Assembly: GCF_030412265.1 (NCBI RefSeq)
Contig: NZ_JAUHLN010000012.1
Location: 1-59,216 of the forward strand
DNA from: Fictibacillus terranigra
GTDB taxonomy: Bacteria; Bacillota; Bacilli; Bacillales; Fictibacillaceae
Direction: 5' to 3'
Length of the DNA: 59,216 bases
In this document: piece by piece, positions 1 through 59,216 of the stretch
How positions within the stretch are numbered: the first letter of the stretch is position 1
Layout: every line of letters begins with the position of its first letter
Notes under the pieces: model-generated
Databases searched by the model: none
What the model was told of the DNA's origin: nothing
Seen by the model: only the letters and a program-made list of their open reading frames with translations
Translations under genes and position numbers: made by a program

Positions 1-35
1 ATTGTAAAATCCCTGACTTACCTGGCTTTTGTTTG

Positions 36-77
36 GTTTTCAAAGAACATTTTGTTTGTGTCGCTCGTTTTAGCGAC
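36..77 (-). promoter_or_regulatory. rRNA operon leader: hairpin and boxA antitermination site
   Basis: On the minus strand a hairpin (GTCGCT at 60-65 paired with AGCGAC at 72-77) is followed by TGTTCTTTGAAAAC at 36-49. The latter matches the boxA element found in Bacillus rRNA leaders, where Nus factors load for antitermination. The element points out of the window to the left. It lies just downstream of tandem sigA promoters, so a minus-strand rRNA operon very probably begins beyond base 1. The 16S gene itself is not in the window. Confidence 0.8.
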
Positions 78-83
78 TTTCAT

Positions 84-113
84 ACTATACCATTTTGACA
101 ACCATCATGTCAA
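84..113 (-). promoter_or_regulatory. rrn P2-type sigA promoter
   Basis: The minus strand reads TTGACA (108-113), an 18-nt spacer and TATAGT (84-89). It sits immediately upstream of the boxA leader and downstream of a second promoter, the P1/P2 arrangement of Bacillus rrn operons. Confidence 0.8.
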
Positions 114-168
114 CAATTATTTTTGTTGTTTTTTCGTTGCCCATCACCGTCTCGTGGCGACAAGAAAT

Positions 169-198
169 AATATACCATGTATTGATTTCGAGTGTCAA
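169..198 (-). promoter_or_regulatory. rrn P1-type sigA promoter
   Basis: The minus strand reads TTGACA (193-198), an 18-nt spacer and TATATT (169-174), 85 bp upstream of the second promoter. The perfect -35 and the tandem arrangement fit an rRNA promoter. No terminator separates it from the small gene ending at 237, so some read-through from that gene is possible. Confidence 0.8.
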
Positions 199-236
199 CA
201 CTTTATTTTTAAAAAAAGAGTTCAATGGAATAAACC

Positions 237-458
237 TTAAGTATGGCTTTGTTTCCTTCTGCAGAACCGGGTGCATTCTGCAGGCGCAGCAAGCCTGGAA
301 AACAGTTTAAAAAGAACCTGATACCTTTCTTCCATCACCTTCATCACCAACTTATCCAGCCTGTCATCCTGCAGATCGAATAAGAGGTCTTCCATTTCTT
401 TTTTCAACAGATACTCGAATTCCTTTGCTTCCGTAAGATTCAGCATTAAGCCTATCAT
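237..458 (-). CDS. small conserved Bacillaceae protein of unknown function
   Basis: This is a 73-residue protein, mostly charged and predicted helical, beginning MIGLMLNLTEAKEFEYLL and rich in Glu/Lys/Leu/Asp. I recall small proteins of this pattern (MLNLTEAKELEY-like) next to pdaB in other Bacillus genomes, but no function is known to me. It has one C-terminal Cys pair region (CTRFC, residues 62-66) and no signal peptide or membrane segment. An AAAGGA sequence lies about 13 nt upstream of the ATG; an internal Met at residue 5 is an alternative start. It is divergent from pdaB and co-directional with the rRNA promoters that follow. Confidence 0.65.
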   Translation of the reverse strand: MIGLMLNLTEAKEFEYLLKKEMEDLLFDLQDDRLDKLVMKVMEERYQVLFKLFSRLAAPAECTRFCRRKQSHT

Positions 459-649
459 TCGACCACCATAGCTTTCCTTTATTTTTTGTTCTAAGCTATC
501 GTTCCCGCTCGCTTATTCTTCTATGTATATAAAAAGCCCTTCCCTGTCTGTGGTCTATCTCGTCCTCCCTCGACATATATATTTTTTAGCAGCTCTGGCT
601 CAGGAGACAAAAAAAGGTTCGGCTCAGTATACAGATTAGGGGGGACGGT

Positions 650-1411
650 ATGAAGTTTTTCATGATCGTAAACGGTAAAAAAGTGAAGCAGTATATGGTC
701 GTTGTGTTTGCTGCTTTCTTTGCCGCTTCACTTGCATTTATGGGACAAGAGCAATTATCTGTGTTTTCATCCAAGAATGGGCCCCGGGCCATTTATAAAG
801 GTGAGGAGAAGGGCAACAAAGTCGCGCTGACGTTTGATATCAGCTGGGGAGACAAAAGAGCTCTTCCTATCCTGGACGTCCTGAAGAAACAAGAAATCAA
901 AAATTGCACCTTCTTTGTTTCTGCCGCGTGGGCGGAAAGACATCCTGAAATAATGGAACGGATCGTAAAAGACGGCCATGAGGTCGCCAGTCTCGGCTAT
1001 CAATACAAGAACTACACCGATTGGAAAGATCCGCAAATTCGAAGAGACATCTTAATCGCACAGGAAAAAATAAAAAAGGTGTCGGGTAAAACAACGTCTC
1101 TGCTGCGTCCGCCCAACGGAAATTTTGATAAACGCGTACTTGAGATTTCGGAAAGGACACACCATTCCGTCGTACATTGGAGCATCGATACGAAAGACTG
1201 GAAAAATCCTGGAGTCGATGAAATCGTTCAAAATGCAACGGATCATGTAAAGCCGGGTGATATTCTTCTCCTTCATGCGTCCGATTCCGTGAAACAGACA
1301 CATAAAGCCCTTCCAGAAATCATCAGTAAATTAAAATCAGAAGGCTTTTCCTTTGTGAGCGTCGGTGAAATGATAGCCAACACTCAGGCTCACAGCCAGG
1401 AGGTCCATTGA
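650..1411 (+). CDS. pdaB: PdaB-type polysaccharide deacetylase family protein (sporulation)
   Basis: This is a 253-residue NodB-fold protein with an N-terminal membrane anchor (about residues 14-31). Family landmarks are visible: TFDISWGD (61-68), RPPNG (153-157), WSIDTKDW (177-184) and LLHASDS (207-213). In B. subtilis PdaB is needed to maintain the spore cortex. Canonical metal ligands are missing: the second Asp of TFDD is Ile, and the H-S/T-x-x-H motif is replaced by a Tyr/Asn-rich stretch (114-123). Classical deacetylase activity is therefore doubtful. The start follows a strong GGGGGG ribosome-binding site. The gene is transcribed against its neighbours, as in B. subtilis. The function call rests on similarity and synteny. 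Confidence 0.93.
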   Translation: MKFFMIVNGKKVKQYMVVVFAAFFAASLAFMGQEQLSVFSSKNGPRAIYKGEEKGNKVALTFDISWGDKRALPILDVLKKQEIKNCTFFVSAAWAERHPEIMERIVKDGHEVASLGYQYKNYTDWKDPQIRRDILIAQEKIKKVSGKTTSLLRPPNGNFDKRVLEISERTHHSVVHWSIDTKDWKNPGVDEIVQNATDHVKPGDILLLHASDSVKQTHKALPEIISKLKSEGFSFVSVGEMIANTQAHSQEVH

Positions 1412-1417
1412 AATCAT

Positions 1418-1444
1418 AAAAAAGCTTCCGCCATGGCGGAAGCT
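1418..1444 (-). terminator. intrinsic terminator of kbaA
   Basis: A perfect palindrome, AGCTTCCGCC-ATGG-like core (1423-1444), is followed on the minus strand by a run of six T. It lies between the convergent pdaB and kbaA genes. On the plus strand it is followed only by GAATTT, so it works best for kbaA and more weakly for pdaB. Confidence 0.85.
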
Positions 1445-1479
1445 GAATTTAATATCTGTAATTCAAGGCTTCCGACTTT

Positions 1480-2088
1480 TTAAGCGGAAGTTTTTGATTT
1501 TGCTCCTGCATTCTCACTAATAAGACGGTGCAGCATCAGAATCTGATAAATATTGCAGGCACCGAGCGCGGCGAACGCCATCCACATGGCACTCGGGGCA
1601 TTTGTTTTTAAAACGGGGACCCATTCTATCGTCGTGACGACAACGATAAAGAAGAGTGTGGGGACAAAGGCTCCCTTATTCGTTTGCTTTTGTTTAATAT
1701 AAGCCACAGCCAGTCCAAGAACCAGCAATCCGATCGGGATCAGGCTGTAGGATACAAGACTTTGTCCCGCTTTATGAAAGGCGGTATACCGCAAATAAAA
1801 CAAGTCAAAAAGTACAACGATAATAAGGACGATCTGTACACCATTCCAGAGGGACTGTGATTTAAATATCCCTAAACCGAACCGGTGAACCGTTAAATAA
1901 GCAAAAAAGCCCATCTGGCTGAACACGCTGAACAATGCGCCAAAGCCAACAAGACCGAGTATATAAATGAAAAATTCTTTCACACCCCCGCTTTGCGGAA
2001 ATTGTGAGATCAAACCCGCCACAATCGCACAGCCAATTCCTAAGAGCAACGTGGTTAAAAATAAAAAGACCCAGTTTCTTGACTTCAC
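1480..2088 (-). CDS. kbaA: KinB-signalling pathway activation protein KbaA
   Basis: This is a 202-residue integral membrane protein with about six hydrophobic segments and short charged loops. B. subtilis KbaA is a membrane protein required for activity of sensor kinase KinB, which feeds the Spo0 phosphorelay. I place the start at GTG 2086-2088 (VKSRNWVF), preceded at 7 nt by GGAGG. The frame stays open for 30 more codons upstream, but that extension is hydrophilic and has no good ribosome-binding site. Position between divergent gerD and convergent pdaB matches B. subtilis. There is no catalytic motif; assignment rests on the membrane pattern and synteny. Confidence 0.88.
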   Translation of the reverse strand: MKSRNWVFLFLTTLLLGIGCAIVAGLISQFPQSGGVKEFFIYILGLVGFGALFSVFSQMGFFAYLTVHRFGLGIFKSQSLWNGVQIVLIIVVLFDLFYLRYTAFHKAGQSLVSYSLIPIGLLVLGLAVAYIKQKQTNKGAFVPTLFFIVVVTTIEWVPVLKTNAPSAMWMAFAALGACNIYQILMLHRLISENAGAKSKTSA

Positions 2089-2122
2089 GTGATTGCCTCC
2101 AATCCGAATGTAACCGTTATCG

Positions 2123-2131
2123 ATTGTACCA
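2123..2131 (-). promoter_or_regulatory. candidate extended -10 promoter of kbaA
   Basis: The minus strand reads TGGTACAAT about 35 nt upstream of the kbaA GTG, an extended -10 with five of six hexamer matches. No good -35 is present, so this is tentative. Confidence 0.4.
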
Positions 2132-2238
2132 ATCCTCCCCCAAAAAAGCCATACTGTTTTCCTATATTTGTTCTGCATAAATCTTCATAAATCACCCACC
2201 CTAAAGGTAAGACCTAATAGAAAGGAGAAGGAGCAGAC

Positions 2239-2877
2239 GTGAAAAAAGCGTGGATCCCCTGTCTCTTCTGTTTTCTTCTTTTTGCCCTAAGCGCCTGTGC
2301 GCAAAATGAAGCACAAGGAAGCAATAACCAGAACATCGATTATGATGCAACAAAAAAGATGCTCGTGGATATATTAAAAACAGATGACGGCAAAAAGGCC
2401 ATTAAAGATGTGCTATCTGATGAAAAAATGAAAGAGCAGCTATTGCTGGATCAAGCATTAATCAAACAGACAATAGAGAAAGAACTTTTATCTCCGAAAG
2501 GCGAACAATTTTGGAAGCAAGCCTTCAAGGACCCGAAATTTGCTTCAGCCTATGCAAAAAGCATGAAGGCAGAACATGAAAAATTAATGAAAGGCCTAAT
2601 GAAAGACCCTGCCTATCAGCAACAGATCATGAACATTATGAAAGATCCCAAAATGGGTCAAGCATTATTGGACCTTGCGAATTCCCCGCAATATCGTAAA
2701 GAAGTAAAGAAAGTGATGATGGAAACCTTCGACAGCCCGATTGTGCGTGCCCAAATATCACAAATGCTGCAAAAAGCAGCACATGATGAAATTGACCAGG
2801 CTGCATCCAAGAAAGGACAGCAAGGCGGCGGGCAGCAGCAGCAACAACAGCAGGGCGGCGGAGGCGGAGGCCAATAA
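2239..2877 (+). CDS. gerD: spore germination lipoprotein GerD
   Basis: This is a 212-residue lipoprotein. The signal peptide ends in the lipobox LSAC with Cys20. The body is helical and Lys/Glu/Met-rich, with repeated 'MKDP' phrases around residues 121-140. The C-terminus is a low-complexity Gln/Gly tail (about residues 193-212). In B. subtilis GerD sits in the spore inner membrane and is needed for clustering of GerA-type nutrient receptors into the germinosome. The start is a GTG behind GGAGAAGGAG. It is on the opposite strand to its neighbours, as in B. subtilis. The polyQ/polyG tail is the unusual element; I do not recall it in B. subtilis GerD. Confidence 0.93.
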   Translation: MKKAWIPCLFCFLLFALSACAQNEAQGSNNQNIDYDATKKMLVDILKTDDGKKAIKDVLSDEKMKEQLLLDQALIKQTIEKELLSPKGEQFWKQAFKDPKFASAYAKSMKAEHEKLMKGLMKDPAYQQQIMNIMKDPKMGQALLDLANSPQYRKEVKKVMMETFDSPIVRAQISQMLQKAAHDEIDQAASKKGQQGGGQQQQQQQGGGGGGQ

Positions 2878-2880
2878 TCG

Positions 2881-2911
2881 AAAAAAACCTCGTACTGGAT
2901 GCAGTACGAGG
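2881..2911. terminator. terminator between convergent gerD and salA
   Basis: A 10-bp perfect stem (CCTCGTACTG / CAGTACGAGG, loop GATG, 2888-2911) is followed on the minus strand by seven T. On the plus strand a T-rich stretch follows. It probably serves both genes, most strongly salA. Confidence 0.85.
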
Positions 2912-2917
2912 ATTTCA

Positions 2918-3943
2918 TTATTTTACTTGGTCGATGACTTTTCGGGCAATATCTTCATACGCCCTCCCAAGGCGATGATCGGCAGCATAGACGCTAGGTG
3001 CAAAATCATCTTCGTTGATATCAGGCTGTCCGAGTGGAAGCTGGCCAAGCATTGGAATTCCAAGCTCTTCAGAAAGGCGCTCTCCGCCGCCCTTACCGAA
3101 TACATATTCTTTTTCTCCGGTCAGCCGGCTCTCAAAAAAGGCCATGTTTTCGATAACACCGATGATTTCATGATCCGTTTTTAATGCCATTGTGCCTGCT
3201 CTTGCTGCAACGAACGCTGCTGTGGCATGGGGTGTCGTAACGATGATTTCTTTGCATTTCGGCAGCATCTTATGCACATCTAGCGCCACATCTCCAGTTC
3301 CCGGGGGCAGATCCAGCAAGACATAGTCAAGGTCCCCCCACTCGACTTCACTAAAGAAGTTCATCAGCATCTTCCCGAGCATGGGTCCACGCCATATCAC
3401 CGGGGCATTGTCTTCTACGAAGAACGCCATGGAAATAACTTTTACGCCAAAACGCTCAACCGGCTGAATCGTTTCGCCCACTACTTTTGGACGTTCTGTA
3501 ATCCCCATCATATCCGGAACACTGAATCCGTAGATATCCGCATCGATCAGACCTACCTTTTTGCCGAGACGGGCCAGGGCAACAGCCAGGTTGACTGATA
3601 CTGTTGATTTTCCTACACCGCCTTTACCCGAGGCGATCGCGATAAATTCTGTTTTGCTTTCCGGAGCGAGCAGCGCAGGCGCCGCATTCTTGCTTCCCTG
3701 ACCAGATTTGCGCTGTTCGAAGCGGAGGCCAACCGACTCAAACCCTGCTCCTTTTAGAACATTAACAATCTCCTGCTGAAGCATCATCTGTTCAGGAGTG
3801 CCTGTTTGAGGCAGAGCCACCTTTAAGCTTACATAGCGTTCCTTTACTTTTATTTCTTGTATGGCCCCTGATTCTGTCAGGCTTTTATGTAGAAAAGGGT
3901 CTTGAATATGAGATAAAAGTTCAATTACTTTCTCTTCTGTCAT
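2918..3943 (-). CDS. salA: Mrp/NBP35-family P-loop ATPase SalA
   Basis: This is a 341-residue Mrp/ApbC-family protein. An N-terminal DUF59/MIP18-like domain (about 1-75) is followed by a deviant Walker A GKGGVGKST (106-114) and a MinD-like ATPase domain. The family carries Fe-S clusters or regulates transcription; B. subtilis SalA represses scoC and so raises protease expression. I see no C-terminal CxxC pair, so an Fe-S carrier role is less likely than a regulatory one. The start is ATG 3941-3943 behind AAGGAAGTG; fourteen upstream in-frame codons lack a ribosome-binding site. Confidence 0.92.
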   Translation of the reverse strand: MTEEKVIELLSHIQDPFLHKSLTESGAIQEIKVKERYVSLKVALPQTGTPEQMMLQQEIVNVLKGAGFESVGLRFEQRKSGQGSKNAAPALLAPESKTEFIAIASGKGGVGKSTVSVNLAVALARLGKKVGLIDADIYGFSVPDMMGITERPKVVGETIQPVERFGVKVISMAFFVEDNAPVIWRGPMLGKMLMNFFSEVEWGDLDYVLLDLPPGTGDVALDVHKMLPKCKEIIVTTPHATAAFVAARAGTMALKTDHEIIGVIENMAFFESRLTGEKEYVFGKGGGERLSEELGIPMLGQLPLGQPDINEDDFAPSVYAADHRLGRAYEDIARKVIDQVK

Positions 3944-3989
3944 GGTAAGACACTTCCTTCGGCATATATTCGATTTCATTTTCATATTC

Positions 3990-3998
3990 AGTATAGCA
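3990..3998 (-). promoter_or_regulatory. extended -10 promoter of salA
   Basis: The minus strand reads TGCTATACT about 47 nt upstream of the salA start. It is an extended -10 element (TGn plus five of six bases of TATAAT); the -35 is weak. Confidence 0.5.
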
Positions 3999-4027
3999 TA
4001 AAAGGCTTTTTTCGCAGAATCAGATGC

Positions 4028-4057
4028 AAAAAGGTGTAAGCCAGAGGCTCACACCTT
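4028..4057 (-). terminator. intrinsic terminator of cwlD
   Basis: A 12-bp stem with one mismatch (AAGGTGTAAGCC at 4031-4042, GGCTCACACCTT at 4046-4057) is followed by a T run on the minus strand. It begins within the cwlD stop codon. Confidence 0.8.
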
Positions 4058-4769
4058 AATCAGGTACTTTTTCTTTTGTATAGTAGCGTAAGATGCCTTG
4101 GTAAATGGACGCCGACACTTTCTGCTGATAAGACTTTGTTTTCAGCAGATCCCGCTCACTCGGGTTGGATAAAAAGCCCACCTCAACCAGGGTGGCCGGC
4201 AGTTTGCTCGTCCGCATTAAATAGATCCCATCAATGGACTTGGCAATACGGTTTGTGTTCTGAAGGTTGCGCTTCAACTCGTTCTGAATAAATTTTGACG
4301 CTGCTTCCCCACCTTTATCAGCGGGATTGAAAAATACTTGTGCTCCCCTCCATCTTGAGGAAGGCAACGCATTTAAATGGATACTTACATATAAATCCCC
4401 GTTGGAGCTATTGATAATTTCTTTGCGTTTTTTTAGATCATCCCATTTTCGGGCTCGGATTCGCCCAGAGTCTCTGCCGCTTAAATCCTTATCTCTTTCT
4501 CTCGTCATAATCACGAGAGCCCCGCATTCCTGCAAATAATCCCTCAGTTTAAGCGATATATCCAATGAGATGTCCTTTTCGAGCACACCATCGCTTCCAA
4601 CTGCCCCGCCATCCATTCCGCCGTGTCCCGGATCAAGCACAATGACTTTGCCTGATAACGGAAGGCTCCATGGTTTCCATGACCGGTTTTCGGAAAACTG
4701 AAACGTTAAGATAAATAACAGAAGGGTAAAACCTAAGGTAAAGGCAACTTGCTTCACCCGTCTCTTCAT
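4056..4769 (-). CDS. cwlD: N-acetylmuramoyl-L-alanine amidase CwlD
   Basis: This is a 237-residue Amidase_3 protein with an N-terminal hydrophobic export segment (about 8-24). Zinc ligands and catalytic residues are visible: DPGHGG (His49), LEKD (Glu64), SIHLNA (His131) and VEVGFLSN (Glu196). CwlD removes stem peptides from cortex peptidoglycan so that, with PdaA, muramic-delta-lactam can form; without it spores do not complete germination. A sigma-E-like promoter lies just upstream, consistent with mother-cell expression. It is followed directly by an intrinsic terminator. Confidence 0.96.
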   Translation of the reverse strand: MKRRVKQVAFTLGFTLLLFILTFQFSENRSWKPWSLPLSGKVIVLDPGHGGMDGGAVGSDGVLEKDISLDISLKLRDYLQECGALVIMTRERDKDLSGRDSGRIRARKWDDLKKRKEIINSSNGDLYVSIHLNALPSSRWRGAQVFFNPADKGGEAASKFIQNELKRNLQNTNRIAKSIDGIYLMRTSKLPATLVEVGFLSNPSERDLLKTKSYQQKVSASIYQGILRYYTKEKVPD

Positions 4770-4802
4770 TTTTGCCCCCTAATCAACAGACTTATATGTC
4801 TA

Positions 4803-4830
4803 TATATATGGGACAAGATGATGAATATAA
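4803..4830 (-). promoter_or_regulatory. candidate sigma-E promoter of cwlD
   Basis: The minus strand reads TTATATT (4824-4830), a 13-nt spacer and CATATATA (4803-4810). This is close to the sigma-E consensus KMATATT-N13/14-CATACAHT and lies about 35 nt upstream of cwlD. B. subtilis cwlD is mother-cell expressed, which fits. Confidence 0.45.
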
Positions 4831-4831
4831 C

Positions 4832-5272
4832 TTAATGCAGCTTCATTCTGTATCTTTTCTCTCCGTTCCAATACCCTTCCATCCACCAATGCTGGATATA
4901 CACTTCACAGCACATGTACAAAGACTCCATCATCTGTTCTGTTCCCCAGCACCAGAACTGCCAATATTCGAACAGGCTGTCCGTCAGTTCTTTTTCTCCC
5001 TGCTGGCTGCGTTTCTTAATGCCCTCAAGCGATTCCCCGTGATACGCAAACCGGCTGTACGCCGCTCCAAGCAAGTAGGCATCAATCGCCAGATCGATGC
5101 AGGCGTCTTCAATGTCCTGCTGATACAGTAAAGAATATTGAAAGAACGGCTGGTAAAGGCTTTGAAATTCCTTCTTGATCTTTCCCAGAGAAAGATCCCG
5201 CAGCACTTTTCTTTCATATTCCGCTTTTTTCGTACGCTGCTTCTCCCTAAATGTTGTAATCACAATCGCCAT
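4832..5272 (-). CDS. ybaK: DUF2521 family protein YbaK
   Basis: This is a 146-residue soluble protein, rich in aromatic residues and charged helices (for example WQFWCWGTEQMM near residues 104-115). It has no signal peptide, membrane segment or recognisable catalytic motif. It matches the YbaK/DUF2521 family that precedes cwlD in Bacillus; its function is unknown. ATG is preceded by AGAGGAT at about 6 nt. It lies upstream of cwlD in the same direction. Confidence 0.85.
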   Translation of the reverse strand: MAIVITTFREKQRTKKAEYERKVLRDLSLGKIKKEFQSLYQPFFQYSLLYQQDIEDACIDLAIDAYLLGAAYSRFAYHGESLEGIKKRSQQGEKELTDSLFEYWQFWCWGTEQMMESLYMCCEVYIQHWWMEGYWNGEKRYRMKLH

Positions 5273-5427
5273 CGTTTATCCTCTTCCCGCGCAGATGCGC
5301 CAATCACTATATCTATTTAGAATTGGGTTCACCCTTACCTACATCTTTTGCAAAAGAGGGAAGCATCATCCTGCGTAAATGATGGGAAAAAAAGCTGAAA
5401 AGTTGATTTCGAAGCAAACCAATTTTT

Positions 5428-5542
5428 TTACTCACCGTTATGTTACTGTTACTCACGGTTTGACCAAGGTTACTCACGGTTTTGCACAACTTACTCACGG
5501 ATATTTGTTTCTTACTCACGGTTTTAGTTAGTTTACCCACAG
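5428..5542 (+). repeat. 21-bp-periodic array of TTACTCACGG decamers (six units)
   Basis: Decamers start at 5428, 5449, 5470, 5491, 5512 and 5533, exactly 21 bp apart. Units 2-5 are TTACTCACGG; unit 1 ends CCG and unit 6 reads TTACCCACAG. The 11-nt spacers are not conserved. The period equals seven codons and two helical turns. Flanking positions one period away do not match, so six units is the whole array. The decamer resembles that of the array at the right edge of the window (shared form TTAC-N3-CGG). Confidence 0.95.
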
Positions 5543-5580
5543 AACCGATCGTTTCCTTGCCTAACCGCTGAAAAGAAATT

Positions 5581-5592
5581 AAACGATCGTTT
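5581..5592. repeat. 12-bp perfect palindrome AAACGATCGTTT
   Basis: This is a self-complementary 12-mer just downstream of the rpsI terminator. The half GATCGTTT also occurs at 5547-5554. It could be a protein-binding site; nothing else supports a function. Confidence 0.5.
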
Positions 5593-5604
5593 AAACCGGA
5601 ACAA

Positions 5605-5639
5605 CAAAAAAGACCCCCAACCAAAAATGGTTGAGAGCC
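5605..5639 (-). terminator. intrinsic terminator of rplM-rpsI
   Basis: The minus strand forms a 12-bp stem (5612-5639, with G-U pairs; arms GGCTCTCAACCA and TGGTTGGGGGTC) followed by TTTTTT. It starts 17 nt after the rpsI stop. Confidence 0.88.
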
Positions 5640-5655
5640 TTCGAAACGTTGAGAA

Positions 5656-6048
5656 TTAACGTTTTGAGAACTGAGGTGCACGACGAGCGCCTTTAAGACC
5701 GTATTTCTTACGTTCTTTCATACGAGCGTCACGAGTCAAGAATCCAGCAGCTTTAAGGTTGCCGCGGAACTCAGGATCAGCTTGTAGAAGAGCGCGAGAG
5801 ATACCATGACGGATCGCTCCTGCTTGTCCTGTATATCCTCCACCCTGAACAGTTACAAGAACATCGTAGTTGCCTTCTGTAGCTGTTTCGTTAAGGGGCT
5901 GTCTTACGATAAGTTTTAATGTTTCTAAACCGAAATATTCGTCAATGCTGCGACCGTTGATTACGATACGGCCATCACCAGGAACTAAACGTACGCGAGC
6001 AACGGAGTGCTTACGACGCCCAGTACCGTAATATTGTACTTGTGCCAC
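5656..6048 (-). CDS. rpsI: 30S ribosomal protein S9 (uS9)
   Basis: This is a 130-residue protein, the usual length. It shows the S9 landmarks [16 protein letters not shown] near the N-terminus and the basic C-terminal tail ending APQFSKR, which reaches the P-site tRNA in bacterial ribosomes. It starts at GTG behind GGGAGGT at 7 nt. It is co-transcribed with rplM, 18 nt upstream, and followed by a strong terminator. Confidence 0.98.
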
Positions 6049-6066
6049 GTGAATACCTCCCTTTTA

Positions 6067-6504
6067 TTATCCGCGTAATTCGTATTTTTCTGGCTTTTGT
6101 GCTTGATGTTGGTGCTCAGCTCCCGCATATACGTGAAGCTTTTTGATCATTTGACGGCCAAGGCTGTTCTTAGGAAGCATACCTTTGATCGCCAGTTCAA
6201 GCATTTGCTCAGGACGAGTTGTACGCATTTCTAATGCAGTTCTTGTACGAAGTCCACCTGGGTGTCCAGTGTGACGGTAGTAAATCTTGTCACTTAACTT
6301 TTTACCTGTAAGGTGAATTTTCTCAGCGTTGATAAGGATAACGTGATCCCCAGTGTCAACGTGTGGTGTGAAAGTTGGCTTGTGTTTCCCGCGAAGGATT
6401 GAAGCAACTTCACTTGCCAGGCGACCTAATGTCTTGCCTTCAGCGTCGATCAATAACCATTTACGTTCTACTTCAGAAGCTTTCGCCATGAATGTCGTAC
6501 GCAT
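6067..6504 (-). CDS. rplM: 50S ribosomal protein L13 (uL13)
   Basis: This is a 145-residue protein, matching B. subtilis L13 in length. It contains [17 protein letters not shown] near the N-terminus and [10 protein letters not shown] in the middle. I chose ATG 6502-6504 (MRTTFMAK), preceded by CAGGAGGG; eight in-frame codons upstream overlap that ribosome-binding site. L13 is an early-assembly protein of the large subunit. It is the first gene of the rplM-rpsI unit, with its own promoter and a structured leader. Confidence 0.98.
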
Positions 6505-6660
6505 GAATTTTCCCTCCTGTATCTTCATTCGCTAAATCGCTCAATTTTTTATGAATGCTGTCCAAACTCACAGTAAATTACGGTTCGCTGAACATTTTTG
6601 AATTACTAAACATTTCACCGAATTATCTTCCGGGGCAGGGAGATAATCTTAGAAATACCA
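6505..6660 (-). promoter_or_regulatory. L13-type leader of rplM
   Basis: This is a leader of about 155 nt between the promoter and rplM. It contains a 7-bp perfect stem, ATTATCT (6641-6647 on the minus strand) with AGATAAT (6622-6628), and further A/T-rich pairing nearer the gene. Firmicutes commonly carry an L13-binding autoregulatory leader here; I did not match the full consensus. Confidence 0.55.
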
Positions 6661-6666
6661 AAGAAT

Positions 6667-6695
6667 ATCTTATAACATATAAACAACGATGTCAA
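6667..6695 (-). promoter_or_regulatory. sigA promoter of rplM-rpsI
   Basis: The minus strand reads TTGACA (6690-6695), a 17-nt spacer and TAAGAT (6667-6672). It gives the rplM-rpsI pair its own transcript after the truA terminator. Confidence 0.75.
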
Positions 6696-6733
6696 GTGTG
6701 TCGCAAAATTTATCAGTTGATTTTTTATAAAAT

Positions 6734-6756
6734 CATATAAAATCACTTGGTGATTT
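6734..6756 (-). terminator. probable terminator of the ecf-truA operon
   Basis: The minus strand forms a 7-bp stem AAATCAC-CAA-GTGATTT (6740-6756), followed by a T-rich but interrupted tract. It begins about 10 nt after the truA stop. Confidence 0.55.
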
Positions 6757-6766
6757 TTTCAGAGCA

Positions 6767-7504
6767 TTAATAGGTCACTTGATATAAGTACAATCCGTGT
6801 GGCGGAGCGGTTTTTCCGGCAGCGCTCCTGTCTTTTTTCTTCAGCATCTCTCCGATTTCCTGCGGCTTGATCCGGCCCTGTCCGACATCGAGAAGCGTAC
6901 CGATCATGATCCGGACCATATTATACAGAAACCCGCTCCCACTCACTTTAAAAAGAATCTCGTCAGTCGACGTTTCCATCTGAAAGCTGTAGATGGTGCG
7001 TATCTTGTCCTCAACAGCGGAACGCGCAGAGGAAAACGATGTGAAGTCATGAGTACCCAAAAACATCCTCATCCCGTCTTCTAAAGCCCCATGGTCCAAA
7101 GAATAAGGAAAATGATAGGCATAGTTCCGGCGGAAAACATCAGGCTGCGGGCAGGTCAAAAGCCGGTAATGATACTCCTTTTTCTGGGCACTGAATCGTG
7201 CATGAAAATCGGGAGCAGCCGCTTCAACTTCGGTGATGCGGATATCACCTGGCAGCAGCGCATTCAATGCTTTCACCCAGCGCTCAGGAGCAATGGCCAG
7301 CGAGCTGTCAAAGTGGAACACCTGTCCAATCGCATGGACTCCTGCATCTGTCCTGCCAGAAGCCGAGATACGGAGTTCTCCGCCTTTATGCATTTTAGCA
7401 AGGCTTCGTTCTATCTCACTTTGTACCGTTCGTCCTTCCGGCTGCACCTGATAGCCGGCAAACAAGGTGCCATCATAACTTACGGTTGCTTTCCAGCGCT
7501 GCAT
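6767..7504 (-). CDS. truA: tRNA pseudouridine(38-40) synthase TruA
   Basis: This is a 245-residue protein of the TruA family, which isomerises uridines 38-40 in the tRNA anticodon arm. The catalytic Asp lies in GRTDAGVHA (Asp53). The substrate-binding basic residues and the C-terminal SGFLYNMVRIMIGTL motif are present. It follows ecfT by 19 nt in the same operon, as in B. subtilis. Confidence 0.97.
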   Translation of the reverse strand: MQRWKATVSYDGTLFAGYQVQPEGRTVQSEIERSLAKMHKGGELRISASGRTDAGVHAIGQVFHFDSSLAIAPERWVKALNALLPGDIRITEVEAAAPDFHARFSAQKKEYHYRLLTCPQPDVFRRNYAYHFPYSLDHGALEDGMRMFLGTHDFTSFSSARSAVEDKIRTIYSFQMETSTDEILFKVSGSGFLYNMVRIMIGTLLDVGQGRIKPQEIGEMLKKKDRSAAGKTAPPHGLYLYQVTY

Positions 7505-7523
7505 AGATCAAACTCCCTTAAGA

Positions 7524-8324
7524 TTAATGGGTTCGGAATACAAAAAGTACAGCGGCCAATGCGAGCAGGATGAGCAGAGCGGCTGTATCCCTTAATTTCC
7601 ATTCCAGAATGCGGAGCCTCGTCCTGCCTTCTCCTCCCCGGTAGCCGCGTGCTTCCATAGCGAGAGCCAAGTCCTCCGCACGTTTAAAGGATGAGATGAA
7701 CAAAGGAACCAGCAGCGGAACAAACGCTTTGACCCGCTCTTTTACAGGACCGGCTGTAAACTCTGCACCACGGGCCATTTGCGCCTTCATGATTTTCTCA
7801 GTTTCCTGCAGAAGTGTAGGAATGAAGCGAAGAGAAATAGACATCATGAGAGCAAACTCATGGACAGGCAGCTTGATTTTTTTAAAAGGTGCCAGCAAGT
7901 ATTCAAGGCCGTCTGTTATATCGATCGGCGTAGTCGTCAGTGTCAGCAATGAAGTGATGACCACGAGATAAACGAGACGAAGAGATATAAATACCCCTTG
8001 CTTCAACCCGCCTTCGTAAATCTTCAGCCAACCCAGACCGTAGATAACCTCACCTTGTTTGGTCATCAGGATATGAAGGATGAATGTAAAAATGACAATA
8101 AGAAAAATGGGTTTAAGCCCTTTATAGATATAACGGAGCGACACTTGAGATGAAAGCACAGAAACGACTGCAAAAATGCCGAGAAGCGCATAGGTCAGCC
8201 AGTTGTTAGCCAAAAAGACAATAATGATATATAAAAAGATGCTCAACAGCTTAGCACGCGGGTCCATCTTGTGAATGACGGAACGGCCTGGGATATACTG
8301 GCCGATGATTACGTTATCTAGCAT
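7524..8324 (-). CDS. ecfT: ECF transporter transmembrane component EcfT
   Basis: This is a 266-residue membrane protein with about five to six hydrophobic segments. It contains the two characteristic Ala-Arg-Gly signatures that couple to the ATPases (QMARGAE and MEARGYRGG). EcfT, EcfA1 and EcfA2 form the shared energising module for group II ECF vitamin and metal transporters, serving unlinked S-components. Its start overlaps the end of ecfA2 by 7 nt, with AAAGGAGGG as ribosome-binding site. Confidence 0.96.
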
Positions 8325-9190
8325 GATGGCCCTCCTTTTCTGAAGTCAGCTGCGATCGCTTTCGCTGTTTCTTCAATCGTAAAAGAGGAGAGTTTCACCG
8401 ATTGTTTCGTCAGTTCCTGCCATTTGAGCAAAAACTGCACGGTTTCCGGTACGTCCAGGCCAACCGCCTGGAGCTCATCCCGTTTTTCAAAGATTTGCGA
8501 TGGCGTGCCTTCAAGATAGGTTGCACCTTTATCCATCACGACGATCCGGTCGGCATAATATGCAGCATCCTCCATGGAATGGGTAACAAGGATGGTCGTC
8601 ATGTTCCGCTGATCATGAAGGGCACGGAACAAATCCATAATTTCTTTACGGCCCTTTGGATCAAGACCCGCTGTTGGTTCGTCCAGGATCAGTACATCGG
8701 GCTGCATCGCCAGAACACCCGCGATTGCAACCCGCCGCATCTGTCCGCCGCTAAGGTCAAACGGTGACTTTTGCAGTACTTCATCCGGAAGCCCGACCAG
8801 CTTAACCATCTCCCGAGCCGTTTTTCTTGCTGCTTCTTCACTCTCTCCAAAATTCATCGGACCGAACATGACATCCTTCTCAACCGTTTCATCAAATAAC
8901 TGATGCTCCGGGTATTGAAAAACGATGCCTACCCTTTTGCGAAGTGCCTTAAGCTGTTTCTTTTTCTCATTGGCGGCTATCGTTAGATCTCCTACCTGTA
9001 TCGTCCCTTCAGAAGGCTTCAGCAAGCCGTTGAGGTGCTGGATAAGCGTCGACTTTCCAGAGCCCGTATGGCCGATGACAGCGAGGAAACAGCCCGATGG
9101 TACTGATAGATTAACATCCTTCAGAGCAAGCCGCTCAAAAGGCGTCCCGGGCTTGTAGCGATGGGTCAGGTTGTTGATTTTAATGTCCAT
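8318..9190 (-). CDS. ecfA2: ECF transporter ATP-binding component EcfA2
   Basis: This is a 290-residue ABC ATPase. Walker A is GHTGSGKST (40-48), the Q-loop region is [12 protein letters not shown], the signature is LSGGQ and Walker B is [12 protein letters not shown]. The PEHQLF phrase is typical of EcfA/CbiO proteins. It pairs with EcfA1 as a heterodimer on EcfT. Its start overlaps the end of ecfA1 by 25 nt, indicating translational coupling. Confidence 0.96.
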
Positions 9191-10005
9191 AATGCACCCA
9201 CCAGCTCTTCCTGTGTTAAATGTTGTTCTTTTATGTCTATACCGTTTTCTTTCAATGCCAATCCGAGTTTAAGGGAGAACGGCAGATCCAGGCCGGCATC
9301 CAGCAATAACGCCTCGTTCTGGAATACTTCCCTTGGACTGCCCGTCGTGAGGATGGAGCCTTGCTTCATGACGATGACCCGGTCTGCGCGGACCGCCTCT
9401 TCCAGATCATGCGTGATGGAGATAACGGTAATCCCCTCTTCCTCGTTCAGCTGTTTCACTGTGTCGATTACTTCTTTCCTGCCCATTGGATCCAGCATGG
9501 ATGTCGCTTCATCCAAGATGATGATGGACGGCCTCTGGGCAATGATGCCGGCAATGGCGACACGCTGCTTTTGCCCGCCTGAAAGATGGTGAGGCTCACT
9601 CTCGACAAAATCCTGCATCTTAACTCGCTGTATGCTTCGCTCAATTCGAGAAATCATCTCCGCACGGGGTACACCGAAGTTTTCCAATCCGAATGCCACA
9701 TCGTCTCTGACGCTCGTCCCGACGAACTGGTTGTCCGGATTTTGAAAAACGATGCCTACCCGTCTTCTGATTTCCCATAGTTCTTGTTCATTCGTTGTCG
9801 TGTAATCCTCTACCTTGATCTCTCCTGAAGAAGGCAGAAGCAGCCCATTGAGCAATTTAGCCAGTGTAGACTTTCCGGACCCGTTATGGCCGACGATCGC
9901 CAGCCATTCTCCTTGGTACACCGAGAGGCTTAAATCCGCCAGCGTGGTTTTCTCCTCACTCGGGTACTGGAAGGAAACATTATTGACCGATATCAGTTCC
10001 TTCAC
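9166..10005 (-). CDS. ecfA1: ECF transporter ATP-binding component EcfA1
   Basis: This is a 279-residue ABC ATPase with Walker A GHNGSGKST (39-47), a NPDNQFVG Q-loop phrase typical of EcfA1, LSGGQKQR and IIILDEATSMLD. It begins at GTG 10003-10005 behind GGGGGAG; sixteen in-frame codons upstream run into an intergenic repeat and are rejected. It is first of the ecfA1-ecfA2-ecfT-truA cluster. I found no convincing promoter, so read-through from rplQ may contribute. Confidence 0.95.
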   Translation of the reverse strand: MKELISVNNVSFQYPSEEKTTLADLSLSVYQGEWLAIVGHNGSGKSTLAKLLNGLLLPSSGEIKVEDYTTTNEQELWEIRRRVGIVFQNPDNQFVGTSVRDDVAFGLENFGVPRAEMISRIERSIQRVKMQDFVESEPHHLSGGQKQRVAIAGIIAQRPSIIILDEATSMLDPMGRKEVIDTVKQLNEEEGITVISITHDLEEAVRADRVIVMKQGSILTTGSPREVFQNEALLLDAGLDLPFSLKLGLALKENGIDIKEQHLTQEELVGALWTLKSTT

Positions 10006-10026
10006 GCTATTCTCCCCCTCAGCTCT

Positions 10027-10134
10027 GGTGCCTGACACCATTTCGAGATGCATCTTTGTTTCTTCGATGCTTTCTTTGCCGTGCCAGGCACCCGATTGTT
10101 AAAAGAGGTGCCTGGCACTGTTTCTTCGATGCTT
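10027..10134. repeat. GGTGCCTGGCAC palindromic repeats with companion motif
   Basis: Three near-palindromes related to GGTGCCTGGCAC(C) occur at 10027-10039, 10081-10092 and 10107-10118. A 14-mer TTTCTTCGATGCTT appears twice, at 10059-10072 and 10121-10134. They fill the rplQ-ecfA1 gap. Similar TGCCTGGCA repeats are scattered in Bacillaceae intergenic regions, from memory. Confidence 0.75.
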
Positions 10135-10135
10135 A

Positions 10136-10209
10136 CTTTTTTATTTGGTGAATTTTTCACCAAATAAAAAAAGGGCAAGAAACGATCTTACGACCCTGTC
10201 CCGCCCTTT
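10136..10209 (-). terminator. terminator after rplQ, with a second long palindrome
   Basis: On the minus strand AAAGGGC (10203-10209) pairs with GCCCTTT (10170-10176) across a 26-nt loop, followed by a T run. Directly beyond lies a second hairpin with arms of about 17 bp (10136-10152 and 10156-10173). It ends the S10-spc-alpha transcript. Confidence 0.8.
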
Positions 10210-10217
10210 ATTCACTA

Positions 10218-10580
10218 TTAAACTAATTCGATGATGACCATTGGTGCACCGTCACCACGGCGAGGACCGATTTTAGCGATACGAGTGTAACCACCATTAC
10301 GCTCAGCATAACGAGGTCCAAGGTCACTAAATAGTTTTTGAAGTGCCTTTTGTCCTGATTCTTCGTTAGCTACTTCGTTTCGTACGAAACTTGCAGCTTG
10401 ACGGCGTGCGTGAAGGTCTCCACGCTTACCAAGCGTGATCATCTTTTCAACAAATTTACGTACTTCTTTCGCACGTGCTTCTGTTGTTTCGATACGATCG
10501 TTGATAATTAAGTCAGTTGCTAAGTCACGCAGCATTGCGCGGCGAACAGCGGAAACACGACCCAACTTTTGGTATGCCAT
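10218..10580 (-). CDS. rplQ: 50S ribosomal protein L17 (bL17)
   Basis: This is a 120-residue protein with the L17 opening [24 protein letters not shown] and the conserved RNGGYTRI phrase near the C-terminus. It sits near the exit tunnel of the large subunit. It is the last gene of the alpha operon, 86 nt after rpoA, and is followed by a strong terminator. Confidence 0.98.
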
Positions 10581-10666
10581 GTCTATTCCCTCCTTCTGTG
10601 CTTTTTGCAGACAGGGGCTGTTGCAAGAACAGTCACCTGTGAAAAAGCAAATTCTAGTCTGTCAGA

Positions 10667-11611
10667 TTAATCGTCAGCACGTAAGGAAAGCCCGAGCTCG
10701 TCAAGTTTTTCTTGAACTTCTTCAAGAGACTTCTTACCGAGGTTGCGAACTTTCATCATGTCTTCTTCTGATTTATTAGCAAGTTCTTGAACTGTATTAA
10801 TACCAGCGCGTTTTAGGCAGTTGTAAGAACGAACAGAAAGATCAAGTTCTTCGATAGTCATCTCAAGAACTTTTTCTTTTTGGTCTTCTTCTTTTTCAAC
10901 CATAATTTCCGCTTTTTGCGCTTGATCGGTTAGTCCGACAAATATATTTAAATGTTCGGTAATGATCTTCGCTCCAAGAGAAACCGCCTCTTCAGGACGG
11001 ATGCTTCCATCTGTCCAAATGTCAAATGTAAGCTTGTCATAGTTGGTCACTTGTCCAACGCGGGTATTTTCTACCTGGTAGTTTACACGTGAGATCGGTG
11101 TGTAAATTGAATCGACCGGAATGACTCCGATTGGATGATCATCACTCTTATTGCCTTCCGCTTGAACATAACCGCGGCCTCTCTTTGCATTCAGCTTCAT
11201 TTGGAAATGAGCGCCTTCCGCAAGAGTAGCAATATGAAGGTCCGGATTCAAAATTTCCACATCACTGTCATGTGTAATGTCACCAGCTGTAACGACTCCC
11301 TCACCTTGTACATCTATTTCCAATGTTTTATCTTCATCAGAATAAATCTTCATTGCAAGCTTTTTCAAGTTAAGGATGATCGTAGTAACGTCTTCTACAA
11401 CACCTTCAACTGTTGAGAATTCATGCAATACTCCATTAATCTGAATCGATGTAACAGCTGCACCAGGCAGTGAGGATAATAGGATACGACGTAAGGAGTT
11501 GCCCAGTGTAGTACCATATCCACGTTCAAGTGGTTCAACAACAAACTTTCCATATGTGGCATCGTCGCTGATTTCAACCGTTTCAATTCTTGGCTTTTCG
11601 ATTTCGATCAT
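10667..11611 (-). CDS. rpoA: RNA polymerase alpha subunit
   Basis: This is a 314-residue protein, typical for Bacillus. The N-terminal domain (about 1-230) dimerises and assembles beta and beta-prime, and contains the conserved [19 protein letters not shown] stretch. The C-terminal domain (about 245-314) binds UP elements and activators, with [16 protein letters not shown] and [11 protein letters not shown] visible. It lies in the usual place between rpsK and rplQ. Confidence 0.99.
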
Positions 11612-11784
11612 TCAACTAAACCCTCCTTCAAACGTCGAACCTCGACCGGACATGTACCCAGCCGAAATTCCCCAGTGGCATTCCCGACTTAAACAACTAA
11701 ATAGTGTTCTTCACCAAAACTAATAGTATACATACCCATTATAGACAGGCTATGCATACTTTATACCGCAGAGTGTAACTAAAG

Positions 11785-12183
11785 TTACACGCGGCGGCGT
11801 TTTGGAGGACGGCATCCGTTATGAGGAACAGGTGTAACATCGCGAATAGCTGTTACTTCTAAACCTACCGCTTGAAGGGCACGGATTGCAGCTTCACGGC
11901 CAGCACCAGGGCCTTTAACAGAAACCTCTAGTGTTTTCATGCCATTTTCCATCGCAGTTTTACCAGCAGTTTCAGCTGCCATTTGCGCTGCGAATGGAGT
12001 TGATTTACGAGAACCTTTGAATCCCAGGTGGCCAGATGTAGCCCAAGAGATTGCATTCCCGTGAGTATCAGTAATCGTAATAATCGTGTTGTTGAAAGTA
12101 GAACGGATATGCGCGATACCAGACTCGATATTCTTTTTGACACGACGTTTACGTGTATTAGTTTTACGTTGTTGCTTCGCCAT
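11785..12183 (-). CDS. rpsK: 30S ribosomal protein S11 (uS11)
   Basis: This is a 132-residue protein that lines the mRNA platform of the small subunit. Landmarks are [19 protein letters not shown] and the Gly-rich [13 protein letters not shown], ending [10 protein letters not shown] 7-bp perfect hairpin (GTGTAAC / GTTACAC, 11773-11790) overlaps the stop codon without a T run. It may protect the mRNA end or moderate transcription into rpoA, 173 nt on. Confidence 0.98.
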
Positions 12184-12202
12184 TAGAGTTTACCTCCTTT
12201 AC

Positions 12203-12568
12203 TTACTTTTTCTTATTCGCTACTGTACGACGAGGTCCTTTACGAGTACGAGAGTTGTTCTTCGTATTTTGACCACGAACTGGAAGACCGCGACGATGGC
12301 GGATCCCACGGTAGCTGCCGATTTCAATTAGACGTTTAATGTTAAGAGACACTTCACGGCGAAGGTCACCTTCAACTTTAATTTTGTCGATTGCTTCACG
12401 AATTTTGTTTAATTCATCTTCTGTAAGATCACGAACACGAGTTTCTTCAGATACACCAGCTTCAGCAAGAACTTGTTGTGCTTTAGCTTTACCGATTCCA
12501 AAGATATATGTTAGTGAAATGACAATACGCTTATCGCGTGGAACGTCCACTCCTGCAATACGTGCCAT
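12203..12568 (-). CDS. rpsM: 30S ribosomal protein S13 (uS13)
   Basis: This is a 121-residue protein beginning [15 protein letters not shown], with the GIGKAKA helix-hairpin-helix phrase and the C-terminal [18 protein letters not shown] stretch. It contacts tRNA and bridges to the large subunit. It is followed by rpsK after 19 nt. Confidence 0.98.
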
Positions 12569-12587
12569 AATTTAGCACCTCCTTGGA

Positions 12588-12704
<117 letters not shown>

Positions 12705-12735
12705 TTAAACCTCCTTATGTCACGGAGTACGATTT

Positions 12736-12954
12736 TTATTTAAAGCGATACGTTATACGACCACGTGATAAGTCATATGGAGACAATTCTACGGTTACTT
12801 TATCTCCTGGCAATATCCGAATATAGTGCATGCGGATCTTACCAGAAACGTGTGCCAGAATTTTATGTCCATTCTCAAGCTCCACACGGAACATGGCGTT
12901 TGGCAGTGGTTCGATTACCGTACCTTCTACCTCAATTACATCGTCTTTAGCCAT
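12736..12954 (-). CDS. infA: translation initiation factor IF-1
   Basis: This is a 72-residue OB-fold protein starting [18 protein letters not shown], with the conserved [20 protein letters not shown] and ending [12 protein letters not shown]-1 occupies the A site during initiation. Its start overlaps the stop of the upstream KOW-domain gene, so the two are translationally coupled. Confidence 0.99.
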
Positions 12955-13270
12955 CGATATGGTCTCCCTTCTTCAGAGCAATGACTTTCTCGTCGGAAAA
13001 CTTCGCTACTGCGTACCGTAGTTTGCCATTAGTTACACGGCCTGTTTCAAGAATGCTTCTTGCAACTTCCAGAGAAATAAAATCAAGAAGTTCTAAGTGA
13101 ATCAGGTTTTTACGTTTGGCGCGATCAAATTTGCGTTTATCGCCGTCAGCGACAAGCACAAAACGATCATCCAGGATACTGACAATGACACCTAATTTCT
13201 CAGCGTCTCTTCCCTTTGTGATTCGAACCATCTGACCTATTTGCGGTGCCGATTCAGAATCGCTAACCAT
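12947..13270 (-). CDS. KOW-domain RNA-binding protein (L14e/YbzG-like)
   Basis: This is a 107-residue protein with an N-terminal KOW motif (about 10-45; [20 protein letters not shown]). It resembles the small KOW/L14e-like protein found between map and infA in Bacillaceae (ybzG in B. subtilis, from memory). The role is presumably ribosome- or RNA-associated and is unproven. The coding region overlaps the infA start by 8 nt and follows map by 14 nt. Confidence 0.85.
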
Positions 13271-13284
13271 TATATCACCTTCAC

Positions 13285-14681
<1,397 letters not shown>

Positions 14682-14753
14682 CTAATCCCTCCATACGTCA
14701 CTAATCTAGTCAATAGACTGAGGGCTGGGGAAGAAAAGGTTCTTCCCTTTCCT

Positions 14754-16055
14754 CTATTTAATGAAGCCTTTGTAATGCCTTTTGATCAACTGGCTTTCAA
14801 TCTGCTTCATCGTGTCTAATGCCACACCTACAACAATCAGTATGCTCGTTCCGCCGATCTGGATCGAAGGCGGAAGGTTAAGCCCTGGAATTGCTGTAAA
14901 GATTACCGGGAGAATAGCGATCAACGCAAGGAATAGAGATCCTACAAAAGTTAATCGATATAAAATTTTCGTAACATACGACTGAGTGTTAGCTCCTGGA
15001 CGAATGCCAGGAATATAACCGCCCTGTTTCTTCAAGTTGTCTGCCATTTGTTCTGGATTGACTTGAATAAATGTGTAGAAGTACGAAAATCCAATAATTA
15101 AAAGCGCATATATAATCATTCCGACTGGCTGGGTGTAGTCAAACGCATTGACAATCCATTTGGTTACACTGTTTTGCTCGAAAAAGCCGGCAATGGTACG
15201 CGGAGTAATAATCAAGGAAATCGCAAAGATAACCGGGATAACTCCTGCTGCATTGACTTTAATCGGCAAGTGTGTGGATTGACCGCCAACAGGCTTATTT
15301 CCGACGACTCGTTTTGCATACTGAATCGGGATTTTACGCAAACCTTGTTGAATAAAGATAACGCCGACAACAATTAAAATAATAGCGATCAGTAACAGAA
15401 GTACAGTTACAATATGCATAAACAGCTGATCGTTTGCGCCTTTGAATTGCGCTGCATATATCTGGTTAACTGCTGTAGGAATAGCTGCGACAATCCCCGC
15501 GAAAATGAGAACGGAAATCCCATTTCCAATTCCCTTAAGGGTAATCTGCTCACCTAGCCACATCAAAAAGGCAGTTCCTGCAGTCAATACTAACGCAATA
15601 AACAAATACGTCATGATTCCCGGATCTGAGATCAGTCCAGGGAATAGGTTGTTAAAACCTATTGACATCCCTACGGCTTGGATAAAGCCGAGGATAATCG
15701 TCCCGTACCTGGTGAACTGAGCCAGCTTGCGTCGGCCCACTTCCCCTTGTTTACTCCACTCTGTAAACTTAGGAACCACATCCATCTGAAGCAGCTGAAC
15801 AATGATTGATGCTGTAATGTATGGCATGATACCCATTGCAAAGATGGAGAAGTTTTTTAATGCCCCACCACCGAACGTGTTCAAGAATCCAAAAATACTT
15901 GCGTTATTTTCAGTGCCAAACTGGAGAACTTCGCGATTTACACCTGGAACAGGAATAAATGTTCCGATCCTGAAAACGATCAGCATCAAGAGTGTAAATA
16001 AAATCTTGTTTCTCAGATCACCCACACGCATAATGTTGGAGATTGCCCGGAACAT
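14754..16055 (-). CDS. secY: protein translocase subunit SecY
   Basis: This is a 433-residue protein with about ten membrane segments. It shows the conserved opening MRVGDLRNKILFTL, the plug-region FGGGALKNFSIFAMGIMPYI and the C-terminal cytosolic loop RPGANTQSYVTKIL. It forms the SecYEG channel with SecE (41955-42164 here). Its start overlaps rplO by 1 nt. Confidence 0.99.
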   Translation of the reverse strand: MFRAISNIMRVGDLRNKILFTLLMLIVFRIGTFIPVPGVNREVLQFGTENNASIFGFLNTFGGGALKNFSIFAMGIMPYITASIIVQLLQMDVVPKFTEWSKQGEVGRRKLAQFTRYGTIILGFIQAVGMSIGFNNLFPGLISDPGIMTYLFIALVLTAGTAFLMWLGEQITLKGIGNGISVLIFAGIVAAIPTAVNQIYAAQFKGANDQLFMHIVTVLLLLIAIILIVVGVIFIQQGLRKIPIQYAKRVVGNKPVGGQSTHLPIKVNAAGVIPVIFAISLIITPRTIAGFFEQNSVTKWIVNAFDYTQPVGMIIYALLIIGFSYFYTFIQVNPEQMADNLKKQGGYIPGIRPGANTQSYVTKILYRLTFVGSLFLALIAILPVIFTAIPGLNLPPSIQIGGTSILIVVGVALDTMKQIESQLIKRHYKGFIK

Positions 16056-16495
16056 TAGATCACCTCAGTTTTTCCGCCGGCCGCTTCAATAGCTTCTTTA
16101 GCAGAAGCAGAGAATTTGTGGGCCTTAACCGTAAGCTTAACTCCTAACTTGCCATTTCCTAGAACTTTGATACCGCTATTTTCTTTGCTTACTACACCAG
16201 TTTCGATAAGAAGTTCCGGAGTTACCTCTGTACCTTCTTCAAAACGAGCAAGTTTTTCAAGATTAACAATTGAGTACTCTTTACGAGTTGGGTTAGTGAA
16301 TCCACGTTTCGGCAAACGACGTGCTAATGGATTTTGTCCACCCTCAAATCCCGGACGAACTCCGCCACCAGAACGAGCTTTTTGACCTTTGTGACCACGT
16401 CCGCTGGTTTTACCATTTCCTGATCCGATACCACGTCCTACACGGTTGCGTGTTGAACGAGATCCTTCAGCTGGTTTCAACTCATGAAGTTTCAT
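16055..16495 (-). CDS. rplO: 50S ribosomal protein L15 (uL15)
   Basis: This is a 146-residue protein with the Gly/Arg-rich N-terminus [20 protein letters not shown] and [18 protein letters not shown]. Large-subunit assembly protein. Coupled to secY by a 1-nt overlap. Confidence 0.98.
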
Positions 16496-16526
16496 CTGAG
16501 CACCTCCTCATGATTTATTTAACGTT

Positions 16527-16715
16527 TTACGCGTCGATTTCATTAACAGTTACAAGGTGAGATACCTTGTTAACCATTCCACGGATAGCTTGGTTGTCTT
16601 CGTGAACAACCGTTTGATGCATTTTTCTAAGACCTAAAGTCTTAACAGTTACACGCTGATTCTCAGGACGACCGATAACACTGCGTGTGAGGGTGATTTC
16701 TAATTTCTTAGCCAT
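16527..16715 (-). CDS. rpmD: 50S ribosomal protein L30 (uL30)
   Basis: This is a 62-residue protein with the L30 pattern [15 protein letters not shown] and [15 protein letters not shown]. It lies between rpsE and rplO in the standard spc order. The short length is normal for bacteria. Confidence 0.97.
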
Positions 16716-16729
16716 CTATAATTCCCTCC

Positions 16730-17227
16730 TTAACCTAAAAGCTCTTCTACTGATTTGCCGCGAAGTTTCGCAACGTCCTCAGCACGTTTAAGATTTCTTA
16801 ATCCTTCGATCGTAGCACGCACCATGTTAATAGGGTTGTTAGATCCAAGAGATTTAGAAAGAATGTCGCCAACACCAGCAAGTTCTAGTACCGCACGGAC
16901 AGGTCCGCCCGCGATTACTCCAGTACCCTCAGAAGCAGGCTTAAGCAATACGCTTCCTGCGCCAAATCGTCCTGTAATTTGGTGAGGGATAGTTGTTCGA
17001 ACAACTGGTACTGTAATAAGATTTTTCTTTGCATCTTCAATTGCTTTACGGATTGCATCTGGTACTTCTTGCGCTTTACCAGTACCAAATCCGACATGAC
17101 CATTTTTGTCACCAACGACAACGACTGCAGCAAAGCGGAAACGACGTCCACCTTTTACAACCTTCGCTACACGGTTGACCGTTACGACACGTTCTTCAAG
17201 TTCAAGTTTATTAGGGTCGATACGCAT
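16730..17227 (-). CDS. rpsE: 30S ribosomal protein S5 (uS5)
   Basis: This is a 165-residue protein starting [20 protein letters not shown]. It shows the [18 protein letters not shown] loop, a spectinomycin-site region in bacteria, and the [17 protein letters not shown]-terminal motif. It helps decoding accuracy and mRNA unwinding. Confidence 0.98.
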
Positions 17228-17244
17228 CAGTTTCCCTCCTTCTA

Positions 17245-17607
17245 TTAAAATTCTAACCCAGCCTCACGGGCTGCATCAGCTAATGCTTTTACACGTCCAT
17301 GATATAAATATCCGCCACGGTCGAATACTACTGATTTAACGCCTTTTTCTGCACCGCGTTTAGCAATAGCTTCGCCAATTGCTTTAGCAGCATCAACGTT
17401 ACCGCCGTTTTTAACATCAACGCCTTTATCTAATGAAGAGGCAGATGCAATTGTAACTCCGTTTTGATCATCGATCAACTGAGCATAAATGTGCTTAGTA
17501 GAACGGAATACGTTTAAACGAGGACGTTGTGCTGTTCCGATTACAGTGCGGCGTACACGACCATGTCTTTTTTTACGAGCGACATTTTTATCCGCTTTAG
17601 TGATCAT
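17245..17607 (-). CDS. rplR: 50S ribosomal protein L18 (uL18)
   Basis: This is a 120-residue protein, the B. subtilis length, starting [15 protein letters not shown]. It ends with the conserved [20 protein letters not shown] placed the start at ATG 17605-17607 with AAAGGAGTG ahead; the three preceding codons lie inside that site. L18 binds 5S rRNA with L5. Confidence 0.97.
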
Positions 17608-17642
17608 CTTATGCACTCCTTTCCGCTAACTTCTTAACGGCC

Positions 17643-18182
17643 TTATTTACCAGTCTTACCTTCTTTGCGTCGTACAAACTCACCTTCATAACGGATTCCT
17701 TTACCTTTGTAAGGCTCAGGAGCACGTACGGAACGGATGTTTGCTGCGATTTCGCCAACGCGTTCTTTATCGATACCTTTAACGATTACTTTCGTGTTAG
17801 AAGGAACATCAATGTCGATTCCTTTTTCAGGAACGATTTCTACTGGGTGAGAGTATCCAACGTTAAGGATCAATTTGTTACCAGACTTAGATGCACGGTA
17901 ACCTACACCAATGATATCTAGTGCTCTTTCGTATCCAGTTGTAACACCAACAACCATGTTGTTAAGTACGCTTCTAGTTGTTCCGTGTAAAGCACGGTGT
18001 TCTTTGTGATCGCTCGGGCGTTCAAAAGTGATTGTGCTATCAGCCACATTGATTTTGATATCGTTGTGGAATTTACGAGTTAGTTCACCTTTAGGTCCTT
18101 TAACAGTGACAAGGTTGTTTTCCTTCAAATCAACTGTTACACCACTTGGGATTTCTACAGGTTTATTACCTACGCGAGACAT
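17643..18182 (-). CDS. rplF: 50S ribosomal protein L6 (uL6)
   Basis: This is a 179-residue, two-domain protein starting [15 protein letters not shown]. It contains the C-terminal [16 protein letters not shown] signature. It lies at the base of the L7/L12 stalk near the factor-binding site. Confidence 0.98.
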
Positions 18183-18210
18183 AATGACACCTCCATTCGC
18201 TGCTTAATTT

Positions 18211-18609
18211 TTACCAAATGTATGCTAATACTTCGCCGCCGACTTGTTGCTGGCGAGCTTCTTTGTCAGTTAAAACGCCTTTAGAAGTGGATACTAGTGC
18301 AATCCCTAATCCTCCAAGTACACGTGGAAGTTCAGTTGATTTTGCGTATACACGCAGTCCAGGCTTACTGATACGTTTAAGACCAGTAATTACACGCTCA
18401 TTGTTAGAACCGTATTTAAGGAAGATGCGAATCATCCCTTGTTTATTATCTTCAATGTATTCCACATCACGTACAAAGCCTTCACGCTTGAGGATTTCTG
18501 CGATTTCTTTCTTAATCGTTGAGCCAGGAACCTCTAGTTTATCGTGACGAACAGTGTTAGCGTTGCGAATACGAGTAAGCATATCTGCAATTGGATCTGT
18601 CATGACCAT
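18211..18609 (-). CDS. rpsH: 30S ribosomal protein S8 (uS8)
   Basis: This is a 132-residue protein opening [18 protein letters not shown] and ending GGEVLAYIW, both standard for S8. It binds 16S rRNA helix 21. In E. coli S8 autoregulates the spc operon; no such site was identified here. Confidence 0.98.
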
Positions 18610-18641
18610 TGATATTTACCTCCTTCCCTTTATTCAGGGTA

Positions 18642-19392
<751 letters not shown>

Positions 19393-19416
19393 CAAGATGC
19401 CCTCCTTTCACTGCAA

Positions 19417-19731
19417 TTATTTATCTAAAACTTCACCTGATTTAGCTACACGAACTTTTTTACCATCGACTTCTTTGTGACCTACACGGGTAGGAGCACC
19501 AGTCTTTGGATCAAGAGGCATTACGTTAGAAACGTGAACCGGAGCTTCTTGGCTTACGATTCCACCTTGTGGATTAGCCTGAGACGGTTTCGCGTGCTTC
19601 TTAACGATATTAACGCCTTCTACAAGGACACGATTTTGCTTCGGATAAGCTTCAAGGATCACACCTTGTTTGCCTTTATCCTTACCAGAAATCACTTGTA
19701 CTTTATCGCCTTTTTTAACATGCATTGGCAT
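19417..19731 (-). CDS. rplX: 50S ribosomal protein L24 (uL24)
   Basis: This is a 104-residue KOW-domain protein ([20 protein letters not shown]), an assembly initiator for the large subunit. The first ATG (MPMHV) is 10 nt from GGAGGTG. A second ATG two codons on matches the B. subtilis start but is farther from the ribosome-binding site. Confidence 0.97.
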
Positions 19732-19785
19732 GAGCGTGTTGCACCTCCTTACAAGCCTGCTTTGAGTCTTGCATTCTATTGATAA

Positions 19786-20154
19786 TTAAAGTACTTCCGG
19801 AGCAAGTGATACGATCTTCATGAATTGTTTGTCACGAAGTTCACGAGCAACTGGTCCAAAAATACGAGTACCACGAGGACCCTTGTCATCACGAACGATT
19901 ACTGCTGCGTTTTCGTCAAAACGGATGGAAGATCCATCGTTACGGCGCATTCCGCGTTTTGTACGAACAACAACCGCTTTAACGACATCACCTTTCTTAA
20001 CAACGCCGCCTGGTGTTGCAGATTTTACAGAACAGACGATGATGTCACCAACGTTAGCGTATTTACGTCCAGAACCACCAAGAACTTTAATGCAAAGTAA
20101 CTCACGAGCACCTGAGTTGTCAGCTACTTTTAAACGAGTCTCTTGTTGAATCAT
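19786..20154 (-). CDS. rplN: 50S ribosomal protein L14 (uL14)
   Basis: This is a 122-residue protein starting [20 protein letters not shown] and ending [12 protein letters not shown], both diagnostic. It lies at the subunit interface and bridges to 16S rRNA. Confidence 0.98.
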
Positions 20155-20198
20155 GCGAATTGACCTCCTTTCGGATACATTTTCGATCCGAACATATA

Positions 20199-20462
20199 TT
20201 AAATAACTACTGCTTCTTCAACCACTTCTACTAAACGGAAACGTTTGTCTTTAGAAAGCGGACGAGTTTCCATGATTCTTACCATGTCATTCATTTTTGC
20301 AGTGTTGTTTTCATCATGAGCTTTAAATTTCTTAGAGTACTTAACACGCTTGTTATATAAAGGGTGTTTTTTGTAAGTCTCTACAAGCACAGTGATTGTT
20401 TTGTCCATCTTGTCAGATACAACACGGCCAACATAAACTTTACGCTGGTTACGTTCACTCAT
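20199..20462 (-). CDS. rpsQ: 30S ribosomal protein S17 (uS17)
   Basis: This is an 87-residue OB-fold protein with [18 protein letters not shown] and the [15 protein letters not shown]-terminal phrase. A primary 16S rRNA binder. Confidence 0.98.
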
Positions 20463-20483
20463 TGTGCGAACCTCCTCTCAATG

Positions 20484-21773
<1,290 letters not shown>

Positions 21774-21776
21774 GTC

Positions 21777-22118
21777 TTATCCCTCCTTCTTTTCAGAAAC
21801 AACGATAGTGATGTGGCTAGTACGCTTGTTAATACGGCTTGCACGTCCCATTGCGCGAGGACGGAAACGTTTTAACGTAATGCCTTCATCTACGAATGCA
21901 GATGATACCACAAGGTTGTTTGGTTCCATTTCATAGTTGTGTTCCGCGTTTGCGATAGCAGACTTTAACACCTTTTCAATCACTGGAGAAGCAGCTTTTG
22001 GTGTTAGGCGTAAGATCGCAAGTGCTTCGCCTACTTGCTTACCTCGAATCAGATCGATAACAATTCTAGCTTTACGAGGAGCAATACGCACTTGTTTAGC
22101 AACAGCTTTTGCTTGCAT
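21777..22118 (-). CDS. rplV: 50S ribosomal protein L22 (uL22)
   Basis: This is a 113-residue protein with [21 protein letters not shown] near the start. Its loop [20 protein letters not shown] reaches into the exit tunnel, a macrolide-relevant site in bacteria. It lies 3 nt upstream of rpsC. Confidence 0.98.
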
Positions 22119-22138
22119 TTTGTGTACCTCCCCTCAAA

Positions 22139-22417
22139 TTAACGTCTTGTTTTCTTATCATCAGCGGCGTGACCTTTGTAAGTACGAGTTGGTGCAAATT
22201 CACCTAACTTATGTCCGACCATGTCTTCTGTAACATAAACCGGCACATGCTTACGGCCATCATATACTGCTAATGTGTGTCCGATGAATTCCGGGAAAAT
22301 TGTTGAACGGCGAGACCAAGTTTTAATAACTTTTTTGTCATTTGTTTCGTTCAAGCCTTCAACTTTTTTCATTAAGTGGTCATCAACAAAAGGTCCTTTT
22401 TTCAAACTGCGACCCAT
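22139..22417 (-). CDS. rpsS: 30S ribosomal protein S19 (uS19)
   Basis: This is a 92-residue protein starting [20 protein letters not shown], with [20 protein letters not shown] and [14 protein letters not shown]. It is in the head of the small subunit with S13. Confidence 0.98.
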
Positions 22418-22474
22418 ACGTGAACCTCCCTTCGCGATTGCGCTACGGTTCGATTGAACCGTAGAACAAACACG

Positions 22475-23305
22475 TTATTTTTTACGACGACGTACGATGT
22501 ACTTGTCAGTTGGATTGTTTTTCTTACGAGTCTTGTAGCCAAGAGTCGGTTTGCCCCATGGTGACATTGGTGATTTACGTCCGATTGGAGCGCGTCCTTC
22601 ACCACCACCGTGCGGGTGATCGTTAGGGTTCATTACAGAACCACGAACTGTTGGACGGATACCCATCCAGCGAGAGCGTCCTGCTTTACCTACGTTTACA
22701 AGCTCATGCTCGAGGTTACCTACTTGACCGATTGTTGCACGGCAAGTGAGAAGGATCATACGAACTTCTCCGGAACCCAAACGAACTAGCGCATATTTTT
22801 CTTCTTTACCAAGAAGCTGAGCTTCAGCACCAGCTGAACGAGCTAGCTGTCCGCCTTTACCAGGTTTCAGCTCGATGTTGTGGATTGTAGAACCTACAGG
22901 AATGTTCGCAAGCGGAAGTGCATTCCCTACTTTAATGTCAGCGTCAACGCCGGACATGATTTCTTGGCCTACTTTAAGTCCTTTTGGAGCAAGGATGTAA
23001 CGTTTTTCACCGTCAACATAGTTGATTAGTGCGATGTTTGCAGTACGGTTCGGATCATACTCGATTGTAGCAACGCGTCCTGGTATTCCATCTTTGTTAC
23101 GTTTAAAGTCGATGATTCTGTATTTACGCTTGTGTCCACCGCCTTGGTGACGAACAGTAAGTTTACCTTGGTTGTTGCGTCCGGCTTTTTTGCTTAGTGG
23201 TGCAAGCAATGATTTTTCTGGTTTGTCTGTAGTGATTTCAGCATAGTCAAGCTGAGTCATGTTACGACGACCGTTAGTGATCGGTTTAAACTTTTTGATA
23301 CCCAT
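22475..23305 (-). CDS. rplB: 50S ribosomal protein L2 (uL2)
   Basis: This is a 276-residue protein, the usual length. It shows [36 protein letters not shown] and the peptidyl-transferase-proximal [18 protein letters not shown] with the conserved His. A key 23S rRNA binder. Confidence 0.99.
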
Positions 23306-23333
23306 TTGTGTTTCCCTCCTTTACCTGTTGATC

Positions 23334-23621
23334 TTAAACTCCTTCAAAGAAGTCCAATTCTTTGCTTCCTGGAGTTAAAGTAATGATTGCTTTTTTACGT
23401 TTTGAAGTATAGCCAGTATGACGACCTACACGCTTGAATTTCCCTTTGTAGTTCGCAGTGTTTACTGATGCAACTTTAATTCCGAAAATTTCTTCCAGCG
23501 CAGTTTTGATTTGAGTCTTAGTCGCGCGAGTGTCCACTTCGAAAGTGTATTTTCCGTCAGCCATAATTTCAGTAGAACGCTCTGTAATTACGGGGCGCTT
23601 AATAATATCACGTGCATCCAT
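23334..23621 (-). CDS. rplW: 50S ribosomal protein L23 (uL23)
   Basis: This is a 95-residue protein with [20 protein letters not shown] and [20 protein letters not shown]. It is the docking site for trigger factor and SRP at the tunnel exit. It shares one base with the rplD stop codon (TAATG). Confidence 0.98.
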
Positions 23622-24244
23622 TATGCAAGCACCTCCTCTACTTTTTCCACAGCGTCTCTTGTCATAACAAGCTTGTCGTGGTTAAGCACATCAAGCACGT
23701 TAACACCAGTTGCTGTAACAACAGTTACACCAGGGATGTTACGAGCAGATAACGCAACAAATTCGTTAAAGTCACCTGTTACAACAAGTGCTTTGCGATC
23801 TGCGGATAGATTTGTCAGTACTTGTTTCATATCTTTTGTTTTTGGAGCATCAAAAGAAAGAGCGTCAAGTACTACTAGGTTATTATCGATTACCTTGGAA
23901 GAAAGTGCAGATTTAATAGCTAAACGTCGAACTTTCTTAGGCAATTTGTAAGAATAGCTTCTTGGCGTTGGTCCGAAAACTGTTCCACCGCCTACCCATT
24001 GTGGAGAACGGATTGAACCTTGACGAGCACGTCCAGTTCCTTTTTGTCTCCATGGTTTGCGTCCACCACCGGCAACTTCAGAACGGTTTTTCACGTCGTG
24101 GTTACCTTGACGAAGTGACGCTTGCTGCATGACAACAGCATCAAATAATACATTTTGGTTTGGTTCAATACCGAAAACGGAAGCATTAAGCTCGATATCG
24201 CCAGCTTGAGAACCATCTTGTTTGTAAATAGCTACTTTAGGCAT
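23621..24244 (-). CDS. rplD: 50S ribosomal protein L4 (uL4)
   Basis: This is a 207-residue protein with the extended loop [20 protein letters not shown] that lines the exit tunnel. In enterobacteria L4 autoregulates the S10 operon; I see no equivalent control element in this leader. Confidence 0.98.
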
Positions 24245-24261
24245 CGATGTATCCTCCCTTC

Positions 24262-24900
24262 TTATTTAGCTTCTTTAGCTTTTACAGCTGCATTGATTGT
24301 AACGTAGCTCTTTTTCGCACCAGGTACGTTACCTTTGATTAGAAGTACGTTGCGCTCAGCATCAACTTTAACAACTTCTAGATTTTGAACAGTAATTGTA
24401 TCTCCGCCTGTACGTCCAGGTAGGTTTTTACCTTTGAATACACGGTTAGGGTCAACTGCACCCATAGAACCGGGACGACGGTGGTAACGGGAACCGTGGC
24501 TCATAGGTCCGCGGGATTGTCCGTGGCGTTTGATAACACCTTGGAATCCTTTACCTTTTGATGTTCCGGTTACATCAACGATGTCACCTTCTGCGAAAAT
24601 ATCTACCTTGACTTCCTGACCAACTTCAAAATCCGCGCCTTCTACATTGCGGAATTCTTTCACGAAGCGCTTAGGGTTTGTGTTAGCTTTAGCAGCATGC
24701 CCTTTTGCAGGCTTGTTCACACGGCTTTCTTTCTTATCATCAAATCCCAATTGGATTGCTTCGTAACCGTCGTTTTCAGCAGTTTTCTTTTGAAGAACAA
24801 CGTTTGGAGTAACTTCAACGACAGTAACTGGGATTAGTTCACCGTTTTCTGCGAATACTTGAGTCATTCCAACTTTTTTACCTAAGATTCCTTTGGCCAT
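24262..24900 (-). CDS. rplC: 50S ribosomal protein L3 (uL3)
   Basis: This is a 212-residue protein starting [20 protein letters not shown]. It has the loop [20 protein letters not shown] that approaches the peptidyl-transferase centre. It is the second gene of the S10 operon. Confidence 0.98.
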
Positions 24901-24947
24901 TAGTCACACCTCCTATTAAATGTTTGAGTTTTTTTATATGTTATTTC

Positions 24948-25399
<452 letters not shown>

Positions 25400-25428
25400 A
25401 TTATAGTAAAAACAGCTGCCCAATGCAA
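25400..25428 (-). promoter_or_regulatory. S10 operon proximal sigA promoter
   Basis: The minus strand reads TTGCAT (25423-25428), a 17-nt spacer and a perfect TATAAT (25400-25405). Confidence 0.78.
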
Positions 25429-25469
25429 GCTATTCTTATAAATATTTTCGTCGGCCGCACACTTTTTCT

Positions 25470-25498
25470 ATTATAGAGGCATAACCGTGTAATAGCAA
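25470..25498 (-). promoter_or_regulatory. S10 operon distal sigA promoter
   Basis: The minus strand reads TTGCTA (25493-25498), a 17-nt spacer and a perfect TATAAT (25470-25475). It lies 70 bp upstream of the proximal promoter and has the same geometry. Confidence 0.75.
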
Positions 25499-25533
25499 GC
25501 CGAATCAGGATTTACCAAAAGAAAAACGGAAGT

Positions 25534-25547
25534 GCCTTGATCAAGGC
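25534..25547. repeat. 14-bp perfect palindrome upstream of the S10 promoters
   Basis: GCCTTGATCAAGGC lies about 36 bp upstream of the distal -35 and downstream of the tuf terminator. It has no T run, so it is not a terminator. It may be an operator, or chance. Confidence 0.5.
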
Positions 25548-25630
25548 CGACATCGAGGACTCAGGCGCTGAAGCCAGACATCACTTCTAAGTCGAGTTTC
25601 TTCTATATAAATAAGCAACTGAATGCAAAC

Positions 25631-25660
25631 AAAAAAGCATCCCAATCAGGGATGCTTTTT
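25631..25660 (-). terminator. intrinsic terminator of tuf
   Basis: A 12-bp stem AAAAAGCATCCC / GGGATGCTTTTT (25632-25660) with a 5-nt loop is followed by T on the minus strand, 13 nt after the tuf stop. It separates the str and S10 operons. Confidence 0.92.
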
Positions 25661-25672
25661 ATAAACGATGAA

Positions 25673-26863
25673 CTATTCTTGGATAGTAGCTACTACTCCA
25701 GCACCTACAGTACGTCCACCTTCACGAATAGAGAACTTAGTTCCTTCTTCGATCGCGATTGGAGCGATTAGTTCAACAGTCATTTCGATGTTGTCTCCTG
25801 GCATAACCATTTCAGTTCCTTCTGGAAGTTGGATGATACCAGTTACGTCAGTTGTACGGAAGTAGAACTGAGGACGGTAGTTAGAGAAGAATGGAGTGTG
25901 ACGTCCACCCTCTTCTTTTGAAAGAACATAAACTTCAGCTTTGAACTTTGTGTGAGCTTTAACAGTTCCTGGTTTTGCAAGAACTTGTCCACGCTCAACA
26001 TCGTCACGGGAAACCCCGCGAAGAAGTGCACCGATGTTGTCACCAGCTTCAGCATAGTCAAGAAGTTTACGGAACATCTCAACACCTGTTACAGTAGTTG
26101 ATTTTGGCTCTTCAGTAAGACCAAGGATCTCGATAACGTCACCAACTTTAACTTGTCCACGCTCAACACGTCCAGTAGCAACTGTACCACGGCCAGTGAT
26201 TGAGAATACGTCCTCAACAGGCATCATGAATGGTTTATCAGTGTCACGTGGAGGAGTTGGGATGTACTCGTCAACTGCGTCCATAAGTTCGATGATTTTA
26301 GCTTCCCACTCAGCATCTCCTTCAAGAGCTTTAAGAGCAGAACCTTTGATTACAGGAACATCGTCTCCTGGGAAATCGTACTCAGAAAGAAGGTCACGAA
26401 CTTCCATTTCAACTAGTTCAAGAAGTTCTTCGTCATCTACCATGTCACATTTGTTCAAGAATACAACTAGGTAAGGTACACCTACTTGACGAGAAAGAAG
26501 GATGTGTTCACGAGTTTGTGGCATTGGGCCGTCAGCAGCAGATACTACTAGGATCCCTCCGTCCATTTGTGCAGCACCAGTGATCATGTTTTTAACATAG
26601 TCAGCATGTCCTGGGCAGTCAACGTGTGCATAGTGGCGAGTGTCAGTTTCATACTCAACGTGTGCAGTTGAGATTGTGATACCACGCTCACGCTCTTCTG
26701 GAGCACCATCGATTTGGTCGTAAGCCATAGCTTGGCCTTTACCAGATTTCTTAGCAAGTACAGATGTAATTGCAGCTGTTAAAGTTGTTTTACCGTGGTC
26801 AACGTGTCCGATTGTACCAATATTCGCATGCGTTTTGGAACGATCAAATTTCTCTTTAGCCAT
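25673..26863 (-). CDS. tuf: elongation factor Tu
   Basis: This is a 396-residue GTPase that delivers aminoacyl-tRNA. G motifs are GHVDHGKTT (G1), the RGITI switch I region, DCPGHADY (G3) and NKCD (G4). Beta-barrel domains 2 and 3 follow. It is the last gene of the str operon, 113 nt after fusA, and ends at a strong terminator. Confidence 0.99.
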
Positions 26864-26914
26864 GAGAAAGATTCCTCCTTAATATGTGTAAAAGTTTAAT
26901 TTTTATATTTAAAA

Positions 26915-26929
26915 CAGACAGGTTGTCTG
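26915..26929 (-). terminator. small hairpin between fusA and tuf (possible attenuator)
   Basis: The minus strand reads CAGACA-ACC-TGTCTG followed by TTTTAAAT. The 6-bp stem is short, so termination would be partial at best; tuf lies 52 nt downstream. Confidence 0.35.
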
Positions 26930-26976
26930 CCTATTTTAGATTACATGAAAAGCTAGTTTCTTACAACTGTCAACTA

Positions 26977-29055
26977 TTATTGGCCAGTTGATTTTTTAAT
27001 GATTTCCTCTGAAATTGATTTCGGTACTTCTTCGTAGTGGTCAAAGTGCATGGAGTAAGTTCCACGTCCTTGTGTACGAGAACGAAGTGATGTTGCATAA
27101 CCAAACATTTCAGCAAGTGGAACCATCGCTTTAACAACTTGAGCATTACCGCGAGCTTCCATACCTTCAACGCGTCCGCGTCGGGAAGTTACGTCACCCA
27201 TAATGTCTCCCATGTACTCCTCAGGAACAACCACTTCAACTTTCATGATCGGCTCAAGGATAGCAGGGTCACATTTTGATTTCGCGTTTTTAAGTGCCAT
27301 GGATCCGGCAATTTTGAACGCCATTTCGTTGGAGTCAACGTCATGGTATGAACCGTCAACGATTTTCGCTTTAAGGTCAAGCATTGGGAAGCCTGCAAGC
27401 ATACCATTTTTCATTGATTCTTCGATACCGGCTTGTACCGCTGGGATGTATTCACGTGGAACAACACCACCGACGATTTTGTTTTCGAATACGAATCCAG
27501 ATCCTTCTTCACCTGGCTCGAACTCGATCCAAACGTGACCGTATTGACCACGACCACCGGACTGACGAACGAACTTACCTTCAACTTTAGCCGCTTGGCG
27601 GATGGTTTCACGGTAAGCAACCTGTGGAGCACCTACGTTAGCTTCAACTTTGAATTCACGTTTCATACGGTCAACTAGGATGTCCAGGTGAAGTTCACCC
27701 ATTCCGCCGATGATCGTTTGTCCTGTTTCCTCATCCGTTTCAGTTCTAAAGGTAGGATCTTCCTCAGCAAGTTTCGCAAGGGCCATACCCATTTTGTCCT
27801 GGTCGGCCTTAGATTTAGGCTCGATGGACAAGTGGATTACAGGCTCTGGGAATACCATAGATTCAAGGATAACCTGGTTCTTCTCATCACAGAGAGTATC
27901 ACCAGTTGTAGTATCTTTCAAACCTACAGCAGCTGCGATATCACCAGCGTATACGATAGAGATCTCTTCACGGTGGTTAGCGTGCATTTGAAGGATACGT
28001 CCTACGCGCTCACGCTTACCTTTTGTAGAGTTCTGTACATAAGAACCAGAGTTCAATGTTCCTGAGTATACGCGGAAGAATGTAAGTTTACCGACATAAG
28101 GGTCAGTCATAACTTTAAATGCCAATGCAGAGAAAGGAGCCTCGTCGCTGGATTCGCGAGTTACTTCTTCTTCAGAATCAGGTAGTGTACCTTTGATTGC
28201 TTCTACATCGGTTGGAGCTGGCAAGTAGTCAAGAACTGCATCCAGCATAAGCTGAACACCCTTGTTCTTAAATGCAGATCCACAGATTACAGGAAAGAAA
28301 TCAACGTTTACAGTTCCTTGACGGATGGCTGCTTTGATTTCTTCGTTTGTAATCTCTTCGCCTTCTAAGTACTTCATCATCAACTCTTCATCAAGCTCAG
28401 CTACCGCTTCGATAAGCTTTCCACGGTACTCTTCCGCTTGCTCTTGATAATCAGCAGGGATTTCACCTACTTCAATATCAGTACCAAGGTCGTTTCCGTA
28501 GAATACAGCTTTCATCTCGATTAGGTCGATGATGGCTTCGAATTGATCTTCAGCACCGATAGGAAGCTGAATTGGATGTGCGTTTGCACCAAGACGGTCA
28601 TGAAGAGTCTTTACAGAGTAAAGGAAGTCAGCACCGATCTTGTCCATTTTGTTAACGAATACTACACGGGGAACCCCGTAAGTTGTTGCTTGACGCCATA
28701 CTGTTTCAGTTTGCGGTTCTACCCCAGACTGTGCATCGAGTACAGCTACAGCTCCGTCTAATACACGCAATGAACGTTCTACTTCTACTGTAAAGTCTAC
28801 GTGTCCAGGAGTATCAATGATGTTGATACGGTGACCTTTCCACTGAGCAGTAGTTGCAGCGGAAGTGATTGTGATTCCGCGCTCTTGCTCCTGCTCCATC
28901 CAGTCCATTTGGGAAGCTCCTTCATGAGTTTCACCAATTTTATGGATACGACCTGTATAGTATAGTACACGTTCTGTAGTTGTTGTTTTACCAGCATCGA
29001 TGTGAGCCATGATGCCGATGTTACGCGTATTTTTTAAGGAGAATTCTCTTGCCAT
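26977..29055 (-). CDS. fusA: elongation factor G
   Basis: This is a 692-residue translocation GTPase. G1 is [13 protein letters not shown], followed by [20 protein letters not shown] and [10 protein letters not shown]. The C-terminal domains IV-V contain the QLKGSY-type tip region (here [16 protein letters not shown]). It lies between rpsG and tuf. Confidence 0.99.
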
Positions 29056-29135
29056 GAATTTCTCTCCTTCCTATACATAGGAAATAATTTTTTATAGTGT
29101 GATAGAGACAGCTAAGAAACTGTCTCTTGTGTTTT

Positions 29136-29606
29136 TTACCAGCGGTAGTGAGCAAACGCTTTGTTCGCTTCTGCCATTTTGTGCATGTCTTCACGCTTCT
29201 TCACTGATGCTCCAGCATTGTTAGCAGCATCGATGATTTCGTTAGCAAGACGTTCTTCCATTGTCTTTTCGCCACGAAGACGAGCGTAGTTAGTTAACCA
29301 ACGAAGTCCTAGAGTCGTACGGCGCTCAGGGCGAACTTCAACTGGAACTTGGTAGTTGGCACCACCCACACGGCGAGCGCGAACTTCAAGAACAGGCATG
29401 ATGTTCTTAAGAGCTTGTTCGAATACTTCCATAGGTTCTGTGTTTGTACGTTCTTTAATAATGTCAAATGCATTATAAAGAATGGTTTGTGCTACTCCTC
29501 TTTTACCGTCAATCATAATTTTGTTGATCAGACGAGTTACAAGCTTAGACTTGTAAATTGGATCAGGTAACACATCACGACGAGATACAGGTCCTTTACG
29601 AGGCAT
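29136..29606 (-). CDS. rpsG: 30S ribosomal protein S7 (uS7)
   Basis: This is a 156-residue protein starting [20 protein letters not shown], with [19 protein letters not shown]. It nucleates assembly of the small-subunit head and contacts E-site tRNA. It follows rpsL by 45 nt. Confidence 0.98.
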
Positions 29607-29651
29607 TGTGTCCCCTCCTTTCTCCTATTTGATTACGCAATATTCAAAAGC

Positions 29652-30104
<453 letters not shown>

Positions 30105-30115
30105 CTAAGACCACT

Positions 30116-30185
30116 GAACCAGGTGGTTCATCTTTGGACAAAAGAAAGTTTTTGCGAGAGGCCACGCGGGTGACGTCGCAAAAAC
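30116..30185 (-). promoter_or_regulatory. two hairpins in the rplGB-rpsL intergenic leader
   Basis: A 10-bp perfect stem GTTTTTGCGA / TCGCAAAAAC (30148-30157 and 30176-30185, 18-nt loop) is followed by a small stem GAACCA / TGGTTC (30116-30129). No T run follows directly, so an mRNA-processing or protein-binding site fits better than a terminator. Confidence 0.55.
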
Positions 30186-30192
30186 ATTTATT

Positions 30193-30441
30193 TTATCCTT
30201 TTATAGCAACAGTTGCGGCTCCAACATCAATTCCGCAAGCTTTACCAAGCTTTTTCATGGAATCAACTCTCGTAATCGGGACAAGTTTTTCCTGTGCGAT
30301 CTGTAAAACCTTACCGGTCACACGAGGATCAGCATCATCGGCAACGACGAGCTCTTTCACTTCCCCGTTTTGCAAAGCCTTAATGGTTTGCTTAGTTCCT
30401 ACGATAAAATCAGAAGCCTGTGTCACTTTTTCATAAGACAT
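30193..30441 (-). CDS. rplGB: L7Ae-family K-turn RNA-binding protein (RplGB/YbxF)
   Basis: This is an 82-residue L7Ae/L30e-like protein. It has the family core [26 protein letters not shown] and [16 protein letters not shown]. subtilis YbxF binds kink-turn RNA. I placed the start at ATG 30439-30441 (MSYEKV) behind GGAGG; twelve upstream codons are rejected. It is the first gene of the str transcript, between rpoC and rpsL. Confidence 0.95.
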
Positions 30442-30470
30442 CGTTATATCCTCCAAAGTAACATTTCTTA

Positions 30471-30504
30471 GGAGCACTCAGATATGATATCACTGTTGTG
30501 CTCC
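30471..30504. repeat. inverted repeat around the str promoter -10
   Basis: GGAGCAC (30471-30477) and GTGCTCC (30498-30504) flank the -10 hexamer, with an inner 11-bp palindrome GATATGATATC. There is no T run. It could be an operator or a weak end to the rpoC transcript. Confidence 0.5.
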
Positions 30505-30513
30505 CAATGTCAA
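30484..30513 (-). promoter_or_regulatory. sigA promoter of the rplGB-str operon
   Basis: The minus strand reads a perfect TTGACA (30508-30513), an 18-nt spacer and TATCAT (30484-30489), with a TGA extension before the -10. It lies just after the rpoC stop. Confidence 0.75.
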
Positions 30514-30524
30514 CACTTCTCTTG

Positions 30525-33500
30525 TTAATCTTGCGGGACTAGTTCTGTTGCAGCGTTATCAGCGGTTTCGCCTTCTTCTGTTGCTATTGGAGAATCCATT
30601 CCCACATTTCTGTAGACGGACATTCCGGTACCAGCCGGGATCAGCTTACCGATGATTACGTTCTCTTTCAATCCGAGCAATTCATCACGTTTACCTTTGA
30701 TTGCTGCATCGGTCAAGACACGAGTTGTTTCCTGGAATGATGCTGCAGACAAGAAGGATTCTGTTTCAAGAGATGCTTTGGTAATACCTAGCAGCACAGG
30801 ACGCCCTGTAGCAGGGATGCCTCCTTCAAGGAGAACCTTTCTGTTTACATCGGTAAAGTTATGAATATCCATCAATGCTCCAGGCAATACGTCGGTATGG
30901 CCTGCATCGATGATACGGACTTTGCGAAGCATCTGGCGAACCATTACCTCTACGTGTTTGTCTCCGATTTCTACCCCTTGCATACGGTATACTTTCTGAA
31001 CTTCACGAAGAAGGTATTCTTGAACGCCTTCCGCACCTTTAACTTTGATCAATTCTTTAGGATCGATTGAACCTTCAGTAAGAACTTGACCTGCTACCAC
31101 TGCGTCACCTTCAGCAACTTTAATGCGGGCACCGTATGGTACAGTGTAAGATCGGGTTTCAATCTCGCCTTGAACAAGGATTTCACGCTTCTCTTTGGAC
31201 TCGTTGATGCTGATGACGGTTCCTTCAAGCTCAGAGATTAATGCTTGACCTTTCGGGTTACGTGCTTCAAACAACTCCTGGATACGCGGTAAACCTTGAG
31301 TGATATCGTCTCCTGCTACCCCACCTGTATGGAACGTACGCATTGTAAGCTGTGTTCCCGGTTCCCCGATGGATTGGGCAGCGATGATACCAACCGCTTC
31401 ACCGACTTCAACGTCAGAGCCTGTCGCCAGGTTGCGGCCGTAACATTTCTTACATACACCGTGACGAGTGTCACAAGTGAATACGGAACGAAGGGTTACT
31501 TCTTCAATGCCAGCATCAACGACCAGTTGTGCAGAATCTTCCGTAATTTGCTCGTTTTTGCTGACTAGAACTTCGTTTGTTTCCGGATGGTACACCGTTC
31601 TGAACGCTGTACGGCCGACTAAACGCTCGTATAAGTTCTCGATTACTTCATTGCCTTCTTTAATAGCCGCAACTTTAAGACCACGGTCAGTTCCACAGTC
31701 ATCTTCACGGACGATAACGTCCTGGGCTACGTCTACAAGACGGCGGGTCAAGTAACCTGAGTCCGCTGTTTTAAGTGCTGTATCGGCAAGACCTTTACGC
31801 GCACCGTGTGTAGAGATAAAGTACTCGAGTACCGTCAGACCCTCACGGAAGCTGGACTTGATCGGCAATTCGATGATTTTACCAGCCGGGTTGGCCATGA
31901 GACCACGCATACCGGCAAGCTGTGTAAAGTTAGATGCGTTACCACGGGCACCAGAGTCACTCATCATGAAGATCGGGTTTCTCTTATCAAGGGTAAGCAT
32001 TAATTTTTGCTGGATTTCATCCTTCGCCTGGCTCCAGATGTTGATGACGCGCTCATAACGCTCGTCTTCTGTAATCAAACCGCGGCGGAACTGTTTCGTT
32101 ACCGTTGTAACTTTTTCTTCAGCTGCCGCTAGGATGACCTGCTTCTCAGGCAATACGACGATGTCAGAGACACCAACCGTAATCCCTGCCCGGGTGGAGT
32201 ATTTAAATCCAAGGTCTTTCATGCGGTCCAGCATCTTGGAGGTTTCAGTAATCTTAAATCGTTTGAACACTTCTGCGATGATCTTACCGAGAATCCCCTT
32301 CTTGAACGGAGCAACTTCATCGTGTTTAGCGATTTCTTCCTTAATGTTGGCTCCTTGCGGAAGGAAATACTTTTCTGGTGTTTCGATCTGCAGGTTGGCA
32401 GTTGTCGGTTCGTTGATGTATGGGAATGACTCAGGAAGAATCTCGTTAAAGAGAAGTTTCCCGACAGTCGTCATCAACATCATGTTTTGCTGGTGCTCTT
32501 TAAATGACGGCTTGTTTAAAGTGGTTACCGGAACCGCAATACGCGTGTGAAGATGAACATAGCCATTTTCATATGCCACGATTGCTTCGTTCGCATCTTT
32601 AAACACTGATCCTTCACCAATCGCACCTGCACGTTCCATCGTAAGGTAGTAGTTACCCAATACCATATCCTGAGATGGTGTAACAACCGGTTTACCATCT
32701 TTCGGGTTCAAGATGTTTTGTGCAGCCAGCATAAGAAGGCGTGCCTCAGCTTGCGCTTCTGCAGATAAAGGTACGTGGACCGCCATTTGGTCACCGTCAA
32801 AGTCAGCGTTGTATGCTGTACATACGAGCGGGTGAAGACGGATCGCGCGCCCCTCTACGAGAGTAGGCTCGAACGCCTGGATCCCAAGTCTGTGAAGAGT
32901 AGGGGCACGGTTCAGCAATACTGGATGCTCTCGAATAACATCTTCAAGTACATCCCATACTTCAGGCTGAACACGTTCAACCTTGCGTTTCGCGCTCTTA
33001 ATGTTATGAGCAAGGCCTTTGGCAACAAGCTCTTTCATAACGAAAGGCTTGAACAGCTCAAGTGCCATCTCCTTAGGAAGACCGCATTGGTACATCTTAA
33101 GGTGAGGTCCTACTACGATAACGGAACGGCCAGAATAGTCAACACGCTTACCAAGAAGGTTCTGACGGAAACGGCCTTGTTTCCCTTTAAGCATATGAGA
33201 AAGAGATTTAAGCGGACGGTTACCAGGACCAGTTACTGGACGGCCGCGGCGTCCGTTGTCGATAAGAGCATCTACCGCTTCTTGAAGCATACGTTTTTCA
33301 TTCTGCACGATGATATTCGGCGCACCTAAATCCAAAAGGCGCTTCAAACGGTTATTACGGTTAATAACACGGCGGTAAAGATCATTCAAGTCAGATGTCG
33401 CAAAGCGTCCTCCGTCAAGCTGCACCATAGGACGAAGCTCCGGCGGAATAACAGGAAGAACATCTAGGATCATCCAGAATGGTTCGTTTCCGGAATGACG

Positions 33501-34148
33501 GAACGCTTCAAGAACTTCCAGGCGTTTAATCGCGCGGGTACGACGCTGACCCTGCGCAGTTTTAAGCTCTTCTTTCAGCTGATCGACTTCTTTGACAAGG
33601 TCGATGTCTTCAAGAAGGCGTCTGATGGCTTCAGCACCCATCTGTGCAGTGAACCCCTGACCGTATTTTTCACGGTAGGAACGGTATTCTTTTTCAGAAA
33701 GCAGCTGTTTTTTCTCCAGCGGCGTTTCACCCGTATCTGTCACCACGTAAGATGCAAAGTAAATAACTTCTTCCAGTGCTCTTGGAGACATATCGAGTAC
33801 AAGACCCATACGGCTTGGTATTCCTTTGAAATACCAAATGTGCGAAACAGGTGCAGCAAGCTCGATGTGACCCATACGGTCACGTCGAACTTTTGCACGA
33901 GTTACTTCTACGCCACAGCGATCACATACGACACCTTTATAGCGGACACGTTTGTATTTTCCGCAATGGCATTCCCAGTCCTTTTGAGGTCCGAAAATAC
34001 GTTCACAGAACAAACCGTCTTTTTCAGGCTTTAATGTACGATAGTTGATCGTTTCTGGTTTTTTCACTTCTCCTCTTGACCAAGAACGGATCTTATCAGG
34101 AGAAGCCAGGCCTATTTTCATATACTCAAAATTGTTTACGTCTATCAA
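30525..34148 (-). CDS. rpoC: RNA polymerase beta-prime subunit
   Basis: This is a 1207-residue subunit, close to the B. subtilis length. N-terminal zinc ribbon [19 protein letters not shown] (about 60-78), catalytic NADFDGDQM holding Mg2+ (about residue 450), and a second [11 protein letters not shown] zinc site (about 890) are visible. It lies 30 nt after rpoB with no terminator between. Confidence 0.99.
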
Positions 34149-34178
34149 GGAGCAAACCTCCCTTATGATATCCTGTTT

Positions 34179-37100
34179 TTATTCACTCACAGTGTAAGAT
34201 TCAAGATTTAAATTAAGCTTTTCATTCGCTTGATCTTCTTCATCATCAAGCTCGCGCATTTCGATTTCCGTATCGTCACCGGACATGATCTTAACGTCCA
34301 TTCCGAGTGACTGAAGTTCTTTGATCAATACTTTGAATGATTCAGGAACTCCAGGTTCCGGTACGTTCTCACCTTTGACGATGGCTTCGTATGTTTTCAC
34401 ACGGCCCACAACGTCATCGGATTTGACGGTAAGAATTTCTTGAAGAGTATAAGCGGCACCGTAGGCTTCAAGCGCCCAAACCTCCATCTCACCGAAACGC
34501 TGTCCACCAAACTGCGCCTTACCGCCAAGCGGCTGCTGGGTAACAAGGGAGTACGGTCCAGTAGAACGTGCGTGAAGTTTGTCATCGACCATGTGGGCCA
34601 GTTTGATCATATACATGACACCAACTGAAACACGGTTGTCAAACGGAACTCCTGTTCTTCCATCATAGAGAACGGTCTTACCATCACGGGCCATTCCCGC
34701 TTCTTCGATGGTTTCCCAAACATCTTCTTCACGCGCGCCGTCAAATACCGGCGTTGCCATGTGAAGGCCAAGCTGTCTTGCAGCCATACCAAGGTGAAGC
34801 TCAAGCACCTGACCGATGTTCATACGCGAAGGTACACCCAGAGGGTTCAACATGATATCAATCGGTGTTCCATCTGGAAGGAACGGCATATCTTCTTCCG
34901 GCATGATGCGGGAGATAACACCTTTGTTTCCGTGGCGTCCCGCCATCTTATCTCCTTCGTGAATCTTACGTTTCTGTACGATATAAGCACGTACAAGCTG
35001 ATTCACTCCAGGAGGAAGCTCGTCGCCGTCTTCACGGTTAAACACTTTAACATCGAGAATGATTCCATCCCCGCCGTGAGGTACACGAAGAGATGTATCA
35101 CGAACTTCACGCGCTTTTTCACCAAAGATGGCGTGAAGGAGGCGTTCTTCAGCCGTTAGTTCAGTAACCCCTTTAGGAGTAACTTTACCTACGAGGATGT
35201 CTCCATCTTTTACCTCCGCACCGACACGAATGATTCCGCGGTCATCCAGATTTCGAAGAGCTTCTTCCCCTACGTTCGGAATATCTCTTGTAATTTCTTC
35301 TGGCCCAAGCTTTGTATCGCGTGCTTCCGATTCATATTCTTCAATATGGATGGATGTATAAACATCATCTTTTACCAGACGTTCGCTCATGATGACCGCA
35401 TCTTCATAGTTATAGCCTTCCCATGTCATGAAGCCGACAAGAACGTTTCGCCCGAGAGCAAGTTCTCCTTTTTCCATGGATGGTCCGTCTGCAAGGATCT
35501 CTCCTTTAACTACACGGTCGCCTTTGCTGACGATTGGACGCTGGTTATAGCACGTTCCTTGGTTGGAACGAATAAATTTAAGGCAGTTGTAACGGTCAAG
35601 CGGACCTTCTACTTCTTTTCCGTCCACCATTTCAATGCGGCGTACCTGGACTTGTTTTGCAGTAACCTTCTCAACAATTCCTTCATACTTACAGATAACA
35701 GCTGCACCGGAGTCTTTTGCAGACACGTGCTCCATTCCTGTTCCGACGACCGGCGCTTCCGGTACCATTAGAGGAACCGCTTGACGCTGCATGTTCGCAC
35801 CCATAAGGGCGCGGTTGGAGTCATCGTTTTCAAGGAATGGGATACAAGCTGTAGCGGCGGAAACGACCTGCTTCGGTGATACGTCCATATAGTCGATTCG
35901 ATCTCGTTTGACGATGGTGTTTTCACCGCGGAAGCGTGCGATAACGTCTTCGTTCAGGAATTCTCCGTCTTCCCCCAGAAGGGAGTTCGCTTGTGCTACT
36001 ACATAGTTATCCTCTTCATCAGCAGTTAGGTAATCGATTCGGCCTGTAACTTTACCAGTTTCAGGATCGACACGGCGATATGGCGTTTCGATAAAACCGT
36101 ATTCGTTTACTTTTGCATAGCTTGACAAGGAGTTGATCAAACCGATATTCGGCCCCTCAGGCGTTTCAATCGGACACATACGGCCATAGTGGGAGTAGTG
36201 AACGTCACGGACTTCAAACCCGGCGCGCTCACGTGTAAGGCCACCAGGTCCTAGAGCGGACAGACGGCGCTTATGTGTAAGCTCGGCCAGAGGGTTAGTC
36301 TGATCCATGAATTGAGAAAGCTGAGAGCTCCCGAAGAACTCTTTAATCGCGGCAATAACAGGACGAATATTGATCAGTGCCTGTGGTGTGATCGCGTTCG
36401 TGTCTTGGATAGACATACGTTCACGCACTACACGCTCCATACGGGACAAACCGATACGGAATTGGTTTTGGAGAAGCTCACCTACAGAACGCAAGCGGCG
36501 GTTTCCAAGGTGGTCAATATCATCGGTGTTACCGACACTATGAAGCAAGTTGAAGAAGTAGTTGATAGATGCGATGATGTCTGAAACCGTGATGTTCTTC
36601 ACAGACTTCTCGACATTGGCATTGCCAATTACTTTAATGATTCGCTCACCATCAGCGTCATCCGGAGCATAAATGTTAATAGACTGAAGCGGGATATCCT
36701 GATCTTCAGCTACACCGCCTGCCGGAGTTACATGACGGAAACCGATGCCGTTTTCAAGATAAGGAAGTATCTTGTCCAGCGTACGGCGGTCTAATAAAGT
36801 TCCTGCTTCCGCAAGCACTTCTCCCGTTTCTGGATCAGCTAAGGTCTCAGCCAGCTTCTGGTTGAATAAGCGGTTTTTAATATGAAGCTTTTTGTTGATT
36901 TTATAACGTCCAACACTCGCCAGGTCATAACGCTTCGGATCAAAGAAGCGGGAGTCTAACAAACTCTTGGCGTTATCAACAGTAGGAGGTTCGCCGGGGC
37001 GAAGGCGCTCATAGATTTCTAGGAGTGCTTTTTCCGTACCTTCTGTATTGTCTTTATCAAGGGTATTTCTTAAATACTCATCTTCTCCTAGTAAGTCGAT

Positions 37101-37730
37101 GATTTCTTGATCAGACCCAAACCCTAATGCACGAAGCAATACGGTAATAGGAATTTTCCTAGTGCGGTCAATGCGCACATATACTATATCTTTGGCGTCT
37201 GTTTCGAATTCGAGCCAGGCGCCTCGGTTTGGTATAACAGTGGCAGTGAAACCCTTTTTACCGTTTTTATCAATCTTTTCACTGTAGTAGACACTTGGTG
37301 AACGAACAAGCTGGGAAACAATTACACGTTCAGCACCGTTGATCACAAACGTGCCTGTATCTGTCATTAACGGGAAATCTCCCATAAATACTTCTTGCTC
37401 TTTCACTTCGCCAGTCTCTTTATTAATGAGACGCACCTTTACACGAAGCGGCGCAGCATAAGTTACATCACGCTCTTTTGATTCTTCCACGGGATACTTT
37501 GGCTCTCCGAGGCTATAGTCAATAAACTCTAGCACGAGATTCCCAGTGAAATCTTCAATCGGCGAAATGTCCTGGAACATTTCACGCAGTCCCTCATCAA
37601 GAAACCATTGATAGGAAGCCGTTTGAATTTCGATTAAGTTCGGTAACTCAAGGACTTCGCTAATTCTTGCGTAACTTCTTCGTTGGCGGTGGCGTCCAAA
37701 CTGAACTAGTTGACCTGTCAACTGATTCAC
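34179..37730 (-). CDS. rpoB: RNA polymerase beta subunit
   Basis: This is a 1183-residue subunit. The rifampicin region reads [20 protein letters not shown] with [13 protein letters not shown] following, the susceptible-type sequence by comparison with other Bacilli. GHMAxR-type C-terminal regions and an acidic tail are present. It opens the rpoBC transcript behind a leader of about 230 nt. Confidence 0.99.
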
Positions 37731-37797
37731 CCCTCAAATCCAGCGTTTTTTCTTGTTCCTATATACTCTAACATTCTATTATCGAATGTCAGAAAGA

Positions 37798-37826
37798 CAA
37801 AAAGAAAAAGGGTTTTTATAAAAACC
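37798..37826 (-). terminator. attenuator-like hairpin in the rpoB leader
   Basis: The minus strand forms a 16-nt perfect palindrome GGTTTTTATAAAAACC (37811-37826), followed by CTTTTTCTTTTTG. A second stem ACATTC / GAATGT lies at 37771-37789. It lies between promoter and gene, so partial termination could tune rpoBC. Confidence 0.5.
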
Positions 37827-37962
37827 GCAATTTCAATCGAGCAACAGATTATATAATTTTGTCCAAATTCTTCTCTTGATATACCCTAAAAGGTTATAAT
37901 ATCGAGGTTTTTTCCGCATTTGAACAGAAAGGCAGAAAATGTGAATTCATTGGCATTTTATA

Positions 37963-37991
37963 ATATTAGCATAGACTCCATGCAGAGTCAA
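37963..37991 (-). promoter_or_regulatory. sigA promoter of rpoBC
   Basis: The minus strand reads TTGACT (37986-37991), a 17-nt spacer and TAATAT (37963-37968), with a TGC extension. The -35 overlaps the rsmC stop codon. Confidence 0.65.
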
Positions 37992-38590
37992 CGTTTTATC
38001 GCTCGAATAATATAGTACCCCTTGCTTTTTGAAACAGTCTCCACTTCCATAAAAACGGATTGGAGTTTTTCAATGGCAGAAGGAGCACCCTGTTTCTTTT
38101 GGATGACGATCCATAACTCACCGTCCGCCTGCAATTTATCAAACGATTCTTCAAAAAGCTGATGCACGACCTTTTTCCCGGCGCGGATTGGCGGGTTTGA
38201 AAGTATGGCGGCAAAGCTTGATTCTTGAACATTTTCAAACAGGCTGCTCTTTCGAACCTCAATGTTTGAGATCCCGTTTTTCTTCGCGTTTTCTTCCGAT
38301 AATTCCAGGGCACGCTCGTTAACATCCACCATGAGTACACGCCGGCCTGGATTCTCTTTAGCAATCGCGAGCCCAATCGGCCCATACCCGCAGCCCACAT
38401 CCAAACAATCACCGTCAACTCCAGGAAAAACAAATTCTTCAATCAGCAGCCTGCTTCCGAAATCTACTTCTTTCTTTGAAAAGACACCGGAATCAGACGT
38501 AAATTTGAATTCATGGTTTCTAAGTGTGAACGTCCAGGTTTTCGGGTCGCTTTTAACGTCCGGCCGTTCAGAGTAATAGTGACCACTCAT
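37988..38590 (-). CDS. 16S rRNA G1207-type methyltransferase (RsmC-like, YbxB)
   Basis: This is a 200-residue SAM-dependent methyltransferase with glycine motif LDVGCGYGPIGL and active-site NPPIRAG. It matches the single-domain YbxB protein between rplL and rpoB in Bacillus. The substrate is inferred from RsmC homology. The start at ATG 38588-38590 (MSGHYYSE) is chosen by comparison and by AAGGAAG spacing; an upstream extension is rejected. Confidence 0.93.
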   Translation of the reverse strand: MSGHYYSERPDVKSDPKTWTFTLRNHEFKFTSDSGVFSKKEVDFGSRLLIEEFVFPGVDGDCLDVGCGYGPIGLAIAKENPGRRVLMVDVNERALELSEENAKKNGISNIEVRKSSLFENVQESSFAAILSNPPIRAGKKVVHQLFEESFDKLQADGELWIVIQKKQGAPSAIEKLQSVFMEVETVSKSKGYYIIRAIKR

Positions 38591-38652
38591 GTCCATCTTC
38601 CTTTCTGTTAAAGGAACTCCTGTTAACAGTATGACCAGGATTGACTTCAAAT

Positions 38653-38677
38653 AAAAAGGTCCGCCTGTTGGCGAACC
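38653..38677 (-). terminator. intrinsic terminator of rplJL
   Basis: The minus strand stem GGTTCGCC-AACA-GGCGGACC (38658-38677), with one G-U pair, is followed by TTTTTATTTG. It starts 17 nt after the rplL stop and overlaps the region just upstream of rsmC. Confidence 0.85.
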
Positions 38678-38694
38678 CCATTTTTGATTTAAAG

Positions 38695-39057
38695 TTACTT
38701 AACTTCTACAGAAGCTCCAACTTCTTCAAGTTTAGCTTTCATTTCTTCAGCTTCTTCTTTAGCAACGCCTTCTTTAACATTGCTTGGAGCGCCGTCAACT
38801 AGTTCTTTAGCTTCTTTAAGACCAAGGCCAGTAAGCTCACGAACTACTTTGATAACTTTAATCTTAGAAGCGCCAGCGCCAGTAAGAACTACATCAAATT
38901 CAGTTTTCTCTGCAGCAGCTTCTCCGCCAGCAGCTCCACCAGCTACGGCTACAGGAGCAGCAGCAGTAACACCAAACTCTTCTTCAATTGCCTTAACTAG
39001 GTCGTTAAGTTCTAAAACTGTCATATTTTTTAAGCTTTCAATGATTTCTTTAGACAT
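38695..39057 (-). CDS. rplL: 50S ribosomal protein L7/L12 (bL12)
   Basis: This is a 120-residue stalk protein. An N-terminal dimerisation helix, an Ala/Gly hinge ([18 protein letters not shown]) and a C-terminal domain ([19 protein letters not shown]) that recruits GTPase factors are visible. It follows rplJ by 51 nt. Confidence 0.99.
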
Positions 39058-39108
39058 TATAATTTCCTCCTTAGTTAGTTGAATCTAATTTGATTTAAAA
39101 CGAAAAGC

Positions 39109-39609
39109 TTATGCGCCTTGTTCTTCTTTTTGTTCTGCAACTGCTTTAGTAACCAACGCAAAGTTGCGGATTGGCGCTTGAAGCACGCTGAGTACCATAG
39201 AAAGAAGTCCTTCGCGTGACGGAAGATCGGCAAGAGCTTTTACTTCCTCAAGTGTTGCGATACGGCCTTCAATTACACCCGCTTTGATTTCAAGAGCTTC
39301 GTTTTCCTTAGCAAAGTTGTTAAGGATTTTAGCTGGAGCTACTACATCGTCATTGCTGAACGCAATCGCTGTAGGACCAACCAAATGCTCGTTAAGCTCA
39401 GATAAGCCAGTTTCGTCAGCTGCACGTCGAGTCATTGAGTTTTTGTATACTTTGAACTCGATACCAGCTTCACGAAGTTGTTTACGAAGTTCAGTTACTG
39501 CTGCTACGCTAAGACCGCGGTAGTCAACAAGAATTGTTGATTTGCTGTCGCGCAATTGTCCAGCGATGTCAGAAACTATTTGCTTCTTTGTTTCAAGAAT
39601 GCTGCTCAT
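39109..39609 (-). CDS. rplJ: 50S ribosomal protein L10 (uL10)
   Basis: This is a 166-residue stalk base protein with [20 protein letters not shown] and [13 protein letters not shown]. Its C-terminal helix anchors L12 dimers. The L10-L12 complex usually represses its own mRNA through the leader immediately upstream. Confidence 0.98.
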
Positions 39610-39805
39610 CCTTACACCTCCTGTAGAATAGTTTAGTCATCTTCATACCGTAGCCATAAGAAAAGCCTTCATGTTAGACATGAAGGCGTAGTGTCAGAAA
39701 TCAAGCAATCAAAATTGATCTTTTCTGTGCTACACACCTCGGCAGGATTATTAAGCGTTAAGCCCCCGCTGTCTACGGCATGACATAGATATTTATTTAC
39801 AACAT
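39610..39805 (-). promoter_or_regulatory. L10 leader of rplJL with terminator hairpin
   Basis: This is a leader of about 195 nt. It ends with a 10-bp perfect stem GCCTTCATGT / ACATGAAGGC (39665-39687) followed by TTTTCTT, a terminator-like structure. Upstream sequence is rich in pairing potential. Position and form fit the Firmicute L10 leader that senses free L10(L12)4. Confidence 0.75.
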
Positions 39806-39810
39806 CAAAA

Positions 39811-39839
39811 ACTATATCAGTTTAAATAATGTTTGTCAA
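39811..39839 (-). promoter_or_regulatory. sigA promoter of rplJL
   Basis: The minus strand reads TTGACA (39834-39839), a 17-nt spacer and TATAGT (39811-39816), with a TGA extension. The -35 directly abuts the rplA stop codon. Confidence 0.82.
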
Positions 39840-40541
39840 CTATTTTTTAAGTGTAAAGTTAGACGGGTTAACTTTGATTCCAGGTCCCATAGTTGAAGAA
39901 ATGGCTACGTTACGAACATAAGTCCCTTTTGCAGCCGCCGGTTTCACTTTAAGCAATGTTTCGATGATTGTACCAAGGTTTTCAGCCAGCTTTTCGTTGT
40001 CGAAAGAAACTTTACCGATCGGCACGTGAATGTTTCCGGCTTTGTCTACACGATATTCTACTTTACCAGCTTTAATATCGTTAACCGCTTTCTCAACTTC
40101 AAATGTTACAGTACCTGTTTTAGGGTTAGGCATTAAACCTTTTGGCCCCAATACGCGTCCAAGACGGCCAACTTCAGCCATCATGTCAGGTGTTGCTACG
40201 ATTACATCAAAGTCAAACCAACCTTGTTGGATCTTGTTGATGTAGTCAGTATCGCCTACGAAATCAGCTCCGGCAGCTTCTGCTTCTTTCGCTTTTTCGC
40301 CTTTAGCGAAAACCAGCACACGCTGAGTTTTACCAGTACCGTGCGGAAGCACTACAGCACCACGAACTTGCTGGTCCGCTTTCTTAGGGTCTACCCCAAG
40401 GCGTACCGCTACTTCTACAGACTCATCAAATTTAGCTGTCGCCGTCTTTTTAACAAGCTCGATTGCTTCAGCAGCTTCATAAGATTTTTGGCGGTCTACT
40501 AATTTAGCCGCTTCTTGGTATTTCTTTCCTTTTTTAGCCAT
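39840..40541 (-). CDS. rplA: 50S ribosomal protein L1 (uL1)
   Basis: This is a 233-residue L1-stalk protein with [16 protein letters not shown] at the start. It has the signature KSNQ-type segment [22 protein letters not shown] 40539-40541 is preceded by GGGAGGAAA; 44 upstream in-frame codons lie in the structured spacer and are rejected. It is cotranscribed with rplK. Confidence 0.98.
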
Positions 40542-40577
40542 TGTAAAAATTTCCTCCCTTATGTGGTTTAGCGGATA

Positions 40578-40727
40578 TTCCTCCCACTTAAGCGGTCTCT
40601 CGAGATTTTGAGGCCGCCGCGCCTTTTGGGAACGCCGAAAATTCTCAAGCGTTCCGTCAGGCTTTTGTTCCATTAATAAAGGTTGCGAACCGTTTCCGGC
40701 AGGATGTCTCCTTTACTCGCAACCTTT
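40578..40727 (-). promoter_or_regulatory. structured rplK-rplA spacer with three hairpins
   Basis: On the minus strand an 11-bp stem AAAGGTTGCGA / TCGCAACCTTT (40678-40688 and 40717-40727) is followed by GGAACGC / GCGTTCC (40629-40655). A third, G-U-containing stem GCGGCCTC / GAGACCGC lies at about 40588-40616. None has a good T run. An L1 autoregulatory site is a reasonable guess. Confidence 0.5.
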
Positions 40728-40741
40728 TTTAAGCATCAGGA

Positions 40742-41167
40742 TTAGTCTTCGATAACAATTCCCATGCTGCGCGCTGTACCTTCAACCATACGCATTGCAG
40801 ACTCTACGTTTGCAGCGTTTAGGTCAGGCATTTTTGTTTCTGCAATTTCGCGAACTTTATCACGTTTTACAGTTGCAACTTTTTTCTTGTTTGGCTCACC
40901 TGAACCTGACTCGATTCCAGCAGCTACTTTAAGTAGAACAGCAGCTGGAGGAGTTTTAGTGATGAATGTAAATGAACGGTCTTCAAAAACCGTGATTTCA
41001 ACCGGAATGATTAAACCAGCTTGATCAGCAGTACGAGCGTTAAACTCTTTACAGAATCCCATGATGTTAACACCAGCTTGTCCTAGTGCAGGTCCAACCG
41101 GTGGTGCCGGATTTGCTTTACCAGCAGGGATCTGAAGCTTTACCATTTTAATAACCTTTTTAGCCAC
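40742..41167 (-). CDS. rplK: 50S ribosomal protein L11 (uL11)
   Basis: This is a 141-residue protein, matching B. subtilis. It has the Pro-rich [20 protein letters not shown] and ends [11 protein letters not shown]. It starts at GTG 41165-41167 behind GGAGGTG at 6 nt. L11 forms the thiopeptide/stringent-factor region of the GTPase centre. Confidence 0.98.
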
Positions 41168-41284
41168 GCGACACACCTCCTTAAGTCCGTGATGTGGTAT
41201 ATGGGTGCAATACCCTCCCACTCAAAAATACGCTTCCCCCTTGCTTAGGAGAAAGCAGTTGTTTAGAAATATCAAACATTAAAA

Positions 41285-41313
41285 AGTCTATCACTTTTTA
41301 AGTTGGATTACAA
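41285..41313 (-). promoter_or_regulatory. candidate promoter of rplKA, overlapping a nusG terminator-like hairpin
   Basis: The minus strand reads TTGTAA (41308-41313), a 17-nt spacer and TAGACT with a TGA extension (41285-41290). The same bases can fold as AAAAAGT / ACTTTTT, a short terminator-like hairpin for nusG. Both readings are possible. Confidence 0.45.
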
Positions 41314-41337
41314 GTGTTTTTGAAATTAGTTGAAAAA

Positions 41338-41871
41338 TTAAAGCTTGACGACCTGATTGAAGTCCAATTCAACCGGCGTTTCACGGCCGAACATATTCAC
41401 GTGAACTTTGAGTTTTCGTTTCGCAGGGTCGATTTCTTCGATCGTTCCGACAAAATCAGCAAACGGGCCTTCTTTTACTTTGACCGCTTCCTTCAACTCA
41501 TAATCCACTTCAATTCGAGGCTCTTCCATGCCCATGCCTTTAAGAATGTGCTCAACCTCTTCAGGCAAAAGCGGAGTCGGTTTGGAACCCGCTCCTGCAG
41601 ATCCGACGAATCCTGTAACACCCGGCGTGTTTCGTACGACATACCATGAATCATCCGTCATGACCATTTCAGTCAGGACATATCCAGGGAAGACCTTCTT
41701 CATAGCTGTTTTTGTTTTGCCGTTCTTGATTTCGGTTTCTTCTTCAACAGGAACCAATACACGGAAAATCTTGTCCGACATTCCCATCGATTCCACGCGC
41801 TTTTCCAGGTTCGTTTTCACTTTGTTTTCATACCCTGAATAAGTATGAACGACATACCAGTTTTTTTCCAT
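41338..41871 (-). CDS. nusG: transcription elongation/termination factor NusG
   Basis: This is a 177-residue protein. The NGN domain opens with KNWYVVHTYSGYENKVK and the KOW domain shows VKEGPFADFVGTIEEIDPAK. It binds RNA polymerase and, in Bacillus, promotes sequence-specific pausing. It lies 83 nt downstream of secE. Confidence 0.98.
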   Translation of the reverse strand: MEKNWYVVHTYSGYENKVKTNLEKRVESMGMSDKIFRVLVPVEEETEIKNGKTKTAMKKVFPGYVLTEMVMTDDSWYVVRNTPGVTGFVGSAGAGSKPTPLLPEEVEHILKGMGMEEPRIEVDYELKEAVKVKEGPFADFVGTIEEIDPAKRKLKVHVNMFGRETPVELDFNQVVKL

Positions 41872-41954
41872 ATTTATCGGGACAACCCGTGTCCTTTCCC
41901 TCCTAAACGGATATACTCTAGCATTGTATCCAGTTATGTTTCTATATAATCAAC

Positions 41955-42164
41955 CTAGTCTAAAATGAGCTCAATAAGCTTAGAAATGCCAAGGTCAACT
42001 GCCCAGAAAAAGATTGCCATCAAAACAACTGTCAGGATCGTTACGGCTGTATAGCGAATCAGCTCATCACGCTTCGGCCAGCTAACCTTTTTCATTTCCT
42101 TCTTAACGTCGGATAAGAATTTTGCAGGTGACTTTCTTGTTTTTTCAGCAATGTCAGCCATCAT
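41955..42164 (-). CDS. secE: protein translocase subunit SecE
   Basis: This is a 69-residue single-span membrane protein. Conserved cytosolic EMKKVSWPKRDELIRYT precedes one membrane helix (about 41-62). It stabilises SecY. Two adjacent ATG codons (42164 and 42161) follow GGGGG; either could be used. Confidence 0.97.
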   Translation of the reverse strand: MMADIAEKTRKSPAKFLSDVKKEMKKVSWPKRDELIRYTAVTILTVVLMAIFFWAVDLGISKLIELILD

Positions 42165-42215
42165 GTTACCCCCATTACCTATGATATATGCGTAAACTGC
42201 CGGCTAGCCGGCCCC

Positions 42216-42365
42216 TTATTTCGTTTCTTTGTGGGTAGTGTGAGCATTGCAATGACTGCAAAACTTTTTAACCTCGATACGTTCAGGATTCTGTGCCTGG
42301 TTTTTCATGGTGGTATAATTTCGACTGTTGCATTGACCGCAGGCTAAAATAACTTTTTTTCGCAT
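42216..42365 (-). CDS. rpmG: 50S ribosomal protein L33, zinc-type (bL33)
   Basis: This is a 49-residue protein reading [19 protein letters not shown] and ending THKETK. It has two zinc CxxC pairs, CGQC (9-12) and CSHC (36-39). The ATG at 42363-42365 follows GGAAGGTG and the stop is at 42216-42218. Position before secE is that of B. subtilis rpmGB. Confidence 0.97.
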
Positions 42366-42423
42366 AATAACACCTTCCGTGCGTTAAAACCCACTCATCC
42401 ACGATATCTATACTACTTTTACC

Positions 42424-42452
42424 ACATTATCACAGCCCAAAAGGCTTGTCAA
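42424..42452 (-). promoter_or_regulatory. sigA promoter of rpmG-secE-nusG
   Basis: The minus strand reads TTGACA (42447-42452), a 17-nt spacer and TAATGT with a TGA extension (42424-42429). The -10 is weak but the -35 is perfect. A stem GGAACGG / CCGTTCC lies just upstream (42461-42489). Confidence 0.6.
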
Positions 42453-42514
42453 TAAAGGTCGGAACGGCTCAAAGTCGGAGAACCGTTCCGCCGCCCTTTA
42501 AAAAATTTTGCCGA

Positions 42515-42546
42515 AATAAAAAAAGAAAAGCAGGGATATCCCTGCT
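42515..42546 (-). terminator. intrinsic terminator of sigH
   Basis: A perfect 18-nt palindrome AGCAGGGATATCCCTGCT (42529-42546) is followed on the minus strand by TTTCTTTTTTT. It overlaps the sigH stop codon. Confidence 0.92.
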
Positions 42547-43196
42547 TATAATGTTATTTCTCTTAGTTCAAGATATCTTTCGAGCTTCCTTTTCACGCGC
42601 TGCAATGCATTATCGATCGATTTGACATGCCTGTCCAAGTCGATGGAAATCTCCTGATACGATCTTCCGTCCAGGTAGAGCATCAGCACCTTCCGTTCAA
42701 GGTCACTCAATATCTCTCCCATTTTCAGTTCAATGTCATCAAACTCTTCCTGGTTAATGATCAATTCTTCCGGATCGGTAACCTTGGTTCCGCAAATCAC
42801 ATCCATCAGTGTCCTGTCCGATTCTTCATCATAAATCGGCTTGTCCAGTGATACATACGAATTAAGCGGAATATGTTTCTGCCTTGTGGCTGTCTTAATA
42901 GCCGTTATCATTTGCCGTGTGATGCACAGTTCGGCAAAAGCCTTAAAGGATGAAAGCTTGTCCTCTTTATAATCCCGGATGGCTTTATAAAGGCCGATCA
43001 TGCCTTCCTGGATGATATCTTCCCGGTCAGCTCCGATCAAAAAGTAAGATCTGGCTTTGGCGCGTACGAAATTTTTATACTTGTTGATTAAAAATTCAAG
43101 TGCAGCACTGTCTCCTTCATGGACATGTTCAACCAGGCTTTCATCTTCAATCTGTTCATACTCCAGAACCGTCATTTCTTTGAGGTAAATGCTCAC
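42546..43196 (-). CDS. sigH: RNA polymerase sigma-H factor (Spo0H)
   Basis: This is a 216-residue sigma-70-family factor for post-exponential and early sporulation genes. Region 2 shows FVRAKARSYFLIGADREDIIQEGMIGLYKAI and region 4 DLERKVLMLYLDGRSYQEI with HVKSIDNALQRVKRKL. I placed the start at GTG 43194-43196 behind GGGGGG; fifteen upstream in-frame codons are rejected. It has its own sigA promoter. Confidence 0.96.
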   Translation of the reverse strand: MSIYLKEMTVLEYEQIEDESLVEHVHEGDSAALEFLINKYKNFVRAKARSYFLIGADREDIIQEGMIGLYKAIRDYKEDKLSSFKAFAELCITRQMITAIKTATRQKHIPLNSYVSLDKPIYDEESDRTLMDVICGTKVTDPEELIINQEEFDDIELKMGEILSDLERKVLMLYLDGRSYQEISIDLDRHVKSIDNALQRVKRKLERYLELREITL

Positions 43197-43242
43197 GACA
43201 ATCCCCCCGTCAGAGCCTGAATGCAAGGCAAAATATAACAAT

Positions 43243-43272
43243 ATTATACAGCATGTCAGGAAAAAGCGTCAA
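43243..43272 (-). promoter_or_regulatory. sigA promoter of sigH
   Basis: The minus strand reads TTGACG (43267-43272), an 18-nt spacer and a perfect TATAAT (43243-43248), just downstream of the rae1 stop. In B. subtilis this promoter is repressed by AbrB; no consensus exists to confirm that here. Confidence 0.78.
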
Positions 43273-43278
43273 GATTGT

Positions 43279-43788
43279 TTATTTTTGGCCTCTTCTCCAT
43301 TTTTCGAATATTTCGGCTACTTCCTCAGACAGGGAGATGCTTGAAAAGTTGCGTTCTCTTGCTTTCTTGACTTTGCGCTCTATCCTTTTTTCAATATCTT
43401 CCATTTCGACTTTGAGCTCACGGGATGACTTTCTTAGGGCGCCTTTGGCAAAAACTACCCATTGTTCCGTATAATCTGAGGTAGCTACAAAGATTCGCGT
43501 GTTTATGCTCTTGTACTCTGAAGCCAGCCTTTCGATCCTTTCATCCGCCGTTTCATTTTCCTTCGTGAAAATAACTTCTACTTTATAGTTCTTTGCTTTC
43601 TTTTCAATTCCCGCGACCATATGGGCATCGAATACGATGATGACCCGGCAGCCTGTGAAAGCCTGATACTCAGCCATTTTTTCTATCAGAAGATCCCGGG
43701 CTTTTGCAAAGTCCGCTTCTTTTAATGACCGGAGTTCAGGCCAGGCGCCTATGACATTATAGCCATCAACGATTAAGATCGTTTCCAT
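43279..43788 (-). CDS. rae1: ribosome-dependent endonuclease Rae1 (YacP, NYN domain)
   Basis: This is a 169-residue NYN/PIN-like protein. It opens ILIVDGYNVIGAWPEL with the metal-binding Asp, followed by VIIVFDAHMV and TADERIERLA. B. subtilis Rae1 cleaves mRNAs in the ribosomal A site. Its start overlaps the rlmB stop by 1 nt. Confidence 0.93.
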   Translation of the reverse strand: METILIVDGYNVIGAWPELRSLKEADFAKARDLLIEKMAEYQAFTGCRVIIVFDAHMVAGIEKKAKNYKVEVIFTKENETADERIERLASEYKSINTRIFVATSDYTEQWVVFAKGALRKSSRELKVEMEDIEKRIERKVKKARERNFSSISLSEEVAEIFEKWRRGQK

Positions 43789-44534
43789 CAGGATGAAAGC
43801 GGATGGCGTTTGCGGTAAACTTCATATAATAAAAGGCCGGCTGCCACTGAAGCATTGAGGGAAGTAACTTTTCCTTCCATCGGCAGGCGTACAAGAAAAT
43901 CACACGTATCTTTCACCAGTCTGCCCATGCCTTTGCCTTCACTTCCGATGACAAGGCCGATCGCCATATCAAGCTTGGCTTCCCGGTAATCCTCTTTGCC
44001 TTTCATATCAGCACCTACAAACCAAAGGCCGCGCTCCTTAAGCTCTTTCATTGTTTGTACGATGTTGGTCACACGCACGACCGGAATATATTCGATCGCT
44101 CCTGTGGAGGCCTTCGCTACCGCCGCTGTCAGCCCGACCGCTCTCCTCTTAGGAATAATGATGCCATGGGCACCCGCGGCATCAGCCGTACGCATGATGG
44201 ATCCAAGGTTGTGAGGATCTTCAATCTCATCCAGCAGGATGAAAAAAGGTTCTTCCCCTTTTTCCTCGGCTTTTTTAAATAAGTCATCGATCTCTGCATA
44301 TTCGTAAGCGGCAACTGCTGCGATCACCCCTTGGTGGTTGCCTCCGTCACTCAGCAGATCCAGCTTTCGCTTCGGAACAAACTGCACGAGCACATTGTTT
44401 TCCTTTGCCATGTGGATCACTTGGCTGACGGGCCCTTTCTGTGAGCCTTCACCAACAAATATTTTGTTTATATCCCTCCCTGCACGCAGTACTTCGAGTA
44501 CAGGGTTTCTGCCAATAATAAATTCTTCGCTCAT
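43788..44534 (-). CDS. rlmB: 23S rRNA 2'-O-methyltransferase (RlmB/TrmH family)
   Basis: This is a 248-residue SPOUT methyltransferase. An L30e-like substrate-binding domain (about 1-75) precedes the knotted catalytic domain with LDEIEDPHNLGSIMRTADAA, VIGSEGKGM and SLNASVAAGLLLYE. The G2251 target is inferred from RlmB. Coupled to mrnC and rae1. Confidence 0.95.
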   Translation of the reverse strand: MSEEFIIGRNPVLEVLRAGRDINKIFVGEGSQKGPVSQVIHMAKENNVLVQFVPKRKLDLLSDGGNHQGVIAAVAAYEYAEIDDLFKKAEEKGEEPFFILLDEIEDPHNLGSIMRTADAAGAHGIIIPKRRAVGLTAAVAKASTGAIEYIPVVRVTNIVQTMKELKERGLWFVGADMKGKEDYREAKLDMAIGLVIGSEGKGMGRLVKDTCDFLVRLPMEGKVTSLNASVAAGLLLYEVYRKRHPLSS

Positions 44535-44956
44535 CGTTTTCCTCCCTCTCCCGCCTGTTCGACGAAAGATGCTACTTTTTCAAAAATGGCCTGTAACCGC
44601 TCTTCGTTTCCAAGCAGATAATGGTAGCCAATAATTGCCTCAAAGCCTGTCCCATAACGGTAGGTTTGTACATCTGTGTTCTTTGGTACGGAGCCCTGCT
44701 TTGCGTTTCTGCCCCGCATGATCACACCGACTTCTTCTTCGTCAAAAAAGCTCTCGTCAAGCAAACGAAGAACCACAGCTGCCTGGGCCTTGGCAGATAC
44801 ATACTTGGTTGCCAGCGTATGGAGCCGGTTTGGTTTCACCTGGCCGGTATGGATGAGATGATGCCGCACAAAGGTTTCGAGTACGGCATCTCCCATATAC
44901 GCAAGCGTCATCCCGTTTAGCTGTTTAATATCCGAACGTGAAATCTGTCTGCTCAT
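44531..44956 (-). CDS. mrnC: Mini-ribonuclease 3 (MrnC)
   Basis: This is a 141-residue RNase III catalytic domain without a dsRNA-binding domain. It shows LNGMTLAYMGDAVLETFVRH with acidic metal ligands. In B. subtilis it matures the ends of 23S rRNA. It starts 1 nt after the cysS stop and overlaps rlmB by 4 nt. Confidence 0.95.
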   Translation of the reverse strand: MSRQISRSDIKQLNGMTLAYMGDAVLETFVRHHLIHTGQVKPNRLHTLATKYVSAKAQAAVVLRLLDESFFDEEEVGVIMRGRNAKQGSVPKNTDVQTYRYGTGFEAIIGYHYLLGNEERLQAIFEKVASFVEQAGEGGKR

Positions 44957-46357
44957 TTATTGCCTCTTCCAGCGAACGCCCTGTGGCGTATCTTCCAGGA
45001 TGATGTTCATATCCTTCAGCTGGTCGCGGATTTCGTCGGCTCTTGCAAAATTGCGTTCTTTTCTTGCCTGGTTTCGTTCTTCGATCAATGCTTCGATCTC
45101 CTCATCCAGCAGTTCCTTTTCTGCCGTGAGTGTCAGACCGAGCACTCCAGTAAGTTCTTCAAAGAGTGTAATGAATGCCGTCAGCACACTTTTCGATGTG
45201 TTTTCCGACTGCAGGTATACATTCGCATCCCTTGCAGCATCGAACAAAACAGCAATGGCGTTCGCCGTATTAAAATCATCATCCATCTCAGAAGTAAAGC
45301 TCTGTTTGAATTGATTCACTTTTGCTTCCCAAATCTCTGCGTCCTCTGCAAGATCCGCACTGATTCCCTGTCTGTGTTTCAGGTTATCATAAGCAGTACG
45401 AATGCGGTTCAAGCTCGCCTGTGCACTCTGGAGCAGCTCATCACTGAAATTGATCGGATTGCGGTAATGCACCGCCATCATGAAAAAGCGAATCACCTGA
45501 GGGTCATATTCTTTAATCATGTCATGGACAAGAACGAAATTCCCCAGCGACTTGGACATCTTTTCGTTGTTGATATTAATATAGCCATTATGCATCCAAT
45601 ACCTGGCCATCGGCGCCTCGTTCAATGCTTCAGACTGGGCGATCTCATTTTCGTGATGCGGGAAGGTAAGATCCTGGCCGCCGCCATGAATATCAATGGA
45701 ATCGCCGAGGTATTTTTTAGCCATGGCCGAGCACTCGATATGCCATCCCGGACGTCCGTTGCCCCATGGACTTTCCCAATAGATTTCCCCTTCTTTTGCT
45801 GCTTTCCATAAAGCGAAATCCAGAGGATCCTTCTTGATCTCACCCACCTCGATGCGTGCTCCGGATCGGAGGTCATCGATCGACTGATGAGAAAGTTTGC
45901 CATAGCCCTCAAACGCCCTTGTCTTAAAATAAACATCGCCTTGGGCTTCATAAGCATACCCTTTTTCAATGAGCCTGCCGATAAAATCAATAATTTCCGG
46001 CATGGTCTCTGTCACTCTCGGGTGATGATCTGCTTTTTGCACACCTAACGCGCAAACATCCTCATGATAGGAATGAATAAAACGCTCTGCAACAGTCGGC
46101 ACATCGGTACCGAGTTCTTTTGCAGCCTTAATGAGCTTGTCATCGACATCCGTAAAGTTAGAGATAAAGTTTACATCATAGCCGCGATACGCGAGATAAC
46201 GTCTTACGGTATCAAAGACGATGGCCGGACGCGCATTCCCGATGTGAATATAATTGTAGACGGTAGGCCCGCATACATACATCTTTACTTTCCCTTCCTC
46301 GAGGGGTTTGAATACTTCTTTTTGCCGCGTCAACGTATTATAAATAACTAAACTCAT
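44957..46357 (-). CDS. cysS: cysteinyl-tRNA synthetase
   Basis: This is a 466-residue class I synthetase. It has the zinc Cys in [17 protein letters not shown] with the HIGH-type HIGN, and the KMSKS loop [11 protein letters not shown]. It overlaps cysE by 4 nt (ATGA), so a single T-box upstream of cysE controls both cysteine synthesis and charging. Confidence 0.99.
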
Positions 46358-47004
46358 CGTACTTCACTTCCCTTTCGTAAACGTTCAATCTCTGTTTGCA
46401 GTCGTTCCAGCTCTTCTTGAACCTCTCGGAACTGAACGGCCACCGGATCAGGCAAGTTACAATGATCCAGTTCTTTGCCAACCTTAATTCCATCCTGGAT
46501 AACGATTCGCCCGGGAATACCAACAACTGTCGAATTCGGAGGTACATCCCGCAAAACAACAGATCCTGCTCCTACCTTAGAATGTTTCCCAATTGTGATG
46601 GATCCCAATACTTTTGCACCTGTTGCAATTAACGCATGATCCTCAATGGTCGGGTGGCGTTTCCCTTTTTCTTTACCAGTACCACCAAGTGTTACTCCCT
46701 GATACAAGGTAACATCATTGCCGATAATACAGGTCTCCCCTATCACTACACCACTCCCATGGTCTATAAAAAACCGGCGTCCGATCTGTGCACCCGGATG
46801 AATCTCAATTCCAGTAAAGAAACGGCTGATCTGCGAAACCAAACGGGCCCAAAACAAAAAATTTCGTTTAAATAGCTTATGTGCCAGCCGATGCGCCCAT
46901 ATGGCATGCAGGCCAGAATAGGTAAGTACTACTTCCAGCTTGCTTCGCGCTGCCGGATCGTTCTCAAAGACAACCTGTATATCCTCCTTGATGCGTTTCC
47001 ACAT
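46354..47004 (-). CDS. cysE: serine O-acetyltransferase
   Basis: This is a 216-residue enzyme making O-acetylserine, the first committed step of cysteine synthesis. The left-handed beta-helix hexapeptide repeats and the catalytic HPGAQIG and [12 protein letters not shown] segments are visible. It is preceded by GGGGGG and controlled by the T-box at 47263-47512. Confidence 0.98.
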
Positions 47005-47027
47005 TGTAATCCCCCCTTAGTTAGAAA

Positions 47028-47136
47028 AGCTGAAGCAGGCTTTTAGGGCCGAAAGATGGTGAAATACTCCCACAGCAACACGCTTTTTGTGTTGAGGTGG
47101 GAGAGTGAAGCGGCCGAGGCCCTGCCTGCTGAAGCT
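47028..47136. repeat. long imperfect palindrome between T-box terminator and cysE
   Basis: Nested arms pair across 109 bp: AGCAGGC (47034-47040) with GCCTGCT (47124-47130), AGGGCC (47045-47050) with GGCCCT (47118-47123), CTCCCAC (47067-47073) with GTGGGAG (47097-47103), and CAACAC (47076-47081) with GTGTTG (47089-47094). The outer arms extend to 47028 and 47136. No T run follows. It may be a mobile-derived palindromic repeat or a structured mRNA segment. Confidence 0.75.
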
Positions 47137-47262
47137 GGACCGAGAAAAGCTAATGCGTCCTAAGACGAAGGTTCTTTATCGTCCTGTTGACTGCGGAGCT
47201 TCCAATTTACCGTGATCCCCCATTTCGCCGGTAAACTTATCCATAACGCCCCGGGCCATCAA

Positions 47263-47512
47263 AAAAAGCGCCCCTGTGCGTATGCACAGAGACGCTTTTT
47301 GCGCGGTTCCACTCTGTTTAACAGCATGGTTGCTGTTCTCCTTAAACTCCGTAACGTGGAGTGCCGCTTTTATCTACTCTATCGGTTCGATAAAAGGCTC
47401 CGAGGTGCATTTCAGTTTCCTTTTCCTAAACCGCTCTCAGCCCATGGCGATTCTCTCTGATAGGAAAATGGATAACTTACTCTCCTCATCCTTGCTGTCG
47501 CTGTAATTAATT
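47263..47512 (-). promoter_or_regulatory. cysteine T-box leader of cysE-cysS
   Basis: The minus strand carries a T-box sequence AGAGTGGAACCGCGC (47301-47315), then a terminator stem AAAAAGCGTCTCTGTGC / GCACAGGGGCGCTTTTT with a T run (47263-47300). Stem I shows a GAGAGTAAG AGTA-box, and a specifier context GAAATGCACC with TGC (Cys) at 47407-47409. Uncharged tRNA-Cys should favour antitermination and thus expression of cysE and cysS. Confidence 0.93.
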
Positions 47513-47518
47513 TCTTTT

Positions 47519-47547
47519 AATATATTACATTACGGGCAAAATGTTAA
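47519..47547 (-). promoter_or_regulatory. sigA promoter of the cysE-cysS T-box transcript
   Basis: The minus strand reads TTAACA (47542-47547), a 17-nt spacer and TATATT (47519-47524). An 8-bp inverted repeat GGCAAAAT / ATTTTGCC overlaps the -35; it may be the end structure of gltX or an operator. Confidence 0.65.
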
Positions 47548-47568
47548 CTAATTTTGCCTGGTAAAAAT

Positions 47569-49035
47569 TTAAGATAAGCGAGATGCTGTTGTATCCAAGC
47601 GTTTTAGGATTTCTTCCTTGCCGAACAATGCGATGGCCTGTGGAAGGTCAGGGCCATGTGTCTGACCCGTTGTCGATACGCGAATCGGCATAAACAAGTT
47701 TTTCCCTTTTTGCTTTGTTTCCTTTTGTGTCGCTTTTATCGCAGCTTTTACTTCCTCTGCTGAAAAATCCGTGATCGCTTCCACTTGTCCCTTAAAAGAA
47801 GCGATGACTTCAGGAACCGTTTCGCCTTTCAAAACTTCCAGTGCCTCTTCTTCATATTCAATCTGATCCTTAAAGAAAACATCCGTCTGTTCCACGATCT
47901 CAGCGCCATAGCTCAATTTTTCCTGATAGAGCGCAACAAGCTTAGCCGCCCATAAGCGGTCTTCTGCGGACATGTCCTCTTTTAATCTTCCAGCCTCAAT
48001 AAGATGTGGAAGGGTGAGTTCCATTACAGTTTCAAGGTCCTGCTTCTTCATGTATTGGTTGTTTACCCAAAGCAGTTTCTGTTTGTCAAAAATAGCCGGT
48101 GCTTTTGAAAGTCTGGTGGGATCAAAGATTTCAATGAACTCTTCCTTCGTGAAGATCTCCTCTTCTCCAACCGGTGACCATCCAAGCAGAGTAATAAAGT
48201 TAAACAATGCTTCAGGAATATATCCCAGCTGTTCGTACTGTTCAATAAACTGGATGATGGACTCATCACGTTTGCTCAGTTTCTTGCGGTTTTCATTAAA
48301 AATCAGCGTCATATGGCCAAACACCGGCGGCTCCCAGCCAAATGCTTCATAGACCATAAGCTGTTTCGGTGTATTGGAGATATGATCATCCCCGCGCAGC
48401 ACATGAGAAATCTTCATTAAGTGGTCATCAATGGCTACTGCAAAGTTATAAGTGGGAATCCCGTCTTTTTTTACGATAACATAGTCGCCGATCCCATTGG
48501 AATCAAACGAAACATGTCCTTTTACCATATCATCAAACGCGTAGGTATGGTCTGCCGGCACAGCAAAACGAATGCTCGGCTTTCTTCCTTCCGCTTCAAG
48601 TGCCTTGCGCTCATCTTCCGTCAAATGGCGGCATTTTCCTGAATAGTGCGGAGTTTCATTATTTGCGACCTGTTCCTCACGTGATGCTTCAAGCTCTTCC
48701 TCTGTACAGTAGCAAGGATAAGCCAAGCCGCGGTCTAACAAGTCCTCGTAGTGTTTTTGGTAGATGTCCAAACGTTCCATCTGAGTATAAGGGCCATACT
48801 CACCGCCAACATCAATGCTTTCGTCCCAATCGATGCCCAGCCATTTTAAATACGTCAGCTGGCTTTCCACTCCGCCTTGGATGTTACGTTTTTGGTCGGT
48901 ATCCTCAATACGGATGATGAGCTTGCCGTTATTGTGGCGGGCAAACAAATAGTTAAACAATGCTGTTCTTGCATTCCCTATATGTAAATGTCCTGTTGGG
49001 CTAGGTGCATACCGTACCCTTACTTCGTTTGACAT
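47569..49035 (-). CDS. gltX: glutamyl-tRNA synthetase
   Basis: This is a 488-residue class I synthetase with HIGN (in [12 protein letters not shown]) and the KMSKS-type KLSKRDES. A zinc-region CYCTEEE follows. In Bacillus the enzyme also charges tRNA-Gln for amidation. ATG 49033-49035 follows GAGGTGGAA at 6 nt; a GTG four codons upstream lies in that site. Confidence 0.98.
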
Positions 49036-49085
49036 TTTCAATTCCACCTCGATATTTTTTTACTTTTTCCATTGTAACACTTTGT

Positions 49086-49562
49086 CTACTTTTTTGTAAT
49101 AAGGATGACTGCGTTTGCGGCAATCCCTTCACTGCGGCCGGTAAAACCCAGTTTCTCAGTCGTTGTTGCTTTGACATTAATCTGTTCCGTTTCAGCTCCG
49201 AAAATTCCGGCGATTACACTTCGCATCTCTTCAATGTATGGTGCCATCTTCGGCTTTTGGGCGATGATCGTGCAATCGACATTCCCTAGAACATAACCTT
49301 TATTCTTAACAAAATTCCAGGACTCCTGCAGCAGTTTTTTTGAATCCGCATCTTTAAACGCTTCGTCCGTGTCCGGAAAATGCTTGCCGATATCGCCTTC
49401 ACCTGCTGCACCGAGCAATGCGTCCGTAACAGCGTGCAGCAAAACATCCGCGTCAGAATGGCCGAGCAGCCCCTTTTCATAAGGGATGGTGATGCCTCCG
49501 ATTATCAGAGGGCGCCCTTCGACGAGCTGGTGCACATCATAGCCTTGTCCTACTCGAATCAT
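49086..49562 (-). CDS. ispF: 2-C-methyl-D-erythritol 2,4-cyclodiphosphate synthase
   Basis: This is a 158-residue MEP-pathway enzyme. Zinc ligands lie in GYDVHQL and [37 protein letters not shown] is the family signature. Its start overlaps ispD by 4 nt, coupling two MEP steps. Confidence 0.98.
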
Positions 49563-50248
49563 GTTTCTCTCTCCCTTTGCGCCAATATGGCATTGGCGAA
49601 TAGTATGTCATGCACAGTTGTTAATTTGATGTTTAAATAATCTCCCTCGACGATCGATACCGGGTAGTTCATCTGTTCTACGAGGCTGGCATCGTCAGTA
49701 CCAAGATAGCCGGCTTCGGCCGCCATCCGGTGAGCGTCCAGTACGACAGGCAGACGAAAAGCTTGTGGGGTCTGGACAGCCCACAAGCTCGCACGGTCTA
49801 CCGTTTCATCCACGGTTCCGCCTGTTGCTTTTTTCACTGTATCTTTTAACGGGACAGCCAGGATGGCCGCTCCTGTTTCATTCGCCTTCGATACAAGTTC
49901 ATGAATGTTTTCTCTTTCAACAAAGGGACGAGCACCATCATGAATCAGCGCCAGTTCCGTTTGCTGTACCGCTTTTAAGCCTTCAAAGACACTGTGCTGC
50001 CGTTCGGCCCCGCCTACTACAATCCGGGAAATCTTTTGAAAACGTCCTTTTTCAGCCAATTCCTGAAATTGAACCTGTTCCAGACGATTCACAGCCAGGA
50101 TGATTTCCCGGCACCACGGATCCTCTTCAAATACAGAAAGTGTATGAGCGATCAGCGGTTTGCCGTTCAGTTCGATCCATTGTTTGTTCTTTCCTGCGTT
50201 CATCCTTTTTCCCTGGCCTGCTGCAGGAATGACTACACTATATTCCAA
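49559..50248 (-). CDS. ispD: 2-C-methyl-D-erythritol 4-phosphate cytidylyltransferase
   Basis: This is a 229-residue nucleotidyltransferase with [19 protein letters not shown] and TPQAFRL motifs. The best start is TTG at 50246-50248 (LEYSVVIP, aligning with the MSYDVVIP start of B. subtilis), with GGAG 7 nt upstream. A farther ATG at 50266 overlaps the ribosome-binding site and is rejected. It converts MEP to CDP-ME. Confidence 0.95.
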
Positions 50249-50312
50249 CACCCTTCTCCACCACACTATACCGCGTACAGAGAAAACAATGGCTCTCTTG
50301 TAAGCTCTTTAA

Positions 50313-51404
50313 TTATAAAGCCTTCTCCAGAAGTTTCGGCTTCGCAAAAATCATCCGTCCTGCAGAAGTCTGCAGAACACTCGTCACAAGGACATCTATG
50401 GTCTTGCCGATATAGTTTCGGCCCTCTTCCACAACGATCATTGTTCCGTCATCAAGATAGCCGACTCCCTGGTTATGCTCCTTGCCGTCCTTAATCACCT
50501 GTACGATCAATTCTTCCCCGGGCAGTACGACTGGTTTAACCGCGTTGGCCAGGTCATTTATGTTCAATACTAACACATTTTGAAGTTCGCACACTTTGTT
50601 TAAGTTAAAATCGTTCGTCACAACGATTCCGGACAGAAGCTGGGCGAGCTTCACTAATTTGCTGTCCACTTCGCTCACTTCTTCAAAATCGCCTTCGTAA
50701 ATTTCCACCTTGATGGAAAGTTCCTTCTGAATGCGGTTCAGAATATCAAGGCCACGTCTTCCGCGGTTCCGTTTCAATACATCGGAAGAGTCGGCAATAT
50801 GCTGAAGCTCCTCCAGAACAAAGCGAGGAATAATAAGCGGCCCTTCAAGGAACCCGGTCTGGCAGATATCAGCGATCCTGCCGTCGATGATGACGCTCGT
50901 ATCAAGAATCTTGTATTTCCCTTTAAGCTTTTCTTCTTCCATATCCTTTTTCCGTTCTTTTCCTGAGCGGTTGATAGAGAACAGATTAATCAGCTCATCC
51001 CGCTTTTTAAAACCAACCTGGAATCCCAGATAACCTAATAATAACGTTAAGAATATGGGTAAAACGGAGCTGAATACCACAATATTGATGTTATTAAGAG
51101 GAAGTTGTACAAAAAAAGCAACTATAAGTCCGAAAATAAGTCCCATCGTTCCAAAAAGGACATCAGTGACTGGAGCCTTCACAACAGTTTCTTCAACCCA
51201 GCGGATCAAACCTACGATATAATCAGTCACCCAAAATGTAGATAAAAAGAATATAAGTGCCCCTAAGACGGCGCCCGCATAAGATGAGGTCAATTCTGAC
51301 GGCAGATCACCCAAATTGAGAATACGGATAATGTCAGGGACATAGATAAAACCAAGCATGCCTCCCACAACAACAAAAAACAGCTGTACAAATCTTTTAA
51401 GCAT
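50313..51404 (-). CDS. yacL: membrane PIN/TRAM-domain protein YacL
   Basis: This is a 363-residue protein. Four N-terminal membrane segments (about 5-125) precede a PIN nuclease-like domain ([26 protein letters not shown]) and a C-terminal TRAM RNA-binding domain. Function is uncertain; an RNA role at the membrane is inferred. ATG 51402-51404 follows GGAGGTG. It lies 83 nt after disA. Confidence 0.93.
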
Positions 51405-51487
51405 GCACTTCACCTCCCTTAACCATTATTTACAAATTGTCTGTTTTGAAACGTGCACTTTTCATAAAATCTATAAAAATTAACCAT

Positions 51488-52561
51488 TTATATATGCCTG
51501 TCTACAAAAAGCTGCTCTTGAATACGTTTAAGACCCTCTTTAATTTTCTTGGCGCGAATCTCCCCGATGCCTTCCACCTCATCCAGCTCTTTGATGGACG
51601 CCCGCAAAATGCTCGGAAGACTGTCGAAAGTACCGATTAAGTTTTCCACGATAAGCGCCGGGAGCCTTGGAATTTTGGAAAGGATACGGTACCCGCGGGG
51701 ATGGACCGTCTCTTCCTGTACATTGGAAGTAGGTGAGTGCCCCAGCAGCTTTACGATGACATTTTCATCAAACAGCTCGTCACTTGAAAGCTTTTTAAGC
51801 TGACGGAGAATGTGTGCAGGGTCATGTTTTCTATCTTTTACGTAATCTTTAATTAAAAGAACAGCCTCATCTTCTATGTTGGCGACAAGTTCTTCCATCT
51901 GCATCCTTATTAATCTTCCCTCTACACCCAATTCATTAACATATTTTATGATTTCGTTCTTTATTCTTAGAACCATTTCAATACGGTGGATGACCTGAGA
52001 GACCTCCTGGAACGTTACGAGCTCTTCAAATTCAAGAGCACCAAGGTTCGTAACACTCTGGTCGAACACTACCTTGTATTTTTCCAGGGTCTGAATCGCC
52101 TGGTTCGCTTTTGTCAAAATAACGCCGATGTCTTTCAGTGAATAGCGGATCACCCCTTGATAGAGAGTGATAACATTACGGCGCTGTGAAATCGATATGA
52201 CAAGATTTCCTGTCTGCCGCGCCACACGCTCAGCGGTCCTGTGCCGGATCCCGGTTTCAGTAGATGGAATGGACGTGTCAGGCACCAATTGTGTATTCGC
52301 ATAAAGTATTCGAGAGGCATCTTCGCTCAGTATAATGGCTCCATCCATCTTAGCAAGCTCATATAGCGAGGCCGGGGAATATTTACAGTTGATGGAAAAC
52401 CCTCCGTCAACAATCTGTGTAACCTTATCGTTATAGCCGACAACAATGAGGCCGCCGGTATTGGCGCGGAGTACATTGTCTATACCCTCTCTGAGGGGTG
52501 TTCCTGGTGCAACGAGCTGGAGCATGTTGCTGATGATCGCTTCTCTTAATATATGATCCAT
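51488..52561 (-). CDS. disA: DNA integrity scanning protein DisA, diadenylate cyclase
   Basis: This is a 357-residue protein synthesising c-di-AMP. DGAIILS with the catalytic Asp, and [13 protein letters not shown], mark the DAC domain (about 1-140). A linker helix and C-terminal helix-hairpin-helix domain bind branched DNA. It follows radA by 3 nt; the pair is linked to repair and sporulation timing in B. subtilis. Confidence 0.97.
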
Positions 52562-52564
52562 GCC

Positions 52565-53941
52565 TTATCCTCCCAAAGTATAGTGCAATGCCTCTTCAAC
52601 TGTAGACACACCAATCACTTCGATTCCCTTAGGGATGGTCCATCCCCCGAGGTTCTTATCCGGGATAATCGCCCGTTCAAATCCAAGCTTTGCCGCTTCA
52701 TGGATCCGTTGGTCGATCCTTGAGACCCTTCGTACTTCTCCAGTCAGCCCCACTTCCCCGATCATGACATCCGTAGGGCGGGTCGGAGCATCCCGGAAGC
52801 TTGACGCTATGCTTACAGCAACAGCCAGATCAACGGCCGGTTCATCCAGACGCACTCCACCGGCGACATTTAAATAAGCGTCCTGATTCTGTAGCAGGAG
52901 GCCTACCCTTTTTTCTAGTACAGCCATGAGCAATGAGACTCGATTGTGATCGATGCCAGTTGCCATCCTTCTCGGATTTCCAAAACTTGTGGGAGATACT
53001 AATGCCTGTATTTCTACAAGCATGGGCCTCGTTCCTTCTAATGAAGCAACAACCGTTGATCCCGCCACTCCTTTTGAACGTTCCTCAAGAAAAATTTCAG
53101 AAGGGTTAAGAACTTCGGAAAGCCCGAGCTCCTTCATCTCAAACACACCGATTTCATTGGTTGAACCGAATCGGTTTTTGACCGCTCGCAGAATCCGGTA
53201 CGTGTGATGCCGTTCTCCTTCAAAGTAGAGCACCGCATCCACCATATGCTCAAGCATTCTCGGACCAGCGATCGCACCCTCCTTCGTCACGTGACCAACG
53301 ATAAAAATGGCAATCCCTTTTGTCTTGGCGATTCTCATAAAATGCGACGTACACTCCCTGACCTGTGACACACTTCCTGGGGCGCTTGTCACTTCCGGAC
53401 GGTAGACCGTCTGTATGGAGTCAATAATGACCACCGAAGGATTGATCTCCGTAACAGCTTTCTCAATCAAATCAAGGTCCGTTTCAGCCAGGACAAAAAG
53501 ATCTCCGGCTGAGATATTCAGGCGGTCCGACCGGAGTTTCGTCTGTTTGACCGATTCCTCACCTGATATATAAAGAACCTTTTGCCCGTGCTGGGCGAGT
53601 TTTGCCGAGGTTTGCAGCAGCAGGGTGGATTTCCCGATTCCAGGATCACCCCCAACGAGCACCAATGAACCAGGGACGATCCCTCCCCCGAGGACGCGGT
53701 TAAGCTCAATCGTATGAGTGTTGATGCGCGGCTCTTGTTCACTTTTTATGTCAACGATGGATTGAGGTTTTTGCTGGGTGCCTGAAGCCGAGGAAGCCGT
53801 CAGGCCTCTCGTTTGGCTGTCACGCTTGATGACTTCTTCCACCATGGTATTCCATTGGTTGCATCCGGGACATTTCCCCATCCATTTCGGTGATTCATAT
53901 CCGCATTCCTGGCACATAAAAACAGATTTGTTTTTGGCCAT
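52565..53941 (-). CDS. radA: DNA repair protein RadA (Sms)
   Basis: This is a 458-residue protein. A zinc finger C-x2-C...C-x2-C ([18 protein letters not shown], 9-26), Walker [11 protein letters not shown], the KNRFG motif ([15 protein letters not shown]) and a Lon-like C-terminal domain are in order. ATG 53939-53941 follows GAGGAG. It aids branch migration in recombination. A weak extended -10 (TGATAAGAT) lies upstream at about 54023. Confidence 0.98.
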
Positions 53942-54084
53942 CTCTTTCTCCTCTATTTCCAGGCTGCTTTTTCTCAGCCGGCAATTCTTTCTTTTTTCAT
54001 TCGCTGCCTTTATCTTATCAAAAAAGCGGGTTCCCTTTCCAATGGGGGCATCTGGAATTTGGATAAAATACAGAAAACAATTCG

Positions 54085-54124
54085 ACAAAAACCCGGAAGA
54101 CGTGACTGCCTCCCGGGTTTTTGT
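54085..54124. terminator. terminator between clpC and radA
   Basis: A 12-bp stem ACAAAAACCCGG / CCGGGTTTTTGT (54085-54124) with a 16-nt loop lies 35 nt after the clpC stop. T-rich sequence follows in either direction. Confidence 0.8.
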
Positions 54125-54159
54125 ATTTATTTCTATACGATTGGACTAAATCCCATCAT

Positions 54160-56592
54160 TTACGAGCTGGCTCCGACCGTTTCAACGACAAAGTCATTGT
54201 TATCCACATCGATTTTCACGGTATTGCCTTTGCTGATGTTTCCTCTCAGCAATTCTTCTGACAGACGGTCTTCAATCTTACGCTGAAGGGCCCTGCGCAA
54301 TGGACGCGCTCCGTAATCCGGATCATAGCCTTCATCCGTAATCTTATCGAGTGCCGCGTCAGTAAGCTCGATTTCGATGCCCTGGTCTCTCAAACGTTTG
54401 ATCAGAGAATCTGCCAATAAGGTAACGATCTGTTTGAGATGTGTTTTCTCCAAAGCATGGAAGACGATGATCTCATCTATACGGTTTAAGAACTCAGGAC
54501 GGAAAGCCTTTTTCAGCTCGGCCATCACTTTCGTTTTCATATCGTTGTACTGCTGATCTTCCGTGTGAACCGTAAACCCTAAAGAACTGTTGCGCTTAAG
54601 GGTGCTGGCTCCGACATTGGACGTCATGATGACGACAGTGTTTCGGAAGTCGACCGTACGGCCTTTGGAATCTGTCAGGCGTCCGTCTTCAAGTACCTGA
54701 AGCAGAATGTTGAATACTTCAGGATGCGCTTTTTCGATTTCATCAAGCAGGATAACAGAATAAGGCTTACGGCGAACTTTCTCTGTCAGCTGCCCGCCTT
54801 CTTCATGTCCTACATAGCCTGGAGGTGAACCTACGAGTCTTGATGTCGTATGTTTCTCCATGTACTCGGACATATCAATACGGATGATTGCATCCTCATC
54901 ACCGAACAGAGATTCTGCCACTGCACGGGCGAGCTCCGTTTTACCTACACCTGTAGGCCCCAAGAAGATAAACGAACCGATTGGACGCTTCGGATCCTTC
55001 AAGCCGGCACGGGCTCTGCGGATCGCTTTTGAGATCGACTGAACCGCTTCGTTTTGCCCGATCACTCGGTTATGAAGAATCTCTTCCAGCTTCAAGAGGC
55101 GTTCGGTTTCTTCTTCAGCCAGTTTGGAGACAGGTACACCGGTCCAGCTGGAGACCACTTGCGCGATATCCTCTGGAGTAACCTCTGTATTCTCCTGTCC
55201 TTGTTTCTCTTTCCATACATTCTTTGTTTTCTCAAGTTCCTCACGCAGACGCTGTTCCGTATCTCTTAGGGAAGCTGCTTTTTCAAACTCTTGGCTTTGA
55301 ACAGCTGCATCCTTTTCCTTGCGTACTTCTTCAAGCTTAAGTTCAAGCTCCTTTAAGTTTGGCGGTGCGGTATAGGAACGCAGTCTTACTTTCGACGCCG
55401 CTTCATCTATGAGGTCAATCGCTTTATCCGGGAGGAAACGATCGGAGATGTAACGGTCAGACAGCGTTACAGCCGCTTCGATGGCATCATCGGTAATCGT
55501 GACGCGGTGATGCGCTTCATATCGGTCGCGAAGACCTTGCAAAATCTGTGTACTTTCATCTTTAGTTGGCTCATTAACTGTGATCGGCTGGAAACGGCGC
55601 TCAAGCGCTGCATCTTTTTCAATATATTTACGGTACTCATCCAGCGTTGTCGCTCCGATACATTGAAGCTCACCGCGGGCAAGGGCCGGTTTAAGTATGT
55701 TTGATGCGTCGATCGCACCCTCTGCTCCGCCGGCACCGATCAGTGTGTGAAGCTCATCGATAAAGAGAATAATGTTGCCTGCCTGGCGGATCTCATCCAT
55801 GACTTTCTTTAAACGGTCTTCAAATTCACCGCGATACTTGGTGCCGGCAACAACCGTTCCCATATCGAGTGTCATGACCCTTTTATCACGAAGAGTTTCC
55901 GGCACTTCATTATTGATAATCTGTTGAGCGAGGCCTTCCGCGATTGCGGTTTTACCAACCCCCGGCTCACCGATAAGAACGGGGTTGTTCTTCGTTCTCC
56001 GGCTCAGTACCTCAATCACCCTTTGAATCTCTTTGGAACGGCCGATGACCGGATCCAGGCTTCCATCCTTCGCAATCGCTGTTAGATCTCTAGCCAGGCT
56101 GTCGAGCGTAGGCGTATTAGCGTTCGTAGAGGAACCGCGGTGATTGGATGATGCTTCATTGCTTCCAAGAAGCTGAAGCACCTGTTGGCGGGCCTTGTTT
56201 AAGCTCACTCCGAGGTTATTCAGCACGCGGGCCGCTACTCCCTCGCCTTCACGGATCAGCCCAAGCAGGATGTGTTCAGTACCGACGTAGGAGTGGCCAA
56301 GCTTACGGGCTTCATCCATTGATAGTTCGATTACCTTTTTTGCTCTTGGAGTGTAATGGATGGTTTGCACGGATTCCTGGCCGCGTCCAATTAAGGTTTC
56401 TACTTCTTTTTGGATCTTCTCAGGTCCAAGGCCAAGAACATGAAGCGCTTTGGCAGCAATTCCTTCGCCCTCCCGGATCAAGCCAAGCAGAATGTGCTCG
56501 GTTCCAACATTATTATGGCCTAAACGGATGGCTTCTTCCTGTGCCAGCGCAAGTACCTTTTGAGCTCGTTCTGTAAATCGACCAAACATCAT
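54160..56592 (-). CDS. clpC: ATP-dependent Clp protease ATPase subunit ClpC
   Basis: This is an 810-residue class I Clp/Hsp100 ATPase, as in B. subtilis. An N-terminal double repeat domain (about 1-150; [15 protein letters not shown] twice) binds MecA. The first AAA+ module has [12 protein letters not shown] and the UVR/M linker follows. The second has [13 protein letters not shown]. Start ATG 56590-56592 (MMFGRF) is chosen by comparison and GGGAGTG spacing. It degrades proteins with ClpP. It follows mcsB by 25 nt. Confidence 0.98.
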
Positions 56593-56617
56593 AATCATTC
56601 ACACTCCCATTCAAATT

Positions 56618-57685
56618 TTAAGCTTCTTCAAGTTTGATTCTTTCCCTTATTAGCGTTGCCCTTAGGATATCACGCTCATCAGGATTCAACATCTCATTCG
56701 CATAATGCTGTAAAAAGCCCGGTTGTGTAAGTATCATTAATTCATTTAATATGGATCGGGAAATCCCTATAATTATCTCAAGGTCAATTCCCAGCCTCAC
56801 ATCGGAAAGGCATTGTGCCGCTTCCTTCGATTGGATGATCCGGCTGTTCGCCAGCACTCCATACGACCTGAAGATCCGATCCTCAAGCTGGATCTTTAAA
56901 CCGTCCTGCAGGTTTTTTCTTGCCACTCTCTCTTGCTGAATGAGCTGAAGGACCACGCCCCGCAAATCCTCCACAATATCTTCCTCTGATTTCCCGAGAG
57001 TAATCTGGTTGGAGATCTGAAAGACATTTCCTTGAGCTTCAGTTCCTTCCCCGTATATTCCTCTCACCACAAGGCCCAGCTGGTTGATGGCCGGTATAAT
57101 CCGGTTCATTTGTTTCGTTAACACCAAAGCTGGGAGATGCATCATGACGGAAGCACGCAACCCTGTTCCGACATTCGTTGGGCAGCTGGTCAGATAGCCC
57201 CTTTCCTCATCAAAGGCATAATCCACCTTTTCCTCTATCCAATCATCCAGTCCCCCAGCAAGAGTCAACGCCTCATTCAGCTGAAAGCCTGGAAAAAGAC
57301 ATTGAATGCGGAGATGATCTTCTTCATTGACCATGATGCTCACTGACTCATCATGATTGAGCATCACCGCCCCGAATCTTGACTGCTCTGCAAGATGGGG
57401 ACTGATCAAGTGCTTCTCTACCAATACCCTTTTTGCCAGAGGTTTTAGCTCATCGAGATGAAGAATTTCAAATTCTCCAAAATTCCCGCTCCCTTGCTCT
57501 CTGCAGGCTGCTTCCAATGTCTGAATGACAGCCTCGGACTCTTCCTTGGAAGCCAAGTCGGGAAAATTAAACTTTTCGAGGTTTCGCGCCAGCCGAATTC
57601 TGCTGCTAAGGACAATGTCAGAGTCTGGTCCTTCATTCTTCATCCAGGGACTGATAGCTTCACTTATAAAATGTTCAAGTGACAT
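56618..57685 (-). CDS. mcsB: protein arginine kinase McsB
   Basis: This is a 355-residue phosphagen-kinase-fold protein. It shows [15 protein letters not shown] and [15 protein letters not shown]. McsB phosphorylates arginines, marks proteins for ClpCP and inactivates CtsR. It needs McsA, encoded 3 nt upstream. Confidence 0.97.
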
Positions 57686-57688
57686 GCT

Positions 57689-58225
57689 CTATTCCCCCTT
57701 TTCCCGGTTCTTCTGCTTTTCTAAAAGTCGAATTTGATCACGGGTCTCTGCCGCCTTTTCAAATTCCTCATTTAAAATATACTGCTGCATCGCCTGCTTT
57801 AATTTTTCCAATTCACGCCTCTCTTGAAGTCCGCTGCCAATCCGCTTTGGAATTTTTCCGGCATGTTTTGTATTGCCGCCGTGAACCCTCTTTAGTACCG
57901 GATCCAGCTTAGAATCAAAAACCTCATAGCAATGGCTGCAGCCAAACCTGCCCGATTTGGCAAACTGTTGGTACGTCATGCCGCATTTTGGGCAGGCCAG
58001 GACCGAATTTTGAGACAATCCTGCAGATGCCGCTCCCGAAATGGAAGGATCTCCATAAAGCAGACCAGAGAGCAGCTGATGAATAGAGAAAGTATTCGAC
58101 CCCGGAAGGAATTCTCCTTTTTCTTTTGCACAATGCTCACAAATATGGAATTCAGTTTTCTTGCCGTTTACAATTTTCGTAAAGTGTAAAGTGGCAGGCC
58201 GCTCATGGCATTCCTGGCAGTACAT
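57689..58225 (-). CDS. mcsA: McsB activator McsA, zinc-binding UVR protein
   Basis: This is a 178-residue protein with four CxxC pairs (CQEC, CEHC, CPKC, CSHC) forming two zinc sites, and a C-terminal UVR domain (about 135-170; EKLKQAMQQYILNEEFEKAA). It activates McsB arginine kinase and joins heat and heavy-metal stress. It lies 36 nt downstream of ctsR. Confidence 0.97.
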   Translation of the reverse strand: MYCQECHERPATLHFTKIVNGKKTEFHICEHCAKEKGEFLPGSNTFSIHQLLSGLLYGDPSISGAASAGLSQNSVLACPKCGMTYQQFAKSGRFGCSHCYEVFDSKLDPVLKRVHGGNTKHAGKIPKRIGSGLQERRELEKLKQAMQQYILNEEFEKAAETRDQIRLLEKQKNREKGE

Positions 58226-58261
58226 TATTTTTCCCTCCCTATTAATAAATGTGATATGTCG

Positions 58262-58732
58262 CTATCTGGTTCTAAATTTTAATGTCCGAATCATCGCTTT
58301 TAATAATTCGGCTCGTAACTGATCACGTTCAGGAAGGTCTAACACTTGCAGAACAGAGCGTTCTGTCACACTCAGCATGATTCTGGCCTCACGTTCGGAT
58401 ACGATCTGCTCATCAAGCAACCGTAATATAACATTTTCCGCATTCCCCTGTGAAATGCGGTCATTAATCAGAAGCAGCAGCTGATCAATAAGCTCGACGT
58501 AATTCTCCGTCTGGACTTTAATGATCCGGATATATCCCCCGCCGCCCCGTTTACTTTCTACTACAAAACCTTTTTCTACCGTGAAACGGGTATTGATCAC
58601 ATAATTGATCTGGGAAGGGACACACTGGAACTTTTCAGCAATATCAGTTCGCTTGATCTCGATGAACGTATCATCTGAACCTGCAATGACCTGCTTTAAA
58701 TATGCTTCAATGATGTCTGAGATATTTTTCAT
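58262..58732 (-). CDS. ctsR: transcriptional repressor CtsR
   Basis: This is a 156-residue repressor of class III stress genes. A winged helix-turn-helix (RTDIAEKFQCVPSQINYVI) with a Gly-rich wing (KRGGGGYIRI) acts as a thermosensor in B. subtilis. It controls its own operon through the operator at 58754-58770. Confidence 0.97.
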   Translation of the reverse strand: MKNISDIIEAYLKQVIAGSDDTFIEIKRTDIAEKFQCVPSQINYVINTRFTVEKGFVVESKRGGGGYIRIIKVQTENYVELIDQLLLLINDRISQGNAENVILRLLDEQIVSEREARIMLSVTERSVLQVLDLPERDQLRAELLKAMIRTLKFRTR

Positions 58733-58753
58733 CCTGCTCCCCTCCCCTCTGAC

Positions 58754-58770
58754 TTTGACTATCTTTGACT
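58754..58770 (-). promoter_or_regulatory. CtsR operator
   Basis: The minus strand reads AGTCAAA-N3-AGTCAAA (two heptads at 58764-58770 and 58754-58760), matching the CtsR direct-repeat box. It lies 10-27 bp downstream of the -10, over the likely transcription start. Confidence 0.9.
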
Positions 58771-58780
58771 ATACACTTAT

Positions 58781-58810
58781 ATTATAGACGCATTTTCAGG
58801 ATTTATGCAA
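58781..58810 (-). promoter_or_regulatory. sigA promoter of the ctsR-clpC operon
   Basis: The minus strand reads TTGCAT (58805-58810), an 18-nt spacer and a perfect TATAAT (58781-58786). The CtsR operator follows immediately. Confidence 0.78.
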
Positions 58811-58861
58811 CTAATGTATACTTTTTGGCTGACTGGGGGACTGCCTGTTTCTATCACAGTA

Positions 58862-58886
58862 TTACCCGATATTTTCGGGATTAATC
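58862..58886 (-). promoter_or_regulatory. sigma-B-like promoter of the ctsR-clpC operon
   Basis: The minus strand reads GATTAA (58881-58886), a 13-nt spacer and GGGTAA (58862-58867). This is one mismatch each from the sigma-B pattern GTTTAA-N12/14-GGGTAT. B. subtilis ctsR-clpC also has a sigma-B promoter. Confidence 0.55.
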
Positions 58887-59108
58887 GTAACAATTGAAGT
58901 CTTTCACTGTAAAAAACCGACACGATTCCACAGTTCAGGGGATCGGGCGAATTTTAAAATTCCAAAGTGGTGTTTGGTGTGTGGGTCTTGTTGAAAAAAG
59001 AATGAATCAGGGGTTTTTTTGTATGATATTTATGTGCATTTTTACTGTTGAAAGGGTGGAGAGCTGTATGAGAATCGAGTTGGGTTGTGTGTGGCGGTTT
59101 TTTGTACT
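58887..59108. other. intergenic region upstream of ctsR
   Basis: This 222-bp stretch holds no recognisable gene, terminator or RNA. It separates the ctsR promoters from the repeat array at the right edge. The AT-rich part near 59013-59050 has no clear stem. Confidence 0.6.
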
Positions 59109-59216
59109 GTTACTTGCTGGGTTGTACGGTTTACGTGCGGGTTCGCTGCGTTTACGTGCGAATTTCGCCCGATTACATGCCACTTTGAAGCGTTTACATG
59201 CGGGAATGGACACTTT
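59109..59216 (+). repeat. 21-bp-periodic array of TTTACRTGCG decamers, cut by the window edge
   Basis: Units start at 59109, 59130, 59151, 59172 and 59193, exactly 21 bp apart. Units 2, 3 and 5 are TTTACGTGCG, TTTACGTGCG and TTTACATGCG; units 1 and 4 are degenerate. The last three bases of the window (TTT, 59214-59216) sit where a sixth unit would begin. Spacers of 11 nt are not conserved. Shifted by one base, the core fits TTAC-N3-CGG, as in the other array. Confidence 0.9.

Follow-up and report, generated by a model that had tools for sequence, protein, structure and literature searches.

Phased 21-bp repeat arrays behind genes in Fictibacillus, with other cores in scattered genera of its order

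The array beside rpsI

The window, by which we mean the whole analysed stretch of 59,216 nucleotides (contig NZ_JAUHLN010000012.1 of Fictibacillus terranigra), carries a six-unit array of short direct repeats between rpsI and a DUF2521 gene that we take to be ybaK-like. The features are as follows.

4832..5272, minus strand: DUF2521 gene, on the opposite side of the array from rpsI
5313..5681, minus strand: 122-aa open reading frame (ORF) crossing the array, with heptads like TVSKKQI; not regarded as a gene
5428..5553, plus strand: six-unit array, 21-bp units starting at 5428, 5449, 5470, 5491, 5512 and 5533
5533..5553, plus strand: last unit, without the conserved tail (consensus about AAAACACATCATTTTCATAAA) typical of Fictibacillus arrays; its spacer enters an inverted repeat
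5543..5592, strand not assigned: inverted repeat AACCGATCGTTT / AAACGATCGTTT
5606..5641, minus strand: hairpin followed by a T run, probable rpsI terminator, judged by eye
5656..6048, minus strand: rpsI (ribosomal protein S9), now reading toward the array
59110..59214, plus strand: second 21-bp array, units at 59110, 59131, 59152, 59173 and 59194, reaching the contig end

The core TTACTCACGG is exact at 5449, 5470, 5491 and 5512, with variants at 5428 (TTACTCACCG) and 5533 (TTACCCACAG). An earlier note on this DNA had described six decamers, four exact and two near copies, at an exact 21-bp period with zero phase slip and with unrelated spacers between them; re-reading bore out both points, the 11-nt spacers being variable and without obvious likeness or common sequence. 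In the window, the 21-bp-paired core pattern has five matches, where 100 dinucleotide shuffles average 0.00, and in the whole genome the strict 21-bp pair has 23 matches against 0 for a reversed control; together, these two comparisons exclude a chance origin of the six-decamer array. The earlier note had proposed a genome search for the core at 21-bp steps, and the 23 strict pairs are the recurrence that such a search returns. For the single word TTACTCACNG the same genome gives 58 matches versus 33 for the reversed control; the striking feature is the 21-bp pairing, not the single word. The window also holds a second array that the earlier note did not contain, at 59110-59214, where the cores read, in order, TTACTTGC, TTACGTGC, TTACGTGC, TTACATGC and TTACATGC, all variants of TTAC(T/G/A)TGC, and where the pair pattern has four matches versus 0.02 expected.

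We compared this position among seven Fictibacillus genomes, the window's own (G000) and six sister species (G001 to G006). In G001, G002, G003, G005 and G006, rpsI and the DUF2521 gene flank a YetF/DUF421-like gene (Pfam-checked in G006), which is gone from the rpsI site in G000. Because a repeat resembling the one at 5543..5592 stands 3′ of this DUF421-like gene in G003 and G005, the inverted repeat in the window is probably a remnant of the lost gene's terminator. A one-unit remnant, TTACTCACC, also follows the gene in G005 and is the sole trace of the window array in a sister. Since the gene is gone in G000, its 3′ repeat stays there and the G005 unit comes after the gene, the window array most likely stood formerly behind the YetF/DUF421-like gene, and a deletion would have brought it behind rpsI. 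The placement downstream of rpsI in the earlier note therefore holds for the present arrangement but appears secondary, as sisters have the YetF/DUF421-like gene in between. Sequence like the hairpin at 5606..5641 is found 3′ of rpsI in six sister species as well.

In G004 about 12.7 kb is inserted at rpsI, and the comparison of the window site covers the other five sisters. The 3′ end of rpsI is partly duplicated there, at a distance of about 12.7 kb (L227, 2072-15233), as if an integrative element had used the end of rpsI as its site.

Recurrence and anatomy

Arrays occupy at least 25 places in the window's own genome, the second window array excluded: 19 arrays, the loci L230, L231 and L219, L209, and two further places. 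An array unique to its locus, with no periodic relatives, is what the earlier note had named as speaking against its reading; such relatives turn up elsewhere in this genome as well as among the sister species. The degenerate core TTACTYRC is paired at 21 bp in six of the seven Fictibacillus genomes (the window's own and five of six sisters), with 70 matches in G000, 98 in G002, 8 in G003, 33 in G004, 5 in G005, 89 in G006 and none in G001, while its reversed control matched twice in G001, once in G006 and not at all in the other Fictibacillus genomes. G001 has another core, TGCGCGCGAA, likewise at a 21-bp step and once at the same chromosomal site as sister arrays. In that genome (L223, L233-L252) the pattern TRCKYGCG has 331 three-unit matches at 21 bp, those listed reading TGCGCGCG; the arrays run to 4-15 units, two spacer types often alternate in them, and many lie within longer dispersed repeats.

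The strict TTACTCACNG pair occurs in 4 of 120 genomes, the window's own among them. Wider searches covered 397 genomes of the order; they were fixed to given cores and miss arrays with others, and their tallies keep some matches outside Fictibacillus that resemble plain or coding repeats (for example in G290, G015, G064, G175 and several MAGs). With the own genus counted, three-unit TTACTYRC arrays were found in 12 genomes from 10 of 135 genera (control, one genome, G070) and three-unit TRCKYGCG arrays in 12 genomes from 9 genera (control, six genomes: G064, G065, G138, G152, G292 and G382); three-unit TTATCAAC arrays were found in 10 genomes from 8 genera (control, none). Among the matches listed, the carriers include Psychrobacillus, Neobacillus, Peribacillus, Kurthia, Ureibacillus and Metabacillus. 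Arrays at 21 bp with differing cores occur in scattered genera of the order, the cores by lineage being TTACTTGC, TTACTCAC, TTACTCGC, TGCGCGCG and TTATCAAC. By eye, several Psychrobacillus arrays have six units too, and some have 20-bp steps. None of the papers listed by searches of open-access PMC text described the arrays.

Two side observations concern these genera. In Psychrobacillus and Peribacillus (L130, L087), arrays are nested in larger tandem repeats with a unit of about 225-250 bp. In G041 (L063, 100-830), two kinds of roughly 21-bp array, of GTTGATAA and TTACTCTCGG type, adjoin upstream of a gene that looks, by eye, like a signal-recognition-particle helper.

Among 77 arrays fetched from Fictibacillus loci, a set that includes orthologues and whose counts are thus not independent, 57 have six units. 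Of 304 steps of up to 100 bp from one exact core to the next, 271 measure 21 bp and 296 a multiple of 21. The spacers behind the core fall into an A-type (AAA) and a T-type (TTT or TTCGACA), of which TTCGACA is the reverse complement of the 0A box (Spo0A). The two unit classes alternate above expectation, in 37 of 55 steps in G000 (p = 0.001), 54 of 72 in G002 (p = 1e-5), 30 of 35 in G004 (p = 3e-6) and 40 of 59 in G006 (p = 0.004), in arrays of at least four units with rrn-linked and some contig-end loci omitted and with many orthologues shared between G002 and G006. Unit positions 15-20 carry little information. The tail usually sits on the last unit, and no conserved left boundary was visible by eye. 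One locus of G000 (L010, 12300-12508) holds a tandem pair of arrays, the cores being TTACTTGC in one and TTACTCAC in the other, and both arrays finish in a tail-like end. The cores mismatch the DnaA box at several positions.

Neighbouring genes, conservation and site histories

The arrays have a preferred orientation relative to their neighbours. Where an ORF lies on the tail side, it points toward the array in 43 of 55 cases (60 arrays examined), and in 58 of 73 in a larger set from which array-crossing ORFs were dropped (77 examined); the non-tail side has no orientation bias (33 of 77 genes toward the array). For the TGCGCGCG arrays of G001, the neighbouring gene is in the expected orientation in 23 of 29 (31 examined). 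Fifteen of the 73 tail-side ORFs point away, four of them beside rrn operons that end toward the array. In G006, four rrn operons have their ends directed at an array, and with these four counted, 17 of the 20 arrays of that genome obey the tail-side rule. A strict search for a hairpin with an A/T run within 110 bp of 48 arrays of G000, G004 and G006 gave, on the tail side, terminator-like hairpins reading toward the array in 14 and away from it in 15; the far side had 6 and 7, and 88 control stretches had 4 and 4.

Origin clustering comes from one chromosome-scale sister genome, G006, whose main contig begins at dnaA. Its arrays are origin-proximal (n = 20, KS p = 1.4e-6; p = 1.7e-4 for the 16 non-rrn arrays), with a median distance of 0.119 of the half-chromosome, 16 of 20 within 0.25 and none beyond 0.6. 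In this genome 17 of 20 arrays also show the orientation expected from the replichore, which may simply follow gene orientation. In other genera, the few positions listed in large contigs are as a rule not near contig starts or ends.

Conservation was measured on 16 orthologous arrays of G002 and G006, a comparison that concerns this species pair, not the window array, and omits rrn-linked pairs. The two species differ at 5 of 736 core positions, 5 of 203 in the tail, 40 of 456 in the inner spacer and 382 of 3152 in the flanks (Fisher p = 9e-13 for core against spacer and 7e-30 for core against flank; the core/spacer ratio is 0.01-0.21 by bootstrap), a contrast that marks the array core as under purifying selection. 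Arrays were located through their cores, so that units with ruined cores are under-sampled, which can lower the core count; a further comparison of the two species agreed with these figures, and taking G006 as the reference leaves the core count unchanged (core 5/752, tail 5/208, spacer 39/468, flanks 381/3106). Among distant orthologues the contrast is weaker, on few sites, in G003/G004 (core 4/48, spacer 7/30) and in G004/G005 (core 2/32, spacer 4/18).

At one locus (L231, L195, L039) the arrays of G000 and G006 are identical, spacers included, beside diverged coding sequence, and the adjoining intergenic DNA is also unusually similar, which we read, tentatively, as local recombination. At the same locus G000 and G002 have a dispersed-looking sequence (CTCCTGCGGGACTAGCGGGACAGG...) 3′ of the array.

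Inner spacers of adjacent units have a similarity of 0.239 in G000, 0.245 in G002, 0.286 in G004 and 0.234 in G006, versus 0.277, 0.315, 0.255 and 0.306 between arrays. In three of these genomes adjacent units are thus no more alike than units of different arrays, in G004 slightly more, and one-unit duplication is not supported; the decayed 21-bp tandem duplication that the earlier note had considered as an adverse outcome has left no clear trace in Fictibacillus. Units two steps apart resemble each other beyond expectation in three of the four genomes, and a smaller excess persists within a unit class in G000 (0.377 vs 0.326), G002 (0.471 vs 0.383) and G006 (0.467 vs 0.373), which makes old two-unit duplications possible; in G004 the likeness is reversed (0.115 vs 0.263).

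Two sites, here called ywlG-like and prfB-like, were followed across species. The ywlG-like site has six TTACTTGC units in G006 and in G002, three clear units and one degenerate in G000, two in G004 and none in G005 and G003, and in G001 seven 21-bp units with a TGCGCGCGAA / TGCGCGCG core. The prfB-like site has six units in G006 and G002, a tail-like CATCATTTCATAAAA alone in G004 and G005, and none in G003 and G001. Target duplications were not seen by eye at either site. In G000 the prfB-like site (L209) holds an array down to two units beside an apparent insertion sequence, again by eye.

A putative phased binding array and its rivals

Phasing, genome-wide recurrence, a preferred orientation, selection on core and tail and, in one species, origin-proximal clustering are direct observations. 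With moderate confidence, we propose that the arrays act as dispersed double-stranded DNA elements behind transcription units, on whose phased sites a protein would load to make a polar block or anchor with an insulating or chromosome-organising effect. Each array offers about six copies of an asymmetric 8-10-bp site on one face of the helix (21 bp being two turns) and is closed on one side by a distinct tail; it is found chiefly downstream of a transcription unit's 3′ end, in an orientation fixed relative to that unit. A putative sequence-specific protein would load cooperatively along these sites, and the resulting polar nucleoprotein complex would most likely serve to insulate neighbouring transcription units, or to anchor or organise the chromosome, a role comparable to that of stoperators, BIMEs or RacA ram sites.

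The words are probably landing sites for such a protein, because they are near-constant between two close species whereas the letters between them drift. Judged from these letters, the element seems to need its core and its two-turn phase and hardly its spacers, and cooperative protein binding to one helix face would be the simplest reading. The preferred orientation behind genes, rrn operons included, suggests a polar block or insulator, and the bias toward the origin suggests a role in chromosome organisation. The earlier note had read core-only conservation at two helical turns as a binding array on one DNA face; core-only conservation, recurrence and selection on the core are as expected of such an array.

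Several known systems share parts of this layout. Plasmid iterons are direct repeats about two helical turns apart that are bound cooperatively on one face, and the arrays resemble them in their direct repeats at about two-turn spacing; unlike iterons, the window array has rpsI and the DUF2521 gene as its neighbours and no replication gene beside it, and 20 or more loci on the chromosome carry arrays. DNA uptake sequences form dialects of short words near terminators with lineage-specific variants, and the arrays share the short words and the lineage-specific variants but are phased clusters at tens of loci per genome. Stoperators are intergenic single sites of fixed orientation with group-specific variants. 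Cluster A mycobacteriophages carry many of them genome-wide, and the bound repressor, according to PMC9283540, also stops transcription elongation, the sequence being asymmetric. The arrays are like stoperators in an orientation tied to transcription (43/55, 58/73; 23/29 in G001) and unlike them in lying on the chromosome, next to rpsI and rrn among other genes, whereas stoperators lie in phage genomes with their own repressor and are single sites with a known binder, not six sites at two-turn spacing. Ram sites are single inverted repeats, in contrast to the phased direct repeats behind genes here. In B. subtilis, as PMC6593407 describes, they are bound by the DNA-binding, oligomerising protein RacA and are dense near the origin, a density that the arrays share in G006 (KS p = 1.4e-6), the one genome measured. 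E. coli BIME-2/REP elements (PMC6379681) are dispersed intergenic repeats like the arrays, but BIMEs consist of palindromic REPs whereas the array units repeat directly and gave no hairpin signal overall. In B. subtilis, RemA binds direct repeats whose periodicity is proposed to wrap the DNA around a ring of the protein; according to PMC8481266, these sites have a period of about 10 bp (7 protected + 3) and are poorly conserved, whereas the arrays have a 21-bp period and are strictly conserved, and RemA sites are ruled out by period and conservation as given there. A CRISPR array was likewise rejected: the repeat is 8-10 bp and not about 20 or more, the spacer is 11-13 bp, and spacer classes are common to several arrays.

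The lineage-specific cores would fit co-evolution with a putative binder. A broader version of the binding-array reading, which we consider possible yet somewhat doubtful, is that Bacillales carry "dialect" arrays of about six asymmetric two-turn sites behind transcription units, read by one protein family whose specificity shifts while the 21-bp architecture and some positions stay; the polar complex that it would form, insulating or anchoring, would shape the chromosome near the origin. Were one factor to read the arrays, they would be an unrecognised chromosomal signal in part of Bacillales, on a par with the REP/BIME elements of enterics. The specificity of that factor would have shifted several times, with matching changes in its sites, a rare natural experiment in protein-DNA co-evolution; and transcription-unit ends, supercoiling and origin placement could be linked.

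The most probable rival, though we think it unlikely, is a short element, either non-autonomous or selfish, which disperses and inserts by terminators in a fixed orientation, the array being its body and the core the target of a transposase or recombinase. Many G001 arrays lie within longer dispersed repeats whose left and right flanks are alike by eye, the ywlG-like site occurs filled, shortened or empty (7, 6, 6, 4, 2, 0 and 0 units across the seven genomes), and the arrays have a preferred orientation relative to the neighbouring gene. However, recent copies should share spacers, and similarity between non-rrn Fictibacillus arrays is low (0.26-0.32); neutral cores should decay at the flank rate, and they do not (5/736 vs 382/3152); and the two sites compared lack a target duplication by eye. 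The short-unit insertion system that the earlier note had offered as its second option is not clearly supported, although unit numbers at one site do vary between species.

A decidedly less probable proposal is an RNA-level device, in which transcribed repeats would bind a protein or small RNA, or would form a Rho-type terminator that keeps antisense transcripts out of the neighbouring gene. The strand asymmetry of the arrays, their place at gene ends and the enrichment of terminator-like hairpins beside the tail agree with it. Against it, RNA folding gave no overall signal on either strand (mean z -0.05 and 0.37 for 50 of 56 arrays; z < -2 in 3/50 and 0/50), Rfam had no match in window positions 1-12000 or 57500-59216, and two-turn DNA phasing is unneeded for an RNA motif, although a protein oligomer on RNA might use it.

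Intrinsic DNA shape, with phased bends that favour gyrase or HU-like wrapping and no sequence-specific recognition, seems to us improbable. AT content in the arrays is periodic at 10.5 bp (power 2.12 vs 0.49 in flanks), and predicted curvature, computed with assumed parameters and compared with 21-bp-periodic column permutations, exceeds the control in Fictibacillus (113 degrees vs 60; fraction 0.015), Neobacillus (98 vs 48; 0.020; 5 stretches) and Peribacillus (125 vs 50; 0.000; 28 stretches at 9 loci). In its favour, too, PMC6379681 describes a gyrase motif, GC-phased at 10 bp, as well as enrichment downstream of operons with high transcription. The curvature excess fails, however, in G001 (7 stretches, 0.36) and Psychrobacillus (10 stretches, 0.62), and curvature is therefore not a common property of the arrays; the 10.5-bp dinucleotide signal is marginal in Fictibacillus (0.06), absent in Psychrobacillus (0.44) and present in G001 (0.01). 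Shape alone would not, moreover, fix TTACTTGC letter by letter. Intrinsic bending may help array function.

An encoded heptad-repeat peptide (21 bp being seven codons) is very improbable and largely refuted by the sequence. In its favour, the period is a multiple of three, the 122-aa frame is open across the window array, and plus frames 0 and 2 seemed stop-poor against spacer shuffles (14 of 56 stop-bearing arrays vs 41.5, and 12 of 56 vs 40.2) and free column permutation (12 vs 22.6 and 15 vs 35.7 stops), but this depletion vanished once the control kept unit classes (plus-frame stops 14, 54 and 17 vs 14.2, 47.9 and 20.6), one minus frame is stopped in all 56 arrays, and Psychrobacillus arrays have 20-bp steps. 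No Pfam family matched the 122-aa ORF.

A decayed ordinary 21-bp tandem duplication deserves next to no credence for Fictibacillus, where G000, G002, G004 and G006 show no clear sign of one-unit duplication (adjacent units exceed units of different arrays in likeness in G004 alone, and there slightly, 0.286 vs 0.255) and constraint is confined to the core, even though alternate units are somewhat more alike in three genomes and homogeneous, duplicated-looking arrays in G001 and some other genera may have arisen in that way. At the least, the 21-bp arrays should be masked, since they can yield spurious repeat-protein ORFs such as the one at 5313..5681.
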